From Pseudodesulfovibrio portus (lineage in GTDB: Bacteria > Desulfobacterota > Desulfovibrionia > Desulfovibrionales > Desulfovibrionaceae): 64,000 bases of DNA. Within the stretch, counting starts at the first letter, position 1, and each line of letters starts with the position of its first letter. The position numbers and the translations under genes were made by a program. Positions 1 through 64,000 of this stretch are shown in pieces. The stretch is taken from the NCBI RefSeq assembly GCF_026000375.1, contig NZ_AP026708.1, positions 1,986,501 through 2,050,500 of the forward strand, written 5' to 3'. A model generated the notes under the pieces. The model saw only the letters and a list, made by a program, of their open reading frames with translations, made no database searches and was not told the origin of the DNA.

Positions 1-1070
1 GGATTCCCCTGGGGGTGGACACGGAGACGCTCAGGCCCGGACAGGAGGAAAAAACCGGCCCGGTGCGGCTGCTCGTGTTCGGTCGTATTTCCCACACCTC
101 CAAGATGGACCTGGTGCCGCTCGTCCGCGCCGTGCACCGGTTGGTGCAGGACGGCCTGGACCCGGAGTCCGTGGAACTGGTGCTGGCGGGCTGGGACGAC
201 AACCGGTCGATCCACTATCAGGACACCCTGACCCATCTGGCCCGCAACGCCGGCATCCCGCTCACCGTGAAGCTGCGGCCCACCGAGGCGGAGAAGATCC
301 GCCTGTTCCGGGAGGCCGACATATTCGTGTCCATCGCGGACAACCCGCAGGAGACCTTCGGCATCACGCTGGTGGAAGCCGGGGCCTTCGGCCTGCCCGT
401 GGTCGCTTCGGACTACGACGGGTACAAGGATATCGTGTCCCACAACGAGACCGGCCTGTTGGTGGAAACCGTGGGTCCGGCCCGGACTCCGGACCTGGAC
501 GCCATGGCCCCGCTCTCGTTCGACAGCGACTACCACCTGGGGTTGGCCCAGCGCACGGCGGTGTCCATCCCGGCCCTGGCCCATGCGTTGGGCAGGCTCA
601 TCGAGTCGCCGGACCTGCGCCGGTCCATGGGCGCGGCGGCACGGGCGCGGGTGGAGGAAACCTTTTCCTGGCCTGCGGTCATCGACCGGTACGTCCGCCT
701 GTGGGACGCGCTGTGGGAGGAACCGGTGGACGCGGAACCCCTGCGGGACGCGCCCCATCCCCTGGCCCCGGATTTTGCCCGGTTGTTCGGCCACTACCCG
801 ACCCGCGCCCTGTCCGCCGACGTCATGCTTCAGGCGGGCCGTACGGGCGAGGCCTTCTACCGCGACAAGGACTACCCGAATCTCTACGCGGGCATGCACG
901 ACGCCATCGACCTCGACGTGATCAGGAAAATCGTGTTTTTCACGCGCAAGCCGGTTGACACTGTCACCCTGATGGGCAAGGTTTTCGGCATCGCGTCCCA
1001 CCTGGATGTCACCAAAGTAGAAAATCATATCCTGTGGGCGCTGAAGCAGGATATCCTGCAAATCATGTAA
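1..1070 (+). CDS. Glycosyltransferase family 4 (C-terminal part, cut by window edge)
   Basis: The frame is open to the first base, reading ...IPLGVDTE before a GTG at 15, so this is the 3' part of a longer gene. IPLGVD is typical of the linker before the nucleotide-sugar-binding half of GT4 enzymes. Seen: a Rossmann-like start (LLVFGRIS), then ADIFVSIADNPQETFGITLVEAGAFGLPVVAS, which matches the E-x7-E donor-binding region of GT-B enzymes. The last 100 or so residues after the GT domain are not recognised. It probably adds a sugar to a surface glycan or lipid-linked oligosaccharide, as expected beside the large glycan locus downstream, though AOR and the tRNA-Phe island lie between. Donor and acceptor cannot be told. 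Confidence 0.85.
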   Translation, partial: IPLGVDTETLRPGQEEKTGPVRLLVFGRISHTSKMDLVPLVRAVHRLVQDGLDPESVELVLAGWDDNRSIHYQDTLTHLARNAGIPLTVKLRPTEAEKIRLFREADIFVSIADNPQETFGITLVEAGAFGLPVVASDYDGYKDIVSHNETGLLVETVGPARTPDLDAMAPLSFDSDYHLGLAQRTAVSIPALAHALGRLIESPDLRRSMGAAARARVEETFSWPAVIDRYVRLWDALWEEPVDAEPLRDAPHPLAPDFARLFGHYPTRALSADVMLQAGRTGEAFYRDKDYPNLYAGMHDAIDLDVIRKIVFFTRKPVDTVTLMGKVFGIASHLDVTKVENHILWALKQDILQIM

Positions 1071-1120
1071 ATCGAATCACAACCCCCTGCCCGCCCGGCA
1101 AAGGGCGCCGCGTCGCGTAC

Positions 1121-1238
1121 CCCGCGAAGCGGCGCCGGGAAGTTCGGGAAGGGAGAGGGGATGGGGGTTCGGGGGAAGGGGAGAGGGAGAGCCCTTTTCA
1201 AAGGGGTTCCCTCTCCCCTTCCCCCGACCGCCGGAGGC
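1121..1238 (-). repeat. Dispersed hairpin repeat family A, copy 1
   Basis: GC-rich inverted repeat: AAGGGGAGAGGG on one arm and CCCTCTCCCCTT on the other, around a CCCTTTTCAAAGGGG tip. It ends GCCGGAGGC, six bases before the ferredoxin ATG, so the end of the repeat supplies that gene's ribosome-binding site. Related copies lie at 29111-29228, 47671-47796 and 56621-56707. Read on the minus strand it has the same order as the copy after enolase: GCCTCCGGC, hairpin, TTCCC-AAACTT-like segment, then GCGAAGCGG. Confidence 0.8.
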
Positions 1239-1243
1239 ATCTC

Positions 1244-1672
1244 ATGAAAGCTCTCAGAGCGGCGCGGATGGAGCGGTGTATCGGCTGCCATTCGTGTTCA
1301 TTGGCCTGCGCCCGCCTGGTGCACAAGGTCCTGTCCTGGAACAAGGCGGGCATCCGCATATCCTCGTCCGGAGGATTGTCCACGGGTTTCGAGGCCCGCG
1401 TCTGCCTTTCCTGCCACCCGGCCCCGTGCGCCGAGGCGTGCCCCACCGGTTCCCTGACCCAGCGTCGCGACGGCGGCGTGCTGCAGAAGAAGAATCTGTG
1501 CATCCGTTGCGGGGAGTGCGCCAAGGCGTGCCCCGTGGACGCCATCTTCCTCGACCATGAGGTGAACCCCTACGTCTGCCTCAACTGCGGCCAGTGCGTG
1601 CCGTTCTGTCCCCACGACTGCCTGGAGATGGTCGAACTGCCCAAGAGGGAAGCCGAAGGAGGTGCCCGATGA
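1244..1672 (+). CDS. Polyferredoxin with four [4Fe-4S] cluster motifs, AOR partner
   Basis: A 142-residue iron-sulfur protein with four cysteine groups in order: CIGCHSCSLAC, CLSCHPAPCAEAC, CIRCGECAKAC and CLNCGQCVPFC. That gives 16 cysteines, enough for four [4Fe-4S] clusters, as in the electron-transfer subunits of oxidoreductases such as HycB/AOR-associated ferredoxins. The start at 1244 is chosen because GGAGG lies at 1233-1237; the frame is open further upstream but that part is repeat sequence. Its TGA overlaps the ATG of the AOR gene (ATGA at 1669-1672), so the two are translationally coupled and this protein probably passes electrons to or from AOR. Cytoplasmic: no signal peptide. Confidence 0.9.
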   Translation: MKALRAARMERCIGCHSCSLACARLVHKVLSWNKAGIRISSSGGLSTGFEARVCLSCHPAPCAEACPTGSLTQRRDGGVLQKKNLCIRCGECAKACPVDAIFLDHEVNPYVCLNCGQCVPFCPHDCLEMVELPKREAEGGAR

Positions 1673-3438
1673 TCAGGGATTACTTCCGCATCATGATGGT
1701 CAATTTGACCACGGGAAAGACCACCATCGTCGAGCTTCCGGGCCGGGGCGACTACCTGGGCGGAGCCGGGCTGGCGGCGCATCTGTTCGACAAATACGGG
1801 CATGTGGACCGAGACTGGGACGACCCGGAGCAGCCGCTGATTTTCGCCATCGGGCCGCTGACCGGTTACTTCCCGCTCATGAGCAAGACGTGCTGCGCCT
1901 TTCGCTCCCCGTACCACAATCAGTATACCGAGAGTTACGCTGGCGGGAAGTCCGCCCTGTCCCTGCGATTTGCCGACCTGGACGCCCTGGTGGTCACGGG
2001 CCGGGCCAAGCGGCTGACCGCGCTCTGCGTGGGGTCCCGCCGGGTGGAGACCCGCGACGTGGAGTACCTGCGCGGCTTTGACGCCATCCACACCGGGCGC
2101 GTGCTGCGCAAGATGTTCCCCGGCTCCGGTCGGCGGTCCATCCTGCGTATCGGACCGGCGGGCGAGAACCTGTCCTCCTACGCCTGCATCAACGTGGACA
2201 CCTTCCGCCACTTCGGGCGCATGGGCGGCGGCACGGCCATGGGGGCCAAGAACCTGAAGGGCATCTGCATCCTGGGCGACCGGGGCTTCGGCCTGCCCGA
2301 AGGCAAGGAATACCCCAAGCTGTACAAGGAAATATTCAAGCAGCTGACCACCACCGAGATGATGGCCAAGTATCACGGCCTGGGCACGGCGGTGAACATC
2401 AACCCGCTCAACGAGTTGAAGAGCCTGCCCTGGAAGAACCTGCAGCAGACGTCGAGCCCCGAAGCCGACGGCATTTCCGGCGAGACCTTTGCGGACGATA
2501 CGCTGCTCAGGAACGCGGCCTGCGCGGGCTGCCCGGTGGGCTGCATCCACGTGGGCTTCGTGCGCGAGCAGTTCCAGACCAACAACCAGTACCTGTACCG
2601 CCAGGTGGGCTACGACTACGAGCCGATCTTCTCCTGCGGCGGCATGCTCGAGGTCACGGACGCGTCCGATGTCCTGCGCATCCTGGACGTCATCGAGAAG
2701 GAAGGGTTGGACTGCATGTCCGCGGGCGTGGCCCTGGCCTGGGCCACCGAGGCCCTGGAAAAGGGCGTGGTCTCCACCGAGGAGACCGTGCTCGACCTCA
2801 AGTGGGGCGACGCCGAGACCTACATGAAGGCCGTGGAATTGATCAGCCGTCCGCCCAACGAGTTTTACGCGCTGATCGCCAAGGGCACCATGCGCTGCGC
2901 CGAACGATACGGCGGCCAGGATTTCGCCTGCGTGCTCGGCCAGGAGATGGCAGGTTACGCCACGGGCGAGGTCTTCTTCGTGTCCGAGGGGCTGGGCTTC
3001 CGCCACTCCCACCTGGACTCCGGGGGCTACGCCTACGACCAGAAGCACGAGGACAAGGACGTGAAAAGGGCGCTGGATTTCCTGGTCCAGGACGGCCGCG
3101 AGCGCATCGTGCTCAACTGCATGGTGGGCTGCCTGTTCTCGCGCGGGGTGTACAAGGACGACCTGCTGGCCGAGGCCATGGCCTCGGTGGGCTATGGCGA
3201 ACTGCACGGCTCCGTGGCCGAGATCGGCGCACGCGTGCAAAAGCTCCGCTGGCGGCTCCGCCTCCGGATGGGCTACCGTCCGGACAAGGTCAGGATTCCC
3301 AAGCGGTACACCGAGATCACCACCTGGAAGGGCCCGCTCGATACGGACTACATGGAAGCCCTCCGGGCGGGCTACGCGGCCCGAATCCTCGAAATGGGCG
3401 CCCCCGTCGATGAGCCCGGGGACAAGGAAGACGATTAA
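1669..3438 (+). CDS. Aldehyde:ferredoxin oxidoreductase family protein
   Basis: A 589-residue member of the tungsto-bispterin AOR family, close to the usual 600 residues. Seen: N-terminal pterin-binding domain (YLGGAGLAAHLF, IGPLTGYFP), then a cluster-ligand motif CAGCPVGC with C285, C288 and C292; the fourth ligand would be C484 or C488 in NCMVGC. EGLDCMSAGVALAWATEAL matches the conserved region next to the cofactor. Known: family members oxidise aldehydes to acids with ferredoxin, or run in reverse. The substrate of this member cannot be told. It overlaps the polyferredoxin gene by four bases, which fixes the ATG and suggests a two-subunit enzyme. tRNA-Phe follows. Confidence 0.92.
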   Translation: MIRDYFRIMMVNLTTGKTTIVELPGRGDYLGGAGLAAHLFDKYGHVDRDWDDPEQPLIFAIGPLTGYFPLMSKTCCAFRSPYHNQYTESYAGGKSALSLRFADLDALVVTGRAKRLTALCVGSRRVETRDVEYLRGFDAIHTGRVLRKMFPGSGRRSILRIGPAGENLSSYACINVDTFRHFGRMGGGTAMGAKNLKGICILGDRGFGLPEGKEYPKLYKEIFKQLTTTEMMAKYHGLGTAVNINPLNELKSLPWKNLQQTSSPEADGISGETFADDTLLRNAACAGCPVGCIHVGFVREQFQTNNQYLYRQVGYDYEPIFSCGGMLEVTDASDVLRILDVIEKEGLDCMSAGVALAWATEALEKGVVSTEETVLDLKWGDAETYMKAVELISRPPNEFYALIAKGTMRCAERYGGQDFACVLGQEMAGYATGEVFFVSEGLGFRHSHLDSGGYAYDQKHEDKDVKRALDFLVQDGRERIVLNCMVGCLFSRGVYKDDLLAEAMASVGYGELHGSVAEIGARVQKLRWRLRLRMGYRPDKVRIPKRYTEITTWKGPLDTDYMEALRAGYAARILEMGAPVDEPGDKEDD

Positions 3439-3467
3439 AAAAACCGGCCAAGCATCCAAAAAAGTGG

Positions 3468-3496
3468 TTGCCAACCGTCCGCCATTTCGGTAAACC
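3468..3496 (+). promoter_or_regulatory. Predicted sigma-70 promoter of tRNA-Phe
   Basis: TTGCCA at 3468-3473 and TAAACC at 3491-3496 with 17 bases between. The tRNA begins 18 bases after the -10. Match is fair, not perfect. Confidence 0.45.
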
Positions 3497-3514
3497 CCAA
3501 CTTCTCGACCGGTT

Positions 3515-3590
3515 GCTCGGGTAGCTCAGTCGGTAGAGCAGGGGACTGAAAATCCCCGTGTCGGCAGTTCAATTCTGTCCCCGAGCACCA
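3515..3590 (+). tRNA. tRNA-Phe (anticodon GAA)
   Basis: 76 bases with encoded CCA. Acceptor stem GCTCGGG pairs with CCCGAGC. The D arm has AGCTCAGTCGGTAGAGC. The anticodon stem GGGGA/TCCCC encloses loop CTGAAAA with GAA at 3548-3550. The T arm has GTTCAATTC. The 3' end is a common integration site for tyrosine recombinases, which fits the island and integrase remnant that follow. Confidence 0.97.
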
Positions 3591-3599
3591 CTAGGAAAT

Positions 3600-3634
3600 T
3601 AAGGCTTTCGTCGGATTCGACGAAAGCCTTTTTT
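3600..3634 (+). terminator. Rho-independent terminator after tRNA-Phe
   Basis: Perfect 13-base stem AAGGCTTTCGTCG / CGACGAAAGCCTT with loop GATT, running into TTTTTT. It starts ten bases after the tRNA. Confidence 0.92.
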
Positions 3635-3877
3635 CATGGGGGGGGTAAACTGTTCCCGGTGTTCCTCCCCGTTGTTGACGAAGAACAGCAACATGATAGC
3701 CGATCAATATAGCACCAGCAACCATAGTTGACCCCCCCGCGCATTCCAGTATGATTTCATTATTTCCAAGTAAATATTGAGAGCGTGTCGACCGAGAGTG
3801 AAAATCGTACTCGACACTAATCAGTGAAGCTGGGTGCAAACCTTGAAATAGGTGGCGAGCGAGGTATTGTTTGATCA

Positions 3878-4288
3878 ATGAGTGATGTCTTCGACACTCA
3901 AACGCGGCGCATGGTCATGAGCCGCATCGGCCCCAAGGACACCAAGCCAGAACTCCGTGTCCGCAAACTCCTCCACGCCCTCGGCTACCGTTTCCGCCTG
4001 CATCGCAAGGGCCTTCCCGGCACCCCCGACATCGTCCTGCCCCGTTGGAAGTCCGTGATCTTCGTTCACGGCTGCTTTTGGCATGTCCATGAGGGGTGCA
4101 AGCGGGCGACCATGCCCAAGACCAATGTCGAATTCTGGAAGAAGAAGCTCAAGGGCAATGTGGTCCGAGACGCCAAGAGCATTGAACAACTCCGGGAGCT
4201 TGGGTACAGGAGTCTTGTAATCTGGGAATGCGAGACCAAAAACCTCGACGAACTGGCGGACAGGCTTATAGCCTTCCTGCCGCGATAA
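3878..4288 (+). CDS. vsr: Very short patch repair endonuclease Vsr
   Basis: 136 residues, full length for the family. Vsr nicks 5' of the T in T:G mismatches left when 5-methylcytosine deaminates, starting patch repair. Seen: TRRMVMSRIGPKDTKPELRVRKLLHALGY N-terminal region, PGTPDIVLP with the metal-binding Asp, then HGCFWHVH, and a C-terminal LGYRSLVIWECE strand, all hallmarks of the Vsr fold. It sits 12 bases before the HNH gene on the same strand, with the cytosine-5 methyltransferase converging on the far side. Vsr commonly travels with such methyltransferases to limit their mutagenic effect. Confidence 0.95.
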   Translation: MSDVFDTQTRRMVMSRIGPKDTKPELRVRKLLHALGYRFRLHRKGLPGTPDIVLPRWKSVIFVHGCFWHVHEGCKRATMPKTNVEFWKKKLKGNVVRDAKSIEQLRELGYRSLVIWECETKNLDELADRLIAFLPR

Positions 4289-4300
4289 GGCGACATCCAC

Positions 4301-5242
4301 ATGGCACGACGATCCTCCATCGGCGACCCCGAAGCCCTACGCTCCTCCTTGGTTGAACTCCTGACCGATTTCGAGAACCATCTCAAGAGCAGCAGCCTCC
4401 GGCAACAGGTACGAGAACTCATCCCGGCCAACCATCTCCTTCGCGATCTCGGGAGTTCTCTTCTGCGCGATGAGTCCGCAAAGGCGGCACGGGAACGCAT
4501 ACTCCGTTATCTGCTCAAGTACGTCGGCGAGGTCATCGATGGGGAAGAACTCATGGTGATCGGCGGCATCAGCGAATATGCCCGCCGCATCCGGGAACTT
4601 CGCGTCGAGCATGGCTGGAAGCTCATCACAGGCTACACGGTCAAGGACATGAAGGCCGACGAGGAAAACGGCTTCGGAGAGGAACTCGACTCAATGAAGC
4701 CAGACGACTACCTGCTTCTTTCGGACGAGCAGGATCGTGACGCGGCCTACCGCTGGAACGTGGCCAATGAGATACGCAAGGAAAAGGACTTGTCCGTCCG
4801 CGACAAAATTCTCAAATACTTCCGCAGCAACGTTGGCAAGGAAGTGTCCGGGGAAGAACTTCGATATGTGGCCAACAACAAAAGCGAGTGGGCACGGCGC
4901 ACCCGTGAATTACGCACCGAATACGGCTGGCCCATCATGACCCAAAGCACCGGCATGCCCGAGCTTGCCGTAAGCATGTACGTGCTGGTCGAGGACCGTC
5001 AGGCACCCGAGCATGATCGGACCATCAAGGATGCTGTTCGTCGAGAAGTGTATATGCGCGACGAGCACACCTGCCAAGACTGCGGGTGGAATCACAACAA
5101 GTGGAATCCCTCCGACCCCAGACATCTGGAAGCGCACCACATCAAGCATCATGTAGACGGCGGCGAAAACACGGTGGGGAATCTGGTCACCCTTTGCAAC
5201 ATCTGCCACGACAAGCGGCACCGCAAGGGCGAGAACGACTAG
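4301..5242 (+). CDS. HNH endonuclease with duplicated N-terminal module (candidate restriction enzyme)
   Basis: 313 residues. The C-terminus (about 250-310) is an HNH nuclease: CxxC at C258/C261, LEAHHIKHH with catalytic-type histidines, ENTVGNLVTLCNICHDKRH with C299/C302. The rest holds two copies of one module: residues 66-110 (RILRYLLKYVG..GEEL..ARRIRELRVEHGW) and 169-213 (KILKYFRSNVG..GEEL..ARRTRELRTEYGW), which look like small winged-helix DNA-binding units. It lies between vsr and a convergent cytosine methyltransferase whose stop codon overlaps it by four bases. I infer a type II restriction nuclease partnered with that methyltransferase; a homing-type or other HNH nuclease is possible. 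The recognition site is unknown. Confidence 0.8.
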   Translation: MARRSSIGDPEALRSSLVELLTDFENHLKSSSLRQQVRELIPANHLLRDLGSSLLRDESAKAARERILRYLLKYVGEVIDGEELMVIGGISEYARRIRELRVEHGWKLITGYTVKDMKADEENGFGEELDSMKPDDYLLLSDEQDRDAAYRWNVANEIRKEKDLSVRDKILKYFRSNVGKEVSGEELRYVANNKSEWARRTRELRTEYGWPIMTQSTGMPELAVSMYVLVEDRQAPEHDRTIKDAVRREVYMRDEHTCQDCGWNHNKWNPSDPRHLEAHHIKHHVDGGENTVGNLVTLCNICHDKRHRKGEND

Positions 5243-6321
5243 GCGGCCCTTCTGGCCCTCATCTCAAGCACATCGGCAACGGCCCTAGCCACGGCGGCGG
5301 CCATGTCCGGTGGTACGGCATTGCCGATCTGGCGGGCTACCTCGATCTTCGTCCCGGTGAAAACAAAATGATCGGGGAATCCCATCAATCTTGCGGCCTC
5401 TCGGTGGGTGATGGGACGATGCTGTTCCGGATGCAGATACCGTCCCTTTTCCGGCTTGAAGAATTCCGTCCTGATGGTCACGGAGGGACGATCCCACCAC
5501 AAACGGCCGAAGAGGTCCGTACCGCCAGAGGTCTTTCTGATCCAACAGGGAGGAGTGATCTCGGGCGCATTGCGTTGCAGGTCGAATCTGTTGCCTCCCG
5601 GAGGAACGGCCTTGTACCGCTTCAGGCTTTTGGCCGTCGGGTTGCGTCGGAAATGCAGGTTGAGCGGTGCCGGGACATCCCTGATCTCGAACTCCTGCGG
5701 TGCCGGAAGATCGGCGATCATGTCGGCAACGGTACGCCACCGAGGCAACCCCGTCCGCTCCGGGTTGGCGGAATGCGTCGGTTCGGGAGGAAAGGACACG
5801 GCTTCGACCTCCGACATCTTCCACCCGATGATGAAGGCCCGTTTCCGGGTCTGCGGTGCTCCGTAATCGGCCGAGTTGAGAAGGGCCGATGTCGTCTCGA
5901 ATCCGAGTGTCTTGGCCCTCTTCTCGATCTGCCTCTTCTCATCCGCCCTGAGCAGTCCCTGCACATTTTCGATGACGAAGACACGGGCACCAGACAGGGC
6001 AACGATGTCCATGTACGGCTCCCATAAAGACCGTCGGCCATCGCCCTTTCGCTTTTTGTTGAGCAGACTGAACCCTTGGCATGGCGGTCCACCAATCACG
6101 ATGTCGGCTGCCGGAATTCTCTCGGCGAGTTCGCCCGAAGTCCACTTCTCGATATCATCGCAAACAGCATGGTCACCGAAGTTGGCGATATAGCTGTTCA
6201 CGGCGGCCTGATCGTTGTCGAGCGCGAAGACGGACTCGAACCTCCCGCAGTAATCGGGATGAACGAACCCCAGTGTCATGCCTCCGCAACCGGAGAAGAG
6301 ATCGATCAGTTTATGCTTCAT
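5239..6321 (-). CDS. DNA (cytosine-5-)-methyltransferase
   Basis: 360 residues, single-domain C5 methyltransferase that transfers methyl from S-adenosylmethionine to cytosine C5 in a target sequence. Seen in order: motif I DLFSGCGGMTLGF, motif IV GGPPCQGFS with the catalytic Cys, motif VI VIENV, motif VIII QTRKRAFIIGW, and motif X QIGNAVPP near the end. The target recognition region lies between VIII and X. It converges on the HNH gene and shares its last four bases. With vsr and HNH it makes a compact restriction-modification/repair set. Its start is the ATG at 6321; no gene lies between it and the integrase remnant. Confidence 0.95.
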   Translation of the reverse strand: MKHKLIDLFSGCGGMTLGFVHPDYCGRFESVFALDNDQAAVNSYIANFGDHAVCDDIEKWTSGELAERIPAADIVIGGPPCQGFSLLNKKRKGDGRRSLWEPYMDIVALSGARVFVIENVQGLLRADEKRQIEKRAKTLGFETTSALLNSADYGAPQTRKRAFIIGWKMSEVEAVSFPPEPTHSANPERTGLPRWRTVADMIADLPAPQEFEIRDVPAPLNLHFRRNPTAKSLKRYKAVPPGGNRFDLQRNAPEITPPCWIRKTSGGTDLFGRLWWDRPSVTIRTEFFKPEKGRYLHPEQHRPITHREAARLMGFPDHFVFTGTKIEVARQIGNAVPPDMAAAVARAVADVLEMRARRAA

Positions 6322-6369
6322 GGCGATTTCTTGAATTTCTCCAGACTCTAGCAGAAGGGAAGCGGTCGC

Positions 6370-6645
6370 TCAAGAACGATCTGATTCGAAAGATATCCGG
6401 CCCGTGGGCACGAAAAGGTCATCGGCCACCGACATCCCCCTTTTGACCGACTCATCGGCCAGTTGGGCATATCGCTGGGTCATGCTCACGGTTTTGTGCC
6501 CGAGAATATGCTGGAGCGTGTAGAGGTCGACCTTGTCGGTGCTGACGAGCCTTGAGGCGAAGGTATGCCGCAGGTCGTGAGGACGAATTTCATGGCGGAG
6601 TTTGCCGGGGATCTTTTTTGTTGTGTGGATATGATCGCGGTTCGT
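6370..6645 (-). pseudogene. Tyrosine recombinase (integrase), C-terminal remnant
   Basis: Minus-strand translation gives KIPGKLRHEIRPHDLRHTF, then ASRLVSTDKVDLYTLQHILG, then HKTVSMTQRYAQLADESVK and about 23 more residues to a TGA. These are the conserved catalytic boxes of phage-type integrases: HxLRH, LGH and the nucleophile Tyr in TxRYAQL. There is no start codon and no N-terminal or central domain. Upstream the frame runs straight into the sulfotransferase gene, so the front half has been deleted. It is the clearest sign that the vsr/HNH/methyltransferase segment came in by integration and is now fixed. Confidence 0.88.
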
Positions 6646-6646
6646 A

Positions 6647-7354
6647 TCAGACCGCGTACCCGTGCTCCCGGAGCCACTGGGCGGCTTGTCCTTCCACGGC
6701 TTCCACGAGCTCCGAAGAGAGCCTGTCCCTGTACCGGCCCGGTCGCCCGTCCAGGAGGTGGTTTTCGTGCAGCAGGGTGTCCGGGTGGTAGGCGATGCTT
6801 TCGCTGACCCGGACCATCGTATCGGATTGGGCCGCCTGCCTGATGCGCTCCGCCTGTCTGGCCGGAGCCAGGTCGGCGGCCAAGCGGGCCGCGAAAGGGG
6901 CGTCCACGGCTGCGCCGAGGTAACGGGCCAGGCTGTTGATCTCCGTTGCCATGTCGTTGATCACGTCCTCGTAGCGGGCCACGTGGGTGTCGGGTATTGA
7001 CGTCCATGCCGCGTGGGCGGCCATGAGGGAGCGGGCGGTGGTCGCGGCCTGTTCCGGCGTGAACCGGCAGCCGAATTTGTCCATCATGGAACTGATCACG
7101 TCCCGCAGATCCCGGTAGATGTAGAGGCATCGCCCGCGTCCCGCGTCCACGGCCCTGCGGATGGCAGGGGTCAGCTCGTGGCTCTTGAAGACCAGGAGCT
7201 CGTCGCCGCCGTCGTCCGCCAGAACACGCTCGTGGTCTCCGGGGTCATGCCAGGTGACGCGGCGGCCCAAACCGCAGTGTTCAACGATACCGCCGGCCAT
7301 CTGATATTGCAGCGTCGAACCTGCCCGCTGCATGCCGCCTGCAAACACCCACAT
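6647..7354 (-). CDS. Sulfotransferase family protein
   Basis: 235 residues from the ATG at 7354, chosen because GGAG lies six bases upstream and the P-loop-like motif then starts at residue 6. Seen: GGMQRAGSTL (5'-phosphosulfate binding), then YIYRDLRDVISSM (3'-phosphate binding loop), and ARYEDVIND. Known: such enzymes move sulfate from PAPS to hydroxyl or amino groups of sugars, proteins or lipids. Located at the edge of the glycan locus and transcribed away from it, it likely decorates the surface polysaccharide. Its stop lies next to the integrase remnant. Confidence 0.8.
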   Translation of the reverse strand: MWVFAGGMQRAGSTLQYQMAGGIVEHCGLGRRVTWHDPGDHERVLADDGGDELLVFKSHELTPAIRRAVDAGRGRCLYIYRDLRDVISSMMDKFGCRFTPEQAATTARSLMAAHAAWTSIPDTHVARYEDVINDMATEINSLARYLGAAVDAPFAARLAADLAPARQAERIRQAAQSDTMVRVSESIAYHPDTLLHENHLLDGRPGRYRDRLSSELVEAVEGQAAQWLREHGYAV

Positions 7355-7631
7355 GCCGTTCTCCGTCGGCGTCCCTGAAAAGGGAGCCCCTTTATCGTCC
7401 GGGCCGGTCGGATGATCCGGCTGTACGTGAGGTAGTACAAATCCCGGCACGGAGCAATCCGCGCGGGAATACGTGAAAAGTTAAAAACATTGATCAGAGG
7501 CGGTGTCTCATCTATTGTCGGCCAATCCTGCCCGGTGCCGAGCCTGGCGGCGAGGGGGCGGTCCCGGTGAAACGAGCTGGGGGCCGCGAAGGAACCATCA
7601 TTCCCGATTCAAGGACCAGCGGACGAACTGT

Positions 7632-10600
7632 ATGCTCACTTATTCCCAGAACTACGAAGACATCATCCTGGACCGGTTTTTCAGGCACAAGGAGACCGGG
7701 TTCTATATCGACGTCGGCGCTCATGATCCCTATGACATCTCGGTGACGCGGAAGTTTTATGAGCGGGGATGGCGGGGCGTCAACATCGAGCCCCTGCCCG
7801 CCTGCATCAAGAAGTTTGAGCAGGCTCGGCCCGGTGACGTCAACCTGCAGATGGCGGTTGCCGAGGGGAAGGGCGAGCGGATTTTCCATCAGCTTGAAGG
7901 TGCCCTGCCCACGGGTTACGATGCTTCGGCTCTGTCCACATTTGATGAGGCACTGGCCCGACGGCTGTGTGTCGAATACGGCCTCGTCACGAATAAGATC
8001 ATGGTTCAAGTCGATTCCCTGAAGAATATCTGTAAGAGTCATGTACCCGAAGGGCAGGGCATCGACTTCCTGAAGGTGGATACCGAAGGTCACGAAGAAA
8101 TCGTCCTCAAGAGCGCTGATTTCAATCGGTACCGCCCGGTTGTTCTGGTTGTTGAGGCGACCAAACCCAATGCGAACCCCCTGGCCACGGCTTCACCGGA
8201 AGACCAGGCCGCCTGGCACGGGTTCGAGGGATACCTCGCCTCGGTGGGATACGATTTCACCTATTTCGACGGGCTGAACCGGTTTTATCTGGCGCGGGAG
8301 CACGCGGAGAGGAAGGGCCTTTTTTCGATCCCGGTAGGGATTTTTGATGGCGTGGATTACGGCAGGCTGGAGCGGGCGCAGCAAGAGAGTGAAGCCGTGA
8401 TCCGTGCCCTGGAAGCGGAGCTGGCCGCGCAGGAGGAACGGAACAAGTCCCTTTCAAGCCGGTTTGAAAAGGAAACCGCAGAGTTGAACCGGCGGCTCGC
8501 GGCCCAGCTGGGACTGAACAGGTCTCTTTCGTCCAAGGTGGAAAAGTACGCCACCGCGCTCGATGCCGAATTCGTCGAACGCCGGAACCTGGCCATAGCC
8601 CTGCACGCCCGGGACGCTGCAGCGAGGAGCGGGCTCCTTGGCCGACTCCTTTCTCCCCGGGTGTCCTTGCCGGAAATCCCCGAGTCGCTCCGGTTGGAGA
8701 AAGAGCCTTCCGGGAGGGCCGTGCACAGCGATCTGAAGATCAGCGTGATCACCCCGTCCTTCAACAGCGGCGACACCCTCAAGCGGGCCGTGGAGTCCGT
8801 CCTGGCCCAGGATTATCCCAACGTCGAGCATATCGTGGTTGACGGCGGCTCCACTGACGGGACTCTGGATATCCTGAATGAATACGAACACCTGTGTTGG
8901 GTTTCCGAACCTGACAACGGCCAGGTCCACGCCATGAACAAGGGGTTTGAAATGGCCTCGGGCGACGTGATCGCCTACCTCAACGCCGACGACTACTACG
9001 AGCCGGGAGCGTTTTCCGCGGTCATGGCCGAATTCACCGATGAGACCATGATGGTCTACGGCAACATCGAGGTCTACGACGAGGCTCGCGGCCAGTGGTG
9101 GACCAACGAGCCGCGTACGGATTTCAAGTCGATCCTGCACCACTGGGAGATGAACGCCTTCTGCGTCAATCCGGTGGGGTACTTCTATCGGCGGGAGGTG
9201 CAGGAGCGGATTCCCTACAGGGAGGAGAACGGGGCCAAGATGGACCTCGCCTTTCTGATGGAAGCCGCCCAGCACTTTGAATTGCAGACCAGGAAGATCG
9301 ACCGGGTGCTGGGGGTGTTCATGAACACCAGGGACACCCGGACCGTGAAGGAGCAGTCCCGGCCAGGGTATTGGACGCCCGGGAATTTCGCCTTCATAGA
9401 CGAGTTGCTGCAGACGCAGCCCGAAGAGTTCCGGCAGGAGTACCGGCGCAGGCAACTGGAAGGCTACGACCGGAGGGAGCGGGAGGCAGCCCACGGAGAA
9501 GGCGGCGGGATATTCCTTCCATCGACGGAGTACGACCTCATCGCGGACGGGGGGTCCGAGGTCGACCCCGGGAAGTACCGGCTGGTCAAGGGCGACCCGG
9601 TCGTGGTTTTCCTGAGCCACGGGAAGGTGGGCAGCTCGGCGGTCTGCCACACCCTGGAGGCGTTGTCCAAGAAAGGCGGCTGGAACATGCCGGTCTACCA
9701 CCTGCACAACTTCAAGCAGAAACTTGCCGTCCCGCAGGAGGAGGCCGCGTACCATCTCCTCTCGGGGCAGGCCCTCCGCCGGGTGTTCGACGACCACCGG
9801 GAGGACCTGGACTGGAAGTTCATCTGCGGCGTCCGGGAGCCGATCTCCTTCCTCCTTTCGTCCTACTACGAGCTATATTTCAAGGAGAGGGGGGAGCCGT
9901 CCATGGACGACGTCAGGGAGGCGCTCCCCGTGCTGCTGCGCTGGCGCAACAACCACATGACAAACGAACTCGGAGAGATCGGCCTGGCCCCCTATCGGAC
10001 CCCCTTCGACCGGGAAGCCGGATACACGATCATGCGGCAGGGGAACCTGTCCCTGCTGGTTTTTCGTCAGGACATGCTCCCGTCCCTGTTCACCGTGGCC
10101 GTGGACGAGTTTCTCGGGATCAAGGGTGCAGGGCTCATCAACGCCAACGTCGGAACGGAGAAGGATATCGTCGTGAACGGCGTGTCCTATGCCGAGAGCT
10201 ACCGCAGGATGCGGGAGACGTTCACCCTGCCGACGGAGGAGCTTGAGGAGATATTCTCGCACCGCAGCGTAACCCATTTCTTCAGCCCCGAGGAGATCGG
10301 CGGTTTCGTGGACTACTGGTCAAGGCCGGGCGAGAACAGGAAGGCGGGCAGCGTCAAGACCGAGAAACCCGACCTGCTCGTGTACGACATCGGACTGCAC
10401 GACGGGCAGGACACGGAGTTTTATTTGAAGAAAGGCTTCAACGTGGTCGCCGTGGACGCCAATCCGGAATGCGTGGGGGCGGCGGCAAAGCGGTTCGAGC
10501 GATTCGTCGCCTCGGGCAGGCTGACCCTCCTCAATGTGGGCATAGCCCGGGAAGACGGTGCCGGTCCGCTGGACTTCTACGTCAACGAGGTCAACTCGGA

Positions 10601-11135
10601 GTGGTCGTCCTTCGTGAAGGAGATAGCCCTGCGGGACGGCCACCCTCACCATGTCGAGAAGGTGGCCTGCCGCTCGTTGGCGGGCATCATCCGGGAGCAT
10701 GGGGCACCCCATTACGTGAAGATCGACATCGAGGGGCACGACGCCATGGCCCTGCGGTCCATGATCGAGGCGGGCATACGGCCCCTGCACGTCTCCGTGG
10801 AAAACGGCAATGAGGGTATGTTGGGGCTGCTTGCGAAGGCCGGGTATTCGCAGTTTAAATACGTGCAGCAGCGTGACGTGCCGGGTTCGCGGGCCATTGT
10901 CCCCGCCAAGGAAGGGGTGAGCGTCGACCATGAGTTTCCGATAGGGGCGAGCGGCCCCTTCGGCGAGGAGGCCCCCGGGCCGTGGCTGGGCTATGAGGCC
11001 GCGCGGCAGGCCATCTCCCGCGTGTGGGACCCCGAGGGGTCGGCCAAGAACCCTGATCACGACGATGCCCGGGACGGCTGGTTCGACCTGCACGCCCGGT
11101 TGGGCGCGGACGCCGGAAACGGAGGTGCGCGATGA
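7632..11135 (+). CDS. Four-domain protein: FkbM methyltransferase, GT2 glycosyltransferase, sulfotransferase-like, FkbM methyltransferase
   Basis: 1167 residues from the ATG at 7632, where the family-typical YSQNYEDIILDRFF begins; the frame is open upstream but not protein-like. Domain 1 (about 1-220): FkbM methyltransferase, FYIDVGAHDPYD and FLKVDTEGHEEIVLK. A heptad-rich coiled coil follows (about 245-330). Domain 2 (about 369-600): GT2 fold, VITPSFNSGDTLKRAVESVLAQ, VDGGSTDGT and acidic NADD at 451-454. Domain 3 (about 655-890): VVVFLSHGKVGSSAV, which resembles the nucleotide loop of sulfotransferases or capsule enzymes, not certain. Domain 4 (about 912-1090): second FkbM-like methyltransferase, LLVYDIGLHDGQDTEFYLKKG and KIDIEGHD. 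It overlaps the next gene by four bases. Likely builds and caps a methylated, perhaps sulfated, glycan in one polypeptide. Confidence 0.82.
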   Translation: MLTYSQNYEDIILDRFFRHKETGFYIDVGAHDPYDISVTRKFYERGWRGVNIEPLPACIKKFEQARPGDVNLQMAVAEGKGERIFHQLEGALPTGYDASALSTFDEALARRLCVEYGLVTNKIMVQVDSLKNICKSHVPEGQGIDFLKVDTEGHEEIVLKSADFNRYRPVVLVVEATKPNANPLATASPEDQAAWHGFEGYLASVGYDFTYFDGLNRFYLAREHAERKGLFSIPVGIFDGVDYGRLERAQQESEAVIRALEAELAAQEERNKSLSSRFEKETAELNRRLAAQLGLNRSLSSKVEKYATALDAEFVERRNLAIALHARDAAARSGLLGRLLSPRVSLPEIPESLRLEKEPSGRAVHSDLKISVITPSFNSGDTLKRAVESVLAQDYPNVEHIVVDGGSTDGTLDILNEYEHLCWVSEPDNGQVHAMNKGFEMASGDVIAYLNADDYYEPGAFSAVMAEFTDETMMVYGNIEVYDEARGQWWTNEPRTDFKSILHHWEMNAFCVNPVGYFYRREVQERIPYREENGAKMDLAFLMEAAQHFELQTRKIDRVLGVFMNTRDTRTVKEQSRPGYWTPGNFAFIDELLQTQPEEFRQEYRRRQLEGYDRREREAAHGEGGGIFLPSTEYDLIADGGSEVDPGKYRLVKGDPVVVFLSHGKVGSSAVCHTLEALSKKGGWNMPVYHLHNFKQKLAVPQEEAAYHLLSGQALRRVFDDHREDLDWKFICGVREPISFLLSSYYELYFKERGEPSMDDVREALPVLLRWRNNHMTNELGEIGLAPYRTPFDREAGYTIMRQGNLSLLVFRQDMLPSLFTVAVDEFLGIKGAGLINANVGTEKDIVVNGVSYAESYRRMRETFTLPTEELEEIFSHRSVTHFFSPEEIGGFVDYWSRPGENRKAGSVKTEKPDLLVYDIGLHDGQDTEFYLKKGFNVVAVDANPECVGAAAKRFERFVASGRLTLLNVGIAREDGAGPLDFYVNEVNSEWSSFVKEIALRDGHPHHVEKVACRSLAGIIREHGAPHYVKIDIEGHDAMALRSMIEAGIRPLHVSVENGNEGMLGLLAKAGYSQFKYVQQRDVPGSRAIVPAKEGVSVDHEFPIGASGPFGEEAPGPWLGYEAARQAISRVWDPEGSAKNPDHDDARDGWFDLHARLGADAGNGGAR

Positions 11136-13528
11136 GCCGGTCTTTCTCGGAGGCAGAGGCGAAACTGACGGTCGCGGTCTGCACCTATCGACGTTTCGAC
11201 GTCCTTTCCCGCTGCCTGGACCACCTGTGCGGCCTGCGGGACGCTGCGTCGTTCAAGGTGCTGGTGGTCGACAATTCCCTTCAGCCGGAGCAATCCGAGC
11301 GGGCGCGGCAGGAGCTGACGGGACGCCACGACGGCCTGCGCTATGTCGTCACGGAGCGGGCCGGGCTGTCCTATGCGCGCAACGTGGCCCTGGAATTGTG
11401 CGAAACCCCCTACCTAGCCTATCTGGACGACGACGCCTTTGTCGAGGCGGGATGGGCCGACGGGTTGCTCCGGGTCTTTGCGGACAGGGGTAGGGACGCC
11501 GGGGTGGTCGGCGGCAGGGTCGTGCCCGCCTGGGAGGGCGGCAAGCCCGAGTGGCTGGAAGGTCTGCTCTTGGCCCCTTACGAGCTGGACCTGGGCGAGG
11601 AAGTCCGACGGCTCGGGGAGGACCGGTGGCTCATGGGAGCCAGCATCGCCTACGACGTCGAACTGCTTCGGGCCGTGGGCGGATTCAACGAAAATCTGGG
11701 CAGGAAGGGCGACCTGCTCCTCTGCCATGAGGAGCTGGACGCGAACACCCGGATAAGGGAACTCGGCAGGTCCGTTTACTACACGGGACGAGCCCGTGTC
11801 CTGCATGTGGTGCAGCGCGAGCGCATATCCCGGGAGTGGATATGCAGGAATGCCTTCTGGGAAGGGGTATCAGAGTGCGTATACGAGGCAGGCCTGGATG
11901 CGAGGTCCTTTACCGGTTCGCAGGTGGAAACACTGGCCAGACGATGTGCCGAACTGCTTGCCGGTCAGCGGGAGCTGACATCCACCGCCCGCCTTCTTGA
12001 GGCTCGTCACCGTTTTGCCCGCGAGGGGCGGAATGCATATGGTTCTCTGGGGTTGAAGTCGCCGGATAAACCCGTGGCCGAGGTGTATATCGTCACCCCT
12101 ACATTCAATTCGGCGGAGTATCTTGACGGGTGCATCTCCAGCGTTTTGTCTCAGAAGGGCGACTTCCGTCTCCATTATCATATTCAGGACGGCGGGTCGT
12201 CTGATCAGACCATGGCCAAGGTGCGGAAATGGCAGACAGACGTCGAGTCTGGGGCGGTCTCCTTCGGTGCCCTTGACTGCACGTTCACCTGTGCATCGGA
12301 GCCCGACAATGGGATTTACGATGCCATTTTGAGCGGCTTCGACTCTTTTGACATGGAGGACGACGCGGTCATGGCCTGGATCAATTCCGACGATGCCCTC
12401 ATGCCGGACGCCGTGGCAAAGGCTGTGGAAGCGCTTTCCCTGACCGGGGTGGATTGGGTCTGCGGGCAACAGAATATTCGCAATGAACAGGGCGAGCACG
12501 TCTGGGATTCACGGCTTTCGTTTCCCACGGCTTTGGTCCGCGCCGGAGCGTGCGACGGCAAGAATTGGGCACACATCCAGCAGGAAGGGGTATTTTGGAA
12601 CCGTCGCCTTTGGAACAAGGCGGGAGGTCTGAATCTTTCCTTCAGGTATGCCGGGGATTGGGAATTGTGGCGTCGATTCGCCCGTTACGCCAACCTGGTT
12701 CAACTACCTTGTGCGCTGGGCGTTTTCACGATGCGGGGGGGGCAGGTCTCTACGACCCATCTGGATGATTACGAAGCGGAAAAGGAGCGCATCCTGCCCC
12801 GGACCGAGCGGAACAGGCGTTGCGCGGAGCTGACGGCGGCACCGGAATATCTTTACACGCACAAGGTCGTCGGGGAGCGTGGGCGGATGAAGCTGGCCGT
12901 CGCCCCCATTGATCCGTATGAAATCCCGGGCTATGAGGGCGGCGGATCGGACTCGCGCCCGAAGCGTACAAAGGCGGCGGCCACGGATGATGCGGCCGGG
13001 AACGGGGTCCGGCCTCGGCTCTCCCTCTGGAATATCTGCGTGGATGCCCCGGCCCTGCACCGGCTCTACCTGAAGTCGCCGCGCACGGTTCAGCGGCTGC
13101 TGACGGCCGTCAAGCACCGGGCGCTCGTTCCCCTGAGGAATGCCTGGAGAAGGCTCCGGGTTTACGGGGCGCTGCAGCGAACCGGGCTGTTCTTCCCCGA
13201 GTACTACCTGCAGCACAATCCGGACGTGCGCGAATCGGGCATGCCGCCGCTCATGCACTACATCCTTCACGGCAGCCTGGAGGGGCGGATGCCCAATCCG
13301 CTCTTCGACGACCGTTGGTACAGGCTGCGCTACCCCGACGTTTCCATGACGGGCGTCAACCCGCTCCATCATTTCTGCCGTCACGGCTGGCGGGAAGGGC
13401 GCGACCCCTGCGCCGGGTTCAGCGTTTCGCGGTACCTTGCGCTCAACCCGGACGTCCGGGAGGACGGGGGCTGCCCCCTTCGGCATTATCTGGTACACGG
13501 GATAGCGGAAGGCCGCAGCATCGAATAG
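11132..13528 (+). CDS. Tandem GT2 glycosyltransferase with C-terminal NPDV/EGR repeats
   Basis: 798 residues. First GT2 domain (about 8-270): VAVCTYRRFDVLSRCLDHL, VVDNS, YLDDDAFVE (DxD-type). Second GT2 domain (about 312-560): YIVTPTFNSAEYLDGCISSVLSQ, DGGSSDQT, WINSDDALMPD. The last 110 residues hold three repeats built on FFPEYYLQHNPDVRESG..PLMHYILHGSLEGR, FDDRWYRLRYPDVSMTGVNPLHHFCRHGWREGR and VSRYLALNPDVREDG..PLRHYLVHGIAEGR. This repeat is seen at the ends of bacterial glycosyltransferases and polysaccharide proteins; its role is unknown. ATGA overlap with the preceding fusion gene indicates coupled expression. Confidence 0.88.
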   Translation: MSRSFSEAEAKLTVAVCTYRRFDVLSRCLDHLCGLRDAASFKVLVVDNSLQPEQSERARQELTGRHDGLRYVVTERAGLSYARNVALELCETPYLAYLDDDAFVEAGWADGLLRVFADRGRDAGVVGGRVVPAWEGGKPEWLEGLLLAPYELDLGEEVRRLGEDRWLMGASIAYDVELLRAVGGFNENLGRKGDLLLCHEELDANTRIRELGRSVYYTGRARVLHVVQRERISREWICRNAFWEGVSECVYEAGLDARSFTGSQVETLARRCAELLAGQRELTSTARLLEARHRFAREGRNAYGSLGLKSPDKPVAEVYIVTPTFNSAEYLDGCISSVLSQKGDFRLHYHIQDGGSSDQTMAKVRKWQTDVESGAVSFGALDCTFTCASEPDNGIYDAILSGFDSFDMEDDAVMAWINSDDALMPDAVAKAVEALSLTGVDWVCGQQNIRNEQGEHVWDSRLSFPTALVRAGACDGKNWAHIQQEGVFWNRRLWNKAGGLNLSFRYAGDWELWRRFARYANLVQLPCALGVFTMRGGQVSTTHLDDYEAEKERILPRTERNRRCAELTAAPEYLYTHKVVGERGRMKLAVAPIDPYEIPGYEGGGSDSRPKRTKAAATDDAAGNGVRPRLSLWNICVDAPALHRLYLKSPRTVQRLLTAVKHRALVPLRNAWRRLRVYGALQRTGLFFPEYYLQHNPDVRESGMPPLMHYILHGSLEGRMPNPLFDDRWYRLRYPDVSMTGVNPLHHFCRHGWREGRDPCAGFSVSRYLALNPDVREDGGCPLRHYLVHGIAEGRSIE

Positions 13529-13543
13529 GAACAGGACAGGCGG

Positions 13544-14314
13544 ATGCGCAACAGCACGTTTTTCGAACTTCTCTGCTACAAGACCGGGGCGAACCTGCGC
13601 ACCGAGATAGCCCGATATCACCTGAACTACCTGTGGTGGGTGCTGGAGCCGGTGCTGACCATGGGCGTGTTCTACGTGATCTTCGACATCATGCTGAACA
13701 GGGGGACCGAGCACTTCGTCGCCTTTCTGCTGACCGGCCTGATATGGTGGAACTGGTTCGCCCGCAGCGTCCAGAACGCGGCGTCCAGCATCCTGAACGC
13801 ACGCACTCTCATGCTCCAGGTGGACATCCGCAAGGCCTTCTTTCCCCTGGAGGTCTGCCTTCAGGACGGTTTCAAGCAGCTGTTCGTCACCGCGTTGCTG
13901 CTGGTCTTTCTTCTCATTTATCCCACGCCCGTGACCGTCACCTGGCTGGCCCTGCCCGCGCTCATGGCCGTGCAGTTCCTGCTCGTCCTCGGCGTGGCCA
14001 CCCTGGGCGCGGCCCTGGTCCCCTTCCTGCCGGACCTCAAGTTCGTCATCGTCACCGGGGTGCAGCTCCTGTTCTTCGGGTCGGGCATCTTCTTCCGCAT
14101 CGAGGACGTGGTCCTGCCCGAGCACCGGTTCATCATGTACCTCAACCCGGTGGCCGGGCTGATCAGGAACTACCGGGAAATCCTCATCAACGGGGCCTGG
14201 CCGGACTGGTTCTACCTGGCCAAGGTGGCGCTGTTCAGCCTGGCCCTCTGCCTGTTCGCCTTCTGGCTGGTGAGAAAACTGGACCGCACGTACCCGTGGG
14301 TGTGCAACCAATGA
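13544..14314 (+). CDS. ABC-2 type polysaccharide export permease
   Basis: 256 residues with about six hydrophobic segments and the ABC-2 layout of Wzm/KpsM/TagG-type exporters: NYLWWVLEPVLTMGVFYVIFDIML near the start, a WNWF amphipathic turn, then MYLNPVAGLIRNYREILING before the last segment. Known: with an ATPase such proteins move finished lipid-linked glycan from cytoplasm to periplasm. Its TGA overlaps the ATG of the ATPase gene. Confidence 0.9.
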   Translation: MRNSTFFELLCYKTGANLRTEIARYHLNYLWWVLEPVLTMGVFYVIFDIMLNRGTEHFVAFLLTGLIWWNWFARSVQNAASSILNARTLMLQVDIRKAFFPLEVCLQDGFKQLFVTALLLVFLLIYPTPVTVTWLALPALMAVQFLLVLGVATLGAALVPFLPDLKFVIVTGVQLLFFGSGIFFRIEDVVLPEHRFIMYLNPVAGLIRNYREILINGAWPDWFYLAKVALFSLALCLFAFWLVRKLDRTYPWVCNQ

Positions 14315-15021
14315 GCGCGGCCATCCTGACATTCGAGAACGTGGCCTTCCGCTACCGCTACCGGGCGGGGCTGATGCGGTTCAAATACCACGACGCCCTG
14401 ACCGACATCTCCTTTTCCCTCGGGCGGGGGGAGACCGTGGGCGTTGTCGGCCGCAACGGGGCGGGCAAGTCCACGCTGCTCCGGCTGATGGCGGGCATCC
14501 TGGCCCCCAGCTCCGGGCGCATCCGAATGGCGGAACCGCTGAACATCTCCCTCCTGACCCTGCATCCCGGATTTTCCCCGGAGCTGTCCGGGCGCGAGAA
14601 CGCGGTGTTGGGAGCCCTGATGAGCGGACGTTCCCGCCGGACCGCCCTGGAGCGGATGGAGGACATAAAGCGGTTCTCCGAGTTGGGCGACTGGTTCGAA
14701 AAGCCCATCAAGTCCTATTCCACGGGCATGCTGGCCAGGCTCGGCTTTGCCGTGGCCCTGGAGATGTCCCCGGACGTGCTCCTGGTGGACGAGGTCCTGG
14801 GTGTGGGCGACGAGGCCTTCCGGGCCAAGTCCACCGCCGCCATGAAGCAAAAGATGCTGTCCGGCCAGACCGTGGTCTTCGTGTCTCATCAGGCGCCGAT
14901 CCTGCGGGAGCTGTGCTCCTCGCTGGTCTGGGTGGAAGAGGGCGTGACCCGGATGGTCGGCCCCACGGACGAGGTCCTGCCCCGGTATCAGGAGGCGCTC
15001 ACCCAACCCGGCGCGAGGTGA
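14311..15021 (+). CDS. ABC polysaccharide export ATPase
   Basis: 236 residues. Walker A GRNGAGKST, signature SYSTGMLARLGFAVAL and Walker B VLLVDEVLGVGDEAF, followed by the switch His in FVSHQ. Such a signature (S-x-G-M-x-x-R) is typical of Wzt/TagH. It ends soon after the nucleotide-binding domain and so lacks the C-terminal glycan-binding domain of long Wzt proteins, which suggests export that does not read a terminal modification. Start at 14311 overlaps the permease stop. Confidence 0.92.
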   Translation: MSAAILTFENVAFRYRYRAGLMRFKYHDALTDISFSLGRGETVGVVGRNGAGKSTLLRLMAGILAPSSGRIRMAEPLNISLLTLHPGFSPELSGRENAVLGALMSGRSRRTALERMEDIKRFSELGDWFEKPIKSYSTGMLARLGFAVALEMSPDVLLVDEVLGVGDEAFRAKSTAAMKQKMLSGQTVVFVSHQAPILRELCSSLVWVEEGVTRMVGPTDEVLPRYQEALTQPGAR

Positions 15022-15026
15022 TCTGC

Positions 15027-16001
15027 ATGGCCGACGCCTCTGTCCACGCCATCGTGCTCAACTACAACGGGCAGCGGCACAATTCCCGGTGCCTGCGCTC
15101 CCTCCTTGACCAGGATTATCCGAACCTGCGCGTCCTGTTCGTGGACAACGGGTCGGACGACGGGTCCGTGGAGGCCGTGCGCCAAGAGTTCGGCGACCGG
15201 GTGGACTATCTGCTCAACCATCAGAATCTCTTTTACGCAGCCGGGAACAACCGGGGCCTGGCGCGCGCCCTCGACCAGGAGGCCGAGTTCCTGTTCATCG
15301 TCAACAACGACACCGTGCTGGAACAGGGCTGCGTCGCCCGGCTGGCCCGTTTCATGGCCGACCGGCCCGAGGCCGGAGGGTGCCAGCCCCTGCTCCGTGC
15401 CATGGATGAAGGAGAAACCGTGTACTCGGCGGGCGTCCTGGTCTCCCTGAGCGGCCGTTGCTGGGACGCGGGCCGGGGCGGGCTGGTCGACGCTTTCGGG
15501 CAGGAGCCCTCGGAGGTGGCGGGCATAACCGGCGCGGCCATGTTTCTCAGGGCGTCCGCCGTGCGCGAGGTGGGGACGTTCGACGAGCGGTACGTCATGT
15601 ATTTCGAGGACGTGGACTACTCGTTTCGATTGCGCCGGGCCGGGTATCCGCTCTATCTCGTGCCCGGGGCCCGGGTGGCCCACGAGGGAGGCGCCACCGC
15701 GTCGGCAACCATGCCGCTGGGGCGGATACGGCTGTGCGAGACCAACAGCTACCGGCTCGTGCTCGACCATTTCCCCGACGGGTTGCGCGGGCGCGGCCTG
15801 CTCGCCTCGACAGCCTTCACCCTGGGGTCCTGCCTGCGCAACCTGGCACGCGGCAACCCGTCCGCAGCCGGGGCAGTGCTGGCCGGGGGGCGGCGCGGGC
15901 TCAGGCTCGTCATTGAAGGGACGGCGGACACCGGCGATGAAAGCCGGGAAACGCTGCGCAGCCACATCCGGGTCCGGACCTGGTTTCCGCCGGGGGCATG
16001 A
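15027..16001 (+). CDS. GT2 family glycosyltransferase (rhamnosyltransferase-like)
   Basis: 324 residues from the ATG at 15027, preceded by GAGGTG. Seen: VLNYNGQRHNSRCLRSLLDQDYP, VDNGSDDGS, FIVNNDTVLE (DxD-equivalent NND), then ITGAAMFLRASAV and YFEDVDYSFRLRRAGY, which is the EDxDxxxR pattern of the WbbL/RfbF rhamnosyltransferase-like GT2 group. It lies directly after the exporter ATPase in the same direction, so it belongs to the same operon. The sugar added is not known. Confidence 0.88.
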   Translation: MADASVHAIVLNYNGQRHNSRCLRSLLDQDYPNLRVLFVDNGSDDGSVEAVRQEFGDRVDYLLNHQNLFYAAGNNRGLARALDQEAEFLFIVNNDTVLEQGCVARLARFMADRPEAGGCQPLLRAMDEGETVYSAGVLVSLSGRCWDAGRGGLVDAFGQEPSEVAGITGAAMFLRASAVREVGTFDERYVMYFEDVDYSFRLRRAGYPLYLVPGARVAHEGGATASATMPLGRIRLCETNSYRLVLDHFPDGLRGRGLLASTAFTLGSCLRNLARGNPSAAGAVLAGGRRGLRLVIEGTADTGDESRETLRSHIRVRTWFPPGA

Positions 16002-16002
16002 C

Positions 16003-17178
16003 ATGCACGTCTATTTCATCAACTACCACCCCTTCCGGGAATCCAGCGGCATCCACATTCATTTCCTGGCCAACGCCCTGGAGGCCATGGGCATCCCCTG
16101 CACGGCCTGCGTGCCCCGGTCGCCAAAGAGCGTGCACGACTTCGGGGCGACCGCCTACCGGAGCATGGGGTTCGCCCGGCTCAACCGGCGGCTGCTCCTC
16201 AGCCCCGGTTCCTTCAGGCGGGAAGGGGCCGTGTTCCACGCCTGGACCCCGCGCGAGGTCGTGCGCAAGGCGACCGCCGGGGCGGCCCGCCGGACCGGGT
16301 GTCCCTATTTCGTCCACCTGGAGGACAACGAGGAGCACGTCTTCGAGACGCACACCGGCCTGACCTGCGAGCAGGCCTCCCGGCTGCCGTGGTTCCGCAA
16401 GGCGTTGCTGCCCCGGGGGTTCATCCGCCCGGACCGATACCGCGAGTTCATGGCCCGCAGCGCCGGGGTGACCTGCATCTCCGAGAGTTTGTGCGAGACC
16501 GTGTCCGGGACCCCGGCCATGACCTTCTGGCCCGCCTGCGAAGCGGAGTTCTTCGACCTGCCCGCCGAGCCGGATCGCGAGTTCCGCCGGGCGGCGTCCA
16601 TCCCGGAGGAGGCCGTGGTCCTGACCTACACAGGCAATCTGCACAGGGCCAACCGGGACGAGCTGTCCACCCTGTACCGGGCCGTGGTCGAACTGAACCG
16701 GGGGGGCAGATGCGTCAGGCTGGTGCGCACCGGCTCCGACCATGCCGACCTGCCCGCCGACGTGGCCGAGGCAGCCAAGCCCTACGTCATCGCTTTCGGA
16801 AGCCGTCCGCCCGCCGAGCTGATCCGGTTCGTGGCGGCGGCGGACATTCTGGTCCAGCCGGGCCGCCCCGGCCCGTTCAACGACTACCGTTTCCCCAGCA
16901 AGCTCCCCATGTACCTGGCCAGCGGGCGTCCGGTGGTCCTGCCCGCCGCCAACATCGGCAACCATCTGGCCGACGGGGCCGAGTGCCGCCTGCTTCGCCA
17001 CGGGACGGCGGAGGAACTGGTCGGGGTCCTTGAACCGCTGGTGGACGAGGCCGGGCCACGGCGCAGGATCGGGGTCGCAGGCAGGGCGTTCGCTGCCGAC
17101 CGGTTCAGCTGGGAGAAGAGCGCGGCCTCGGTGCTGGATTTTTACAGGCGCAACAGGGGAGGCGGCCATGTCGGCTGA
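16003..17178 (+). CDS. GT4-like glycosyltransferase
   Basis: 391 residues from ATG 16003, which follows the previous stop by one base. Begins YFINYHPFRESSGIHIHFLANALEAMG, the N-terminal Rossmann strand and loop of GT-B enzymes. The C-terminal half has VVLTYTGNLHRANRDE and ADILVQPGRPGPFNDYRFPSKLPMYLASGRPVVLPAA, close to the GT4 donor site with the PSKLPMYLASGRPV helix. Cytoplasmic or membrane-associated enzyme of the glycan operon. Confidence 0.85.
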   Translation: MHVYFINYHPFRESSGIHIHFLANALEAMGIPCTACVPRSPKSVHDFGATAYRSMGFARLNRRLLLSPGSFRREGAVFHAWTPREVVRKATAGAARRTGCPYFVHLEDNEEHVFETHTGLTCEQASRLPWFRKALLPRGFIRPDRYREFMARSAGVTCISESLCETVSGTPAMTFWPACEAEFFDLPAEPDREFRRAASIPEEAVVLTYTGNLHRANRDELSTLYRAVVELNRGGRCVRLVRTGSDHADLPADVAEAAKPYVIAFGSRPPAELIRFVAAADILVQPGRPGPFNDYRFPSKLPMYLASGRPVVLPAANIGNHLADGAECRLLRHGTAEELVGVLEPLVDEAGPRRRIGVAGRAFAADRFSWEKSAASVLDFYRRNRGGGHVG

Positions 17179-18133
17179 AACGGTCGTCGTGGTGGTCCAC
17201 TACGGCGAGGTGGAGACAACCGCCCGCTGTCTGGAGGGGCTGACCGGGCAGGGAGCGGATCTTTCCGTCATCCTGTCCAGCAACGGCAGCCCCGAGGAGG
17301 CGCGGGCCCTGTCCGACCGCGCCGCCGCCCTGTGGTCGCCGGATGCGGTCCGGCTGGTCGCAGGCGGGGATGACCCGGCGCAGGACATGGGCTCTTTTTC
17401 GGTCACGGTGGTGGACAACGGCGGAAACCCCGGATTTGCGGCGGGCTGCAACGTGGGTATCCGCGAGGCGTTGAAGCGGCCCGCGACCCGGTACGTGTGG
17501 CTGCTCAACAATGACGCCCGGCCCGCTCCGGGCGCCCTTCAGGCCCTGGTCCGCGAGGCGGGCGGCCATCCGCGCGCCCTGCTCGGGGCAACGGTGCTCG
17601 ACGCCGAGTCGGGCGACCGGCTGCAACTGGCGGGCGGGGCCGAATACCACCCCGCGACCACCCGCATCCGTCCGCAGCACGCCGGGGCCGCGCTCCAGGA
17701 TGTGCCGGACCTTTCCCAACCCCGGCTGGACTATGTCTACGGGGCAAGCCTGTTCGCTCCGGCCACGCTCTACCGGGAGGTCGGCCTGCTGGACGAAGCC
17801 TTTTTCCTTTTTTACGAGGAGCTGGACCTGTGCCGCCGGGCGCGGGCTGCAGGATACGGCCTGCGCTGGTGCCGGGAGTGCGTGGTCGTCCACGAGGTCA
17901 GCGCAACGGTGGGCAGGAAGGGGCGCGGCACGGCTCGTCAGGCGCGGCTGGCGGCCTTCCACGAGGCCCGGTCCACCATCCTGTTCACGCGAAAGCACCA
18001 CCCGCTGCTGCTGCCCATGGCCCTGGCCGCCCGGACCGCAGGCAAGCCGGCCGCGCTCCTGGCGCGGGGAGAGTGGGGGCTGGTCGGGCCATCCCTGGCC
18101 GGTCTGGTGGAAGGGCTGTGGGCGAAAAGGTAG
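17168..18133 (+). CDS. GT2 family glycosyltransferase
   Basis: 321 residues; its start overlaps the preceding gene by 11 bases. Seen: VVVVVHYGEVETTARCLEGLTGQG, VDNGGNPGFAAGCNVGIREAL, WLLNNDARPAPGAL and FLFYEELDLCRRARAAGYG, the ExDxxxR pattern of rhamnosyltransferase-like GT2 enzymes. An insertion of roughly 45 residues separates the first strand from the NGGNPGF loop. Last plus-strand gene of this operon segment before a convergent glycosyltransferase. Confidence 0.88.
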   Translation: MSAETVVVVVHYGEVETTARCLEGLTGQGADLSVILSSNGSPEEARALSDRAAALWSPDAVRLVAGGDDPAQDMGSFSVTVVDNGGNPGFAAGCNVGIREALKRPATRYVWLLNNDARPAPGALQALVREAGGHPRALLGATVLDAESGDRLQLAGGAEYHPATTRIRPQHAGAALQDVPDLSQPRLDYVYGASLFAPATLYREVGLLDEAFFLFYEELDLCRRARAAGYGLRWCRECVVVHEVSATVGRKGRGTARQARLAAFHEARSTILFTRKHHPLLLPMALAARTAGKPAALLARGEWGLVGPSLAGLVEGLWAKR

Positions 18134-18145
18134 GCGGGGCCGTTC

Positions 18146-19267
18146 TCAGCCCTTTGTGATTTCCCTGTATATCCCGTCCAGGGTCCGCGCCGTACGGTCG
18201 ATGGTGAATGCGTCCTCAAGCCGTTTTCGCGCGCCCTCGCCGTATCGCCCGGCCGTGTCCGGGTCCGCGAGGACGTCGCGTATCGCCCGGGCCAGCGATT
18301 CCGCGTCCGCCGGGTTCGCCACCCGCCCGGTCTCACGGTCCCGGTTCACCCAGCCCGTGCCGGACCCCGGGATGGCGGTGGAGACCAGGGGCAGCCCGTA
18401 GCGCATGGCCTCCAGCAGGGTCACGCCGAAGGCCTCGCCCCGGTCGATGGACGGCAGGCAGAACAGGGAGGCCGCCTGGAGCAGTCGGCGCAACTCGGCG
18501 TCGGCTATTTCGCCGGGCAGGGATACCCGGCCCTCAAGGTCCAGGCGGCGGATTTCGGTCTCAAGAGCGCGTTGTTCGGGGCCGTGCCCGGCGATGACGA
18601 AGTCCGCCTCCGGCACCAGGGCCGCTGCGCGCACCAGGAACTCGAACCCCTTGTAAAAAGTCAGCCTGCCCACGCCGAGGACCAGCGGTCGGGGCGGCCG
18701 GTCCGTGTCCTCTTCGGGATAGCGGCCCGTGTCCAGGCCGAGCGGGACCACCGCGCACCTGGAGCGCCAGGGGGCCAGCGTCGGGCTCGACTCCAGGTAG
18801 GGGGGCGAGGTGGCCACGATCCGGTCCGCCCTGGCCAGACACCGTTGCTCGAAGAGCCGGTAGGCCGGGTACAGGGCGCGGACCGTGGGGCTGGACGACC
18901 CCTGGACGTCGGCGTGCCAGTGCGCCACCAGCGGGATGTCGCGCGGTATGAGCCCGAGGAACATGACCGCCGGGTTGGGCAGGTGGATGTGGATGATGTC
19001 GGGACGCTGTCGGCGGATGACGCTTCGCAGCCGCAGCCCGAAGGCGGGCGAGAGCGGGGCGAATGCGGCGGCGCAGAGGGTGGCGCAGCGGATGATCTCG
19101 ACCCCGTCGAGCCGCTCGGCAGCGGACGGGCGCAGGGGGCGCGACTGGTGGCAGAGCACGGTCACAACCTGCCCCTGGCGGGCCTGTTCCACGGTCAGGT
19201 CGCGGACGAAGGTCTCCATGCCGCCCCGTTCGGGGGGCGCGTATTTGGCAAGGTGGAGCAGGCGCAT
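18146..19267 (-). CDS. GT4 family glycosyltransferase
   Basis: 373 residues from ATG 19267 (MRLLHLAKYAPPERGGMET, the usual N-terminus of WcaI/PimA-like GT4 enzymes). Later LVLGVGRLTFYKGFEFLVRAA, then FVIAGHGPEQ, LFCLPSIDRGEAFGVTLLEAMRYGLPLVST: the E-x7-E donor-binding region is intact. It is on the minus strand, convergent with the GT2 gene at 17168-18133 and divergent from the GT4 gene at 19359, so it has its own promoter in the short 19268-19358 gap. Confidence 0.9.
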   Translation of the reverse strand: MRLLHLAKYAPPERGGMETFVRDLTVEQARQGQVVTVLCHQSRPLRPSAAERLDGVEIIRCATLCAAAFAPLSPAFGLRLRSVIRRQRPDIIHIHLPNPAVMFLGLIPRDIPLVAHWHADVQGSSSPTVRALYPAYRLFEQRCLARADRIVATSPPYLESSPTLAPWRSRCAVVPLGLDTGRYPEEDTDRPPRPLVLGVGRLTFYKGFEFLVRAAALVPEADFVIAGHGPEQRALETEIRRLDLEGRVSLPGEIADAELRRLLQAASLFCLPSIDRGEAFGVTLLEAMRYGLPLVSTAIPGSGTGWVNRDRETGRVANPADAESLARAIRDVLADPDTAGRYGEGARKRLEDAFTIDRTARTLDGIYREITKG

Positions 19268-19358
19268 TGCACTGGAGATGGTTACCCGACACCGGGGGCG
19301 GGAGCAAGGGCATAAAGGGTTTGCCATCCTCAGCCGGATGGTGGATGAAGGAAATTCC

Positions 19359-20474
19359 ATGATAAAGGTTCTGATCAACGCACAACCCATGACCGTGGTC
19401 GGCACCGGCATCGGGCGCTACCTGCGCGGCCTGTCCGCCGCGTGCGAGGCGCGGTGCCGGGACACTGTCCGCCTCTCCTATTTCACGGGCGGCGGGGTGG
19501 TGGACGATGCCCCGTCCGTCCGGGGCGCGGGCTGGCGGGAGCGCCTGGGGCAGTTGCTCTGGCGGATGCCGCATCCGGTGGCCTACGGAGCCCGCCTGCT
19601 GCGCCATGGTCTCACCGAACGGAATTTCGGCACTGCCTGCCGGGGCTTTGACGTCTACCACGAGGCCGGGTATTTCCCGCTGAAATCCCGTGTTCCGGTG
19701 CGGACCGTCATGACCGTGCACGACCTGTCCCTGCTGCGCTTTCCCCACTGGCATCCCGCAGAGAGGGTGCGCTATTTCCGCAGGTATTTCATGGACCGCC
19801 TGCCCCGGGTGGACGGATTCTGTGCCGTGTCCGAATTCACGCGCCGCGAGATGATCGAGCTTTTGCCCGTGGACCCGGAAATGATAACGGTCACGCCCCT
19901 GGGTTACGACCCGCAGCTCTTCAACGTCGCCGACGACCCGGAGGCGCAGGCCATGCTCGGCGAGGCGGGGGTGCCCCGGGAATTCGTCCTGTTCGTGGGC
20001 AGCGGCGACCCGCGCAAGAACCTGGATGCCCTCCGGGCCGCGCTCAAGGCGGCGGCGGTGGAGACCCCCCTGGTCACGGTGGGGTGGAGCGGCTGGCACC
20101 AAACCGAAAAGGGAGACGCGATCAACCTGGGGTATGTGTCCGACCGGCTCCTGGCGCAACTCTATCGAACTGCACAATTGTTCGTCATGCCGAGTGTATA
20201 CGAGGGCTTCGGCCTGCCCGTTCTGGAGGCCATGGCCTGCGGCTGCCCGGTTGTCGCGTCTCGGGCCGGAGCGTTGCCGGAGGTGGGCGGAGACAGTATC
20301 GTTACCGTGCCGGACGTGGCCGACGCGCGGGCGTTCGGCGGCGTGATTCATGGCGTTCTCGGTTCCTCAGGGGAGCGTGACAGACTGCGCCGCGACGGAC
20401 TGAAACGGGCGGCCTCCTTTTCCTGGTCGCGGACGGTCGGGGAGACGCTTTCCCGGTGGGGCAGTGAGGGGTAG
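19359..20474 (+). CDS. GT4 family glycosyltransferase (mannosyltransferase-like)
   Basis: 371 residues from ATG 19359, chosen for GAAGGA seven bases upstream; an ATG at 19338 is the alternative. Seen: GTGIGRYLRGL, VYHEAGYFP, VMTVHDLSLLRFP, VSEFTRREMIE, FVLFVGSGDPRKNL and VMPSVYEGFGLPVLEAMACGCPVVASRAGALPEV, a textbook GT4 C-terminal half with the EGFGLPxxE donor-binding motif. Similar enzymes are mannosyl- or glucosyltransferases of surface glycans. Confidence 0.92.
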   Translation: MIKVLINAQPMTVVGTGIGRYLRGLSAACEARCRDTVRLSYFTGGGVVDDAPSVRGAGWRERLGQLLWRMPHPVAYGARLLRHGLTERNFGTACRGFDVYHEAGYFPLKSRVPVRTVMTVHDLSLLRFPHWHPAERVRYFRRYFMDRLPRVDGFCAVSEFTRREMIELLPVDPEMITVTPLGYDPQLFNVADDPEAQAMLGEAGVPREFVLFVGSGDPRKNLDALRAALKAAAVETPLVTVGWSGWHQTEKGDAINLGYVSDRLLAQLYRTAQLFVMPSVYEGFGLPVLEAMACGCPVVASRAGALPEVGGDSIVTVPDVADARAFGGVIHGVLGSSGERDRLRRDGLKRAASFSWSRTVGETLSRWGSEG

Positions 20475-20494
20475 AAACAATGGCATTAAATGTG

Positions 20495-20522
20495 TTGACA
20501 TTTTAGGATGTTCATTGATAAT
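20495..20522 (+). promoter_or_regulatory. Strong sigma-70 promoter of the outer-membrane barrel gene
   Basis: Perfect TTGACA at 20495-20500 and GATAAT at 20517-20522, spacer 16, in a locally AT-rich stretch. The GTG start of the barrel protein is 57 bases downstream. Confidence 0.75.
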
Positions 20523-20578
20523 TGGACTTGATTCTAGACTATATGGTGCATTTGAGCTTTACATATGGGGGATTTGTT

Positions 20579-21601
20579 GTGAAACGTATTTTGGTTTTTG
20601 TCTTGGTCGCAGCCAGCCTGGCTTTTGCTTCTCTTGCCTTTGCCGAAACCAATGGCCAGGAGCAGGCGACAAGCGATGTGGTCAGCACCAGCAGCCAGAC
20701 CCTGTCGACCATGGTGGTTGGTCGGATTTCCTCCATTGTCGCGCCGACGCCCAACGGCGACGTCGCCTTCAACAAGCAGATCGACCAGAACGGCAACTTT
20801 GCTTTTTCCATGGATTCCGAAGAGTTGGGCCTCGCCTCCGGTGATGGCGGCAACAGCTTCGGTATCTGGGGCATGGGTGCCTATTCCAATTTCAAGTCCA
20901 GCGCTTCGGGCGGCAAGTATGATGCCGACGCCTACAACCTGATGCTCGGTTTCGACTGGCGCGCCACCGACGATCTCCTGGTGGGCGTGGCTGCGGGCTA
21001 CGGCGTTCTGGACCTGGACAAGGACAACTGGACAGGCGGCGACACCGGCTATCTCCGGACGGACTACGAATGGACCATCATGCCGTACGCCGCGTACAAC
21101 ATCACCGACACGACCATCGCCGATTTCGCCTTTGCCTACACCGACTCCCGGTACAAGGACAACGACGGCACCAATACCGGCTACTACGACTCCGACCGCT
21201 ACATGACCAGCCTGGGCCTCTCGCAGTACTTCCTGTATGACAGGTGGACGTTCAGCGGCCGCGCCGGATACATGTACGTGCACGGCGACCTGTCCTCCTA
21301 CGCACGCGGGGCAACCGCCGTGGGCAACCCGGACAGCTTCCTCGGCCAGCTCAACCTGGAAGGCAAGATCTCCTATTATTTCGATGGCGGCATCCAGCCT
21401 TACGCGGCCCTGCGCTACTACTACGACACCACCACTTCGTCCCGTCCGGTGGAATCCGACTATGACGAATTCGGCGGCGTGCTCGGCGCAAACTGGTTCG
21501 CAACGGACCAGTGGACCGTCAACGTGGAAGCGGGCAACACCATGGGTAGGCAGCAGTTCGAGGCCTACCGCGGACAGCTCAACGTTCGGTACGAATTTTA
21601 G
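20579..21601 (+). CDS. Outer-membrane beta-barrel protein (autotransporter-barrel-like)
   Basis: 340 residues. Start chosen at GTG 20579, giving signal peptide VKRILVFVLVAASLAFASLAFA with AFA cleavage site and a GGGGGA ribosome-binding site; an ATG at 20543 is less likely. After about 70 residues comes a long series of alternating aromatic strands (FGIWGMGAYSNF, YNLMLGFDWRATDDLLVGVAAGYG, WTIMPYAAYNI, WTFSGRAGYMYVHG, IQPYAALRYYYDT) ending LNVRYEF with the terminal Phe that marks outer-membrane barrels. There is no passenger domain. It has its own strong promoter and terminator inside the glycan locus, so it is regulated separately. A surface-exposed structural or porin role is likely; not assigned to a named family. 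Confidence 0.82.
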   Translation: MKRILVFVLVAASLAFASLAFAETNGQEQATSDVVSTSSQTLSTMVVGRISSIVAPTPNGDVAFNKQIDQNGNFAFSMDSEELGLASGDGGNSFGIWGMGAYSNFKSSASGGKYDADAYNLMLGFDWRATDDLLVGVAAGYGVLDLDKDNWTGGDTGYLRTDYEWTIMPYAAYNITDTTIADFAFAYTDSRYKDNDGTNTGYYDSDRYMTSLGLSQYFLYDRWTFSGRAGYMYVHGDLSSYARGATAVGNPDSFLGQLNLEGKISYYFDGGIQPYAALRYYYDTTTSSRPVESDYDEFGGVLGANWFATDQWTVNVEAGNTMGRQQFEAYRGQLNVRYEF

Positions 21602-21624
21602 TTGAGCGACAACGAATCCCGGAA

Positions 21625-21653
21625 AGGGGTGGCGTTAAGCCACCCCTTTTTTT
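21625..21653 (+). terminator. Rho-independent terminator after the barrel gene
   Basis: Stem AGGGGTGGC / GCCACCCCT, loop GTTAA, followed by seven T's, 24 bases after the stop codon. Confidence 0.92.
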
Positions 21654-21711
21654 ATCTCATCGGTTTGCGGACCGGGTTGTCGCCGACCCGGTTTCAGGGT
21701 AGTTGCATACC

Positions 21712-22437
21712 ATGCCTGACATGAGGAAGACCGCCGTCATCATCCCTGCCGTGGACGAGGCCCTGACCATTGAAAGCGTGGTCGGGGGTGCCCGGGAACT
21801 GGGCTGTGACGTCTTCGTGGTCGATGACCACAGCCGGGACGGGACCCGTGAGCGGGCGCGCCGCGCCGGGGCGGAAGTCCTGGCCCTGCCGTTTCGCGCG
21901 GGAGCTTGGTGCGCGGTTCAGGCAGGGCTCCTGCACGCCATGAAAAAAGGGGCGTACAACGCCTTCGTGACCATGGACGGGGACGGCCAGCACGACCCGG
22001 CGTCAATCCCGATCCTGGCTGAAGCCCTGGAGGGGTCCGGGGCCAACGTGGTCGTGGGCAGCTTTCCGCAACGGGGCAGCCTGGCCCGGCGCATTGTCTG
22101 GCGTTTCTTTCGTTTCATGACCCGCCTCAAGGTTCGGGACATCACCTCCGGCCTGAGAATCTACGACCGGGCCGCCGTGGCCGCCGTCCTGTCCCGCCAA
22201 TGTGCCGTGTTCGACTACCAGGACGTGGGCGTGCTGCTCCTGCTCCGCCGGAAGCAGATGACATTCAAGGAGGTGCCCGTGACCATGCGTCCCCGTCCCA
22301 GCGGCTGTTCCCATATCTTTCACAGTTGGGCGGCGGTTGCCGTCTACATGGCCAGGTCCTGCGTACTGATCCTTGCGGATCGGGTGGTCCGTTCCGACGC
22401 TCCGGTCGGCGACTGGAGGGACTATGACGCCGTCTAA
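21712..22437 (+). CDS. DPM1-like GT2 glycosyltransferase
   Basis: 241 residues from ATG 21712 (TTG at 21703 also in frame). Seen: VIIPAVDEALTIESVV, FVVDDHSRDGTRE, FVTMDGDGQHDPASIP (DxD), VVGSF and VRDITSGLRIYDR, the pattern of dolichol/polyprenyl-phosphate hexose synthases. No C-terminal membrane anchors of its own, but the next gene, which overlaps it by 14 bases, encodes a small membrane protein. Likely makes a polyprenyl-phosphate sugar or extends the lipid-linked glycan used by the oligosaccharyltransferase two genes on. Confidence 0.88.
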   Translation: MPDMRKTAVIIPAVDEALTIESVVGGARELGCDVFVVDDHSRDGTRERARRAGAEVLALPFRAGAWCAVQAGLLHAMKKGAYNAFVTMDGDGQHDPASIPILAEALEGSGANVVVGSFPQRGSLARRIVWRFFRFMTRLKVRDITSGLRIYDRAAVAAVLSRQCAVFDYQDVGVLLLLRRKQMTFKEVPVTMRPRPSGCSHIFHSWAAVAVYMARSCVLILADRVVRSDAPVGDWRDYDAV

Positions 22438-22801
22438 CCTGCCTGCCGCCGTCCTGGCCCTGCTCTTTACGGGCGGAATCCTGCTGCTGGTGCGACGGGA
22501 GCGGCTCGGTGCCCTGCAGACCCTCTGGTGGCTGGTTTCGGCGGCGCTCATGCTGGTCCTCGGGTTCGTGCCGTGGACTGCGGCCGCCCTGGGGCGGGCT
22601 TTCGGCCTTGGGAGCCCGGCCGCAGCCGTACTGGGCGCAGGGCTCTGCCTCGTGTTCGCCAAGCTTCTGTTCATGGACGCCGAGCGAGTCAGGCAGGAAG
22701 CGAAGATTCGGATACTGGCCCAGAAAATGGCCGCCTACGAGACGGAAATCCGGGAATTGAAGGAACGGGAGTCCGGCGAATCCGGGGGGAAGGAGGCGTG
22801 A
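22424..22801 (+). CDS. DUF2304-like small membrane protein
   Basis: 125 residues: three hydrophobic segments (AAVLALLFTGGILLLV, TLWWLVSAALMLVLGFVP, AAAVLGAGLCLVFAKLLF) and a charged C-terminal helix KIRILAQKMAAYETEIRELKER. This layout is that of DUF2304 proteins, which are typically encoded right after DPM1-like GT2 genes and presumably anchor them to the membrane. GGAGGG precedes the ATG, which lies inside the end of the GT gene. Confidence 0.75.
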   Translation: MTPSNLPAAVLALLFTGGILLLVRRERLGALQTLWWLVSAALMLVLGFVPWTAAALGRAFGLGSPAAAVLGAGLCLVFAKLLFMDAERVRQEAKIRILAQKMAAYETEIRELKERESGESGGKEA

Positions 22802-23631
22802 TGACCGCCTTGGCCCGTGCCGCCCGGCGGGGGCTGGGCGTCGCCCTGCTGCTGGCTGCAGGCCTGTTTCTGTCCGGGTGCCGTGGGACGTTTCCCGCCG
22901 ACGGGTTCGCCGGTCGCCAGGGATTTGTCCCGCGCGTCAGCCATGGCGCTACCTTTGATCTGAAGTGGTATTTGCGCGGCACGGGCCCGGTCCTCCGCGC
23001 CTACATAGAAGGAGACGGCAAGGCGTGGCTCAACCGGCGCAGGCCGTCCACGGACCCCACCCCTGCGGAGGCGACGGCCTTTGCCCTGGCCGCCCGGGAC
23101 ACCGGTCCTGCCGTGGCCTACCTGGCCCGCCCCTGCCAGTTCACCAACAGCGATGAGCGGCGCAACTGTTCTCCGGTCTTCTGGACTTCGGCCCGGTTTT
23201 CCGAACCGGTGGTCAGCGACCTTTCGCTGGTCCTGGACCAGGCCATGCACGCGGCGGGCGCGCGCCGTCTCCAACTGGTCGGCTTTTCCGGCGGCGGGGC
23301 GATCGCCCTGTTGGAAGCGGCCAGGCGGGACGACGTCGAGCTGGTGGTGACCGTTGCCGGGAACCTGGATCACGCCTTCTGGACCGGCCTCCACCGTGTT
23401 TCGCCCTTGCGGGATTCCCTGAACCCGGCTGATTTTGCCCGCCGACTGCAGTCCGTGGACCAGATCCACATCGTCGGCGCAGACGATGCGGTCATGCCCC
23501 CGGCAGTGGTTGAAAGCTATATCGGCCGCATGGACGACCCGTCCCGCGTGCGCGTCGTGACCGTGCGCGGCGTGGCCCACACCGACGATTGGGGGCCCGC
23601 CCTTTCCGCCGTGCTGGAGGGATTGGAATGA
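22801..23631 (+). CDS. Lipoprotein with alpha/beta-hydrolase fold
   Basis: 276 residues. Signal peptide with lipobox LFLSGC gives a lipid-anchored periplasmic protein. The catalytic set of a serine hydrolase is visible: nucleophile in GFSGGGAI, acid in VGADDAVMPP and His in GVAHTDDW. No close functional family is recognised. It overlaps the gene before by one base and the oligosaccharyltransferase gene after by four, so it is part of that unit and may act on glycan acyl groups or on the lipid-linked donor in the periplasm. That role is inference. Confidence 0.8.
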   Translation: MTALARAARRGLGVALLLAAGLFLSGCRGTFPADGFAGRQGFVPRVSHGATFDLKWYLRGTGPVLRAYIEGDGKAWLNRRRPSTDPTPAEATAFALAARDTGPAVAYLARPCQFTNSDERRNCSPVFWTSARFSEPVVSDLSLVLDQAMHAAGARRLQLVGFSGGGAIALLEAARRDDVELVVTVAGNLDHAFWTGLHRVSPLRDSLNPADFARRLQSVDQIHIVGADDAVMPPAVVESYIGRMDDPSRVRVVTVRGVAHTDDWGPALSAVLEGLE

Positions 23632-25559
23632 CCCGCTCCCCGGCCCTGACCGTCGCCTTTGTGATCCTGTGCGGGCTGGCCGTCACGGGGGCGCTGGCCG
23701 TCCATCACACGGACATGCTCGTGGACCGGGGGCTGCACAGCCACGGCGTGCCCCACGTGGGCAACAACGACGGATATTTCCATCTGGACCAGGCCCGGAC
23801 TCTGGCGAGTTCCGGCAGGCCCGTCAGCGGGGTGTTCACGGATTCCCGCCAATCCATGCTCCTGCCGTACCTGCTGTCCTCGGTGGCCGGTGATCCGGAC
23901 ACCCTGCAACTGGCGGCCGCCTACCTGGGTCCGCTGCTGGGATTGTCCATGCTCCTTGCCGTGCTGCCGTGGGCCATGGACGCAGGGTCCCGGTTCTCGG
24001 CCTTTGGCGCTTCCATGCTGGCGCTCCTGTCACCCTACTGGATCACGCGCACGCACGTCGGCTTCCTGGACACCGACAGCCTGGTGCCGGGGGTGTGCCT
24101 GTTCGCCCTGTTCTGCCTCTACCGCTTCACCGTGGGGGAGAAGCTCCGTCTGCTCTGGGGTGCGGGGTACGCGCTGGCTGCGGCTTTTTGCTGGTTCTGG
24201 TGGCGTCCGGGGGCCTTCCTGTGCGCGGGGTTTGCACTCTGCTATCTCATCCACCCGGCAAGGACCAGGGCGGACCGCGTCCTCAAGACCGCCCTGACGG
24301 CAACCCTCCTGATCGGGGCAGGCCTGGCCGTGGCCGGGGTCCGGCCCCTGGCCGGGGTGGTGGCCTACGTCTCTTCACACCTTGAGTTGGCCTTTGGCGC
24401 GACAGAAGGCTCACTGCTGAGCAGCGCCATCATGGAGCTGAAAGGGGTGGGCGTCGCCGGACTCGGGGAAAAGGGACTGGGAACGGTTTGGCTGTTGCCG
24501 TCGGCGGTGGTGGGCACCGTCGCCTACGGGGTCCGTCTTCGCTGGAGAGCGGTTTTCCTGATTTCGGGCTGGGCTCTGGGAATCGCCGGGCTGCTCTCCC
24601 AGCGGTTCATTCCCCTGTTCGTGCCGGTGGGCGCGTTCTTTGCCGCCTACGGCCTGGCCGCCTGCTGTACCTGGACGGCCTCGTTTGCCGGGCGTATCGG
24701 GAAGCCGGAGACGGTGCGCGCCGGGCTCCTGGCAGTGTGCCTGCCGCTGCTGCTATTGGGCGCGGCCTCCAAGGCCGTGAACGCGGAACCGAAGTCCTAT
24801 TTCACCCGCAGCGACTTCGAACTGGCCGAGACCGTGCGCGACTCCTTTCCGCCGGAAACCGTCATCTGGACATGGTGGGATTTCGGCTATTTCTTCCGCT
24901 ACCTGACGGGCATGGAGACCTACTTCGACGGCGGGTCCCAGACCGAGCGCACCTGTTTCGTGGCCGCCTACCCTCTCATGCAGGGGGACGAGGGGGTGGC
25001 CGCAGCCTGGATGCGCCACTTCGCCGGGCCAGGGCCCAAACAGTTCACGGTGGCCGAACAGGGGGAGAGATGGCCCGGGTATCTGGCTGGTTTCACGCAA
25101 AAGATCGTGAACAGTGAGGGCGGTCACGGTCCCGTGGCCCTGGTGCTCCCGGCCCGCGTCTACGCCACCACCACCGGGTTTCTGTATGCCTTTGCCCACG
25201 TGTTCGACGAGACCGTCCCCGCAGTCTCCAACCATCTGGACCTGTTCCCGAAAGAGGGCTTCGAATATACGCCGGGCGGCCAGTCCGTGCTGGTGCCCCA
25301 GGCCATGCTGGACAAGGGATACGATTCCTTCGGCGGCGTGATCGAGGCCACGGGCGTCAACCCGGAAACCGTGGATTTTTCCTCCGTCCCGGACCCCTAC
25401 CTCGTCTTTTCCGACACCGCCGACTTCCTGGCGGTCACGGACCGGCCCATGATCACGTCTGTGCTCTTCAGGCTGCTCGGCCTGTTCCCCTACGACACGC
25501 GCCACTTCGAACCGGTGGCTTTCGGCTACCGGTCCGGGGGCGTGTGGCGCGTCCGCTGA
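23628..25559 (+). CDS. STT3/PglB-like oligosaccharyltransferase
   Basis: 643 residues with about 11-13 hydrophobic segments in the first 400 and a soluble C-terminal part. First acidic motif NNDGYFHLD (D48, D54), second DxD in GFLDTDSL (D148, D150), and the acceptor-recognition motif appears as WWDFG (W416-G420) where the common form is WWDYG. Known: this family transfers lipid-linked glycan to Asn of proteins on the periplasmic side, and Desulfovibrio PglB enzymes are described. The upstream GT, DUF2304-like protein and lipoprotein overlap it in one run, so they probably form a glycoprotein pathway. Start 23628 overlaps the previous stop. Confidence 0.88.
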   Translation: MTRSPALTVAFVILCGLAVTGALAVHHTDMLVDRGLHSHGVPHVGNNDGYFHLDQARTLASSGRPVSGVFTDSRQSMLLPYLLSSVAGDPDTLQLAAAYLGPLLGLSMLLAVLPWAMDAGSRFSAFGASMLALLSPYWITRTHVGFLDTDSLVPGVCLFALFCLYRFTVGEKLRLLWGAGYALAAAFCWFWWRPGAFLCAGFALCYLIHPARTRADRVLKTALTATLLIGAGLAVAGVRPLAGVVAYVSSHLELAFGATEGSLLSSAIMELKGVGVAGLGEKGLGTVWLLPSAVVGTVAYGVRLRWRAVFLISGWALGIAGLLSQRFIPLFVPVGAFFAAYGLAACCTWTASFAGRIGKPETVRAGLLAVCLPLLLLGAASKAVNAEPKSYFTRSDFELAETVRDSFPPETVIWTWWDFGYFFRYLTGMETYFDGGSQTERTCFVAAYPLMQGDEGVAAAWMRHFAGPGPKQFTVAEQGERWPGYLAGFTQKIVNSEGGHGPVALVLPARVYATTTGFLYAFAHVFDETVPAVSNHLDLFPKEGFEYTPGGQSVLVPQAMLDKGYDSFGGVIEATGVNPETVDFSSVPDPYLVFSDTADFLAVTDRPMITSVLFRLLGLFPYDTRHFEPVAFGYRSGGVWRVR

Positions 25560-25568
25560 GTTCTGTTG

Positions 25569-26507
25569 TCAGGGATACGTCCTGACGGGCGTCCTGGTGG
25601 GCGTTTTGGTGGGCGTGGTCGGCAACGGCGTCAGCAGGGGGGTCTTGATCGGCGTGGTGTTCAACGTCGGCGAAGGGGTTCTTGACGGCGTCTTGAGCGT
25701 GGGCACCTTTTGCGTCGGGGTTCGCTTGGTGGGCGTCGTGGGAACTTCGCCAGTGGTCCCGGAGCGCGTTTTCGCGGGAGCGCTTTTTGTGCCCGGCGTT
25801 GCCGCCTCGCCCCCGGAAGGAGCCGCAGGGGTCGCTGATCCGATGTTCAGCATGGTATTGAATATGCTCGGCGGAATGCGCGTGGGGGCGAAAATGAGGC
25901 CTGTGGGGGCGATTCTCACGCGCAAGCCGCTTTCGGTGATGCGCACGGTCTGGAGGGGGGTCGAGACTTCCAGGGCATGGCTTTCGCCCAGATGCAGGGC
26001 TCCTGCCTCCTCGCCTTCGGGTTGGACGATGGCGTAGACGTCGGAGCCCCGGATGCCGATGGTGGCCAGCGGCGTCTGCATGTTGAACCCTTCGGGGTTC
26101 TGCTTGACGATGGTGCCGGTGATGGTCCGGAAGGTGCCCTTGGTGAACTTGAAGAGCAGGTTCGAGGCGTCGTCGCTGTAGACATAGTTGTCGATGGCGG
26201 CGTGGCTGGATTCGGCCAGGGTGAGCACCGTCTCGTCCAGGAAGACGATGCTCAGCTGGGCGTTTTCCCCGGTGGAGACCTCGTCGTTGAGCATGACGGG
26301 CTGTTCGACCTCGGCGGTCAGGGTGTCGCCGTCACGGAGAATGCTGCATTCGCCGGTTGCCGACCGGATGGCGCCGATGGAGTCGGCGGCCATGGCCGGA
26401 CCGCAGAGCAACAGCCCCGCCGACAGCAGGAATGCGAAGAGGGCGTGAATATAGATCGTTGTGGGGCGGGGGGCCATTGTAAAGGACGTATCAAGAAACA
26501 TAAGCAT
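25569..26507 (-). CDS. FecR-domain exported protein with Thr-Pro-rich tail
   Basis: 312 residues from ATG 26507; ATG at 26477 would give a cleaner signal peptide (MAPRPTTIYIHALFAFLLSAGLLLC..AMAADS) and may be the real start, since neither has a clear ribosome-binding site. The middle (about 45-200) follows the FecR pattern: GECSILRDGDTLTAEVEQPVMLNDEVSTGENAQLSIVFLDETVLTLAESS and TPLATIGIRGSD. The last 90 residues are a low-complexity tail of TPT/KTP units. Known: FecR domains sense or bind in the periplasm. Role unknown; it converges on the oligosaccharyltransferase gene and could be a glycosylated tail, which is speculation. Confidence 0.8.
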   Translation of the reverse strand: MLMFLDTSFTMAPRPTTIYIHALFAFLLSAGLLLCGPAMAADSIGAIRSATGECSILRDGDTLTAEVEQPVMLNDEVSTGENAQLSIVFLDETVLTLAESSHAAIDNYVYSDDASNLLFKFTKGTFRTITGTIVKQNPEGFNMQTPLATIGIRGSDVYAIVQPEGEEAGALHLGESHALEVSTPLQTVRITESGLRVRIAPTGLIFAPTRIPPSIFNTMLNIGSATPAAPSGGEAATPGTKSAPAKTRSGTTGEVPTTPTKRTPTQKVPTLKTPSRTPSPTLNTTPIKTPLLTPLPTTPTKTPTRTPVRTYP

Positions 26508-26592
26508 AGGTTTATACTGTCCACAGGGCCCTGGTTCGTCAAGGATTATTGCAGTCGGACAGCGACATCGTCACAATGCCCGGCGCTCGGGA

Positions 26593-26796
26593 TTACGCTC
26601 CGGGTTTCGGTTTGCTGACGATGGTGTGCACCCAGCGGGTCTCGGAAACCCGTTCCGAAACCACGTGGCCGCATTCGCGCAGGTAGCGCATCTTGGAGCC
26701 GCCGTCACCTTGGGAAAATATGCGCTGCCCCACGTCGTGCTGGTGGAGGAATCGCATGGCGGCTTTCTTGTAATTGCCTGCGAACAGTCCAAACAT
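26593..26796 (-). CDS. Small hypothetical protein
   Basis: 67 residues, not recognised. Start ATG 26796 is preceded by AAGGAGAA at good spacing, which is the main support. It is hydrophilic, with CG-H and several charged residues (YLRECGHVVSERVSETRWVH), and has no signal peptide. It could be a small cytoplasmic nucleic-acid- or metal-binding protein, but nothing in it proves that. Confidence 0.6.
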   Translation of the reverse strand: MFGLFAGNYKKAAMRFLHQHDVGQRIFSQGDGGSKMRYLRECGHVVSERVSETRWVHTIVSKPKPGA

Positions 26797-26974
26797 CGGT
26801 TCTCCTTATCGTGAAAGAAGGGACCCAATTAGCACCAACCGACCGGGCGGTCCAGCCCGGAATGGGGAGTGTGAAATGTTGGAAATGAAGCGGTTTTTAT
26901 GTATAGAGTATGGTCAATCGGCATTGGGTCGAGCGGGAGCGTGTAAACGAGGGGTCTTTGCGAGGAGGAATCCC

Positions 26975-27751
26975 ATGCGTCGAGTGTTGCTGTACATATG
27001 TCTGGTTCTGCTTTTGCCTGGAAACGTCCTGGCCGCGTCCGATATCGTTGCCACCTACAAATATTCCGACGGCACCATGGTCACCCTGGTCACGCGGGAC
27101 AAGGACCACGTGCGCATGGACACGTCCGCCACCAGCTACATGCTGCTTTCAAAGGGCAAGGTCTATTCGGTCAACTGCGAGGACGGCCAGTGCCAGGTCA
27201 TGGACATGGGCGCCATGATGAACAGCGGCCTGGGGTCCATGTTCGGCGGGGGCGGCGACACCGATTACGAGGTCCGGTATGAAAAGACCGGGCGCACCGA
27301 GACCGTGGCCGGGTACAAGGGCGTGGTGTACGAGGCCGTGACCTTCGAGAACGGCAAGGTCGTCAGCCGCGACGAGATGGTGCTTTCCAACCATTCCAAC
27401 ATCAAGAAGCTCACCGAAGGGTGGATCGCCATGGCCGAGGTCATGACCCAGTCCATGGGCGACTCCTTTGACGACTCCCTGGACGAGGCCCGGAAGATGG
27501 GGTACGGCGGCATGTTGCGCATGGGCGACGACATGCGGCTGCACAAGCTCGCCGTCAGGAATCTCGATTCCGCCTACTACAGGCTCCCGGCGAATTCGCA
27601 GCAGGTGCAGACCGGGACGCCCCCGCAACAGTCCGGCAGCGACATGGGGATCGAGGACGACGCCAAGGACATCGGCTATGACGCCAAGGAAGCCACCAAG
27701 GACGAGATCAAGGGCGGCATCCGGGACGCCATTTCCGATCTGTTCCAATAG
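26975..27751 (+). CDS. Exported protein of unknown function (DUF4412-like)
   Basis: 258 residues from ATG 26975, with GAGGAGG eight bases upstream and a signal peptide MRRVLLYICLVLLLPGNVLA. The mature part reads like a periplasmic DUF4412-type beta protein: VATYKYSDGTMVTLVTRDKDHVRMDTSATSYMLLSKGKVYSV, a Gly-rich MMNSGLGSMFGGGGD segment, then helical acidic C-terminus IEDDAKDIGYDAKEATKDEIKGGI. It stands alone before the nucleoside operon. Function unknown. Confidence 0.75.
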   Translation: MRRVLLYICLVLLLPGNVLAASDIVATYKYSDGTMVTLVTRDKDHVRMDTSATSYMLLSKGKVYSVNCEDGQCQVMDMGAMMNSGLGSMFGGGGDTDYEVRYEKTGRTETVAGYKGVVYEAVTFENGKVVSRDEMVLSNHSNIKKLTEGWIAMAEVMTQSMGDSFDDSLDEARKMGYGGMLRMGDDMRLHKLAVRNLDSAYYRLPANSQQVQTGTPPQQSGSDMGIEDDAKDIGYDAKEATKDEIKGGIRDAISDLFQ

Positions 27752-27786
27752 CCTCCTCCCCCGCCATGGGGGGTGTTCGTCGCCCT

Positions 27787-27822
27787 TTGACGCAGCCCGG
27801 CCCGACACGTAGATTGTGTCGG
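27787..27822 (+). promoter_or_regulatory. Promoter with perfect operator dyad for cdd-deoC-deoA-deoB
   Basis: TTGACG at 27787-27792 and TAGATT at 27810-27815 with 17 bases between. Over the -10 lies a perfect inverted repeat CCGACAC (27802-27808), seven bases, GTGTCGG (27816-27822). A repressor bound there would block the polymerase. No candidate repressor gene is adjacent. Confidence 0.65.
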
Positions 27823-27847
27823 CAAGATCTGTATCGAGGTACGACGC

Positions 27848-28258
27848 ATGGCTGACATTCAGGAACTCATCAGGCTGGCTGCGGAGGCCAGGGACAGGGC
27901 GTATGCCCCGTACTCGGGCCACCCCGTGGGCGCGGCCCTGGTCACGGACGACGGCCGGGCGTTCTCCGGCTGCAACGTGGAGAACGCGGCCTTCCCGCTG
28001 GGCAGCTGCGCCGAGCAGTCCGCCATCGCCGCCATGGTGCGCGGCAACGGACGGGTCATCGCCGAACTGGTGGTGGTCGGCCCTTCGGACGCGCCGTGCC
28101 CGCCGTGCGGCGGCTGCCGCCAGCGCATCCGTGAATTCGCCGCGCCGGACACCGTCATCCATTTCTGCAACGAGCGCGACGTGCTCATGACCATGACCAT
28201 GGACGAACTGCTGCCCGAAGCCTTTGGGCCCGATCAACACGACAATCCGAACAGATGA
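27848..28258 (+). CDS. cdd: Cytidine deaminase
   Basis: 136 residues, the size of the homotetrameric type. Deaminates cytidine and deoxycytidine to uridine and deoxyuridine. Seen: substrate loop FSGCNVENAAFPLGSCAEQSAI with the zinc Cys and catalytic Glu, and PCPPCGGCRQRIREF with the other two zinc cysteines. GAGGTACGACGC lies before the ATG. Its TGA overlaps the deoC ATG, making it the first gene of a nucleoside salvage operon. Confidence 0.95.
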   Translation: MADIQELIRLAAEARDRAYAPYSGHPVGAALVTDDGRAFSGCNVENAAFPLGSCAEQSAIAAMVRGNGRVIAELVVVGPSDAPCPPCGGCRQRIREFAAPDTVIHFCNERDVLMTMTMDELLPEAFGPDQHDNPNR

Positions 28259-29073
28259 ACACAGCATTGAAGAATTTGATAGCCGGGGCCGGACACGTCC
28301 CGGCGGACAGGGACTATGCCCGGCGCACCCTCGCGTCCATGGACCTGACCTCCCTGGGAGAGAACGATACCGACGAAATGATCATCGACCTGTGCCGCCG
28401 GGCAATCACCCCGGTCGGGCGCGTCGCTGCTGTCTGCCTATACGGCCGGTTCGTGCCCCTGGCCCGCCGCAGGCTGGCCGGGACCGGCGTCAAGGTGGCC
28501 ACGGTCTGCAACTTTCCTCACGGGGGCGGGGACGCCCGCAAGGCCGTGTCCGAGGCCAAGGCGCAGGTGGCCGGGGGCGCGGAGGAGGTGGACGTGGTCC
28601 TGCCCTACAAGCGGTACATGGCCGGGGACACCGACCGGGCGGTCTCGCTCATCGAGCAGGTCCGCTCCGTGTGCGGGGAAACGGCCCGGCTCAAGGTCAT
28701 TCTGGAGACCAGCCAGATCAGGTCCCTGCGCATGATCGAGGCGGCCAGCCGGGACGTGATCCTGGCCGGTGCGGATTTCATCAAGACCTCCACCGGCAAG
28801 GTGCCGGGAGGCGCACAGCTCGACGTGGCTGCGGTCATGCTTTCGGTCATCGCGGAGATGCAGCCGAAAATGAACCGCCCCCTGGGCTTCAAGCCGTCCG
28901 GCGGCCTCAAGACCGTGGCCGACGCAGCGGGTTACCTCTACCTGGCCGATCAGATAATGGGCCGGGGCTGGGCCACCCCCGAGACCTTCCGTTTCGGAGC
29001 CAGCTCCCTGCTCGACGACGTCTTGAGGGAATTGGGCGAAGCCGAAACCGATACGGAACTAGGCGACTATTAG
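28255..29073 (+). CDS. deoC: Deoxyribose-phosphate aldolase
   Basis: 272 residues. Splits 2-deoxyribose-5-phosphate into acetaldehyde and glyceraldehyde-3-phosphate by a Schiff base. Seen: TVCNFPHGG, EVDVVLPYKRYMAGD, LKVILETSQI and the Schiff-base Lys in FIKTSTGKVPGGA, followed by GFKPSGGLKT. Operon member with cdd (overlap) and deoA/deoB, so the operon can turn deoxynucleosides into glycolytic intermediates. The acetaldehyde formed could feed an aldehyde oxidoreductase, but no link is shown. Confidence 0.95.
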   Translation: MNTALKNLIAGAGHVPADRDYARRTLASMDLTSLGENDTDEMIIDLCRRAITPVGRVAAVCLYGRFVPLARRRLAGTGVKVATVCNFPHGGGDARKAVSEAKAQVAGGAEEVDVVLPYKRYMAGDTDRAVSLIEQVRSVCGETARLKVILETSQIRSLRMIEAASRDVILAGADFIKTSTGKVPGGAQLDVAAVMLSVIAEMQPKMNRPLGFKPSGGLKTVADAAGYLYLADQIMGRGWATPETFRFGASSLLDDVLRELGEAETDTELGDY

Positions 29074-29110
29074 CCCGAGCAGCAAAACAGAACAGCTCCT
29101 CCCAACCCAA

Positions 29111-29228
29111 CCCGCGCGAATGCGCTTACAAAAAGTTTGGGAAAAGGAGGGGATGGAGGTCTGGGGGAAGGGGAGGAACGAACCCTTTTCAAAGGGTTTT
29201 TCCTCCCCTTCCCCCAGCCGCCGGAGGC
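29111..29228 (-). repeat. Dispersed hairpin repeat family A, copy 2
   Basis: Same order as copy 1. Plus-strand reading: GCGCGAATGCGC, AAAAAGTTTGGGAAAAGG, then arms AAGGGGAGGA / TCCTCCCCTT around ACCCTTTTCAAAGGGT, ending GCCGCCGGAGGC. The GGAGG is the ribosome-binding site of deoA. It sits inside the nucleoside operon, between deoC and deoA, and so may attenuate or separate expression there. Confidence 0.8.
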
Positions 29229-29234
29229 CCCAGC

Positions 29235-30569
29235 ATGACCTTCATTCCACAGGAAGTGATCCGCAAGAAACGGGACGGTGGAGTCCTGGACAGGGACGAG
29301 ATCGAACTGTTCGTTCGCGGCATCACCGACGAATCCATTTCCGAGGGGCAGGTGGCGGCCTTTGCCATGGCCGTGCTGCTCAAGGGAATGACCATGGACG
29401 AACGCATCCACCTGACCACGGCCATGATGCGCTCGGGAGAGGTCCTGGACTGGCGGTCCAGGGGCATGCCGTGCGTGGTGGACAAGCACTCGACCGGCGG
29501 GGTGGGCGACAAGGTGAGCCTCATCCTCGGCCCGCTGGCGGCGGCCTGCGGCGTGAAGAATCCCATGATTTCCGGGCGCGGCCTGGGCCACACCGGCGGC
29601 ACCCTGGACAAGCTCGACTCCATCCCCGGCTACGACAGCGCGCCCGACCTCGACACCTTTGCCCGGGTGGTGCGCGAAGTGGGTTGCGCCATCATCGGGC
29701 AGACCCGGGACCTCGCCCCGGCGGACCGGCGGCTGTACGCGGTCCGGGACGTCACGGCCACGGTGGAATCCATTGATCTGATCACCGCCTCGATCCTGTC
29801 CAAGAAGCTGGCCTCCGGGCTGAACGGCCTGGTCATGGACGTCAAGTTCGGCTCGGGCGCGTTCATGGCCGACATAAACTCCGCACGCGAGCTGGCCCGG
29901 TCCATCGTGTCGGTGGCCGGGGGCGCGGGCGTGCCGACCACGGCCCTGCTCACGGACATGAACGAGGTCCTGGGCCACAGCGTGGGCAACGGGCTGGAGG
30001 TGCTGGAGGCGGTTGATTTCCTGACCGGCCGGAAGCGCGAGCCGCGCCTTGCCCAGGTGACCATGGCCCTTGGCTGCGAGATGCTCATGCTGGTCGGTGC
30101 GGCCAGGGGCACGGGCGAAGCGGTCATGAAGCTGAACGCGGCCCTGGAGTCGGGCGGCGCTGCCGATTGTTTCGGGCGCATGGTCGCGGCCCTCGGGGGC
30201 CCGGCGGATTTCATGGACAAGGCTGCGGACCGTGTTGAGACCGCCCCGGTGGAAGTGGCTGTTCACCCCGCAACCGAGGGATATGTGGTCTCCATGGACG
30301 CCCGCGAGATAGGTCTGGCCCTGGTGGCCATGAAGGGGGGCCGCACCCGCGCGGACCAGGCGGTCGACCATGGCGTGGGCATGACGGATTTCGCCCATGT
30401 CGGCGACGGGGTCGGCCCGGACAGGGCCTTGTGCCGTATTTTTGCCCGTGATCGGGACCAGGCGGCCATGGCCGCCGAACGCATCCGCAAGGCGGTTCAG
30501 GTCGGCCCGGACAGGCCCGCGCCCACGCCCGTGGTGGCCGAGCGCATTGCCGGGGAGGAGGCAGGATGA
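29235..30569 (+). CDS. deoA: Thymidine phosphorylase
   Basis: 444 residues, the length of E. coli DeoA. Phosphorolyses thymidine and other pyrimidine deoxynucleosides to base and deoxyribose-1-phosphate. Seen: signature [17 protein letters not shown] near residue 80, then [23 protein letters not shown], and [13 protein letters not shown]. Start ATG 29235 follows GGAGG contributed by the repeat. The general pyrimidine-nucleoside phosphorylase of Gram-positives is the close alternative. ATGA overlap with deoB. Confidence 0.93.
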
Positions 30570-31792
30570 GCCGCGCCTTCCTTTTGGTGCTGGATTCCCT
30601 GGGCATCGGCTGGGCACCGGACGCCGACCGGTTCGGCGATGCCGGGGCCGACACCCTGGGGCATATCGCCGAGGCCTGCGCGCGGGGCGAGGCGGACCGA
30701 CAGGGTGTGCGTTCGGGCCCGCTCAACCTGCCGTGCATGGCCTCCCTGGGGCTGGGGCTGGCAGCCCAGCTCGTCACCGGGGTGGTGCCGCCGAACCTCA
30801 ATTCCCCGGTCCTGCGCGGGCGGTTCGCGGCAGCCCGCGAGGTCAGCCTGGGCAAGGACACCCCCAGCGGCCATTGGGAACTGGCGGGCGTGCCCGTGCG
30901 TTTCCAGTGGGACCTGTTCCCGCCCGATTTTCCGAGTTTCCCGGCCGGGCTGACCGACGCCCTCATCAAGCGGTGCGGGCTTCCCGGCATCCTGGGCAAT
31001 TGCGCGGCTTCGGGCACGGATATCCTGAATCGACTCGGCGGGGAACACGTCCGAACCGGCAAGCCCATCTGCTACACCTCGGCGGACTCGGTCTTCCAGA
31101 TCGCGGCCCATGAGGAACATTTCGGCCTGGACCGGCTCCTTGCGCTGTGCGAGGAGGCCCGCCGACTGCTGGACGAACAGGGGTACGCCGTCGGCCGCGT
31201 CATCGCCCGCCCGTTCGTCGGCCGGCCGGGCGGGTTCACGCGCACGCCCAACCGGCGCGACTATTCCCTGCCGCCGCCGGCCCCGACGTTGCTGGACCGG
31301 CTCGAGGAGGCGGGGCACGAGGTCGTGTCCGTGGGCAAGATCGCCGACATCTTCGCCCATCGGGGAGTGACGCGGTCGGTCAAGGCCCCGGATTCGGACG
31401 GGCTGTTCGATCTGGTGGAAAAGGAAGTGGAGTGCGCCCCGGAAGGCGCGCTGGTCTTCGCCAATTTCGTGGAGTTCGATTCACTGTGGGGCCATCGGAG
31501 GGACGTGGCCGGGTACGCGGCGGCCCTGGAGGGCATGGACAGGCGCATGTCCGGCCTGACCTCCATCCTCCGTCCTGGCGACCTGGCCGTCATCACCGCC
31601 GATCACGGCTGCGATCCCACATGGCAGGGCACGGACCACACCCGCGAGTGCGTGCCCGTGCTCCTGTTCGGGCCCGGCGTGCTGCCGGGCGCGGCGGGCG
31701 TGCGCGACACCTTTGCCGACGTGGGCCAGACCGTGGCCGCTCATCTCGGCATCGCCCCCCTTGACGAGGGCGATGCCGTCCCGCTCGAGTAG
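30566..31792 (+). CDS. deoB: Phosphopentomutase
   Basis: 408 residues. Interconverts (deoxy)ribose-1-phosphate and -5-phosphate, linking DeoA to DeoC. Alkaline-phosphatase superfamily metal sites are visible: LVLDSLGIG with the first Asp, [19 protein letters not shown], then [16 protein letters not shown] and [19 protein letters not shown]. Last gene of the operon; the next genes converge. Confidence 0.95.
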
Positions 31793-31801
31793 TTCGCAGG
31801 T

Positions 31802-32827
31802 TTATTCGACGGCGAACCCGCCCACCGATTGGGGCTGTTCCGGGTTCCCGGACCCGTCCTGCCTGTGGGAACCCTTGCCCTGCCCGCATCCGGGGCCTCC
31901 GGACGTACCCTTGATGATCTCGGTGGCGGTGGCGACCATGGCCCCCATGTCGGCGAAATTGGCCGGGATGATCATGGTGTTGTTCTTCTTTGCCAGCTTG
32001 CCGAACTCGTCGATGTACTGTTCCGCGACCTTGAGGTTCATGGCCTCGGAGCCGCCGGGCAGGTTGATGACCTCGGCCACCTTGGACAGGCCTTTGGCCG
32101 TGGCCTCGGCCACGAGCAGGATTTCCTGGGCGCGGCCCTGGGCCTCGTTGATCCGTTTCTGCTTCTCGCCCTCGGAAATCTGCACGGCCTCCTGCTTGAG
32201 GCCTTCCGCGCGGTTGATGCGGGACTGGCGGTCGCCCTCGGAGATGGCGATCTCGGCCCGCTTCTCGCGCTCGGCCTTCATTTGCTGCTCCATGGCGTTC
32301 ATGACCGTGCTGGGCGGGGTGATGTCCTTGATCTCGTAGCGCATGACCTTGATGCCCCACTCCTGGGCGGCCTCGTCCACGGCCTGGACGACCTGGGCGT
32401 TGATGGTCTCGCGTTCCTCGAAGGTCTTGTCCAGGTCGATCTTGCCGATGGCGGAGCGAAGGGAGGTCTGGGCGAGCTGGGAGGAGGCGATGTAATAATT
32501 TTCGATGCCGTATGACGACATCATGGCGTCGATGACCCGGATGTAGATCACCCCGTCGATGGTCACGGACACGTTGTCCCGGGTGATGCAGGACTGCGCG
32601 GGTATGTCCATGACCTCTTCCTTCAGGGACCGCTTGTAGGCGATGCGGTCTATGAACGGGATGAGGATGTGCAGCCCGGCGGAAAGGGTGTTGGAGTACT
32701 TGCCGAGCCGTTCCACCACGTACTGGCTTTTTTGCGGCACCACCACGGCGGTCTTGACGATGACCAGGACCATTATGATGACGAATACAAGGGCCGTGAT
32801 CAGGGATGTCATGGTTGCGGGATCCAT
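31802..32827 (-). CDS. SPFH/Band 7 membrane protein (QmcA-like)
   Basis: 341 residues. One N-terminal membrane segment (LITALVFVIIMVLVIVKTAVVV), then the SPFH domain VPQKSQYVVERLGKYSNTLSAGLHILIPFIDRIAY.., then a long coiled coil rich in EGDRQSRINRAEGLKQEAVQ-type repeats. The tail is Gly-rich and Cys-containing (GGPGCGQGKG) and is unusual. Known: stomatin-like proteins form ring assemblies in the membrane and are paired with NfeD proteins, as here: the NfeD gene ends three bases before this ATG. Confidence 0.9.
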   Translation of the reverse strand: MDPATMTSLITALVFVIIMVLVIVKTAVVVPQKSQYVVERLGKYSNTLSAGLHILIPFIDRIAYKRSLKEEVMDIPAQSCITRDNVSVTIDGVIYIRVIDAMMSSYGIENYYIASSQLAQTSLRSAIGKIDLDKTFEERETINAQVVQAVDEAAQEWGIKVMRYEIKDITPPSTVMNAMEQQMKAEREKRAEIAISEGDRQSRINRAEGLKQEAVQISEGEKQKRINEAQGRAQEILLVAEATAKGLSKVAEVINLPGGSEAMNLKVAEQYIDEFGKLAKKNNTMIIPANFADMGAMVATATEIIKGTSGGPGCGQGKGSHRQDGSGNPEQPQSVGGFAVE

Positions 32828-32830
32828 GGA

Positions 32831-33292
32831 TCAATTCTCCTTTTCCACCAGAAAGGCGGTCTTGTCGGCGTTGTCGCGTTTGATGATGCGGACCATGGAG
32901 CCGACCGGGACGGACTCATGGCTGCGGGCGGTCCAGAACGAGCCCTGGAACTTGATTCGACCGGGTTGGGGCGGTCCGATGGCTTCAACCACCTCGGCGA
33001 CCTGGCCGATGGCGTGGTCCGCTTCCTCTTCGTCCTTGGCCGCGTCCCCGGTAAAGACCCGGGCCATGGTGCGCCGGAGGAGCAGGATCAAGGCCAGGGA
33101 CGACACCCCGAAGACCACCAACTGCACCTGGAGCGACGACCCGAAAAAGGCGGTGGCCCCGGCGATGAGCGCGCCCACCCCGAAGAAGATGACGATGAAG
33201 GCGGGCACCATCAGCTCGGCGATGATGAAGGCCACGCCCACGCCGAGCCAGATGAGCCAAAGGATGTTTTCCATTGAATTGAAGTATTCCAT
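32831..33292 (-). CDS. NfeD-like membrane protein
   Basis: 153 residues from ATG 33292, preceded by GGGAGGACGC. Four-helix N-terminal region (ILWLIWLGVGVAFIIAELMVPAFIVIFFGVGALIAGATAFF..LVVFGVSSLALILLL) and a C-terminal OB-fold (IGQVAEVVEAI..GRIKFQGSFWTARS) as in the short NfeD class. Operon partner of the SPFH protein; together they are thought to organise membrane domains. Confidence 0.9.
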   Translation of the reverse strand: MEYFNSMENILWLIWLGVGVAFIIAELMVPAFIVIFFGVGALIAGATAFFGSSLQVQLVVFGVSSLALILLLRRTMARVFTGDAAKDEEEADHAIGQVAEVVEAIGPPQPGRIKFQGSFWTARSHESVPVGSMVRIIKRDNADKTAFLVEKEN

Positions 33293-33462
33293 GCGTCCTC
33301 CCGGTTGCTTCCCACAGATACCTGTACGTGGGCTTTTTGTCGACAGCAAAGGGGTGGAAGGGTGCTTGTGAAAGATTATTGCACCAGCTTGCAAACATGG
33401 GTTGGCTGGTATAACGTGCCTCACCACTTGGCTGAAAATCTACCCACTACGCACTGAAATAT

Positions 33463-33912
33463 ATGAAACTTCGCATACTCGTCGCCAGCCTGTTCCTCAT
33501 ACTGACCGCGTGGCCCTCCATGGCGGGCGATCCGGACTACCTGGCCAGAATGGCCGAGGAGTCTGAGATTCAGGCCATTGCCGTCGTCACCAAGGTGCAG
33601 AATATGGGCAGCTACTCGGACGGGACCCTCAAGCGCGCCACCTTCAAGCGCGTGTACGCGGTCACTCCCGACACCCCCAAGACCTTTGTCGGGGGGTGCA
33701 AGACCCTGGAGAGCCGCTGGCAGAAGCGGGCCGAGGGCACCGTCTACTTCAAGCTCAAGCCGGGCCAGCGCGTGTTCGTCACCGTGTCCACCGACGGCGG
33801 GGCCATCACCAGCCTGACGCCCCTCAGCGCCGACCTCGACTATGTCATCCGCGAGGAGCCCAACAGGCTGATCTACAGCCGGGGCCGGGCGGCCATTCTC
33901 CCCAAAAGTTGA
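33463..33912 (+). CDS. Exported hypothetical protein
   Basis: 149 residues with signal peptide MKLRILVASLFLILTAWPSMAG. The mature domain alternates strands (ATFKRVYAVTPDTPKTFVGGCKTLE, GTVYFKLKPGQRVFVTVSTDGG) and has a single cysteine. No family recognised. It lies just before the arsR module but its stop is about 30 bases from that module's promoter, so it is probably a separate gene. Confidence 0.7.
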   Translation: MKLRILVASLFLILTAWPSMAGDPDYLARMAEESEIQAIAVVTKVQNMGSYSDGTLKRATFKRVYAVTPDTPKTFVGGCKTLESRWQKRAEGTVYFKLKPGQRVFVTVSTDGGAITSLTPLSADLDYVIREEPNRLIYSRGRAAILPKS

Positions 33913-33941
33913 CCGGATCTCCGTTTTTTTTGCCCATTCGC

Positions 33942-33974
33942 TTGACATCAGGGAACGCTTGGCTATATTGCCAA
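33942..33974 (+). promoter_or_regulatory. arsR promoter with repressor operator 1
   Basis: TTGACA at 33942-33947, spacer 16, TATATT at 33964-33969. The -10 is exactly the six-base centre of the dyad TTGGC-TATATT-GCCAA (33959-33974). The same dyad recurs at 34330. This is the classic ArsR/SmtB arrangement for self-repression. Confidence 0.85.
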
Positions 33975-34000
33975 ATGAAGAACGCGGAGGAACCGGCATC

Positions 34001-34306
34001 ATGCAGACCGACATCGTCACCAGAAATCAGTTCGAGGAGCGCGCCAAGGTGGTAAAGGCCCTGGCTCATCCCTCGCGGCTGCTCATGATCGACGAGCTCT
34101 CCCGGGGCGAGCGGTGCGTGTGCGAGCTGCGCGACCTGGTGGGCCACGACATGTCCACGGTCTCCAAGCACCTGGCCGTGCTTCGCAAGGCGGGCATCGT
34201 CATCGACGACAAGCGGGGAAAGCAGACATACTACCGGCTCAAGGTCCCGTGCGTGCTCAATTTTTTCCAGTGCATCGAGTCCGTTCTCGAAGCGGACAGA
34301 ACGTAA
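34001..34306 (+). CDS. ArsR/SmtB-family transcriptional repressor
   Basis: 101 residues from ATG 34001 (GCGGAGG upstream). Winged helix-turn-helix with recognition helix DMSTVSKHLAVLRKAGIV. Inducer-type cysteines: C39-V-C41 in GERCVCEL, at the ArsR alpha-3 metal site, plus C84 and C91 near the C-terminus. Known: family members leave DNA when metal, arsenic or thiol-reactive ligand binds. It lies directly downstream of operator 1 and upstream of operator 2, so it very likely controls itself and the six-gene unit that follows. The inducer is not known. Confidence 0.92.
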   Translation: MQTDIVTRNQFEERAKVVKALAHPSRLLMIDELSRGERCVCELRDLVGHDMSTVSKHLAVLRKAGIVIDDKRGKQTYYRLKVPCVLNFFQCIESVLEADRT

Positions 34307-34329
34307 CACCTCTTTTTTTTGCGAGACGT

Positions 34330-34345
34330 TTGGCTAAATCGCCAA
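34330..34345 (+). promoter_or_regulatory. ArsR operator 2, in front of the permease gene
   Basis: TTGGC-TAAATC-GCCAA, same arms, same six-base spacing and the same flank (ACG-T/C) as operator 1. It lies 18 bases before the permease ATG, between arsR and the permease gene. Confidence 0.8.
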
Positions 34346-34363
34346 GCGATAGGAGAAATTCTC

Positions 34364-35452
34364 ATGGATGAACTCAACATGGCGCCATGCAAATGTCAGG
34401 CGGGAAAGCCCGACGCCGAGCCCGCTAAGCCTGGAAAGGGCGTGCTGCGGCACCTGCTCGCGGGCGCTGCGGCCCTGTTGGTCTGGTTCGCGGTCTACGG
34501 GCAGCTCGAACCCTTTTCCAACTGGTTCACCTATTCCCTGCTCGGGCTCGATTCGGGCGGCCACCTGGGTTCGGCCATCCAGTTCTTCGTCTACGACACG
34601 CCCAAGGTGGTCATGCTGCTCGTGCTGGTGGTCTATGCGGTGGGCATCCTGCGCTCGTTCGTGACCGTCAACTGGACGCGATCCGTTCTGGCGGGCCGCC
34701 GTGAATCCGCGGGCAACGTGCTGGCCGCGCTGCTCGGCGTGGTCACCCCGTTCTGTTCCTGCTCGGCCGTGCCCCTGTTCATCGGTTTCATGACCGCGGG
34801 CATCCCGCTGGGCGTGACCTTCTCCTTTCTCATCGCCGCGCCCATGGTCAACGAGATCGCCCTGGTGCTGCTCTACGGCCTTCTCGGCTGGAAGGTGGCG
34901 GCCCTGTATTTCGCCACCGGCATCTCCATCGCCGTTGTCGCGGGCTGGGTCCTCGGCCGCATGAAGCTCGACAACCACGTCGAGGACTGGGTGCGCGAGA
35001 TACGCGCGGGCGAGGCGGCCGGGGACGCGGCCATGACCTGGCCCGAGCGGTTCGACTATGCGCTCGATTCGGTCAAGGACATCGTGGGCCGGGTCTGGAA
35101 GTTCGTTGTCCTGGGCATCGCCGCGGGCGCGGCCATCCACGGCTACGTGCCCGAGGGTCAGCTCGCCTCCATCATGGGCGGCGAGGCCTGGTGGTCCGTG
35201 CCCCTGTCCGTGCTGCTCGGCATCCCCATGTACACCAACGCGGCGGGCGTCATCCCCGTGGTCGAGGCCCTGCTCGGCAAGGGCGCGGCCCTGGGCACGG
35301 TGCTGGCCTTCATGATGTCCGTCATCGCCCTGTCCTTCCCGGAAATGGTCATCCTGCGCAAGGTGCTCAAGCCCCGCCTCATCGCCATCTTCATCGCGGT
35401 GGTCGGCACGGGCATCCTGGCGGTGGGCTACCTCTTCAACGCCGTCATCTAA
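34364..35452 (+). CDS. Permease of the ArsP/DUF318 family with Cys motif
   Basis: 362 residues from ATG 34364 (AGGAG upstream). Eight or so membrane segments. Hallmark TPFCSCSAVPLFIGF near residue 130 and the N-terminal C9/C11 pair. The second half repeats the pattern with GIPMYTNAAGVIPVVEALL. Known: PF03773 members export methylarsenite (ArsP) or, in related SO_0444-type proteins, copper/zinc; the substrate here is open. It is the first target of operator 2. Confidence 0.88.
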   Translation: MDELNMAPCKCQAGKPDAEPAKPGKGVLRHLLAGAAALLVWFAVYGQLEPFSNWFTYSLLGLDSGGHLGSAIQFFVYDTPKVVMLLVLVVYAVGILRSFVTVNWTRSVLAGRRESAGNVLAALLGVVTPFCSCSAVPLFIGFMTAGIPLGVTFSFLIAAPMVNEIALVLLYGLLGWKVAALYFATGISIAVVAGWVLGRMKLDNHVEDWVREIRAGEAAGDAAMTWPERFDYALDSVKDIVGRVWKFVVLGIAAGAAIHGYVPEGQLASIMGGEAWWSVPLSVLLGIPMYTNAAGVIPVVEALLGKGAALGTVLAFMMSVIALSFPEMVILRKVLKPRLIAIFIAVVGTGILAVGYLFNAVI

Positions 35453-35473
35453 TCAATACCCAAGGAGTCAGAC

Positions 35474-35701
35474 ATGCAGATTCTCGTCATGGGCCCCGGC
35501 TGCCCCAAGTGTGAACAGGCCGAAAAAACAGTCCGCGAGGCCGTGGCCGAAGCGGGCGTCCAGGCCGATATCGAAAAGGTCAAGGATTTCCAGGAAATCG
35601 CCAAGTACGGCATCTTCTCCACTCCTGCCGTGGTCATAGACGGCGAGGTCAAGGTGGTGGGCAAGGCCCCGAGTAAAAAGGAAGTCCTGAGCTGGTTGTA
35701 G
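35474..35701 (+). CDS. Mini-thioredoxin (redox-active disulfide protein 2)
   Basis: 75 residues, a minimal thioredoxin fold: MQILVMGPGCPKCEQAEKTV with CPKC, then IFSTPAVVIDGEVKVVGKAPS with cis-Pro. AAGGAG precedes the ATG. Cytoplasmic. Known: such proteins are regularly found beside DUF318 permeases and may deliver electrons or metal to them. Confidence 0.92.
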   Translation: MQILVMGPGCPKCEQAEKTVREAVAEAGVQADIEKVKDFQEIAKYGIFSTPAVVIDGEVKVVGKAPSKKEVLSWL

Positions 35702-35728
35702 AACCGAATAAACATAGTGAGGTGTGGT

Positions 35729-36103
35729 ATGTCCAAGTGTGATTGCGGCTGCGGAGCGGCTCCGAAATTCGTGTTTTCCTGTTCCGGGGCCGCCGACGTC
35801 GGCGAAGTGGCCGACCAGGCCGCCCGGGCGCTGTCCCGCGAGGGAGCGATCAAGATGTTCTGCCTGGCGGGCATCGGGGGCAAGGTCTCCGGCATCGTCA
35901 AATCAACGGAGGCCGCCGACCGGGTCGTGGCTCTCGACGGCTGCCCGCTCAACTGTGCGCGCAAGACGCTGGAAGAGGCCGGATTTTCGGACTTCGATCA
36001 CGTCCAACTCTCTGATCTCGGCATGAAGAAAGGCGAGTCTCCGGCTTCCCGGGAAAACATCGCTGCCGTCGTCGAAGAAGTCTCGAACCGTCTGCAAGGA
36101 TAG
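35729..36103 (+). CDS. DGC-domain putative metal-binding protein
   Basis: 124 residues. N-terminal Cys-rich KCDCGCG, then the DGC-family motifs FSCSGAADVGEVADQ and VALDGCPLNCARKTLEEAG. The family is named for its DGC residues and is believed to bind zinc. ATG 35729 with GAGGTG upstream. Third gene of the ArsR-controlled unit. Confidence 0.88.
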   Translation: MSKCDCGCGAAPKFVFSCSGAADVGEVADQAARALSREGAIKMFCLAGIGGKVSGIVKSTEAADRVVALDGCPLNCARKTLEEAGFSDFDHVQLSDLGMKKGESPASRENIAAVVEEVSNRLQG

Positions 36104-36107
36104 ATGC

Positions 36108-36530
36108 GTGCTCAAAAAAATACTCGTTCTGACCTGCTGTCTGATCCTTGCGGGAGCGACTCTTGCCGCATGCTCCGATGAAGCGACTGCGCCGACCGCG
36201 GCGGTCCCGGCGTCGGAATTGATTTCCGGCGAGCCGCAACTGCTGCCCATAGAGGGGATGGTCACCATGGTGGACGTCGGTGCGCACGCCTGTGTTCCCT
36301 GCAAGATGATGACGCCGATAATCGAGGAGTTGTCGAAGGAATACGAGGGAAAAGCCGCGATCGCATTCATTGACGTGTGGAGGCACAGGGAGGAAATCGC
36401 CAAATACGGCATCAGCTCGATCCCCACGCAGATATTCTATGATGCCCACGGGAACGAGCAATACCGTCACGTAGGCTTTCTGGACAAGGAAAGCATCGTC
36501 GCGAAGCTGACCGAACTCGGAGTCAGGTAA
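36108..36530 (+). CDS. Thioredoxin-fold lipoprotein
   Basis: 140 residues from GTG 36108, four bases after the previous stop. Lipobox ATLAAC gives a lipid-anchored periplasmic protein. The thioredoxin domain has VDVGAHACVPCKMMTPIIEEL with CVPC and the cis-Pro loop YGISSIPTQIFY. It probably receives electrons from the CcdA-like protein encoded next. Confidence 0.9.
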   Translation: MLKKILVLTCCLILAGATLAACSDEATAPTAAVPASELISGEPQLLPIEGMVTMVDVGAHACVPCKMMTPIIEELSKEYEGKAAIAFIDVWRHREEIAKYGISSIPTQIFYDAHGNEQYRHVGFLDKESIVAKLTELGVR

Positions 36531-36537
36531 GTTCGCG

Positions 36538-37245
36538 ATGGACCAGATATTCATCCTCATCAATCAATGGATGACGGGCGGGGTGCTGTTCGGAGCGTTG
36601 GGGTGCTTCCTTTGGGGCATGGTCAGCGTTTTGTTCAGCCCCTGCCATCTGGCCTCCATCCCGCTCATCGTCGGGTATGTGGCCGGACAGGACAGGGTCA
36701 TCCAAGGGCGTCAGGCCACGGCGTACGCGATCCTTTTCACCACAGGCCTGTTCATCACCATCGCAGCCATCGGCGTCATCTGTTCCCTGCTTGGCCGGAT
36801 GCTGGGCGACGTGGGCTCCTATTGGACCGTCGTCGTTGGGCTGGTCCTTCTCTGGGTGGCCCTGGACATGCTCGGCGTGGCCGGGTGCTCCCTGTCCGGC
36901 GGGATGATGGCCCGGCTGAAGGTGAGGGGAATGCTCGGAGCGTTCGTCATCGGCCTCGCCTACGGAGTCCTCTCGGGTTCCTGCACCTTCGGCTTCATCG
37001 CGCCCATCCTCGCCATCATCACGGTTCAGGAAAGGGTGCTCACGGGCGTCGTCTTCATCGTGCTTTTCGGCATCGGGCACTGCATCCCCATCGCCGTGGC
37101 CGGGAGCTCCACCGCCATGGTCAGGAAACTTGTCGCCAATTCGGCATGGCAACGCGGAGGGACGCTGTTTCGCCGGTTCGCAGGCGTGGTGATCGGACTA
37201 CTGGGGATCTACTTCATCGTTCAGCCCTTCATGGCGACGGCGTAG
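36538..37245 (+). CDS. CcdA/DsbD-type thiol-electron membrane carrier
   Basis: 235 residues with six membrane segments. The two membrane cysteines typical of CcdA are present: LFSPCHLASIP near the first helix and LSGSCTFGFIAP near the fourth. Known: passes reducing power from cytoplasmic thioredoxin to periplasmic thioredoxin-like partners. With the lipoprotein just before it and the cytoplasmic CPKC protein, the operon has a full inside-to-outside thiol relay. Confidence 0.9.
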   Translation: MDQIFILINQWMTGGVLFGALGCFLWGMVSVLFSPCHLASIPLIVGYVAGQDRVIQGRQATAYAILFTTGLFITIAAIGVICSLLGRMLGDVGSYWTVVVGLVLLWVALDMLGVAGCSLSGGMMARLKVRGMLGAFVIGLAYGVLSGSCTFGFIAPILAIITVQERVLTGVVFIVLFGIGHCIPIAVAGSSTAMVRKLVANSAWQRGGTLFRRFAGVVIGLLGIYFIVQPFMATA

Positions 37246-37287
37246 GCCCGTCTTCGCCGAAAAGGCGCGGACGCCCACCCCGGTCCC

Positions 37288-38172
37288 CTACTTGCTGATC
37301 CACAGGGCCGTATCCTCCATCTGCCTGAGCAGGTTCACGCAGGTGGAATCGGGGAACAGGTGCTGTTTCTGGCTCCGTTCGTATTCCCCGTGCCGCCCGA
37401 CGCCCACGGCCAGGTAGTTGCCTTCGGCGGCCTCCTTGAGGATGGCCTTGACCTGGTTGCTCTCCTTGACGATCTTCATCTCGATGCGTTCTTCGGCGAT
37501 GCCGTTTTCGGCCAGGGCGGCCAGGCCCTCGTCGAAGATGCGGGTGGATTCGGCCGTGTCGAAGCGTGCGCCGGTTACATGGAACAGGGTGAAGGTGTGC
37601 GAGGTCTCCTTGGCCAGCATGTACCCCGCATGGTCGACCATGCGCAGACCGGCGGACGAGCCGTCCATGCACAGCAGCACATGCCGGCGCGGGTGCTTGG
37701 GCGGACGGCGGCAGATCCAGATGGGGAAGTCGATGTCCTGCCAGAGCAGCTCGTGGCTCACGGAGTTGGCGAACATCTCCTCGAACCAGGAGAACCCCCG
37801 GCGGCCCAGCAGCAGGGCGTCGTATTTGCCTGCCCGGGCCTCGTCGATCAGCTCGTTGGCCGTGCCCTTGCGGGAATGGACGATCTTGGTCCGGACGTTG
37901 TCTCCCTGGCAACCGGCGATGTCCTTGAGCCACTTGAGGCCGTCCTCGATGGCCTTGCCGCCCTTGGACCGCTTGGCCGCGTCGAGCTTGTGCAGCCCCT
38001 TGTCGCTGGGGGTCAGGCCGTCGTCGCACATCTCCCGCGACGGCGGGCGGGGGGCCGCATAAAAGAGCGTCAGGCGGAGATCGCAGAAATCGGAATAGAC
38101 TTCCTTGAGATAGCGCAGGGTGTAGGAGGCGGCGCGTTCGTCGCCCACGGCGAGCAGGAGTTCCTTTTGCAT
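37288..38172 (-). CDS. Tandem universal stress protein
   Basis: 294 residues in two UspA-like halves. First (about 1-150): ELLLAVGDERAASYTLRYL, then YDALLLGRRGFSWFEEMFANSVSHELL. Second (about 165-294): RHVLLCMDGSSAGLRMVDHA and YLAVGVGRHGEYERSQKQHLFPDSTCVNLL. The ATP-binding G-x2-G-x9-G(S/T) pattern is only partly kept in the halves. Cytoplasmic stress protein. It converges with the CcdA gene. Confidence 0.85.
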   Translation of the reverse strand: MQKELLLAVGDERAASYTLRYLKEVYSDFCDLRLTLFYAAPRPPSREMCDDGLTPSDKGLHKLDAAKRSKGGKAIEDGLKWLKDIAGCQGDNVRTKIVHSRKGTANELIDEARAGKYDALLLGRRGFSWFEEMFANSVSHELLWQDIDFPIWICRRPPKHPRRHVLLCMDGSSAGLRMVDHAGYMLAKETSHTFTLFHVTGARFDTAESTRIFDEGLAALAENGIAEERIEMKIVKESNQVKAILKEAAEGNYLAVGVGRHGEYERSQKQHLFPDSTCVNLLRQMEDTALWISK

Positions 38173-38292
38173 GGCGTGTCCTCACGTGTGGAAAAGGGGG
38201 TGTCGGGAGTTCCATTGTACGGCAAGGGGCGTGAATATGACAAGGCCGGTTCACTTGTTCTTTGCATTGGGTGCTGATACATCTTCGGGACG

Positions 38293-38865
38293 ATGAAAAC
38301 CAAGCAACGCAACCATATGGGAGGATGCGCCCTCGCCCTCCTGGCGGTGCTCGCCCTCGCCTCGACGGCCCTGGCCCAGGGGTTGAGCCTGAAGCCGCCC
38401 TCCCTGGCCAATGTAAACGGTCGGCTCACGGCCCGGTTCGGCGTTGCCGTGGAGGAACTGCCCATCCTCAAGGGCGAGCTGGACGACGGCCTCGAACTGG
38501 TGCTCTCCTGCGACGTCGGCCTGTACCGGATCAACGACTACTGGATGGACGACGAGGTCGCGTCCGGGACCTTTGTCAGCTCGCTCGGTTTTGATCCCCT
38601 GACGCGGGAATACGTCATGACCCTGTCCCGGGGCGAACCGCCGATCAGGGACAGGAACATCAAAAAGCTTTTGGACAAAGGGTGGGGAGCCGTCGAGGTG
38701 GGACTCGGTTCCTGGGCGCTCCTGGACCGGGGCGTGAAGTACAGCCTCAGGCTGACGACCTCCATGAACGAAAAGGGTGCGCCGGACGGCTTCATGAGCT
38801 ATTTCTATTTCTGGTCCTGGAGTCCCGGCGCGGAAAATTCCTTTCAGCTGGATTTCACCTACTAG
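38293..38865 (+). CDS. DUF4390-like exported protein
   Basis: 190 residues with signal peptide ending LALASTALAQ. The mature part (LSLKPPSLANVNGRLTARFGVAVEELP..LKGELDDGLELVLSCDVGLYR..GSWALLDRGVKYSLRLTTSM) matches what is seen in DUF4390 proteins encoded right before NtrY-type kinases. It ends nine bases before the kinase start, so it is likely a periplasmic partner of that sensor. Function not established. Confidence 0.7.
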   Translation: MKTKQRNHMGGCALALLAVLALASTALAQGLSLKPPSLANVNGRLTARFGVAVEELPILKGELDDGLELVLSCDVGLYRINDYWMDDEVASGTFVSSLGFDPLTREYVMTLSRGEPPIRDRNIKKLLDKGWGAVEVGLGSWALLDRGVKYSLRLTTSMNEKGAPDGFMSYFYFWSWSPGAENSFQLDFTY

Positions 38866-38874
38866 GGGGAGGAC

Positions 38875-41067
38875 GTGACACCCGATCCCATACGCATCAG
38901 TTCCTCCACCCAGCGGGAGAGGAAGCGGCGCAAGCGCGAGTACGTGTTCGCCCTGTTCTTCCTGGTGCTCATCATCGGCCTGACCTGGGCCGAGTTGAAA
39001 TACCTGAGCGGCGACTACTACCTCATCCTGAACCTGCTCATCCTGAACGTGGTCCTGCTGCTCGGCATGCTCTTCTACGTGGCCCGCAACGCGGTCCGCC
39101 TGATGCTGGAGCGCCGCCGCCGCGTGCTCGGCTCCAAGCTGCGCACCCGGCTGGTCCTGGCCTTCATCTCCCTGTCGCTCATCCCCACCGCGCTCATCTA
39201 CCTGGTGTCCGTGAAGTTCGTGCAGACCTCGGTGGACTACTGGTTCAAGGGCCAGGTCGAGGAATCAATGGAGCAGGCCCTGGAGCTGGGCCGCGCCTTT
39301 TACGGATCGGCGCAGGACCGGCTGGAGCGGCGCGGCTCGGTCATGATCAACGAGATCATCAAGAACGAGTACGCCTGGGGCGGCAAGGGCATGGACAGCT
39401 ATCTGAACAAGAAGTTCACGGAGTACGACCTTTCCCTGGTGGGCGTCATCAACTCCGAGGGCAACGAGCAGAACACCCACGCCAGGGGCCAGTGGGCGTC
39501 GGCCTGGCCCGAGATCAAGGAGAAGATCGACTGGCAGTCGCTCAGGGCGGACCCGCGCTCCTGGACGACCATCATCCCCAAGCCGGGCTCGGACATGGTG
39601 CTCGGCGTGACCCCGGTCGACGACGGCAAGACCGGTTACCTGATCATCGGCGAGACCGTGGGCCAGGGGCTCCTGCACCGGCTCGACCAGATCGTGCGCG
39701 GCCTGGACGAATACAAGAAGCTCAAGACGCGCAAGTACCCGTGGAAGATGAATCTCTACCTGACGCTCGGCGTCATGGCGCTGCTGATCATCCTGGGGGC
39801 CATCTGGTTCGGCTTCCGGCTGGCCAAGGAGCTGTCGGCCCCGATCCAGGCCCTGGCCGCAGGTACCGAGCGCATCGGGCGGGGCGACCTGTCCGTGCGG
39901 CTGGAAGACCGGTCGGACGACGAGCTGGGCTTTCTGGTCCAATCCTTCAACCGCATGGCCGAGGACCTGGAGTCGTCACAGAATTCCGTCCAGCAGGCCA
40001 ACGAGCGGCTGGCCCAGCAGAATCAGGAGCTTGAACGGCGCGGCCAGTACATCGAGGCCGTGCTCAACAACATCACTTCGGGCGTCATCTCCATGGACGC
40101 CGAGGGCCGCATCGGCACGGTCAACACCGCCGCCGAGAACATCCTCGGCATCCCCGGCGCCCTGCTCATGGGCAAGGTGCCGCAGGACCTCCTGTCCGGG
40201 GATTTCGCCGGAATGATACGGGAGGCTTTGTCCCAGCTCACGGCCAAGTCGGCCGGGGTGTGGCAGCGCCAGATCGACCTGCCCGTGCGCGGCAAGATGG
40301 TCAAGGTCCTGGTCAGCGTGGTCGCCCTCAAGGACGCCTCGGGCCGCCAGTCCGGCCACGTGGCCGTGTTCGAGGACATCACCGAGCTGGAAAAGATCCA
40401 GCGGCTGGCCGCCTGGCGCGAGGTGGCCCGGCGCATCGCCCACGAGATCAAGAACCCGCTGACCCCGATCAAGCTGTCCGCCCAGCGCCTCCAGCGCAAG
40501 TATGCGCGGTCCGTGGACGAGCCGATCTTCGACGAGTGCACCGAGCTGATCGTCAAGCAGGTGGAGCGGATGCAGAACATGGTCACCGAATTCTCGGCCT
40601 ATGCCAAACTCCCCGAAGTGCAGCCCCGGCCCGACTTCCTGGCCCCGCTTCTGGAAGAGGTCCTGGCCATGTTCGAAAACACCCACCGCGAGATTCACTG
40701 GAACCTGCTCTTCGGCAACCCGATCCACGAGTTCCCCTTTGACCGCGAAGGGTTGCGCAAGGTGCTCATCAACCTGTTCACCAATGCGGCCGAGGCGCTC
40801 AGGGAATCCTATGACGGCGAGGTGGACGTGACCGCCTATCACGATCCGGACAAGGGCGTGGTCGTCATCGAGGTGGCGGACAACGGTCCCGGCCTGCCCA
40901 AGGATTCCTCCCGGTTGTTCGAGCCGTATTACACCGATAAGAAGGGCGGCACCGGCCTGGGGTTGACCATTGTCCGCTCCATCGTCTCCGACCACGGCGG
41001 CAGCGTGAAGGCGCGGGCCAAGGAGCCGCGCGGCACGGCCTTCGTGGTGGAACTGCCGGACGCCTGA
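38875..41067 (+). CDS. NtrY-type sensor histidine kinase
   Basis: 730 residues from GTG 38875 with GGGGGAGG upstream. Membrane segments at about 25-75 and 90-115, a periplasmic region, another segment near 300 (LYLTLGVMALLIILGAIWFGF), HAMP (LAAGTERIGRGDLSVRLEDRSDDELGFL), coiled coil, PAS (VLNNITSGVISMDAEGRIGTVNTAAENILG), HisKA with H523 in RRIAHEIKNPLTPIKLSAQR and HATPase (VADNGPGLP, GGTGLGLTIVRSIV). Usually an NtrX regulator gene follows; here the next gene converges, so its partner must be encoded elsewhere. Confidence 0.92.
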   Translation: MTPDPIRISSSTQRERKRRKREYVFALFFLVLIIGLTWAELKYLSGDYYLILNLLILNVVLLLGMLFYVARNAVRLMLERRRRVLGSKLRTRLVLAFISLSLIPTALIYLVSVKFVQTSVDYWFKGQVEESMEQALELGRAFYGSAQDRLERRGSVMINEIIKNEYAWGGKGMDSYLNKKFTEYDLSLVGVINSEGNEQNTHARGQWASAWPEIKEKIDWQSLRADPRSWTTIIPKPGSDMVLGVTPVDDGKTGYLIIGETVGQGLLHRLDQIVRGLDEYKKLKTRKYPWKMNLYLTLGVMALLIILGAIWFGFRLAKELSAPIQALAAGTERIGRGDLSVRLEDRSDDELGFLVQSFNRMAEDLESSQNSVQQANERLAQQNQELERRGQYIEAVLNNITSGVISMDAEGRIGTVNTAAENILGIPGALLMGKVPQDLLSGDFAGMIREALSQLTAKSAGVWQRQIDLPVRGKMVKVLVSVVALKDASGRQSGHVAVFEDITELEKIQRLAAWREVARRIAHEIKNPLTPIKLSAQRLQRKYARSVDEPIFDECTELIVKQVERMQNMVTEFSAYAKLPEVQPRPDFLAPLLEEVLAMFENTHREIHWNLLFGNPIHEFPFDREGLRKVLINLFTNAAEALRESYDGEVDVTAYHDPDKGVVVIEVADNGPGLPKDSSRLFEPYYTDKKGGTGLGLTIVRSIVSDHGGSVKARAKEPRGTAFVVELPDA

Positions 41068-41104
41068 GCCAGCCGAGACCGCCGGGCAGCCCGGTCCGCC
41101 GACG

Positions 41105-41133
41105 AAAAAGGCCCGCCTCCGAAGAGACGGGCC
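41105..41133 (-). terminator. Terminator of the FecR-like gene (minus strand)
   Basis: Stem GGCCCG..CTC / GAG..CGGGCC with TTCG-type loop; on the minus strand it is followed by TTTTT. Lies 33 bases past the stop of the minus-strand gene at 41166-41882. Confidence 0.8.
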
Positions 41134-41165
41134 GTGAAATCGTTTCGGGCCGAGGGCCTGGGAGG

Positions 41166-41882
41166 CTATTTCTTGCCGCCGCCGTTTCCACCGCCCTTGC
41201 CGCCGCCGTTTCCACCGCCGTTTCCACCGCTGTTACCGTCGCTGTTACCGCCGCTGTTGCTCTTGCCGCCACTTTTGCCTTTGCTTGAGCTCTTGGACTT
41301 GTTTGCGCTCTTGGACTTGTTTGCGGCTGCATTGCGGTTCCGGTTCTTTTCGCGGCTCTGCTTTTCGAATCCGGCCTGTTGGGAGCGCACGGCTGAACCG
41401 GCCTGGACCTGTTCCCTCTGGCCTTCGTTGTCCGTACATTCGACCACGCCTTCGGTCACGCTCAGGTCGGTCCCGTTGACGTCGACGTCGGCGGTAAAGG
41501 CGGTGCCCCGGACCGAGGCCACCATGTGCGGCGTCTTGACGTCGAGCTTGTTGCCGGGAACGACCTTGAAGTTCACAACACCCTTGGGCACGTCGATGTT
41601 CAGCTTGCCCGTCGCGTCGCGGCCGTCGTTCCGGACCAGGGATTTCTCGTCGGCAGTGATCGAGATGATGCCGTCAGAAGTGGCCAGGGTGACCGTCCCC
41701 TTGCCCGCAACCATGACCGTGTCCCCGGGGGCGATGGTGTTGTGCTTATTCAGGGAGACCATTTTGTTGTCGGCGGTGATGACCATCCCGGAGCCGGAAT
41801 TGTCCACGACGGTCAGGTCCTGGGCGAGGGCTGCTGTGGTCAGACAAAAAATAGCTAGTATGGCAATCAGTAGACGCTTCAT
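41166..41882 (-). CDS. FecR-domain exported protein with Gly/Lys-rich tail
   Basis: 238 residues, signal peptide MKRLLIAILAIFCLTTAALAQ. FecR-like central part: GMVITADNKMVSLNKHNTIAPGDTVMVAGKGTVTLATSDG, KGVVNFKVVPGNKLDVKTPHMVASVRGTAFTADVD. The tail is low complexity: KSKSANKSKSSSKGKS and then GGN/GGG units to the end. It follows the CHASE2/HD-GYP gene by 47 bases on the same strand. FecR-CHASE2 neighbours are known elsewhere, so it may feed a periplasmic signal to that sensor. Confidence 0.85.
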   Translation of the reverse strand: MKRLLIAILAIFCLTTAALAQDLTVVDNSGSGMVITADNKMVSLNKHNTIAPGDTVMVAGKGTVTLATSDGIISITADEKSLVRNDGRDATGKLNIDVPKGVVNFKVVPGNKLDVKTPHMVASVRGTAFTADVDVNGTDLSVTEGVVECTDNEGQREQVQAGSAVRSQQAGFEKQSREKNRNRNAAANKSKSANKSKSSSKGKSGGKSNSGGNSDGNSGGNGGGNGGGKGGGNGGGKK

Positions 41883-41929
41883 AAAAACCTCTGCTTAGTT
41901 AGGAGTAGTTCCTGTATTACCACTATCTA

Positions 41930-44020
41930 TCAAGATTTACCAGTTTGATTTTTCAGGTCGATAAATGCGTCCACGACATCGGGGTCGAATTGAACTCCCC
42001 GCATGCCGAGAATGTAGTCGCAGGCCCTTTTTTCAGGCCATCCGACCCGGTACGGTCGGTCGTTGGTCAGGGCGTCGAACACGTCGGCCACGGCGGTGAT
42101 GCGTCCGCCCAGGCTGATCTCCTTGCCTGAGAGCCGGGCCGGGTAACCCGAGCCGTCGAATCGTTCGTGGTGTTCGGCCATGGTGCGCAGGGTCTCCTCG
42201 GGCAGGCCGACCGACTGCATGATCTCCATGCCGATTTCCGGGTGGGTCTTGATGAAGCGGAACTCCTCTGCGGTCAGCTTGCCTTCCTTTTGCAGCATCG
42301 AGTCGGGGATGCCGATCTTGCCCACGTCGTGGACGAGCGCGCCGAGGTAGATGTCCTCCACCTGCTTGACGTCCTTGAGTTTCATGTGGGCCATGATTTC
42401 CAGGGCCAGGGACGAGACCCGGTTGGAGTGCCCGCCGGTGATGGGGTCCCTGAAATCGAGCGCCCGGAACACGGAGCGGATGGTGCGAAAGAGCATGGCC
42501 TTGCTGTCCGCCGCCTCTTTCATGTGGGAGAAGTACCAGGCGGTGGACAGGATGACCGCAGCCAGGGGCTGGAGGGTTTCCATTCCCACCGGGCGGTCCC
42601 ATCCGAGCAGCACGTATCGGGTGCCCCTGTCGCCATGGGGAACGGGCAGGGCCAGCCCTTCCTTGAAGCCCTGGGGGCCCGGGCGGGCCACGGCCAGTTG
42701 CTCGTCGGTTTTACCGAGAAAGTGTTCGTCCAGTTCGTCCGCCGTGGCCGAAGCGTTGACCAGGTGCACGCCCGAGTTGTCGGCGATGTCGGGCCAGGCG
42801 GAGTTCAGGAGTTCGTCGAATTCCTTGAACTGGCCGACGGTCTGGGGATTCATGTTGACGATCTTGTTCAAGGAGAATGTCTGCAGCTCCCAGTCCTGGT
42901 GCAGGAAGAAGTAGCGCAGCCCCTGGACCACCAGGAACGTTCCGGCCATGGCCATGAGCGGCCAGGCGGAGTCGGCCCAGCGGGCCTGCGCCACGAAGAG
43001 CGCGTGCACGGCCAGGAAAAAGACGGTTCCCGCGACCACGACGCCGGGGTAGGCCAGGGCCGGTCGCCGGGTGCCGAGCAGGCCGCCCGCCAGGGCCAGG
43101 GTCACGGCCAGCAGGGCCGAGACCAGGGGAGACAAACGGGCCGGGGGATTGCCGAAGAGCATGGAGGACAGGGCCTTGGCGTTGAATTCCGCGCCGGGCA
43201 TCTCTTCCGCGCTGAACCTGTCGGCCACCAGATGGAAGTCCGAGGCTCCGGAGGCGGCAACGCCCACCACCACGATCTTGTCCCGGAAGGTCTCCGGGGG
43301 AACAACCCCGTTCAGGACGTCCCTGTATTCATAGCGCTTGACGGCGTCGGTGCCGGTCTGGACCCACAGGTTGCCGAAATCGTCCAGCGGCAGTTGTCGG
43401 CCATCCACGTGCAGGGCGTATCCGTGGTCGGCCGGATGCAGTGACGGCGGGGTGTCCGCCAGCAGGGACAGGGCGGCCATGGGAAAGGAGGCCAGGGCCT
43501 GGCCTTCGATTTCCCAGATGGGTCTGATGGATCGCATGTAGCCGTCAACGTCCGGGTTGACGTTGGTGATGCCCACTTTTGCCGCCGCATCGAGCAGGGC
43601 CGGGTAAGGGTAGATGAGGTGCTCCCCGCCGGAAGGGTCGTTGGCCAGGTGGCAGGCCGCGACCACGTTGCCCATGGCCTTGACCACGGCGGCCAGCAGT
43701 GCGTCGGCGTCCGGGGTGCTCGCCTCGGGCATGACGATGTCCAGAAGGACGGCCCTGGCCAGCCCCAGTTTGCCGAGCAGCTGCGCATGGTGTTTTCTGG
43801 ACCAGGGCCAGCGTCCCAGTTCGTGGAATGTCGGCTCTTCGGCCAGGACCAGCACGATCTGTTCTTGTTCACCGGGGGTGGGGAGGGTGGCGTTGTGAAG
43901 GCTCAGGGCAATCCGCTCCACCCGTTCGACCGCCACGGGGCGCAACAGGCCGATGCTGCCGCCGGCTACGGCCAGGCAAAGTGTCACCAGCAACAGATAG
44001 AAAAACTTCCTGTGTCCCAT
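41930..44020 (-). CDS. CHASE2-domain HD-GYP cyclic-di-GMP phosphodiesterase
   Basis: 696 residues. N-terminal membrane segment, then CHASE2 periplasmic domain (ALSLHNATLPTPGEQEQIVLVLAEEPTFHELGRWPWSRKHHAQLL .. FRDKIVVVGVAASG), three more membrane segments (about 300-380), a linker, and HD-GYP domain at the end: GGHSNRVSSLALEI, LVHDVGKIGIP and HHERFDGSGYP, the full HD and GYP signature. Known: HD-GYP enzymes break down cyclic-di-GMP. Signal for CHASE2 unknown; FecR protein downstream is a candidate partner. Confidence 0.93.
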   Translation of the reverse strand: MGHRKFFYLLLVTLCLAVAGGSIGLLRPVAVERVERIALSLHNATLPTPGEQEQIVLVLAEEPTFHELGRWPWSRKHHAQLLGKLGLARAVLLDIVMPEASTPDADALLAAVVKAMGNVVAACHLANDPSGGEHLIYPYPALLDAAAKVGITNVNPDVDGYMRSIRPIWEIEGQALASFPMAALSLLADTPPSLHPADHGYALHVDGRQLPLDDFGNLWVQTGTDAVKRYEYRDVLNGVVPPETFRDKIVVVGVAASGASDFHLVADRFSAEEMPGAEFNAKALSSMLFGNPPARLSPLVSALLAVTLALAGGLLGTRRPALAYPGVVVAGTVFFLAVHALFVAQARWADSAWPLMAMAGTFLVVQGLRYFFLHQDWELQTFSLNKIVNMNPQTVGQFKEFDELLNSAWPDIADNSGVHLVNASATADELDEHFLGKTDEQLAVARPGPQGFKEGLALPVPHGDRGTRYVLLGWDRPVGMETLQPLAAVILSTAWYFSHMKEAADSKAMLFRTIRSVFRALDFRDPITGGHSNRVSSLALEIMAHMKLKDVKQVEDIYLGALVHDVGKIGIPDSMLQKEGKLTAEEFRFIKTHPEIGMEIMQSVGLPEETLRTMAEHHERFDGSGYPARLSGKEISLGGRITAVADVFDALTNDRPYRVGWPEKRACDYILGMRGVQFDPDVVDAFIDLKNQTGKS

Positions 44021-44235
44021 TTTGTGTATTGAGCGGCCCTGATTAAGCTTTTTCAGTCAACCACTCGTTACGCTGAAGGACAAAGGCCTGTCAATTATAA
44101 GCGGGAGACGGTCCGGCCGCCTCAAGGCGTTTCAACCTTTGAAATGCTTTCCTGTCTGGAAATAGCCTCCGACACGTGCTAGCATGAGGCCATGCGCGGA
44201 CAATCGCGCAAACCGAATGAAACGAGGAATGTCGA

Positions 44236-45129
44236 GTGCGTGCCATAATAACAGGTGGAACCGGGTTTATCGGCCGGGCTCTGGTTGCCGAACTCAGGGA
44301 ACATGATTGGGAAATCGTGATCCTGTCGCGCAACCCGGGCAGGGTGGCCGAAACCTTTGGCCAGGGCGTCATCGGCATGCCCTGGGAAAACGGCTGGGTC
44401 GACATGCTCGGCCCGGATACCGTGGTGGTCAATCTGGCGGGCGAGAATATCGCCGGTCGCTGGACCGGCGGCAGGAAGAAACGCATCCTGGCCAGCCGCG
44501 TGGAGGCGGGCAAGACGCTTGTCCGCGCGGTGAAGAGCACCGGGAAGCCGCCCCGCGCCCTGATCCAGGCCTCGGCAGTGGGCTATTACGGCCCGTGCGG
44601 CAATACCCCTGTGGACGAGTACGCGCCCGGCGGGACCGGGTTTCTGGCCGAGGTCTGTCGCCAATGGGAGGCCTCCACCGGCGTCCTTGAATCCATGGGC
44701 GTGCGGCGGTGTACGGTCCGAACCGGCATGGTCCTGGGCCAGGGCGGCGCGTTCAAGCGCATGCTGCCGCCCTTCCGCTGTTTTCTCGGAGGGTATCCCG
44801 GCTCCGGCTTTCAGGGCGTGTCCTGGATTCACCTGGCCGACGAGGTCGGGGCCATCCGCTTTCTCATGGACAACGAGTCCGCGTCCGGCCCGTACAACCT
44901 GACCGCGCCCGAACCGGTCAACTTCCGCAAGTTCGCCCATATGCTGGGCATGGTGCTGAATCGCCCGTACAAGACCCCCGTGCCGGAGTTCGCCCTGCGT
45001 CTGCTCTACGGCGAGATGGCCCGGGAAGTCCTGCTGTCCGGGCAGATCGCCCTGCCCAAGCGTCTGACCAAGGCCGGATACCGGTTCAAGTTTCCCGGCC
45101 TGGAAGACGCCCTCCGCGACCTCCTTTAG
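44236..45129 (+). CDS. TIGR01777-type NAD(P)-binding epimerase
   Basis: 297 residues from GTG 44236. Rossmann start AIITGGTGFIGRALVAELREHDWEI, VVVNLAGENIAGRWTGGRKKRILASRV, ASAVGYYG with the YxxxK-region Tyr, and C-terminal FALRLLYGEMAREVLLSGQIALPKRLTKAGYRFKFP, the DUF1731 segment of the YfcH-like group. Role of this group is not well known. Divergent from the HD-GYP gene. Confidence 0.92.
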   Translation: MRAIITGGTGFIGRALVAELREHDWEIVILSRNPGRVAETFGQGVIGMPWENGWVDMLGPDTVVVNLAGENIAGRWTGGRKKRILASRVEAGKTLVRAVKSTGKPPRALIQASAVGYYGPCGNTPVDEYAPGGTGFLAEVCRQWEASTGVLESMGVRRCTVRTGMVLGQGGAFKRMLPPFRCFLGGYPGSGFQGVSWIHLADEVGAIRFLMDNESASGPYNLTAPEPVNFRKFAHMLGMVLNRPYKTPVPEFALRLLYGEMAREVLLSGQIALPKRLTKAGYRFKFPGLEDALRDLL

Positions 45130-45290
45130 CCCCTTCGCCCGGAAGCCGTCCGGTCCGCCCGGCCCCGCTTTCGGAGCAGAGGGGCGCCCTTTGCGTTCCG
45201 TCCCGCCAAGTGCTAGGAGGACACACGCCTGGCGGGTTATTCCGCCATCCGAAAACAAAGAGGGGCCTGCTTCGCCCCAAGGACGATATC

Positions 45291-46097
45291 ATGCACAACG
45301 ACGAAACCAAGGAATTCCTCGACTCCCTGCCGGAGCTGGAGGAAGGCAAGACCTACTGCTTCCAATGCTACCCCGGCATTGAATGTTTCAACGCCTGCTG
45401 CTCGGATCTGGACATGATCCTGACGCCCTACGACATGCTGCGCATGCGCCAGGCGCTGGACATGAACTCCATCGACTTTCTGCGCGTCTACACCACGGGC
45501 CACCGCGCGCCGGACACGAATTTCCCGGTCTTCAAGTTCAAGATGACCGACAACGCGGCCCGTACCTGCGCCTTCGTCACCGAGGAGGGATGCCGCATCT
45601 ACGCCGACCGCCCCGGGGCGTGCCGCATGTACCCCCTCGGTCGGGCCACCCGGCCCGACGGCAAGGGCGGCGTGCAGGAGCAGTTCTTCATCGTCAAGGA
45701 AGACCACTGCAAGGGGTTCCTCGAGAAAAAGGAATGGACCGGCGAGTCCTGGAAGGAAGACCAGGGATTCAAGGAATACACGGCCTTCAATGACCGCTAC
45801 ATGACCATCCTGTCGCGCACCCGGCAACTGGGCCATCCCGTTTCCGACAAGCTCAGCCATATGGCAACCCTTGCCCTCTACAAGATCGACGAGTTCCAGG
45901 GGTTCATCGAGAAGATGCACCTCTTCGACCGCGTTGAAGTGGACGAGAAACGGCAGAAAGCCATCCTCGAAAACGAGGCAGTGGCCCTGTCCTTTGCCAT
46001 GGACTGGTTCGAGTTGGTGCTCTTCCAGGATACCACCAGGCTCAAGCCCAAGAACGTGCCCCTGCGCCGCAAGGGCACCCGACCCGGAGAGGAATAA
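45291..46097 (+). CDS. YkgJ-like Cys-rich Fe-S/zinc-binding protein
   Basis: 268 residues from ATG 45291 (AAGGACG upstream). Cysteine pattern CFQCYPGIECFNACCSD, then TCAFVTEEGCRIYADRPGACRMYPLGR and HCKGF, as in the YkgJ (CxCxxC) family; the rest is helical. Cytoplasmic. Two bases separate it from the RfaE2-like gene. Specific role unknown. Confidence 0.85.
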   Translation: MHNDETKEFLDSLPELEEGKTYCFQCYPGIECFNACCSDLDMILTPYDMLRMRQALDMNSIDFLRVYTTGHRAPDTNFPVFKFKMTDNAARTCAFVTEEGCRIYADRPGACRMYPLGRATRPDGKGGVQEQFFIVKEDHCKGFLEKKEWTGESWKEDQGFKEYTAFNDRYMTILSRTRQLGHPVSDKLSHMATLALYKIDEFQGFIEKMHLFDRVEVDEKRQKAILENEAVALSFAMDWFELVLFQDTTRLKPKNVPLRRKGTRPGEE

Positions 46098-46099
46098 CC

Positions 46100-46582
46100 A
46101 TGGCCCTGCCCGACAATCCCAAGCTCATGTCCATCCGCACCTTCCTGAAACGGAAGGCGGAATTCGAGCCCGGCCACCGGCTGGTCTTCACCAACGGCTG
46201 CTTCGACGTGCTTCACCCCGGGCACGTGGACCTGCTCATTCGCGCCCGCGCCCTCGGCGACGCCCTCATCCTCGGCCTCAACTCCGACGAGTCCGTCAAG
46301 ATGCTCGGCAAGGGCGAAGACCGCCCCCTCAATCCCCAGGAAGACCGTGCCTTCGTGCTCGCGGGTCTCGCCTGCGTGGACTACATCGTGGTCTTCCACG
46401 AATCCACCCCGCTGGAACTGATCAAGGCCTGCCGCCCGCAGGTTCTCGTCAAGGGCGGCGACTGGCCCGTTGACCAGATCGTGGGCGCGGACGTGGTCGA
46501 AAAGGCGGGCGGCCAGGTGCACAGCCTGCCGCTGCTGGAAGGCTATTCCACGACCGCCTTTCTGGAGAAGGTGCGGGGCTAG
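46100..46582 (+). CDS. rfaE2: RfaE2-like sugar-phosphate nucleotidyltransferase
   Basis: 160 residues. Seen: VFTNGCFDVLHPGHVDLLIRARALGD with the HxGH active-site motif, then LGLNSDESVKMLGKGEDRPLNPQEDRAFVLAGLACVDYIVVF and VLVKGGDW, typical of the adenylyltransferase half of HldE that makes ADP-D-glycero-beta-D-manno-heptose for LPS core. Here it is a stand-alone protein without the kinase domain, so the kinase half must be elsewhere. A glycerol-3-phosphate cytidylyltransferase is the alternative. Confidence 0.9.
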   Translation: MALPDNPKLMSIRTFLKRKAEFEPGHRLVFTNGCFDVLHPGHVDLLIRARALGDALILGLNSDESVKMLGKGEDRPLNPQEDRAFVLAGLACVDYIVVFHESTPLELIKACRPQVLVKGGDWPVDQIVGADVVEKAGGQVHSLPLLEGYSTTAFLEKVRG

Positions 46583-46642
46583 GGAAACTTCGGACAAAGC
46601 CCGCCGTGCCCATTGGCGATCCGGGCCAAAAGACAGAGTTCA

Positions 46643-46678
46643 AGACGCACCATGCATGGGCATGGTGCGTCTTTTTTT
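46643..46678 (+). terminator. Rho-independent terminator after rfaE2
   Basis: Perfect 13-base stem AGACGCACCATGC / GCATGGTGCGTCT with loop ATGG and seven T's. Confidence 0.92.
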
Positions 46679-46749
46679 ATGTACTGAATCGCGGGGTATT
46701 TTTTGGGTATGGGCCAACCTGGGAGACCGTGCGCCTCTCGCCGGAGGCG

Positions 46750-47586
46750 CTATTTGATAAAGGTCCCTTCGCGGAATTCCCGGAAGGCGAGGTCGAGTTC
46801 TTCCTGGGTGTTCATGACGATGGGGCCGCGCCAGGCAATGGGTTCGTTGAGGGGCGCGCCGGACAGGAACAGGAACCGGGCCCCGCTGTCCATGGCGGTG
46901 AGGCCGAGTTCGTCGCCGTCCTGGAAGAGGACGAGGTCGCGGTTGAACACGGGCTTCCCGCCCACCTTGGCCGCGCCGCTGATGAGATAGATGAATGCCG
47001 TGTGTCCGGGCCTGGTGGGGTGCACGAACTCGGTGTCGGGGGGCACGGTGCAGTCCAGGTATTCGGGTTCGATGACGATTTCCTCCATGGGGCCGGCTGT
47101 CCCGTCAACGGTTCCGGCGATGACCTTGATGGCGGTGCCGTCGGGGCGGGTGACGGTGGGAATGTCGGCGGCGGAGATGTCCCGGTACCGGGGCGGCATC
47201 ATCTTGTCCGAGGCCGGAAGGTTGGCCCAGAGCTGGAAGCCGTGCATGCGGCCCAGGCTGTCGCCCTTGGGCATTTCCTGGTGGATGATGCCGCTGCCCG
47301 CAGTCATCCACTGCACGTCGCCGGACGTGATGTCGCCCTTGTTCCCCATGCTGTCGCCGTGCTCCACGTCGCCGGTGAGCACATAGGTGATGGTCTCGAT
47401 GCCCCGGTGCGGGTGCCATGGGAACCCCTTGAGGAAATCCTCGGGGGTGTCGGACCGGAAATCGTCAAGCATCAGAAAGGGGTCGAACAGTTCGGCTTCG
47501 AAGCTGCTGAACAGCCGCCGCAGTTTGACCCCCGCACCTTCGGTCACGGGTGCGCCCGTAAATATTTGTTGTATGGCTCTTCTCAT
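46750..47586 (-). CDS. Pirin family protein
   Basis: 278 residues from ATG 47586 (GGGAGAA upstream). Metal-binding pirin motif FPWHPHRGIETITYVLTGDVEHGDSMGN followed by MTAGSGIIHQEMP and the second cupin with the PHRGIE-distal region degenerate. Known: two-cupin iron proteins with quercetinase or redox-sensing roles; substrate unknown. The region between it and the cytochrome gene holds repeat copy 3. Confidence 0.92.
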   Translation of the reverse strand: MRRAIQQIFTGAPVTEGAGVKLRRLFSSFEAELFDPFLMLDDFRSDTPEDFLKGFPWHPHRGIETITYVLTGDVEHGDSMGNKGDITSGDVQWMTAGSGIIHQEMPKGDSLGRMHGFQLWANLPASDKMMPPRYRDISAADIPTVTRPDGTAIKVIAGTVDGTAGPMEEIVIEPEYLDCTVPPDTEFVHPTRPGHTAFIYLISGAAKVGGKPVFNRDLVLFQDGDELGLTAMDSGARFLFLSGAPLNEPIAWRGPIVMNTQEELDLAFREFREGTFIK

Positions 47587-47670
47587 GGGATTCTCCCTCT
47601 GTGTTTCCATTCCCCATAGCACGAAAAATGGATCAAGCCATTATAAAGCCCCAAAAAAAAGACATGCTCG

Positions 47671-47796
47671 CCCCGCGAAGCGGCACAAAAAAGCTTTGGA
47701 AAAGGATGGGGATGGGGGTCCGGGGGAAGGAGAAGGAAAGAACCTTTCTCGAAAGGTTTTTTCTTCCCCTTCCCCCTTCCCCCGGTCGCCGGAGGC
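47671..47796 (-). repeat. Dispersed hairpin repeat family A, copy 3
   Basis: On the minus strand it starts two bases after the stop of the cytochrome gene with GCCTCCGGCGACC, then arms AAGGGGAAGAAAA and TTTCCTTCTCCTT around ACCTTTCGAGAAAGGT, the TTTTCCAAAGCTTTTTTG segment and GCCGCTTCGCGGGG. The tip CTTTCGAGAAAG replaces the CTTTTGAAAAG of other copies but still pairs. Confidence 0.8.
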
Positions 47797-47798
47797 GC

Positions 47799-50264
47799 TT
47801 AATTCAGTCCCATGCCGTTGTGGTGGATGGGGTCTTCCATGGTTTCGCCGTGGCAGACGGCGCAGTTGCCGTTCGCGCCCATGGTCTGGGCCTCGTCCAT
47901 GTACTGGAGCGGCAGCACGTTGTCGCGCTCCGTCGCCGGGTACACGGCATGGGGCGAGCCGTGGCAACCGCCGCAGCCCATGGCCTCCATGTCGTCGTGA
48001 CGGGAGGCGTAGCGGGCCGCCGGGTTGCTGGTCCACTTGTTGAAGGCCTTGTCGGTCTCGGGAGGCTCGAAACCCACGTGACAGGTAAGGCAGTCCGGTT
48101 CGTTGACCCAGGGCCGGCGCGGGTTGATCGCGTCCTGGTTGGGCACGGTCACGGGCGTTATGAGCGCCAGCAGCCGGTCGGCGGCGGCGACGCCCGCCTC
48201 CTTTTCTCCCTTGAGCAGGGACAGGGCGTGGTCTTCCATGGAGCCGTGGCAGTCGGTGCAGACGAATCCCAGCAGTTCGTGCTGGCCGCGCAGGGTGGTG
48301 GCGGGATGGCACTTCATGCAGGAGGTTTCCGCCTCGCGCCCGGTCAGGTGGATGGCGTGCACGCCGTGGATGGCGGCGGACAGGTTGAGCCGTTCGTTGT
48401 TGCCCTCGGACCCCTGGATGGGATCGTCGTGGCAGTCGGCGCACTCGACCTTGTCGGCGGCGGACAGGGAGGTCCGGTTCATCCGGTCGTGGGTGGCCAG
48501 GATGTTTCGGATCGTTTCCGACCCCACGGCGGCCCGGTCGCCTGAATGGCAGTTGGCGCAGCCCATTTTGTCGGTGGCGGGGACCACCACCTTGGCCGTG
48601 GCCAGCAGGTCGCCGTCGGCGTTGCGCCCTTCCAGGGTGGCGACGGGCAGCGGGTTGCCCGGTGCCGTGGCCGCGATGGGGGCCTCGAACCGGGGGGCTT
48701 CCGCATAGGCGAGCAGTTCACCGGCCGGGCCGTCTTCCATGGCGTAGGTGATCTTCACGTCCTCGGTGACCAGGGCCGGGCCGGGACCGCGCATGACCAG
48801 CTGGGCGCGCAGGATATTGGCGGGCGGGAGCAGCGTCCAGTTGTCGCCCCGGGCGTAGAAGCCCGCGCCGCGCGCGCACCAGGCGGTGAGTACGTATTCA
48901 GCGGTCTCCGGATCGAAGGGTGCGGGGTCAGCCGGTTCGAATTCGGGCGTTTCCGCCGCTGCAAAGGGCTCGATGCCGTTCAGGTCTTCGGCGATGTACC
49001 GGGCCAGGACGGCCCGCTCTTCCGCCGTGCCCGCAAAGGGGGGCATGTATTTGTTGAGCTTGCCCAGGCCGGTCAGGAGGGCGTCGAGGCCGTCGGCGTC
49101 GTAGTGGGCGGTGCGCTTGCGGATGTCGTTCATGGGGCCGCCGATGGAGTGGCAGGCGGAACATTCGAGCTGGAACAGGAACTCGCCTGCCAGCGACCGG
49201 TTGTCCTCGGTGAGGCCGTCCTTGAGCTCGGGCGGGGCCCATTTTGCCCTGACCAGGGCACCCTGCTGGTTGATGACGGGCACGTGCGCCTTGAGGATCT
49301 GGCTGGAGTAGACCGTGTCCCAGATGAGGTACGGCTTGCGGCCCGCCTCGCGTATGAATTCGAAGGCGCCGAACAGCCCCTGGCCCGCCAGGAGCACGAC
49401 CAGGGCCATGGTGAAGGAGATGCGCATGGGGGCCCTGATGGCCAGCAGCAGGCCGCCGATCAGGGTGGCCGTGCCGAATATCCAGAAGTACTGCATGAAC
49501 CCGGCCACGCGGTGCGACTTGAAGGCGATCATTTCGAACTGGCCCGGGGGCAGCGCGGTCACGTACCACCAGCCCGTGGCGAACACGGCCAGCACGCCGA
49601 GGATGGTCCAGGCCGAGCAGGTGCGCACGGCCAGCATGCGGGCGTGGGCGTCCGGGATGCGGGTGGCCGTGACGAATCCGAACAGCCCGGCGCAGGCGGC
49701 CGAGAAGAAGGTGCGGAAGAACAGGGACGGCCAGAAGGACGGATTGAAGAAGCCGTCCCAGAAGTCCTTGGTTGCAAGCCATTCGCCGGGGGTGAGCATG
49801 AACCCGACGATGCCGTTGATCAGGAACAGGGAGAACCAGCCGAACACGAAATAGAGACAGCCCACGATGATGTGGTCGCGCCGGTTCATGGTGTCCCAGT
49901 TGTAGTAGTAGATGATCAGGGCCACGATCTCGCCCAGGAAGCAGACCCACTCGGCCGACCAGCCGAACACGAACTGGTGGATGAGCGTGATGGTCGCCTC
50001 CGGCGCGATGAGGGCCACGGTGATCCAGATGCCCACGCCGGTCACGCCGCCGAAGGCCATGGTCAGGAGCAGGAAGAAGCGGGAGTGTTTCTTGACCCAG
50101 TTGAGCAGGTGGATGTTGTTGGTGCGGTAGGCCATCTGTTCGGCGAGCACCAGGAATATCCCGCCGCCCACGGCGAAGTGGGCCACGTACACGTGCACGG
50201 TGGCGATGAAGGCGATCCAGAAGCCGCCGGCCAGGGTTGTCAGTTGCCAGATTGGATATTCCAT
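47799..50264 (-). CDS. Membrane quinol-oxidase-like domain fused to eight-haem cytochrome c
   Basis: 821 residues. The first 330 residues hold about nine membrane segments with histidines in them (ATVHVYVAHFAVGGGIFLVLAEQM; HQFVFGWSAEWVCFLGEIVALIIYYYNWD), a layout like cytochrome bd subunit I. Then eight CxxCH haem motifs: CSACH (C368), CANCH, CADCH, CMKCH, CTDCH, CLTCH, CGGCH and CAVCH, outside the membrane. It likely moves electrons between menaquinol and periplasmic carriers. The partner membrane protein is encoded three bases upstream. The bd-like reading is inference; haem c is certain by motif. Confidence 0.85.
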   Translation of the reverse strand: MEYPIWQLTTLAGGFWIAFIATVHVYVAHFAVGGGIFLVLAEQMAYRTNNIHLLNWVKKHSRFFLLLTMAFGGVTGVGIWITVALIAPEATITLIHQFVFGWSAEWVCFLGEIVALIIYYYNWDTMNRRDHIIVGCLYFVFGWFSLFLINGIVGFMLTPGEWLATKDFWDGFFNPSFWPSLFFRTFFSAACAGLFGFVTATRIPDAHARMLAVRTCSAWTILGVLAVFATGWWYVTALPPGQFEMIAFKSHRVAGFMQYFWIFGTATLIGGLLLAIRAPMRISFTMALVVLLAGQGLFGAFEFIREAGRKPYLIWDTVYSSQILKAHVPVINQQGALVRAKWAPPELKDGLTEDNRSLAGEFLFQLECSACHSIGGPMNDIRKRTAHYDADGLDALLTGLGKLNKYMPPFAGTAEERAVLARYIAEDLNGIEPFAAAETPEFEPADPAPFDPETAEYVLTAWCARGAGFYARGDNWTLLPPANILRAQLVMRGPGPALVTEDVKITYAMEDGPAGELLAYAEAPRFEAPIAATAPGNPLPVATLEGRNADGDLLATAKVVVPATDKMGCANCHSGDRAAVGSETIRNILATHDRMNRTSLSAADKVECADCHDDPIQGSEGNNERLNLSAAIHGVHAIHLTGREAETSCMKCHPATTLRGQHELLGFVCTDCHGSMEDHALSLLKGEKEAGVAAADRLLALITPVTVPNQDAINPRRPWVNEPDCLTCHVGFEPPETDKAFNKWTSNPAARYASRHDDMEAMGCGGCHGSPHAVYPATERDNVLPLQYMDEAQTMGANGNCAVCHGETMEDPIHHNGMGLN

Positions 50265-50267
50265 GAG

Positions 50268-51311
50268 TTACACCCCCCGCCCGCGTGCCGTGAAATAGAG
50301 TTTGAGCATGTAGCCGATGGCGGCGAGTCCGACCACCAGGAAGCCGAGGAAGAGGAAGAAGGAGCCGTACTGGTTGGTGACGGGCGTGGTGGAGATGTCG
50401 AACCACGGCTCAAGGGACAGGGTCCGCAGCCAGTGGCGGTTGCAGACCATGAGGAACATGGTGATGGTCCCCCAGACTGCGGCCTGCTTGGGTTGTTTCT
50501 TGAATCCGGCCAGGAGCATGACGGCCATGGCTGCCAGGGAGGCGACCAGGGTGGCCGTGGCCGGGACGTTGCCGCCCATGAAGGCCTTGAGGATGGCCGA
50601 AGGCTGGGCGAACAGGAACCAGATGCCCACGGCCAGATTGGCCAGGGTGGCCCGGGTGAACCAGGTCATGCCGAGATCAACGAACTCCCGGTTGTCGCGC
50701 GCCTGGCCGAGCAGGGCGATGAACAGCCCGCCCAGGGCCAGCGCCCCGACCATGGCGTGCAGGTAGCGGGAAACCAGGGTGGCGTCGGCGAAGTTGAGGA
50801 ACCCGCCCTTTGCCGTGAAGTATTCGGGCCAGTATTCGGGGTGGAGCATGAGGGTCATGTTGTTGGTGAACATGAAGCCCACGTAGAGGCAGCCTGCCAG
50901 CGAGGCGGCGAAGAGCAGCGTGCGCAGGCCCGGGGCCGTGCTGTCGTACTGGAACTTGCAGTAGTAGAAACCGTAGTAGGAGGCCAGGAGCACGGCCACT
51001 ATGGCGAACCACCAGCCGCCCATGAGCACGGAGCTGACGTAGTCGAAGTTGCCGTAGTTGACCTGGAGGAAGAGGAGCGGGGCCACGCCCATGTTGATGG
51101 TCAGGGCGAGCAGCGGGGGCAGCTTCATGCCGACCTGCCTGAGGACGTCCCGTTTGCCGCGCACGGACTGGATCAGCCCGATGGCGGCCGAACCGACCAG
51201 CGCGTTCATGAACAACAGGTGGGCGGTCAGCGTTACGATGAGCAGGATGTCGAACCAGACCCAATGGATGGGCAACGGTTCGGCAACCGGTATCAATGCT
51301 GCGGGATTCAT
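50268..51311 (-). CDS. Polytopic membrane subunit of the cytochrome complex
   Basis: 347 residues from ATG 51311, with GGAGGAG upstream. About eight or nine membrane segments beginning IHWVWFDILLIVTLTAHLLFMNALVGSAAIGLIQ, with MLHPEYWPEYF and LVSRYLHAMVGALALGG; several conserved-looking histidines (WH-x, SRYLHAM) could carry haem b. No CxxCH. It precedes the haem c fusion gene by three bases, so the two form one complex. Its own family is not named here. Confidence 0.8.
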   Translation of the reverse strand: MNPAALIPVAEPLPIHWVWFDILLIVTLTAHLLFMNALVGSAAIGLIQSVRGKRDVLRQVGMKLPPLLALTINMGVAPLLFLQVNYGNFDYVSSVLMGGWWFAIVAVLLASYYGFYYCKFQYDSTAPGLRTLLFAASLAGCLYVGFMFTNNMTLMLHPEYWPEYFTAKGGFLNFADATLVSRYLHAMVGALALGGLFIALLGQARDNREFVDLGMTWFTRATLANLAVGIWFLFAQPSAILKAFMGGNVPATATLVASLAAMAVMLLAGFKKQPKQAAVWGTITMFLMVCNRHWLRTLSLEPWFDISTTPVTNQYGSFFLFLGFLVVGLAAIGYMLKLYFTARGRGV

Positions 51312-51521
51312 GGACTCCTCCTTCTCCTTCATCTTTCACGGTTTCTTCTGTGCCCTTATAGGTAAATTGGGCAGACTGTACAACACTACGTTCATTGCCC
51401 AAAACAGGCACTGCATGGTTGACGGAATATAATGGCGTGAAAGTGGGCGTCCCGGTTACTCTTTTGATCCGGTCATTCTGGTCCGGGGATATTCCAATAG
51501 CCTTATCGCGAGGTGACGCTG

Positions 51522-53666
51522 ATGAAGATAGGAGCCAAATTAACGATTCTCGGTGTGCTGTTGATTGGGTTGACCACGCTCTGTGTGCTTGGAATAATGT
51601 TGTGGCAAAGCTCCAACCTGGCTTTGATGCTGGAGAAAAATTTCGACAAGCAGGCCCGGCACGAGGTCGAGCTGGCCGTTGAGGACGCCAAGAACCTGCT
51701 GGCGACCCAGCACGCCACCCTGACCAAGCAGTTGGAAAACGACATGCAGGTGGCGCTCGATATCGTGGAGCGCGGCGGCGGGTTCCGCCTGATGGACGAG
51801 ACGGTGGATTGGTCGGCGGTCAATCAGATCACCAAGGAGCAGTCCACCGTGGCCCTGTCGAAGATGGCTCTCGGCGACACCTGGTTCGGCCAGAACGCCG
51901 ATCCGGGCACGCCCACGCCCATGGTGGACGCACTCATGAAACTGACCGGCACCACCTGTACCGTGTTCCAGACCATGAACGCGCAGGGCGACCTGTTGCG
52001 CGTGGCCACCAACATCCTCAAGACGGACGGGCAGCGCGCCGTGGGCACGTTCATCCCCAACTCTTCCGTCGTGGCCAGGACCGTCAAATCCGGTGAGACC
52101 TTCCGGGGCACGGCCTACGTGGTCAACGCCTGGTACCTGACCCAGTACCGCCCCATCAAGGACGCGAGCGGCGCGGTCATCGGCTGTCTGTACGTGGGCA
52201 TCCTCCAGGAGGGCGTGCAGCAGTTGCGCGAGGGCTTCAAGTCGGTGGTGCTCGGTGAAACGGGGTATCTGTCCGTGTTGGGCGGTTCCGGCGCAAACGA
52301 AGGCGTGATCAAGATTCACAAGGACGCCGCAAAGGAAGGGACCAGCGTCCTTGATGAAAAAGACGTTGGAGGCAAGCCCGTGTACCGGGACGTCATCGAG
52401 CAGGCCAAGGGTGCGGGCGGCAGGCCCGTCACCGTCGAGGCCCTGCTGGGCGGGGCGTCGGGAAGCGGGAAGACCATCCTGAGCGGTGTCTATTTCAAGC
52501 CCTGGGACTGGGTGATCCTCGGCCGGGGCAATCTCGAGGAGTTCATGGCGGGCCAGCGGGCCGCCGACAGCGCCCTGCAATCCATCCAGTGGTGGACCAT
52601 GGCCATCGGCGCGATCATGCTCGTGCTCAGCGTCCTGGTCTTCTTCTGGTTCGCCAGGAGGTTGAGCGGAGCCATCGGCAAGGCCGTGAGCGTTCTGTCC
52701 GAAATCAACGACGGCAACCTGGACGTGCCGCAGTTGCCTGTGGTCAGGAATCGTTTCCGCGACGAGATGGACGATCTCGGCGAGTCGGTCAACTCCATGG
52801 GAGAACGGCTGCGCCACGTCGTTGCGGGCGTCCAGGCCGCGGCCATGAGCGTGACCAACGGCAGCGCCGAGTTGGCCAACACCTCCCAATCCCTGGCGGA
52901 CGGCGCGGCCAATCAGGCCAGCGCGGTGGAAGAGGTCTCTTCCTCCATGGAGGAGATGACCGCCAACATCGAACAGAACACGGACAACGCCCAGCAGACC
53001 GAGAAGATCGCCCGGCAGGCCGCCGGCGATGCCGAGAAGGGCGGGGATTCCGTGGTCAGGACCGTGGCGGCCATGCGCCAGATCGCGGACAAGATCGCCA
53101 TCGTCGAGGAGATCGCCCGGCAGACCAACCTGCTGGCCCTGAACGCGGCCATCGAAGCGGCCCGTGCGGGCGAGCACGGCAAGGGTTTCGCCGTCGTGGC
53201 CTCCGAAGTGCGCAAGCTGGCCGAGCGCAGCGGGGTGGCCGCCGCCGAGATCAGCGGGCTGTCCGGCCAATCCGTGGATATCGCCGAGGAGGCGGGCAAG
53301 ATGCTCGACAAGATGGTCCCCGACATCACCAGGACGGCGGAGCTGGTCCAGGAGATTTCCGTCGCCAGCGACGAGCAGGCCTCCGGCTCCGGCCAGATCA
53401 AGAGCGCCATCCTCGAACTGGACCGGGTCGTCCAGCAGAACGCCGCCGAATCCGAGGAGGTGGCCGCTTCTTCGGAGACCCTGGCCAGCCACGCCGCGCA
53501 ACTGCAGGAGACCATCGGCTACTTCAGGCTCGGCGGAGCGGGCAGGCATGTCGCCACCGTGAAAAGGAGCGCCCCCAAGCCGTTGCCCGAGGCCGGACCC
53601 GAGGGGCCGGAAGGCGGGATGGACCTGGACATGGGCGGTCCCGACGAGGACTTCGAGCGGTTCTAG
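51522..53666 (+). CDS. Methyl-accepting chemotaxis protein with Cache-type sensor
   Basis: 714 residues from ATG 51522, with GAGGTG six bases upstream. Segment 1 at 7-28, large periplasmic domain (about 40-350; Cache 3/Cache 2-like, [25 protein letters not shown] and [19 protein letters not shown]), segment 2 near 360 ([22 protein letters not shown]), HAMP, and the signalling hairpin [42 protein letters not shown]-terminal tail [17 protein letters not shown] has no NWETF-type CheR pentapeptide. Ligand unknown. Confidence 0.93.
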
Positions 53667-53688
53667 GCGCGATCAATCATGAATCACA

Positions 53689-53722
53689 GGCCCGCATCGT
53701 CACGGTGCGGGCCTTGTCTTTT
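53689..53722 (+). terminator. Rho-independent terminator after the chemoreceptor gene
   Basis: Stem GGCCCGCA / TGCGGGCC, nine-base loop, then TTGTCTTTTG. T-tract is interrupted. Confidence 0.7.
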
Positions 53723-53762
53723 GTTTGAAAAAAGGGGAAAAACGCCGGGTAAGGAGATCACG

Positions 53763-54533
53763 ATGTCCACGATTCTGCTTTTTGATGCGGGCAACACCAA
53801 CACCAAGCTCTGCCTGGCCGACGACCAGGGGTTGGGAGAGGCCTATACCCTGCCCACCCGCCCGGCCAACACCGCAGACGACTGGGGGCTCAAGATCGCG
53901 TCCATCCTCCGCCGCGAGGAGGTAGACCCGCAGGAGGTCGAGGCGTGCGTCATCTCTTCGGTGGTGCCGCCCCTGGACCCGCTCATCAAAGGCATGGCCG
54001 ACCGCTTCCTGGGCTGCGAGGCGGTCTTTGTCCCCCGCGACCTGCCCCTGGACCTGGAAAACGAGTACGCCCGGCCCGAGCAGGTGGGCGCGGACATCCT
54101 GGCCGGCTGCTTTTCCGCCCGCATGACCTACGACGAGGAGAACCTCATAGTCATCGATTTCGGCACGGCCACCACCCTGGCCTGCGTCCAGGGCACGGCC
54201 TTCAAGGGCGGCCTCATCTGCCCCGGCGTCCTGTCCTCGGCAAGCGCACTGGCCGGGGGCACGGCAAAGCTCCCCAAAGTGGACCTCACGGTCAAGTCCG
54301 ACGCCCTCGTATGGGGAACTTCCACTGATGAGTGCCTCAATCAAGGCTTTGTATTCGGCTTTGCATCAATGGTCGACGGCCTGGTCGAAAAATTGTCCCG
54401 GCACCTCGACAACCCCTTTGTGGTGGCCACCGGCGGCCTTGCCCGGACCATCGCCCAGGTGTCCGAGACCATCGACGAACTCCGCCCCGACCTGGTCATG
54501 GAAGGGCTGTGGATGGCGTATTTCAATCGCTAG
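53763..54533 (+). CDS. coaX: Type III pantothenate kinase
   Basis: 256 residues from ATG 53763 (AAGGAGATCACG upstream). First step of coenzyme A synthesis: phosphorylates pantothenate with ATP. ASKHA-fold motifs: LLFDAGNTNTKLCL, then VISSVVPPL, GADILAGCFSARMTY, IVIDFGTATTLACV and FVVATGGLARTI. Its stop is seven bases from the next ATG, so the exported protein that follows may be co-transcribed. Confidence 0.94.
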   Translation: MSTILLFDAGNTNTKLCLADDQGLGEAYTLPTRPANTADDWGLKIASILRREEVDPQEVEACVISSVVPPLDPLIKGMADRFLGCEAVFVPRDLPLDLENEYARPEQVGADILAGCFSARMTYDEENLIVIDFGTATTLACVQGTAFKGGLICPGVLSSASALAGGTAKLPKVDLTVKSDALVWGTSTDECLNQGFVFGFASMVDGLVEKLSRHLDNPFVVATGGLARTIAQVSETIDELRPDLVMEGLWMAYFNR

Positions 54534-54540
54534 GAAGCAA

Positions 54541-55215
54541 ATGAAACAACTTCTCTTTGCGGTTATTCTTGTCTTTGCCCTGTCCTTTCAGCAGGCGCTG
54601 GCCTCGTCACAGTATAAGGCTGATGAATTTTCCCTTATCCTGCCAGACGGTTGGTCTGAAATGACCCCGGACGCGCTTAATGAGATGACGCAAAATGTTT
54701 CCGGTGAAGGCATCCCATGGCAGATGGGGTTCAGCACCACCCCTGACCAGCCTTACGAATTACCTCTAGTCGTCATCCAGAGAATAGTGACAAAAGACAT
54801 AGACAAGGGTGGTTTGGCTGGGATGGCGGCAGAGAGTGTCCGGGCTATGGCGGGGCAATATGGTGAATTCAGCCATGTGTTCGATGAGGCCTCCGGCACT
54901 TTGCGTTTCGAGCTCCCCATTAGCGACGGATTTACCCTTTTCGGCTATACTGCGTACTATGTGCGAAACGGTTTTATCCAGGTCCTTGGGTACAACAAGG
55001 CCGGCTGCGAGAGTTCTCACGAACAAGTCAGGGCTATTGCCGATTCCCTGGTGATCAATCCCGAACTCGCTGTTCCGGAGTCGCTTTCGGCAGTGAGTGG
55101 GGTTTTGAATTCGTTCACAGGCGTTGGGCCGATCGTATTTTTTTCTTTTGTCATCGCCTCGCTTATGGGTTCTCTTGCCGTCTTTATCGTGAAGAAACGG
55201 ACCGGAACCAAATAA
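54541..55215 (+). CDS. Exported hypothetical protein with C-terminal membrane anchor
   Basis: 224 residues. Signal peptide MKQLLFAVILVFALSFQQALAS, a soluble domain (FSLILPDGWSEMTPDALNEMTQNV .. LPLVVIQRIVTKDIDKGG), and a C-terminal membrane segment VGPIVFFSFVIASLMGSLAVFIVKKR with positive end. Its codons are visibly poorer in GC than those of coaX and eno on either side (many TTT, AAT, CTT), which may point to later acquisition. No family recognised. Confidence 0.7.
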   Translation: MKQLLFAVILVFALSFQQALASSQYKADEFSLILPDGWSEMTPDALNEMTQNVSGEGIPWQMGFSTTPDQPYELPLVVIQRIVTKDIDKGGLAGMAAESVRAMAGQYGEFSHVFDEASGTLRFELPISDGFTLFGYTAYYVRNGFIQVLGYNKAGCESSHEQVRAIADSLVINPELAVPESLSAVSGVLNSFTGVGPIVFFSFVIASLMGSLAVFIVKKRTGTK

Positions 55216-55249
55216 TAACTGCGCTTCCCGCGCCACCTAGTTTATAGAA

Positions 55250-56615
<1,366 letters not shown>

Positions 56616-56620
56616 AGAGT

Positions 56621-56707
56621 GCCTCCGGCGGCCAGGGGGGAACCCTTTGAAAAGGGTTCCCCCCTGGACCCCCTTCCCAAACTTTTTGCATGCGCATTCG
56701 CGCGGGT
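56621..56707 (+). repeat. Dispersed hairpin repeat family A, copy 4
   Basis: Shortest and cleanest copy, five bases after the eno stop: GCCTCCGGCGGCCAGG, then GGGGAACCCTTTT / AAAAGGGTTCCCC as a perfect arm pair, CCTGGACCCCCTTCCC, AAACTTTTTG and GCGCATTCGCGC. It may act as the eno terminator. Confidence 0.85.
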
Positions 56708-56762
56708 GCACGACAGTTGGGGGGGCGGGGCCGCTTTTCGGGGGAATGAGTCAACATTGTCG

Positions 56763-56802
56763 GGCCGGTATATGCGGGTTGCATATATCGGCCTTTTTCT
56801 TT
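56763..56802 (+). terminator. Rho-independent terminator without an obvious gene
   Basis: Stem GGCCGGTATATGC / GCATATATCGGCC (one G-T pair), loop GGGTT, then TTTTTCTTT. It lies 147 bases past eno, beyond the repeat, so it may end eno read-through or a short RNA starting near 56710. Confidence 0.75.
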
Positions 56803-56928
56803 AGGTAGCGGGCAACGCGACAGGCAATGGCGAGGGTGTTCTTGCGGGCATGAAAGGGATTTTATGCGTTTCACCCCAAAACGGTGTGTCACTTTTTTTG
56901 AGGGCGGAGGGCCCGTCACCGTTTTATA

Positions 56929-56998
56929 CAAAACGTTTTGGAAGGTGAGTCCGGGGCGGGGTCCGTTATTTGCGAACCTCTTCCCGGAAGCCGGAGGC
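56929..56998 (-). repeat. Degenerate copy of hairpin repeat family A
   Basis: AAACGTTTTGGAAGG, then TCCGGGGCGGGG, TTGCG..CTCTTCCCGG and GCCGGAGGC in the same order as copies 1 and 2, but the central stem is eroded. The final GGAGG is the folD ribosome-binding site. Confidence 0.45.
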
Positions 56999-57005
56999 AA
57001 CAAAG

Positions 57006-57863
57006 ATGATTCTTCTCGACGGCAAGGAAACGGCGGCGACCATTCGCGCCGAGATCAAGGAAGAGGTGGTCGGCCTTGAGGCCAAGTACGGGCGCACGCC
57101 CGGCCTGGCCGTGGTGCTGGTGGGCGAGGACCCGGCCAGCCAGGTCTACGTGCGCAACAAGGAACGGGCCTGCGAGGACTGCGGCATCCGGTCCATCCCG
57201 CACCGGCTGGAGACGGCCAGCCAGCTGGAACTGGAAGGGCTGATCCAGGAACTGAACCGCGACGTGAGCGTGGACGGCATCCTGGTCCAGCTTCCCCTGC
57301 CCAAGGGGCTCGACTCCCAGAAGATCCTCGATCTCATCGACCCCGACAAGGACGTGGACGGCTTCCACCCGGTCAACGTGGGCAAGATGTCCCTCGGCCT
57401 GCCCGGCTTCAAGCCGTGCACCCCGGCGGGCGTCATCAACCTGCTCAAGCGCTACGGCCTGGACCCGGCCTGCAAGAAGGCAGTGGTCATCGGCCGGTCC
57501 AACATCGTGGGCAAGCCCCTGGCCATGATGCTCTCCCAAAGCGGCCCCTGCGCCAACGCCACGGTCACCCTGTGCCACTCCCGCACTGCGGACCTCAAGG
57601 CCGAGTGCCTGGAAGCGGACTACATCTTCGCCGCCATCGGCCAGCCCAACTTCGTGACCGCCGACATGGTCAAGGAGGGCGCCGTTGTCGTGGACGTGGG
57701 CATCAACCGCACGGACGAGGGTCTGGCGGGCGACTGCGATTTCGATGCGCTCAAGGACAAGGTTCACGCCATCACCCCGGTCCCGGGCGGCGTCGGCCCC
57801 ATGACCATCGCCCAGTTGATGGTCAATACCCTCGAGGCGTTCAAGATGCACGTCGGCGCGTAG
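57006..57863 (+). CDS. folD: Methylenetetrahydrofolate dehydrogenase / methenyl-THF cyclohydrolase
   Basis: 285 residues from ATG 57006 (GGAGG eight bases upstream). Bifunctional one-carbon enzyme. Seen: [26 protein letters not shown] with the catalytic-type Lys, [46 protein letters not shown] (NADP loop) and [17 protein letters not shown]. Stands alone, followed by a structured repeat and a terminator. Confidence 0.97.
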
Positions 57864-57878
57864 CGACGGCTTGTGATG

Positions 57879-58007
57879 GCGGGCCATCTGCACATTTTTC
57901 GGCCACCGTCCGATCCTCACCGTAGCGCTGCTACGCCTCCGGTCGGTCGGCACCCGAAAAATGCACAGCTGCCCCACTCTCCCAAGCCTTCAGGTGTGAC
58001 TGAAGGC
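57879..58007 (+). repeat. Structured repeat family B, copy 1
   Basis: Shares with 63681-63803: GCGGGCC, CTGCACATTTTTC, ATCCTCACCGTAG..CTACGCCT.CGGT, GAAAA(A)TGCACA, CCCACTCTC and AAGCC. Inner hairpin GTAGC-GCT-GCTAC. It ends in a hairpin GCCTTCA / TGAAGGC with loop GGTGTGAC. Confidence 0.8.
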
Positions 58008-58020
58008 AAATGACATTTGA

Positions 58021-58048
58021 GCGGGCCGGTTTTCCGGCCCGCTTTTTT
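58021..58048 (+). terminator. Rho-independent terminator after folD
   Basis: Perfect nine-base stem GCGGGCCGG / CCGGCCCGC, loop TTTT, followed by six T's. Confidence 0.93.
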
Positions 58049-58130
58049 CGTGCGCTGCCGCATGGCTATATTGAGATGGCCTTTGCCTGCGCGTATGGAT
58101 TCTGATAGTGGGAAAGGCCGAGGAGAAGAC

Positions 58131-59180
58131 ATGAAAGAGTACAAGCTCGCGCAGATGGTCAAAGCCGCCGGTTGAGCGGCCAAGATCGCTCCAGGGGACC
58201 TGGAGAGCGCACTTTCGGGGCTGAAGACCCAGCTTGACGACCGCGTGCTGGCCGGGGGGCCCGGCGACAACGAGGACGCTGCGATCGTGTCTTTTCCCGC
58301 GGGCAAGGCCCTGGTGCAGACCGTGGATTTCTTCACCCCGATGGTCAATGATCCCTACCGGTTCGGGCGCATTGCGGCGGCCAACGCCCTGTCCGACGTC
58401 TATGCCATGGGCGGGGAGCCGTGGGCGGCCATGAACATCGTCTGCTTTCCGGCCAAGAAGCTGCCCATGGAGGTCCTGACCGAGATCCTGCGCGGCGGCG
58501 CGGATGCCGTGGCCGAGGCCGGGGCCATCCCCAGCGGCGGGCACAGCGTGGAGGACGACGAGATCAAGTACGGGCTGTCCGTGTCCGGCCTGGTCGATCC
58601 GGGCAGGTTCGCCTCCAACCGGGGCGTTGAACCCGGCGACGAGCTCATCCTGACCAAACCCATCGGCACGGGCGTGCTGGCAACGGCGGTCAAGGGCGAG
58701 ATGCCGGGCTTTGAAGAGATCGAGGAGCTGATTTTCAGGACCTGCGGACGGTTGAACAAGGCGGGCGGAGCGGTCATTCGCGAACTCGGGGTGACCGGGG
58801 CCACGGATATCACGGGGTTCGGCCTGGGCGGGCATCTGCTCGAACTGGCCGGAGCGAGCGGGGTGCGCATCGAATTGCGCATGCACGACGTGCCGCTGCT
58901 GCCGGGAGCCCTGGACATGGCGTCCATGGGCATGCTTCCCGCAGGGTCCATCTGCAACCGCAACCACTACCTGCCCCACGCCGAGGCGGCCGACGGCCTC
59001 GATCCCATCCGGCTGGACCTGATGTTCGACGCCCAGACCTCGGGCGGGCTGCTCCTGGCGGTCAAGCCGGGCCAGCTCGACCAGGCCATGAGCATGCTCG
59101 AGGACGCGGGCGACCAGCCCGCGCACGTGGGCACGGCCCATGCCCGCGAACAAGGGCGTCCCGCCCTGTTCATAGTTTAG
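58131..59180 (+). CDS. selD: Selenide, water dikinase containing selenocysteine (UGA at codon 15)
   Basis: 349 residues when the TGA at 58173-58175 is read as selenocysteine. Start: MKEYKLAQMVKAAG, then Sec, then AAKIAPGDLESAL. The Sec sits where other SelD proteins have the catalytic Cys of the G-C/U-x-x-K motif, so the protein makes selenophosphate from selenide and ATP and needs its own product to be made. AGGAGAAG precedes the ATG. Later motifs: PGDNEDAAIV, FFTPMVNDPYRFGRIAAANALSDVYAMGG, GGHSVEDDEIKYG, GATDITGFGLGGHL. A gene finder that stops at UGA would begin it late. It converges on the histidine kinase gene, overlapping by four bases. Confidence 0.95.
58173..58210 (+). promoter_or_regulatory. 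Sec codon with putative bacterial SECIS hairpin
   Basis: TGA at 58173-58175, followed by stem CTCCAGG (58189-58195), loop GGA, CCTGGAG (58199-58205). The loop begins 20 bases after the UGA, within the usual 16-37 base window, and has a G as bacterial SECIS loops do. The stem codes for APGDLE in the right frame. Confidence 0.7.
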
Positions 59181-62100
59181 GAAATATCTTTTTCGGACGC
59201 CTGGACCATGACCCTGTCGATCTCGGCCTGCAGTTCATTGAGCTCGAAGGGCTTGGCGATGTATCCGTCCATGCCCGATTTGAGGAACCGGTCCCTGTCG
59301 TTCTTCATGGCGTGGGCGGTCAGGGCGATGATCGGCGTGTCGATGTCGAGCTGATTCCGGATGGCGAGGGCGGTGTCCACGCCGTCCAACCCCGGCATCT
59401 GGATGTCGGTCATGATCAGGTCGAAGGAGTGTCCCTTGAGGATGTCCAGGGCCTCCTCGCCGCTTGCCACGCAGGTGGTCTCGTGTCCCAGCTTGGTCAG
59501 GATGCGGTCGATGACGACGCGGTTGACCCGCTCGTCCTCGGCCACGAGGATGCGCAGGCTCGTTCCCCCCGCCTTGTAGAGCGGAGTGGTCTCTCCGGGC
59601 TTTTTTCCCCGTAAGGGTTTCGCCCGTATGGTGAAGGCGATGGTGGTCCCCGCTCCTTCCTTGGAGGAAATGGTGATGGTGCCGTTCATGAGCTGGACCA
59701 GCCGGTGCACGATGCCCAGGCCCAGGCCCGTGCCCTGGTATTTGCGGGTCAGGGAGCCGTCCACCTGGGTGAAGGGGTCGAACACGGAATCGATCTTGTC
59801 GTGCGGGATGCCGATGCCGGTGTCCTGGACCACGAAGAGGATGAGTTCGGAGTCCGGCCTGCGTCCCGATTCAAGGGGGTAGGCCTCCACCGCGATGGAC
59901 CCGGACTGGGTGAACTTGGCGGCGTTGCCCACCAGGTTGAAGAGAATCTGCCGGAGCCGCCCCTTGTCCGCCACGAAATACCGTTGCAGGGATTCGTCGA
60001 TGGTCCACGACATGGAGATGCCGCGCATTTTTGCCTGGTGGCGGAAGACGGACAGGACCGAGTCGAGCAGCTGTCCCAGTTCGAAGTCGGATTCCTCCAG
60101 CTCCAGCTTGCCGGACTCCACCTTGGACAGGTCCAGGATGTCGTTGAGGATCTTGAGCAGATTGCGCCCCGACTCGTGGGCCGTGGTCAGATACTCCCGC
60201 TGCAACGGCTCCAGGCTGGTCAGCTCCATGAGCTGCAGCATGCCGAGAAGCCCGTTGAGAGGGGTGCGGATTTCGTGGCTCATGTTGGCCAGGAACTCGT
60301 TCTTGGACAGGTTGGCGGCCTCGGCCTCGATGATGGCCTGTTTCAGCTCGTCTTCCATGTTCTTGAGTTCGGTGATGTCCGCCGCCAGGTACATGTGCAC
60401 GATCTTGCCTTCCAGCCACTCGATGGCCCGGTCATGGGTCAGGTGCCAGCGCTTGACGCCCTCGTGATAGCGTTCGTCCATCACGGTGCCCACAGGGCGT
60501 CCATGCTCGTCCAGGAGTTCGGGCTTCCGGCAGAACGGGCACGGCTCGTCAAGTTTTCGGAGATGCTTGTGGCATTTGGCGCCGGGTTCGAAAGATCCGT
60601 ATTTGTCCCGCATGTGGTCGTTCATGAACAGGATGTCGTGGGTGTCCAGGTCCGAGACGTAGATGTCGGCGTCCATGCCGTTGAGGATCGTCAGCATCCG
60701 TTCATGGGCCTGTTTGACCTCGGTGATGTCGGCGATCATGGCGAAGACGCCCAGGAAGCTGCCGTCGTCGCCGATCAGCGGAGAGGCCGACACCAGTCCC
60801 CAGACATGGGAGCCGTCCTTGCGCACGAACTGCCGTTCGTACCGGTCTTTGTCCCCCTGTTTGCGCTGGGCCAGGCGTTTGTTGTTCTCTTCGAGTTCGC
60901 TCGGCTCGATGAAATCGGTGATGGGTCGGCCGATGATTTCGCTGACGTCGTAGCCGAAGAGGTCGGCGATGATGTCGTTGGCGTAGGTGATGCGCTGGTT
61001 GGCGTCCAGGCCGAGGATGCCCTCGTTGGCCGTTTCCACGATGAGCCGGTATTGTTCCTGGGTTTTTCTTCGCTCCCTTTCGGCCATGCGCACGTCCGTG
61101 ACGTCCCGCATGTAGGAGGCCAGGGCGGAAACCGAGCCGCCCTCGCCCACGATGGGATAGATGTTCGCCTCCATGAGACGGCCCGCCCAGACCACTTCCC
61201 TGTTCACGGGTTTCTTCGTGGACACGGCTTCGGCGAACAGGTCGCGGGCCTGGGCCTCGTATTCGCCGGGCACGAAATCGAACACGGACTGGCCGGCCAC
61301 CTCTTCGGGGTCCGAATCCAGGGTCTTGGCCAGCCTGGCGTTGACGGTCAGGATGGTGCCCTCCGGCGTGTAGAGCCCGACCGAGTCGTTGGTGGCGCTG
61401 ACCAGCGCGTTGAGGTATTCCTCGTTGGTCTTGAGCTTTTCCTCGACCTTCTTGCGTGCGGTGATGTCGCGGGTGGAGCCGACCACGCCCAACCAGTTTC
61501 CCTCTTTGTCCCGCATACCCTTGGCCATGACTTCGGCCCAGAAGGAGCTGCCGTCCTTGTGCTTGAACTGCAGGACCAACTGGTCGGCAAGGATATCGCG
61601 GTCAGTGGAAGATCGGTTTTGAGTGTTCCCTATGGCCTTTTGGACGGCACTGAAGGATTCCGGCGTCATGGATTCGGCGATGCTGGCGCCAAGGAGTTCT
61701 TCCGGGACATAACCCCTGAGCCGTTCCACGGAAGGGCTGACGTAGATGTATTCCAACCGGCCGTTCAGGGCCCAGATCACGTCTTCGGAGTTGTCGGCCA
61801 GGAACCGGTATTGTTCCATGGTCATGGAGACCTGCTTCTCGAACTCGCGCTGTCCCGACAGGTCGTAGACCAGCCCCCACATCCCGAGCGGCTCCCCTGA
61901 ATCGTTGCGGTTGAGCCAGAAGTTCACCCGCACGGGAACGGTGTGTCCGTCGTGATGTATGAACTCTTTTTCCAGTTCTCCCGAGGTGGCGCCTCCGTTG
62001 ATGAATGCGAGTATGGTTTTCGCTTCTTCCTCGCGCTCACCTTCGGGAGTGATGCTCAACATGGTCCTGCCGACCAGTTCCTTTTCGGTGTACCCGAGCA

Positions 62101-62284
62101 GGTCGCAAAAGGCGGGGTTGGCGCGGACGATGGTGCCCACGGGGTCCGTGTAGGCCATGCCTTCCTTGATGGAAGTGTACATGCCCGTGAAGCACTCGCG
62201 GCTCATGGCGAAATCGGCATCGCGGCCCGACCGGAAATCTTCGGTGGGAGCGGGTGTGTTTTTTCGCGAGCCGTGGTTGGTCAT
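59177..62284 (-). CDS. Multi-PAS hybrid sensor histidine kinase
   Basis: 1035 residues from ATG 62284 (GGAAC upstream; the frame is open a further 59 codons but that part is not protein-like). No clear membrane segments. About five or six PAS domains in a row (FTGMYTSIKEGMAYTDPVGTIV.., LADNSEDVIWALNGRLEYIYVS.., LVSATNDSVGLYTPEGTIL.., IVETANEGILGLDANQRITYAN.., ILNGMDADIYVSDLDTHDILFM..), HisKA with H670 in NMSHEIRTPLNG, HATPase (VQDTGIGIP, GTGLGLGIV), and a receiver with D960 in DLIMTDIQMPG. The last PAS has CPFC and H-rich surroundings. Cytoplasmic sensor; output partner not adjacent. Confidence 0.93.
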   Translation of the reverse strand: MTNHGSRKNTPAPTEDFRSGRDADFAMSRECFTGMYTSIKEGMAYTDPVGTIVRANPAFCDLLGYTEKELVGRTMLSITPEGEREEEAKTILAFINGGATSGELEKEFIHHDGHTVPVRVNFWLNRNDSGEPLGMWGLVYDLSGQREFEKQVSMTMEQYRFLADNSEDVIWALNGRLEYIYVSPSVERLRGYVPEELLGASIAESMTPESFSAVQKAIGNTQNRSSTDRDILADQLVLQFKHKDGSSFWAEVMAKGMRDKEGNWLGVVGSTRDITARKKVEEKLKTNEEYLNALVSATNDSVGLYTPEGTILTVNARLAKTLDSDPEEVAGQSVFDFVPGEYEAQARDLFAEAVSTKKPVNREVVWAGRLMEANIYPIVGEGGSVSALASYMRDVTDVRMAERERRKTQEQYRLIVETANEGILGLDANQRITYANDIIADLFGYDVSEIIGRPITDFIEPSELEENNKRLAQRKQGDKDRYERQFVRKDGSHVWGLVSASPLIGDDGSFLGVFAMIADITEVKQAHERMLTILNGMDADIYVSDLDTHDILFMNDHMRDKYGSFEPGAKCHKHLRKLDEPCPFCRKPELLDEHGRPVGTVMDERYHEGVKRWHLTHDRAIEWLEGKIVHMYLAADITELKNMEDELKQAIIEAEAANLSKNEFLANMSHEIRTPLNGLLGMLQLMELTSLEPLQREYLTTAHESGRNLLKILNDILDLSKVESGKLELEESDFELGQLLDSVLSVFRHQAKMRGISMSWTIDESLQRYFVADKGRLRQILFNLVGNAAKFTQSGSIAVEAYPLESGRRPDSELILFVVQDTGIGIPHDKIDSVFDPFTQVDGSLTRKYQGTGLGLGIVHRLVQLMNGTITISSKEGAGTTIAFTIRAKPLRGKKPGETTPLYKAGGTSLRILVAEDERVNRVVIDRILTKLGHETTCVASGEEALDILKGHSFDLIMTDIQMPGLDGVDTALAIRNQLDIDTPIIALTAHAMKNDRDRFLKSGMDGYIAKPFELNELQAEIDRVMVQASEKDIS

Positions 62285-62459
62285 GAGTCTGTTCCGGGAT
62301 GTTTGGTTTTTGTCACAATAGGTGAGAGCAGTTTTTTTTTCCACAAATAAAGGGCTATTTTCCCAAGTCGAACCTTGAGGAATCCCATTCCGACAGGTAC
62401 ATTCGGAAGTACACATCACCGACTCGCCGTCGGCCAACTCAAACCTTGCCGGGGAAATC

Positions 62460-63659
<1,200 letters not shown>

Positions 63660-63680
63660 AGGGGGACCCGGCTTCCGATA

Positions 63681-63803
63681 GCGGGCCGCCTGCACATTTT
63701 TCCGGTGAAAACCATCCTCACCGTAGACGGCTACGCCTGCGGTGATTTTCGCCGGAGAAAATGCACATTCGACCCACTCTCGAAAGCCTCGCGGTGTTGC
63801 GAG
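63681..63803 (+). repeat. Structured repeat family B, copy 2
   Basis: Second copy: CCGGTGAAAA / TTTTCGCCGG outer stem, inner GTAG-ACGG-CTAC, ending in hairpin CTCGC / GCGAG with loop GGTGTT where copy 1 has a different stem but a loop with the same GGTGT start. Confidence 0.8.
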
Positions 63804-64000
63804 TAAGGCTGCTTTCCGCTTCGCTTAAGCAGCGAGGAAGAGCCTGCGTTCTCGAAGGAACAAAGAATCGGAGCAGTCCTCGTCTAATAGCCGGGCTAAT
63901 CCGCTATTCCCCCTCGGAGGAAGGCTACGCAGCCACGTGGCTCCCGAAGATTTCCCACGTTTTCAAAAAGGTGGAATCGAAGGTGCGCGTCTCCACATGC
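63804..64000. other. End of window, no gene seen
   Basis: Starts with an inverted repeat GCTGCTT / AAGCAGC (63808-63833). No protein-like frame reaches a start with a ribosome-binding site before the window ends. Confidence 0.6.

Follow-up and report, generated by a model that had tools for sequence, protein, structure and literature searches.

The window, the 64,000-nucleotide stretch of Pseudodesulfovibrio portus DNA analysed here, contains a fusion gene at the head of a cassette in the order fusion, GT2-GT2-repeat gene, Wzm and Wzt, with the linked exporter at 13544-15021. The features are as follows.

6647-7450, minus strand: separate, divergent sulfotransferase gene (PF13469, Sulfotransfer_3, 30.7 bits, cut-off 27; PF00685 22.7 bits, cut-off 22)
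7632-11135, plus strand: fusion gene, 1167 aa, one terminal stop on translation
7632-8351, plus strand: FkbM methyltransferase domain 1, residues 1-240 (PF05050 at 27-180)
8358-8627, plus strand: helical linker, possible coiled coil, residues 243-332 (poor model)
8733-9491, plus strand: GT2 glycosyltransferase domain, residues 368-620, C-terminal limit approximate (PF00535)
9588-10325, plus strand: NKWYS / sulfotransferase-fold domain, residues 653-898 (PF10364; model and structural comparison)
9618-9638, plus strand: HGKVGSS loop, candidate 5'-phosphosulfate-binding loop, residues 663-669 (motif position; alignment A4)
9831-9863, plus strand: VREPISFLLSS, candidate 3'-phosphate-binding motif, residues 734-744 (conserved in A4)
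10371-11132, plus strand: FkbM methyltransferase domain 2, residues 914-1167 (PF05050)
11132-13528, plus strand: next gene, two GT2 domains (two PF00535 stretches) and a C-terminal NPDV..HY-type repeat
13544-14314, plus strand: Wzm-like ABC exporter membrane subunit (position, sequence inspection, congener match)
14311-15021, plus strand: Wzt-like ABC exporter ATPase, 236 aa (ABC_tran 76.1 bits)

Translation of 7632-11135 gives a single uninterrupted frame of 1167 codons, in agreement with the fusion proposed by a sequence-only reading of this DNA, and the host genome is a single contig. The product consists of an FkbM methyltransferase domain, a helical linker, a GT2 glycosyltransferase domain, an NKWYS domain (PF10364) and a second FkbM domain, in that order. 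The open frame extends upstream to a GTG at 7503; the ATG at 7632 is favoured as the start because, among the matches listed, alignments with plasmid FkbM relatives begin at query residue 1, 2 or 3 and the protein of congener G001 aligns from residue 1. When codons 1-1125 are divided into 25 blocks of 45, every block has its lowest GC at position 2 and 23 have their highest at position 3. Searched whole against Pfam, the protein matches Methyltransf_21 at 111.1 bits (two stretches, the best at 27-180), Glycos_transf_2 at 114.1 bits (371-524) and NKWYS at 40.4 bits (783-885; cut-off 25.1), and searches with the individual segments support the same domain identities.

Both ends of the protein fall in the FkbM methyltransferase family, as had been read, and are predicted from sequence to transfer O-methyl groups. 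In a search of the own genome both places exceed the PF05050 cut-off (75.1 and 44.6 bits), domain 2 alone scores 36.8 bits against a cut-off of 22.7, and TIGR01444 matches the FkbM of the fusion at 96.7 bits (cut-off 37.7). The motifs are spelled differently, as previously noted, with DVGAHDP from residue 27 in the first domain and DIGLHDGQD from residue 919 in the second. Domain 1 shares at most 41% identity with stand-alone FkbM plasmid proteins. The two domains are 24% identical to each other over 194 alignment positions, whereas domain 2 is 37% identical to a stand-alone Azospirillum FkbM protein over 244 positions; a recent duplication is thus ruled out, as the sequence-only reading had maintained.

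The linker is predicted to comprise helices at 243-293 and 300-332, in a poor model of residues 1-366 (mean pLDDT 52.3) that was used for helix positions only. Residues 244-316 are free of proline, and the linker aligns with that of the congener's fusion. None of three linker ranges was significant in a crude heptad test against 2000 shuffles (fractions of shuffles reaching the observed value 0.87, 0.48 and 0.37), and the segment is therefore described as a helical linker. The GT2 domain, correctly placed between the FkbM ends by the earlier reading, exceeds the PF00535 cut-off of 23.3 with 114.1 bits and matches glycosyltransferases in the PDB by sequence (best E 1.8e-16). Its NADD at 451-454 is presumably the acidic metal-binding motif of GT2.

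The NKWYS domain has a sulfotransferase-type fold according to its model, which bears out the earlier description of the third domain as sulfotransferase-like, and sulfate transfer is predicted. Alone, the domain scores 43.3 bits against a cut-off of 25.1 and covers profile positions 45-139 of 139; NKWYS is its sole Pfam match above a cut-off, none of the sulfotransferase profiles PF00685, PF03567 and PF13469 passes its cut-off, and neither NCBIfam nor PHROGs yields a family for it. The model, built from 13 sequences, reaches a pLDDT of 80.9 and a pTM of 0.82. In the structural comparison (VIA-align 2), sulfotransferase-family entries fill rows 1-37 of the best 50 listed, a count for which we assign to that family retinol dehydratase (rows 35 and 37) and Teg12/Teg14, whose titles lack the word 'sulfotransferase'. 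The best match has a Z of 9.5 and an rmsd of 3.8 over 184 aligned residues, and the first other fold among the best 50 listed, adenylate kinase, has a Z of 7.7, tied with row 37. Foldseek against the PDB gives no match at E 0.001 or better. The sequence profile of the domain finds a heparan sulfate 3-O-sulfotransferase as its best PDB match, weakly (E 0.013) and at the VREP motif, with ribosomal proteins next in line, starting at E 0.036.

A P-loop-like KxGS loop and an RxPxxxxxS motif, the marks of the PAPS-dependent sulfotransferase fold, are both present in the domain. We take the HGKVGSS loop to be a candidate 5'-phosphosulfate-binding loop and VREPISFLLSS (VREPxxxxxS) a candidate 3'-phosphate-binding motif. 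In A4, an alignment of 10 sequences from which the relative P0002 (below) was left out, V666 is invariant, G664 and S668 occur in at least 9 of 10 sequences, and R735, P737 and S743 are invariant in all 10; the K665 column holds K in six, R in two and G in two. Relatives on viral contigs form a sequence link to known sulfotransferases: NKWYS passes its cut-off in 9 of 9 scanned, from 11 viral sequences in alignment A6, and Sulfotransfer_2 (PF03567, cut-off 22) is also passed in two of the nine (25.4 and 22.8 bits).

Around the fusion, the separate sulfotransferase gene that the earlier reading had placed next door lies on the minus strand. Downstream, the ATG of the 11132-13528 gene overlaps the stop of the fusion by four bases, and the C-terminal part of its product is 41% identical to the corresponding gene product of congener G001 and 51% to a separate, stand-alone neighbour of P0002. 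The Wzm-like product has no Pfam match at E 0.01 and shares 61% identity over 254 aa with the congener gene in the equivalent place; the Wzt-like product shares 63% over 232 aa. The latter lacks a C-terminal carbohydrate-binding domain, with no Wzt_C match at E 0.001, and the congener's Wzt (237 aa) is likewise devoid of Wzt_C. The order fusion, GT2-repeat, Wzm, Wzt is repeated in the congener. We take the 13544-15021 genes to act in ABC export of a surface glycan, and this role together with gene order points to a surface glycan as the product. As for the sulfate donor, a protein of 563 aa encoded in the genome combines ATP-sulfurylase with APS_kinase (kinase 190.1 bits), so PAPS can probably be made; 11 of the 14 genomes used as controls also have APS_kinase above cut-off, and the donor evidence is therefore permissive, not specific.

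Two relatives share parts of the architecture. P0004, from congener G001 (L033:8573-11656), joins FkbM to GT2 through a helical linker in a single protein and is followed by three equivalent kinds of gene, but it has an additional N-terminal methyltransferase domain (MT-FkbM-linker-GT2), a longer, charged linker, and matches to neither NKWYS nor a second FkbM. P0002, from a Deltaproteobacteria MAG (JAFGFY010000221.1, L021/L039), is the nearest GT2-NKWYS relative, with 41% identity over 480 positions and an adjoining repeat protein and GT2 gene. Unlike the fusion, this 494-aa protein has no FkbM match. Gly and Lys of the loop, Arg of the motif and the conserved His have all been lost from it, and its C-terminus is short, so at least one lineage can do without the NKWYS domain. 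GT2-NKWYS fusion recurs in 5 of 11 cellular NKWYS loci examined (the window, L015, L021, L042 and L053); L014, a 48-aa frame with stops, is left out of the 11, L054 has NKWYS alone, and L016-L020 are called stand-alone from frame sizes of 265-308 aa rather than from a domain scan. In Methylosinus, some 4 kb separate the NKWYS-GT2 gene from an APS-kinase gene, and that stretch also contains transposase genes.

A search of 395 genomes of the phylum at E 0.001 finds the NKWYS family in nine, counting the own genome, with eight above cut-off; in the class of G092 it occurs in 3 of 85, G092 included; and in a set of 60 relatives, the own genome alone has an NKWYS-domain protein. The first FkbM with the linker is found in 4 of 119 family genomes at E 1e-12, own included, a sample that apparently left out G001, which is absent from its matches. 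The second FkbM is found in 2 of 199 class genomes at the same threshold, own included, the other copy containing an internal stop. A class survey that scored two candidates per genome matches the fusion at E 1e-30 in 10 of 297 genomes, own included; in the other nine the listed match is confined to a single stretch, no longer than 304 of the 1167 residues, although by BLAST the G001 match extends to residue 480. No single place covers at least 80% of the query in 764 plasmid and 64 phage matching records, scans of genome contigs with a few patterns return no additional fusion and one already-known record, and viral contigs scanned with the GT2-NKWYS alignment give no match. In the open PMC literature, which mostly excludes subscription journals, no FkbM-GT2-sulfotransferase fusion appears in titles and abstract beginnings, and no paper contains 'NKWYS' or 'PF10364'. 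This absence elsewhere is weak evidence; the parts are each of a known type, and the four-domain combination is new within the collections covered.

The reading we favour, with reasonable but not strong confidence, is that the fusion is a multi-active enzyme of polysaccharide assembly that works in the manner of WsaE or Klebsiella O7 ORF6 but carries different modification domains. These systems and WbdD are likened to the fusion by their descriptions, and the sources are cited here from the parts available. WsaE of Geobacillus stearothermophilus joins an N-terminal O-methyltransferase to glycosyltransferase in one protein within a cluster containing wzm and wzt; it makes an S-layer glycan with a 2-O-methyl group described as its cap, and it differs in having two GT domains, with neither a sulfotransferase nor a second methyltransferase described in that part (PMC2943079). 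Klebsiella O7 ORF6, whose cluster also includes wzm and wzt, combines methyltransferase, coiled coil and GT2 modules in one polypeptide, but it has a kinase rather than a sulfotransferase as the second enzyme at its N-terminal end, and two GT modules (PMC11231755). WbdD of E. coli O9a has two modification enzymes and a helical region and serves an ABC-exported glycan; its enzymes, however, are a kinase and a methyltransferase, the available part describes no GT domain, and the polymerase WbdA is separate (PMC3482155).

In the proposed mechanism, of which we infer the catalysis, the acceptor, the surface-glycan product and the order of steps, a surface polysaccharide would grow inside the cell on a lipid carrier and leave through the Wzm/Wzt ABC transporter, whose genes are the second and third downstream of the fusion. 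The GT2 domain would add a sugar, the two FkbM domains would O-methylate that sugar or its neighbours, and the NKWYS domain would O-sulfate the same sugar or its neighbours from PAPS. The modifications would occur while the assembly complex still holds the chain, and fusion into one protein would keep them in step with sugar transfer.

Alternatively, the protein could terminate chains as a 'cap and ruler', in which FkbM 1 caps the non-reducing end, the helix between FkbM and GT2 fixes the shortest length a chain can have, in the manner of WbdD and O7 ORF6, and the C-terminal domains decorate the repeat. The order methyltransferase, helix, GT as in O7 ORF6 (PMC11231755), the linked Wzm/Wzt and the longer charged linker of the congener speak for this, yet we consider it unlikely: the helix is predicted in a poor model and gave no significant value in the heptad test, and neither the window's Wzt nor the congener's has the carbohydrate-binding module that Wzt carries in all terminated O-polysaccharide examples in the available part of PMC11231755, which weakens the strict version. 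On the same ground, the earlier proposal that one enzyme glycosylates, methylates and perhaps sulfates a chain end stands as a fair inference for the modifications, but the chain end itself is not established.

The NKWYS domain might instead be a catalytically dead structural remnant, leaving in effect a GT2 enzyme with methyltransferases. Loss of activity is plausible for a domain fixed in a fusion, P0002 has lost the motifs, and the loop Lys is not strictly conserved; the fusion copy, however, retains G664, V666, S668, R735, S743 and H692, each present in 9-10 of the 10 A4 sequences, as well as K665, and we regard this reading as quite improbable. An assembly or sequencing error joining neighbouring genes, as the earlier reading had allowed for, is very unlikely: although no relative found bridges the NKWYS-second FkbM joint (residues 898-914), the FkbM-linker-GT2 joints are common to P0004 and the GT2-NKWYS joint to P0002, giving three of four joints, and the last is carried by frame continuity, with codon-position GC in one phase across joints on a one-contig genome, a stand-alone Azospirillum match for the second FkbM, and all four domains having to stay in one frame.

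Returning to the multi-active assembly enzyme, a sulfotransferase-fold domain, two different methyltransferases and a glycosyltransferase on one polypeptide make the coupling of transfer and decoration testable in a single protein. As a long shot, the fusion may be a self-contained 'modify while you build' station that uses a mixed methyl and sulfate end group to set chain length and then passes the chain to an exporter free of a carbohydrate-binding module; if so, sulfation would be a termination chemistry beyond the methyl, methyl-phosphate and Kdo end groups described for capped glycans in the available parts of the sources. For the NKWYS family, annotated as 'putative capsular polysaccharide synthesis protein', the results give computed grounds for a reading as sulfotransferases, and if that reading is right, genes in bacteria and on viral contigs would be re-annotated.

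The fusion gene and the gene that follows it are arranged as follows:

7632-11135, + strand, fusion protein of 1167 codons with a single stop at the end of the translation
11132-13528, + strand, GT2-GT2-repeat protein, the next gene after the fusion

Pfam places the domains of the fusion in the order FkbM, GT2, NKWYS, FkbM within one open frame, in agreement with the sequence-only reading of FkbM, GT2, a third domain and FkbM in one protein. The spacer between the first FkbM and GT2 is charged and, in a poor-quality model, forms two long helices (residues 243-293 and 300-332); a simple heptad test gave no support for a coiled coil in this linker. The ATG of the downstream gene overlaps the fusion stop by 4 bases (11132-11135), an overlap usual within a transcription unit, and we infer that the two genes share one.

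A join produced by sequencing error had been named as a finding that would refute the fusion, and it appears unlikely. The host genome is a single contig of 3,403,863 bases. Across codons 1-1125, the second codon position has the lowest GC in 25/25 blocks of 45 codons and the third has the highest (0.60-0.98) in 23/25, so the reading frame does not appear to change. Three of the four joints recur in relatives. P0004, the 1027-aa fusion of a congener, is collinear with the first FkbM, the linker and the GT2 start (32% over 612 positions, gapped linker included), and P0002 (494 aa, from a Deltaproteobacteria MAG) matches GT2 and NKWYS together (41% over 480). The NKWYS-second FkbM joint is bridged by no relative found, and, compared with a relative that stands alone, the second FkbM is complete (37% over 244). 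GC at the third codon position is 0.719 over codons 1-360 and 0.856 over codons 361-1167, and the rise is best placed at codon 427 (gain in log-likelihood 15.8; top three gains in 300 shuffles, 7.1-7.2). Neighbouring cassette genes range from 0.758 to 0.918, and the spread is therefore not peculiar to the fusion. The shift fits assembly from pieces of different history, without proving it.

The third domain matches NKWYS (PF10364), annotated in Pfam as a 'putative capsular polysaccharide synthesis protein'. In an alignment of ten members, from which P0002 was excluded, the loop Val, H692 and R735, P737 and S743 of the VREPxxxxxS motif are invariant, and the loop Lys position holds Lys in 6/10, Arg in 2/10 and Gly in 2/10; we take the conserved motifs to bind PAPS. 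A domain model built from 13 sequences (pLDDT 80.9, pTM 0.82) gave no Foldseek match in the PDB at E 0.001. When this predicted structure was realigned to Foldseek's top-ranked 1000 chains (999 aligned), rows 1-37 of the best 50 were sulfotransferase-family entries (Z 9.5 to 7.7), a family in which we place retinol dehydratase (2 of these rows) and Teg12/Teg14. The first other fold, adenylate kinase, has Z 7.7, tied with row 37. All nine viral NKWYS proteins scanned exceed the NKWYS cut-off, and two of them also exceed that of Sulfotransfer_2. The earlier guess of a sulfotransferase-like domain, drawn from the KVGSS loop, is upheld, and we conclude that NKWYS is a predicted sulfotransferase-type domain. 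PAPS can probably be made by the host, since ATP sulfurylase and APS kinase are joined in one of its proteins (563 aa) and other APS_kinase matches in the genome also exceed the cut-off. APS_kinase is over cut-off in 11/14 control genomes and, being so widespread, permits the sulfation reading and no more.

The viral genes, on IMG/VR contigs L055-L067, are small, stand-alone and sulfotransferase-like; PHROGs at E 0.01 assigned no family to any of the three tested. One contig carries two:

L055:5001-5678, NKWYS gene
L055:5883-6575, NKWYS gene

Among cellular NKWYS loci read, GT2 and NKWYS are fused in 5 of 11, the unfused ones including two from one genus (L019 and L020). Other FkbM-glycosyltransferase fusions among the loci read are P0004, L037 (FkbM with a group 1 glycosyltransferase) and an Acidisoma protein that joins FkbM to group 1 glycosyltransferases. 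One of the five GT2-NKWYS loci encodes an 1826-aa protein (L053:231-5711) that matches NKWYS, GT2, group 1 glycosyltransferase and GT41 domains. No second case of the four-domain order turned up in the class (297 genomes, two candidates scored per genome), and none of the 764 plasmid and 64 phage records with a match had one place covering at least 80% of the query. What is new in the fusion is how known parts are combined.

The last ~170 aa of the 11132-13528 protein carry an NPDVxxxGxxPLxHYxxHGxxEGR-type repeat, which has no Pfam match at the thresholds applied and is 51% identical to a stand-alone MAG protein and 41% to the congener's GT2 gene. In that MAG, next to P0002 lie the gene for this repeat protein (51%) and one for a GT2, and two additional sulfotransferase genes are present. 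Downstream in the window lie a Wzm-like permease, a Wzt-like ATPase (236 aa, without Wzt_C) and more GT2 and group 1 glycosyltransferase genes. The order is the same in the congener, with MT-FkbM-linker-GT2 fusion, GT2-repeat protein, Wzm (61%) and Wzt (63%), so that lead fusions with varying modification domains precede a similar exporter pair in both. The stand-alone sulfotransferase gene noted earlier as a neighbour is present upstream, on the opposite strand. Other genes around the glycan locus are:

1594-3438, aldehyde ferredoxin oxidoreductase (AFOR_N and AFOR_C), adjoining the locus
4301-6489, HNH endonuclease (+) and C5 cytosine DNA methylase (-)
6370-6489, - strand, short frame, presumably the end of a tyrosine recombinase
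20522-21601, downstream, autotransporter beta-domain protein
23589-25559, downstream, STT3/PglB-like protein

The 4301-6489 region resembles the remains of a mobile element or restriction-modification system adjoining the locus, and the STT3/PglB-like protein hints at protein glycosylation close by.

A cap-and-ruler role for the fusion is possible and is weakened by the exporter: the Wzt of the window has no carbohydrate-binding module, unlike that of all terminated examples described in PMC11231755. The sulfotransferase part might be inactive, as P0002, a relative with the same GT2-NKWYS pair, has lost the sulfotransferase motifs. Most likely, the GT2 domain would extend or branch a lipid-linked glycan, and the two FkbM domains and NKWYS would methylate and sulfate it ahead of export, much as WsaE (PMC2943079) and Klebsiella O7 ORF6 (PMC11231755) are described as working with other chemistries.
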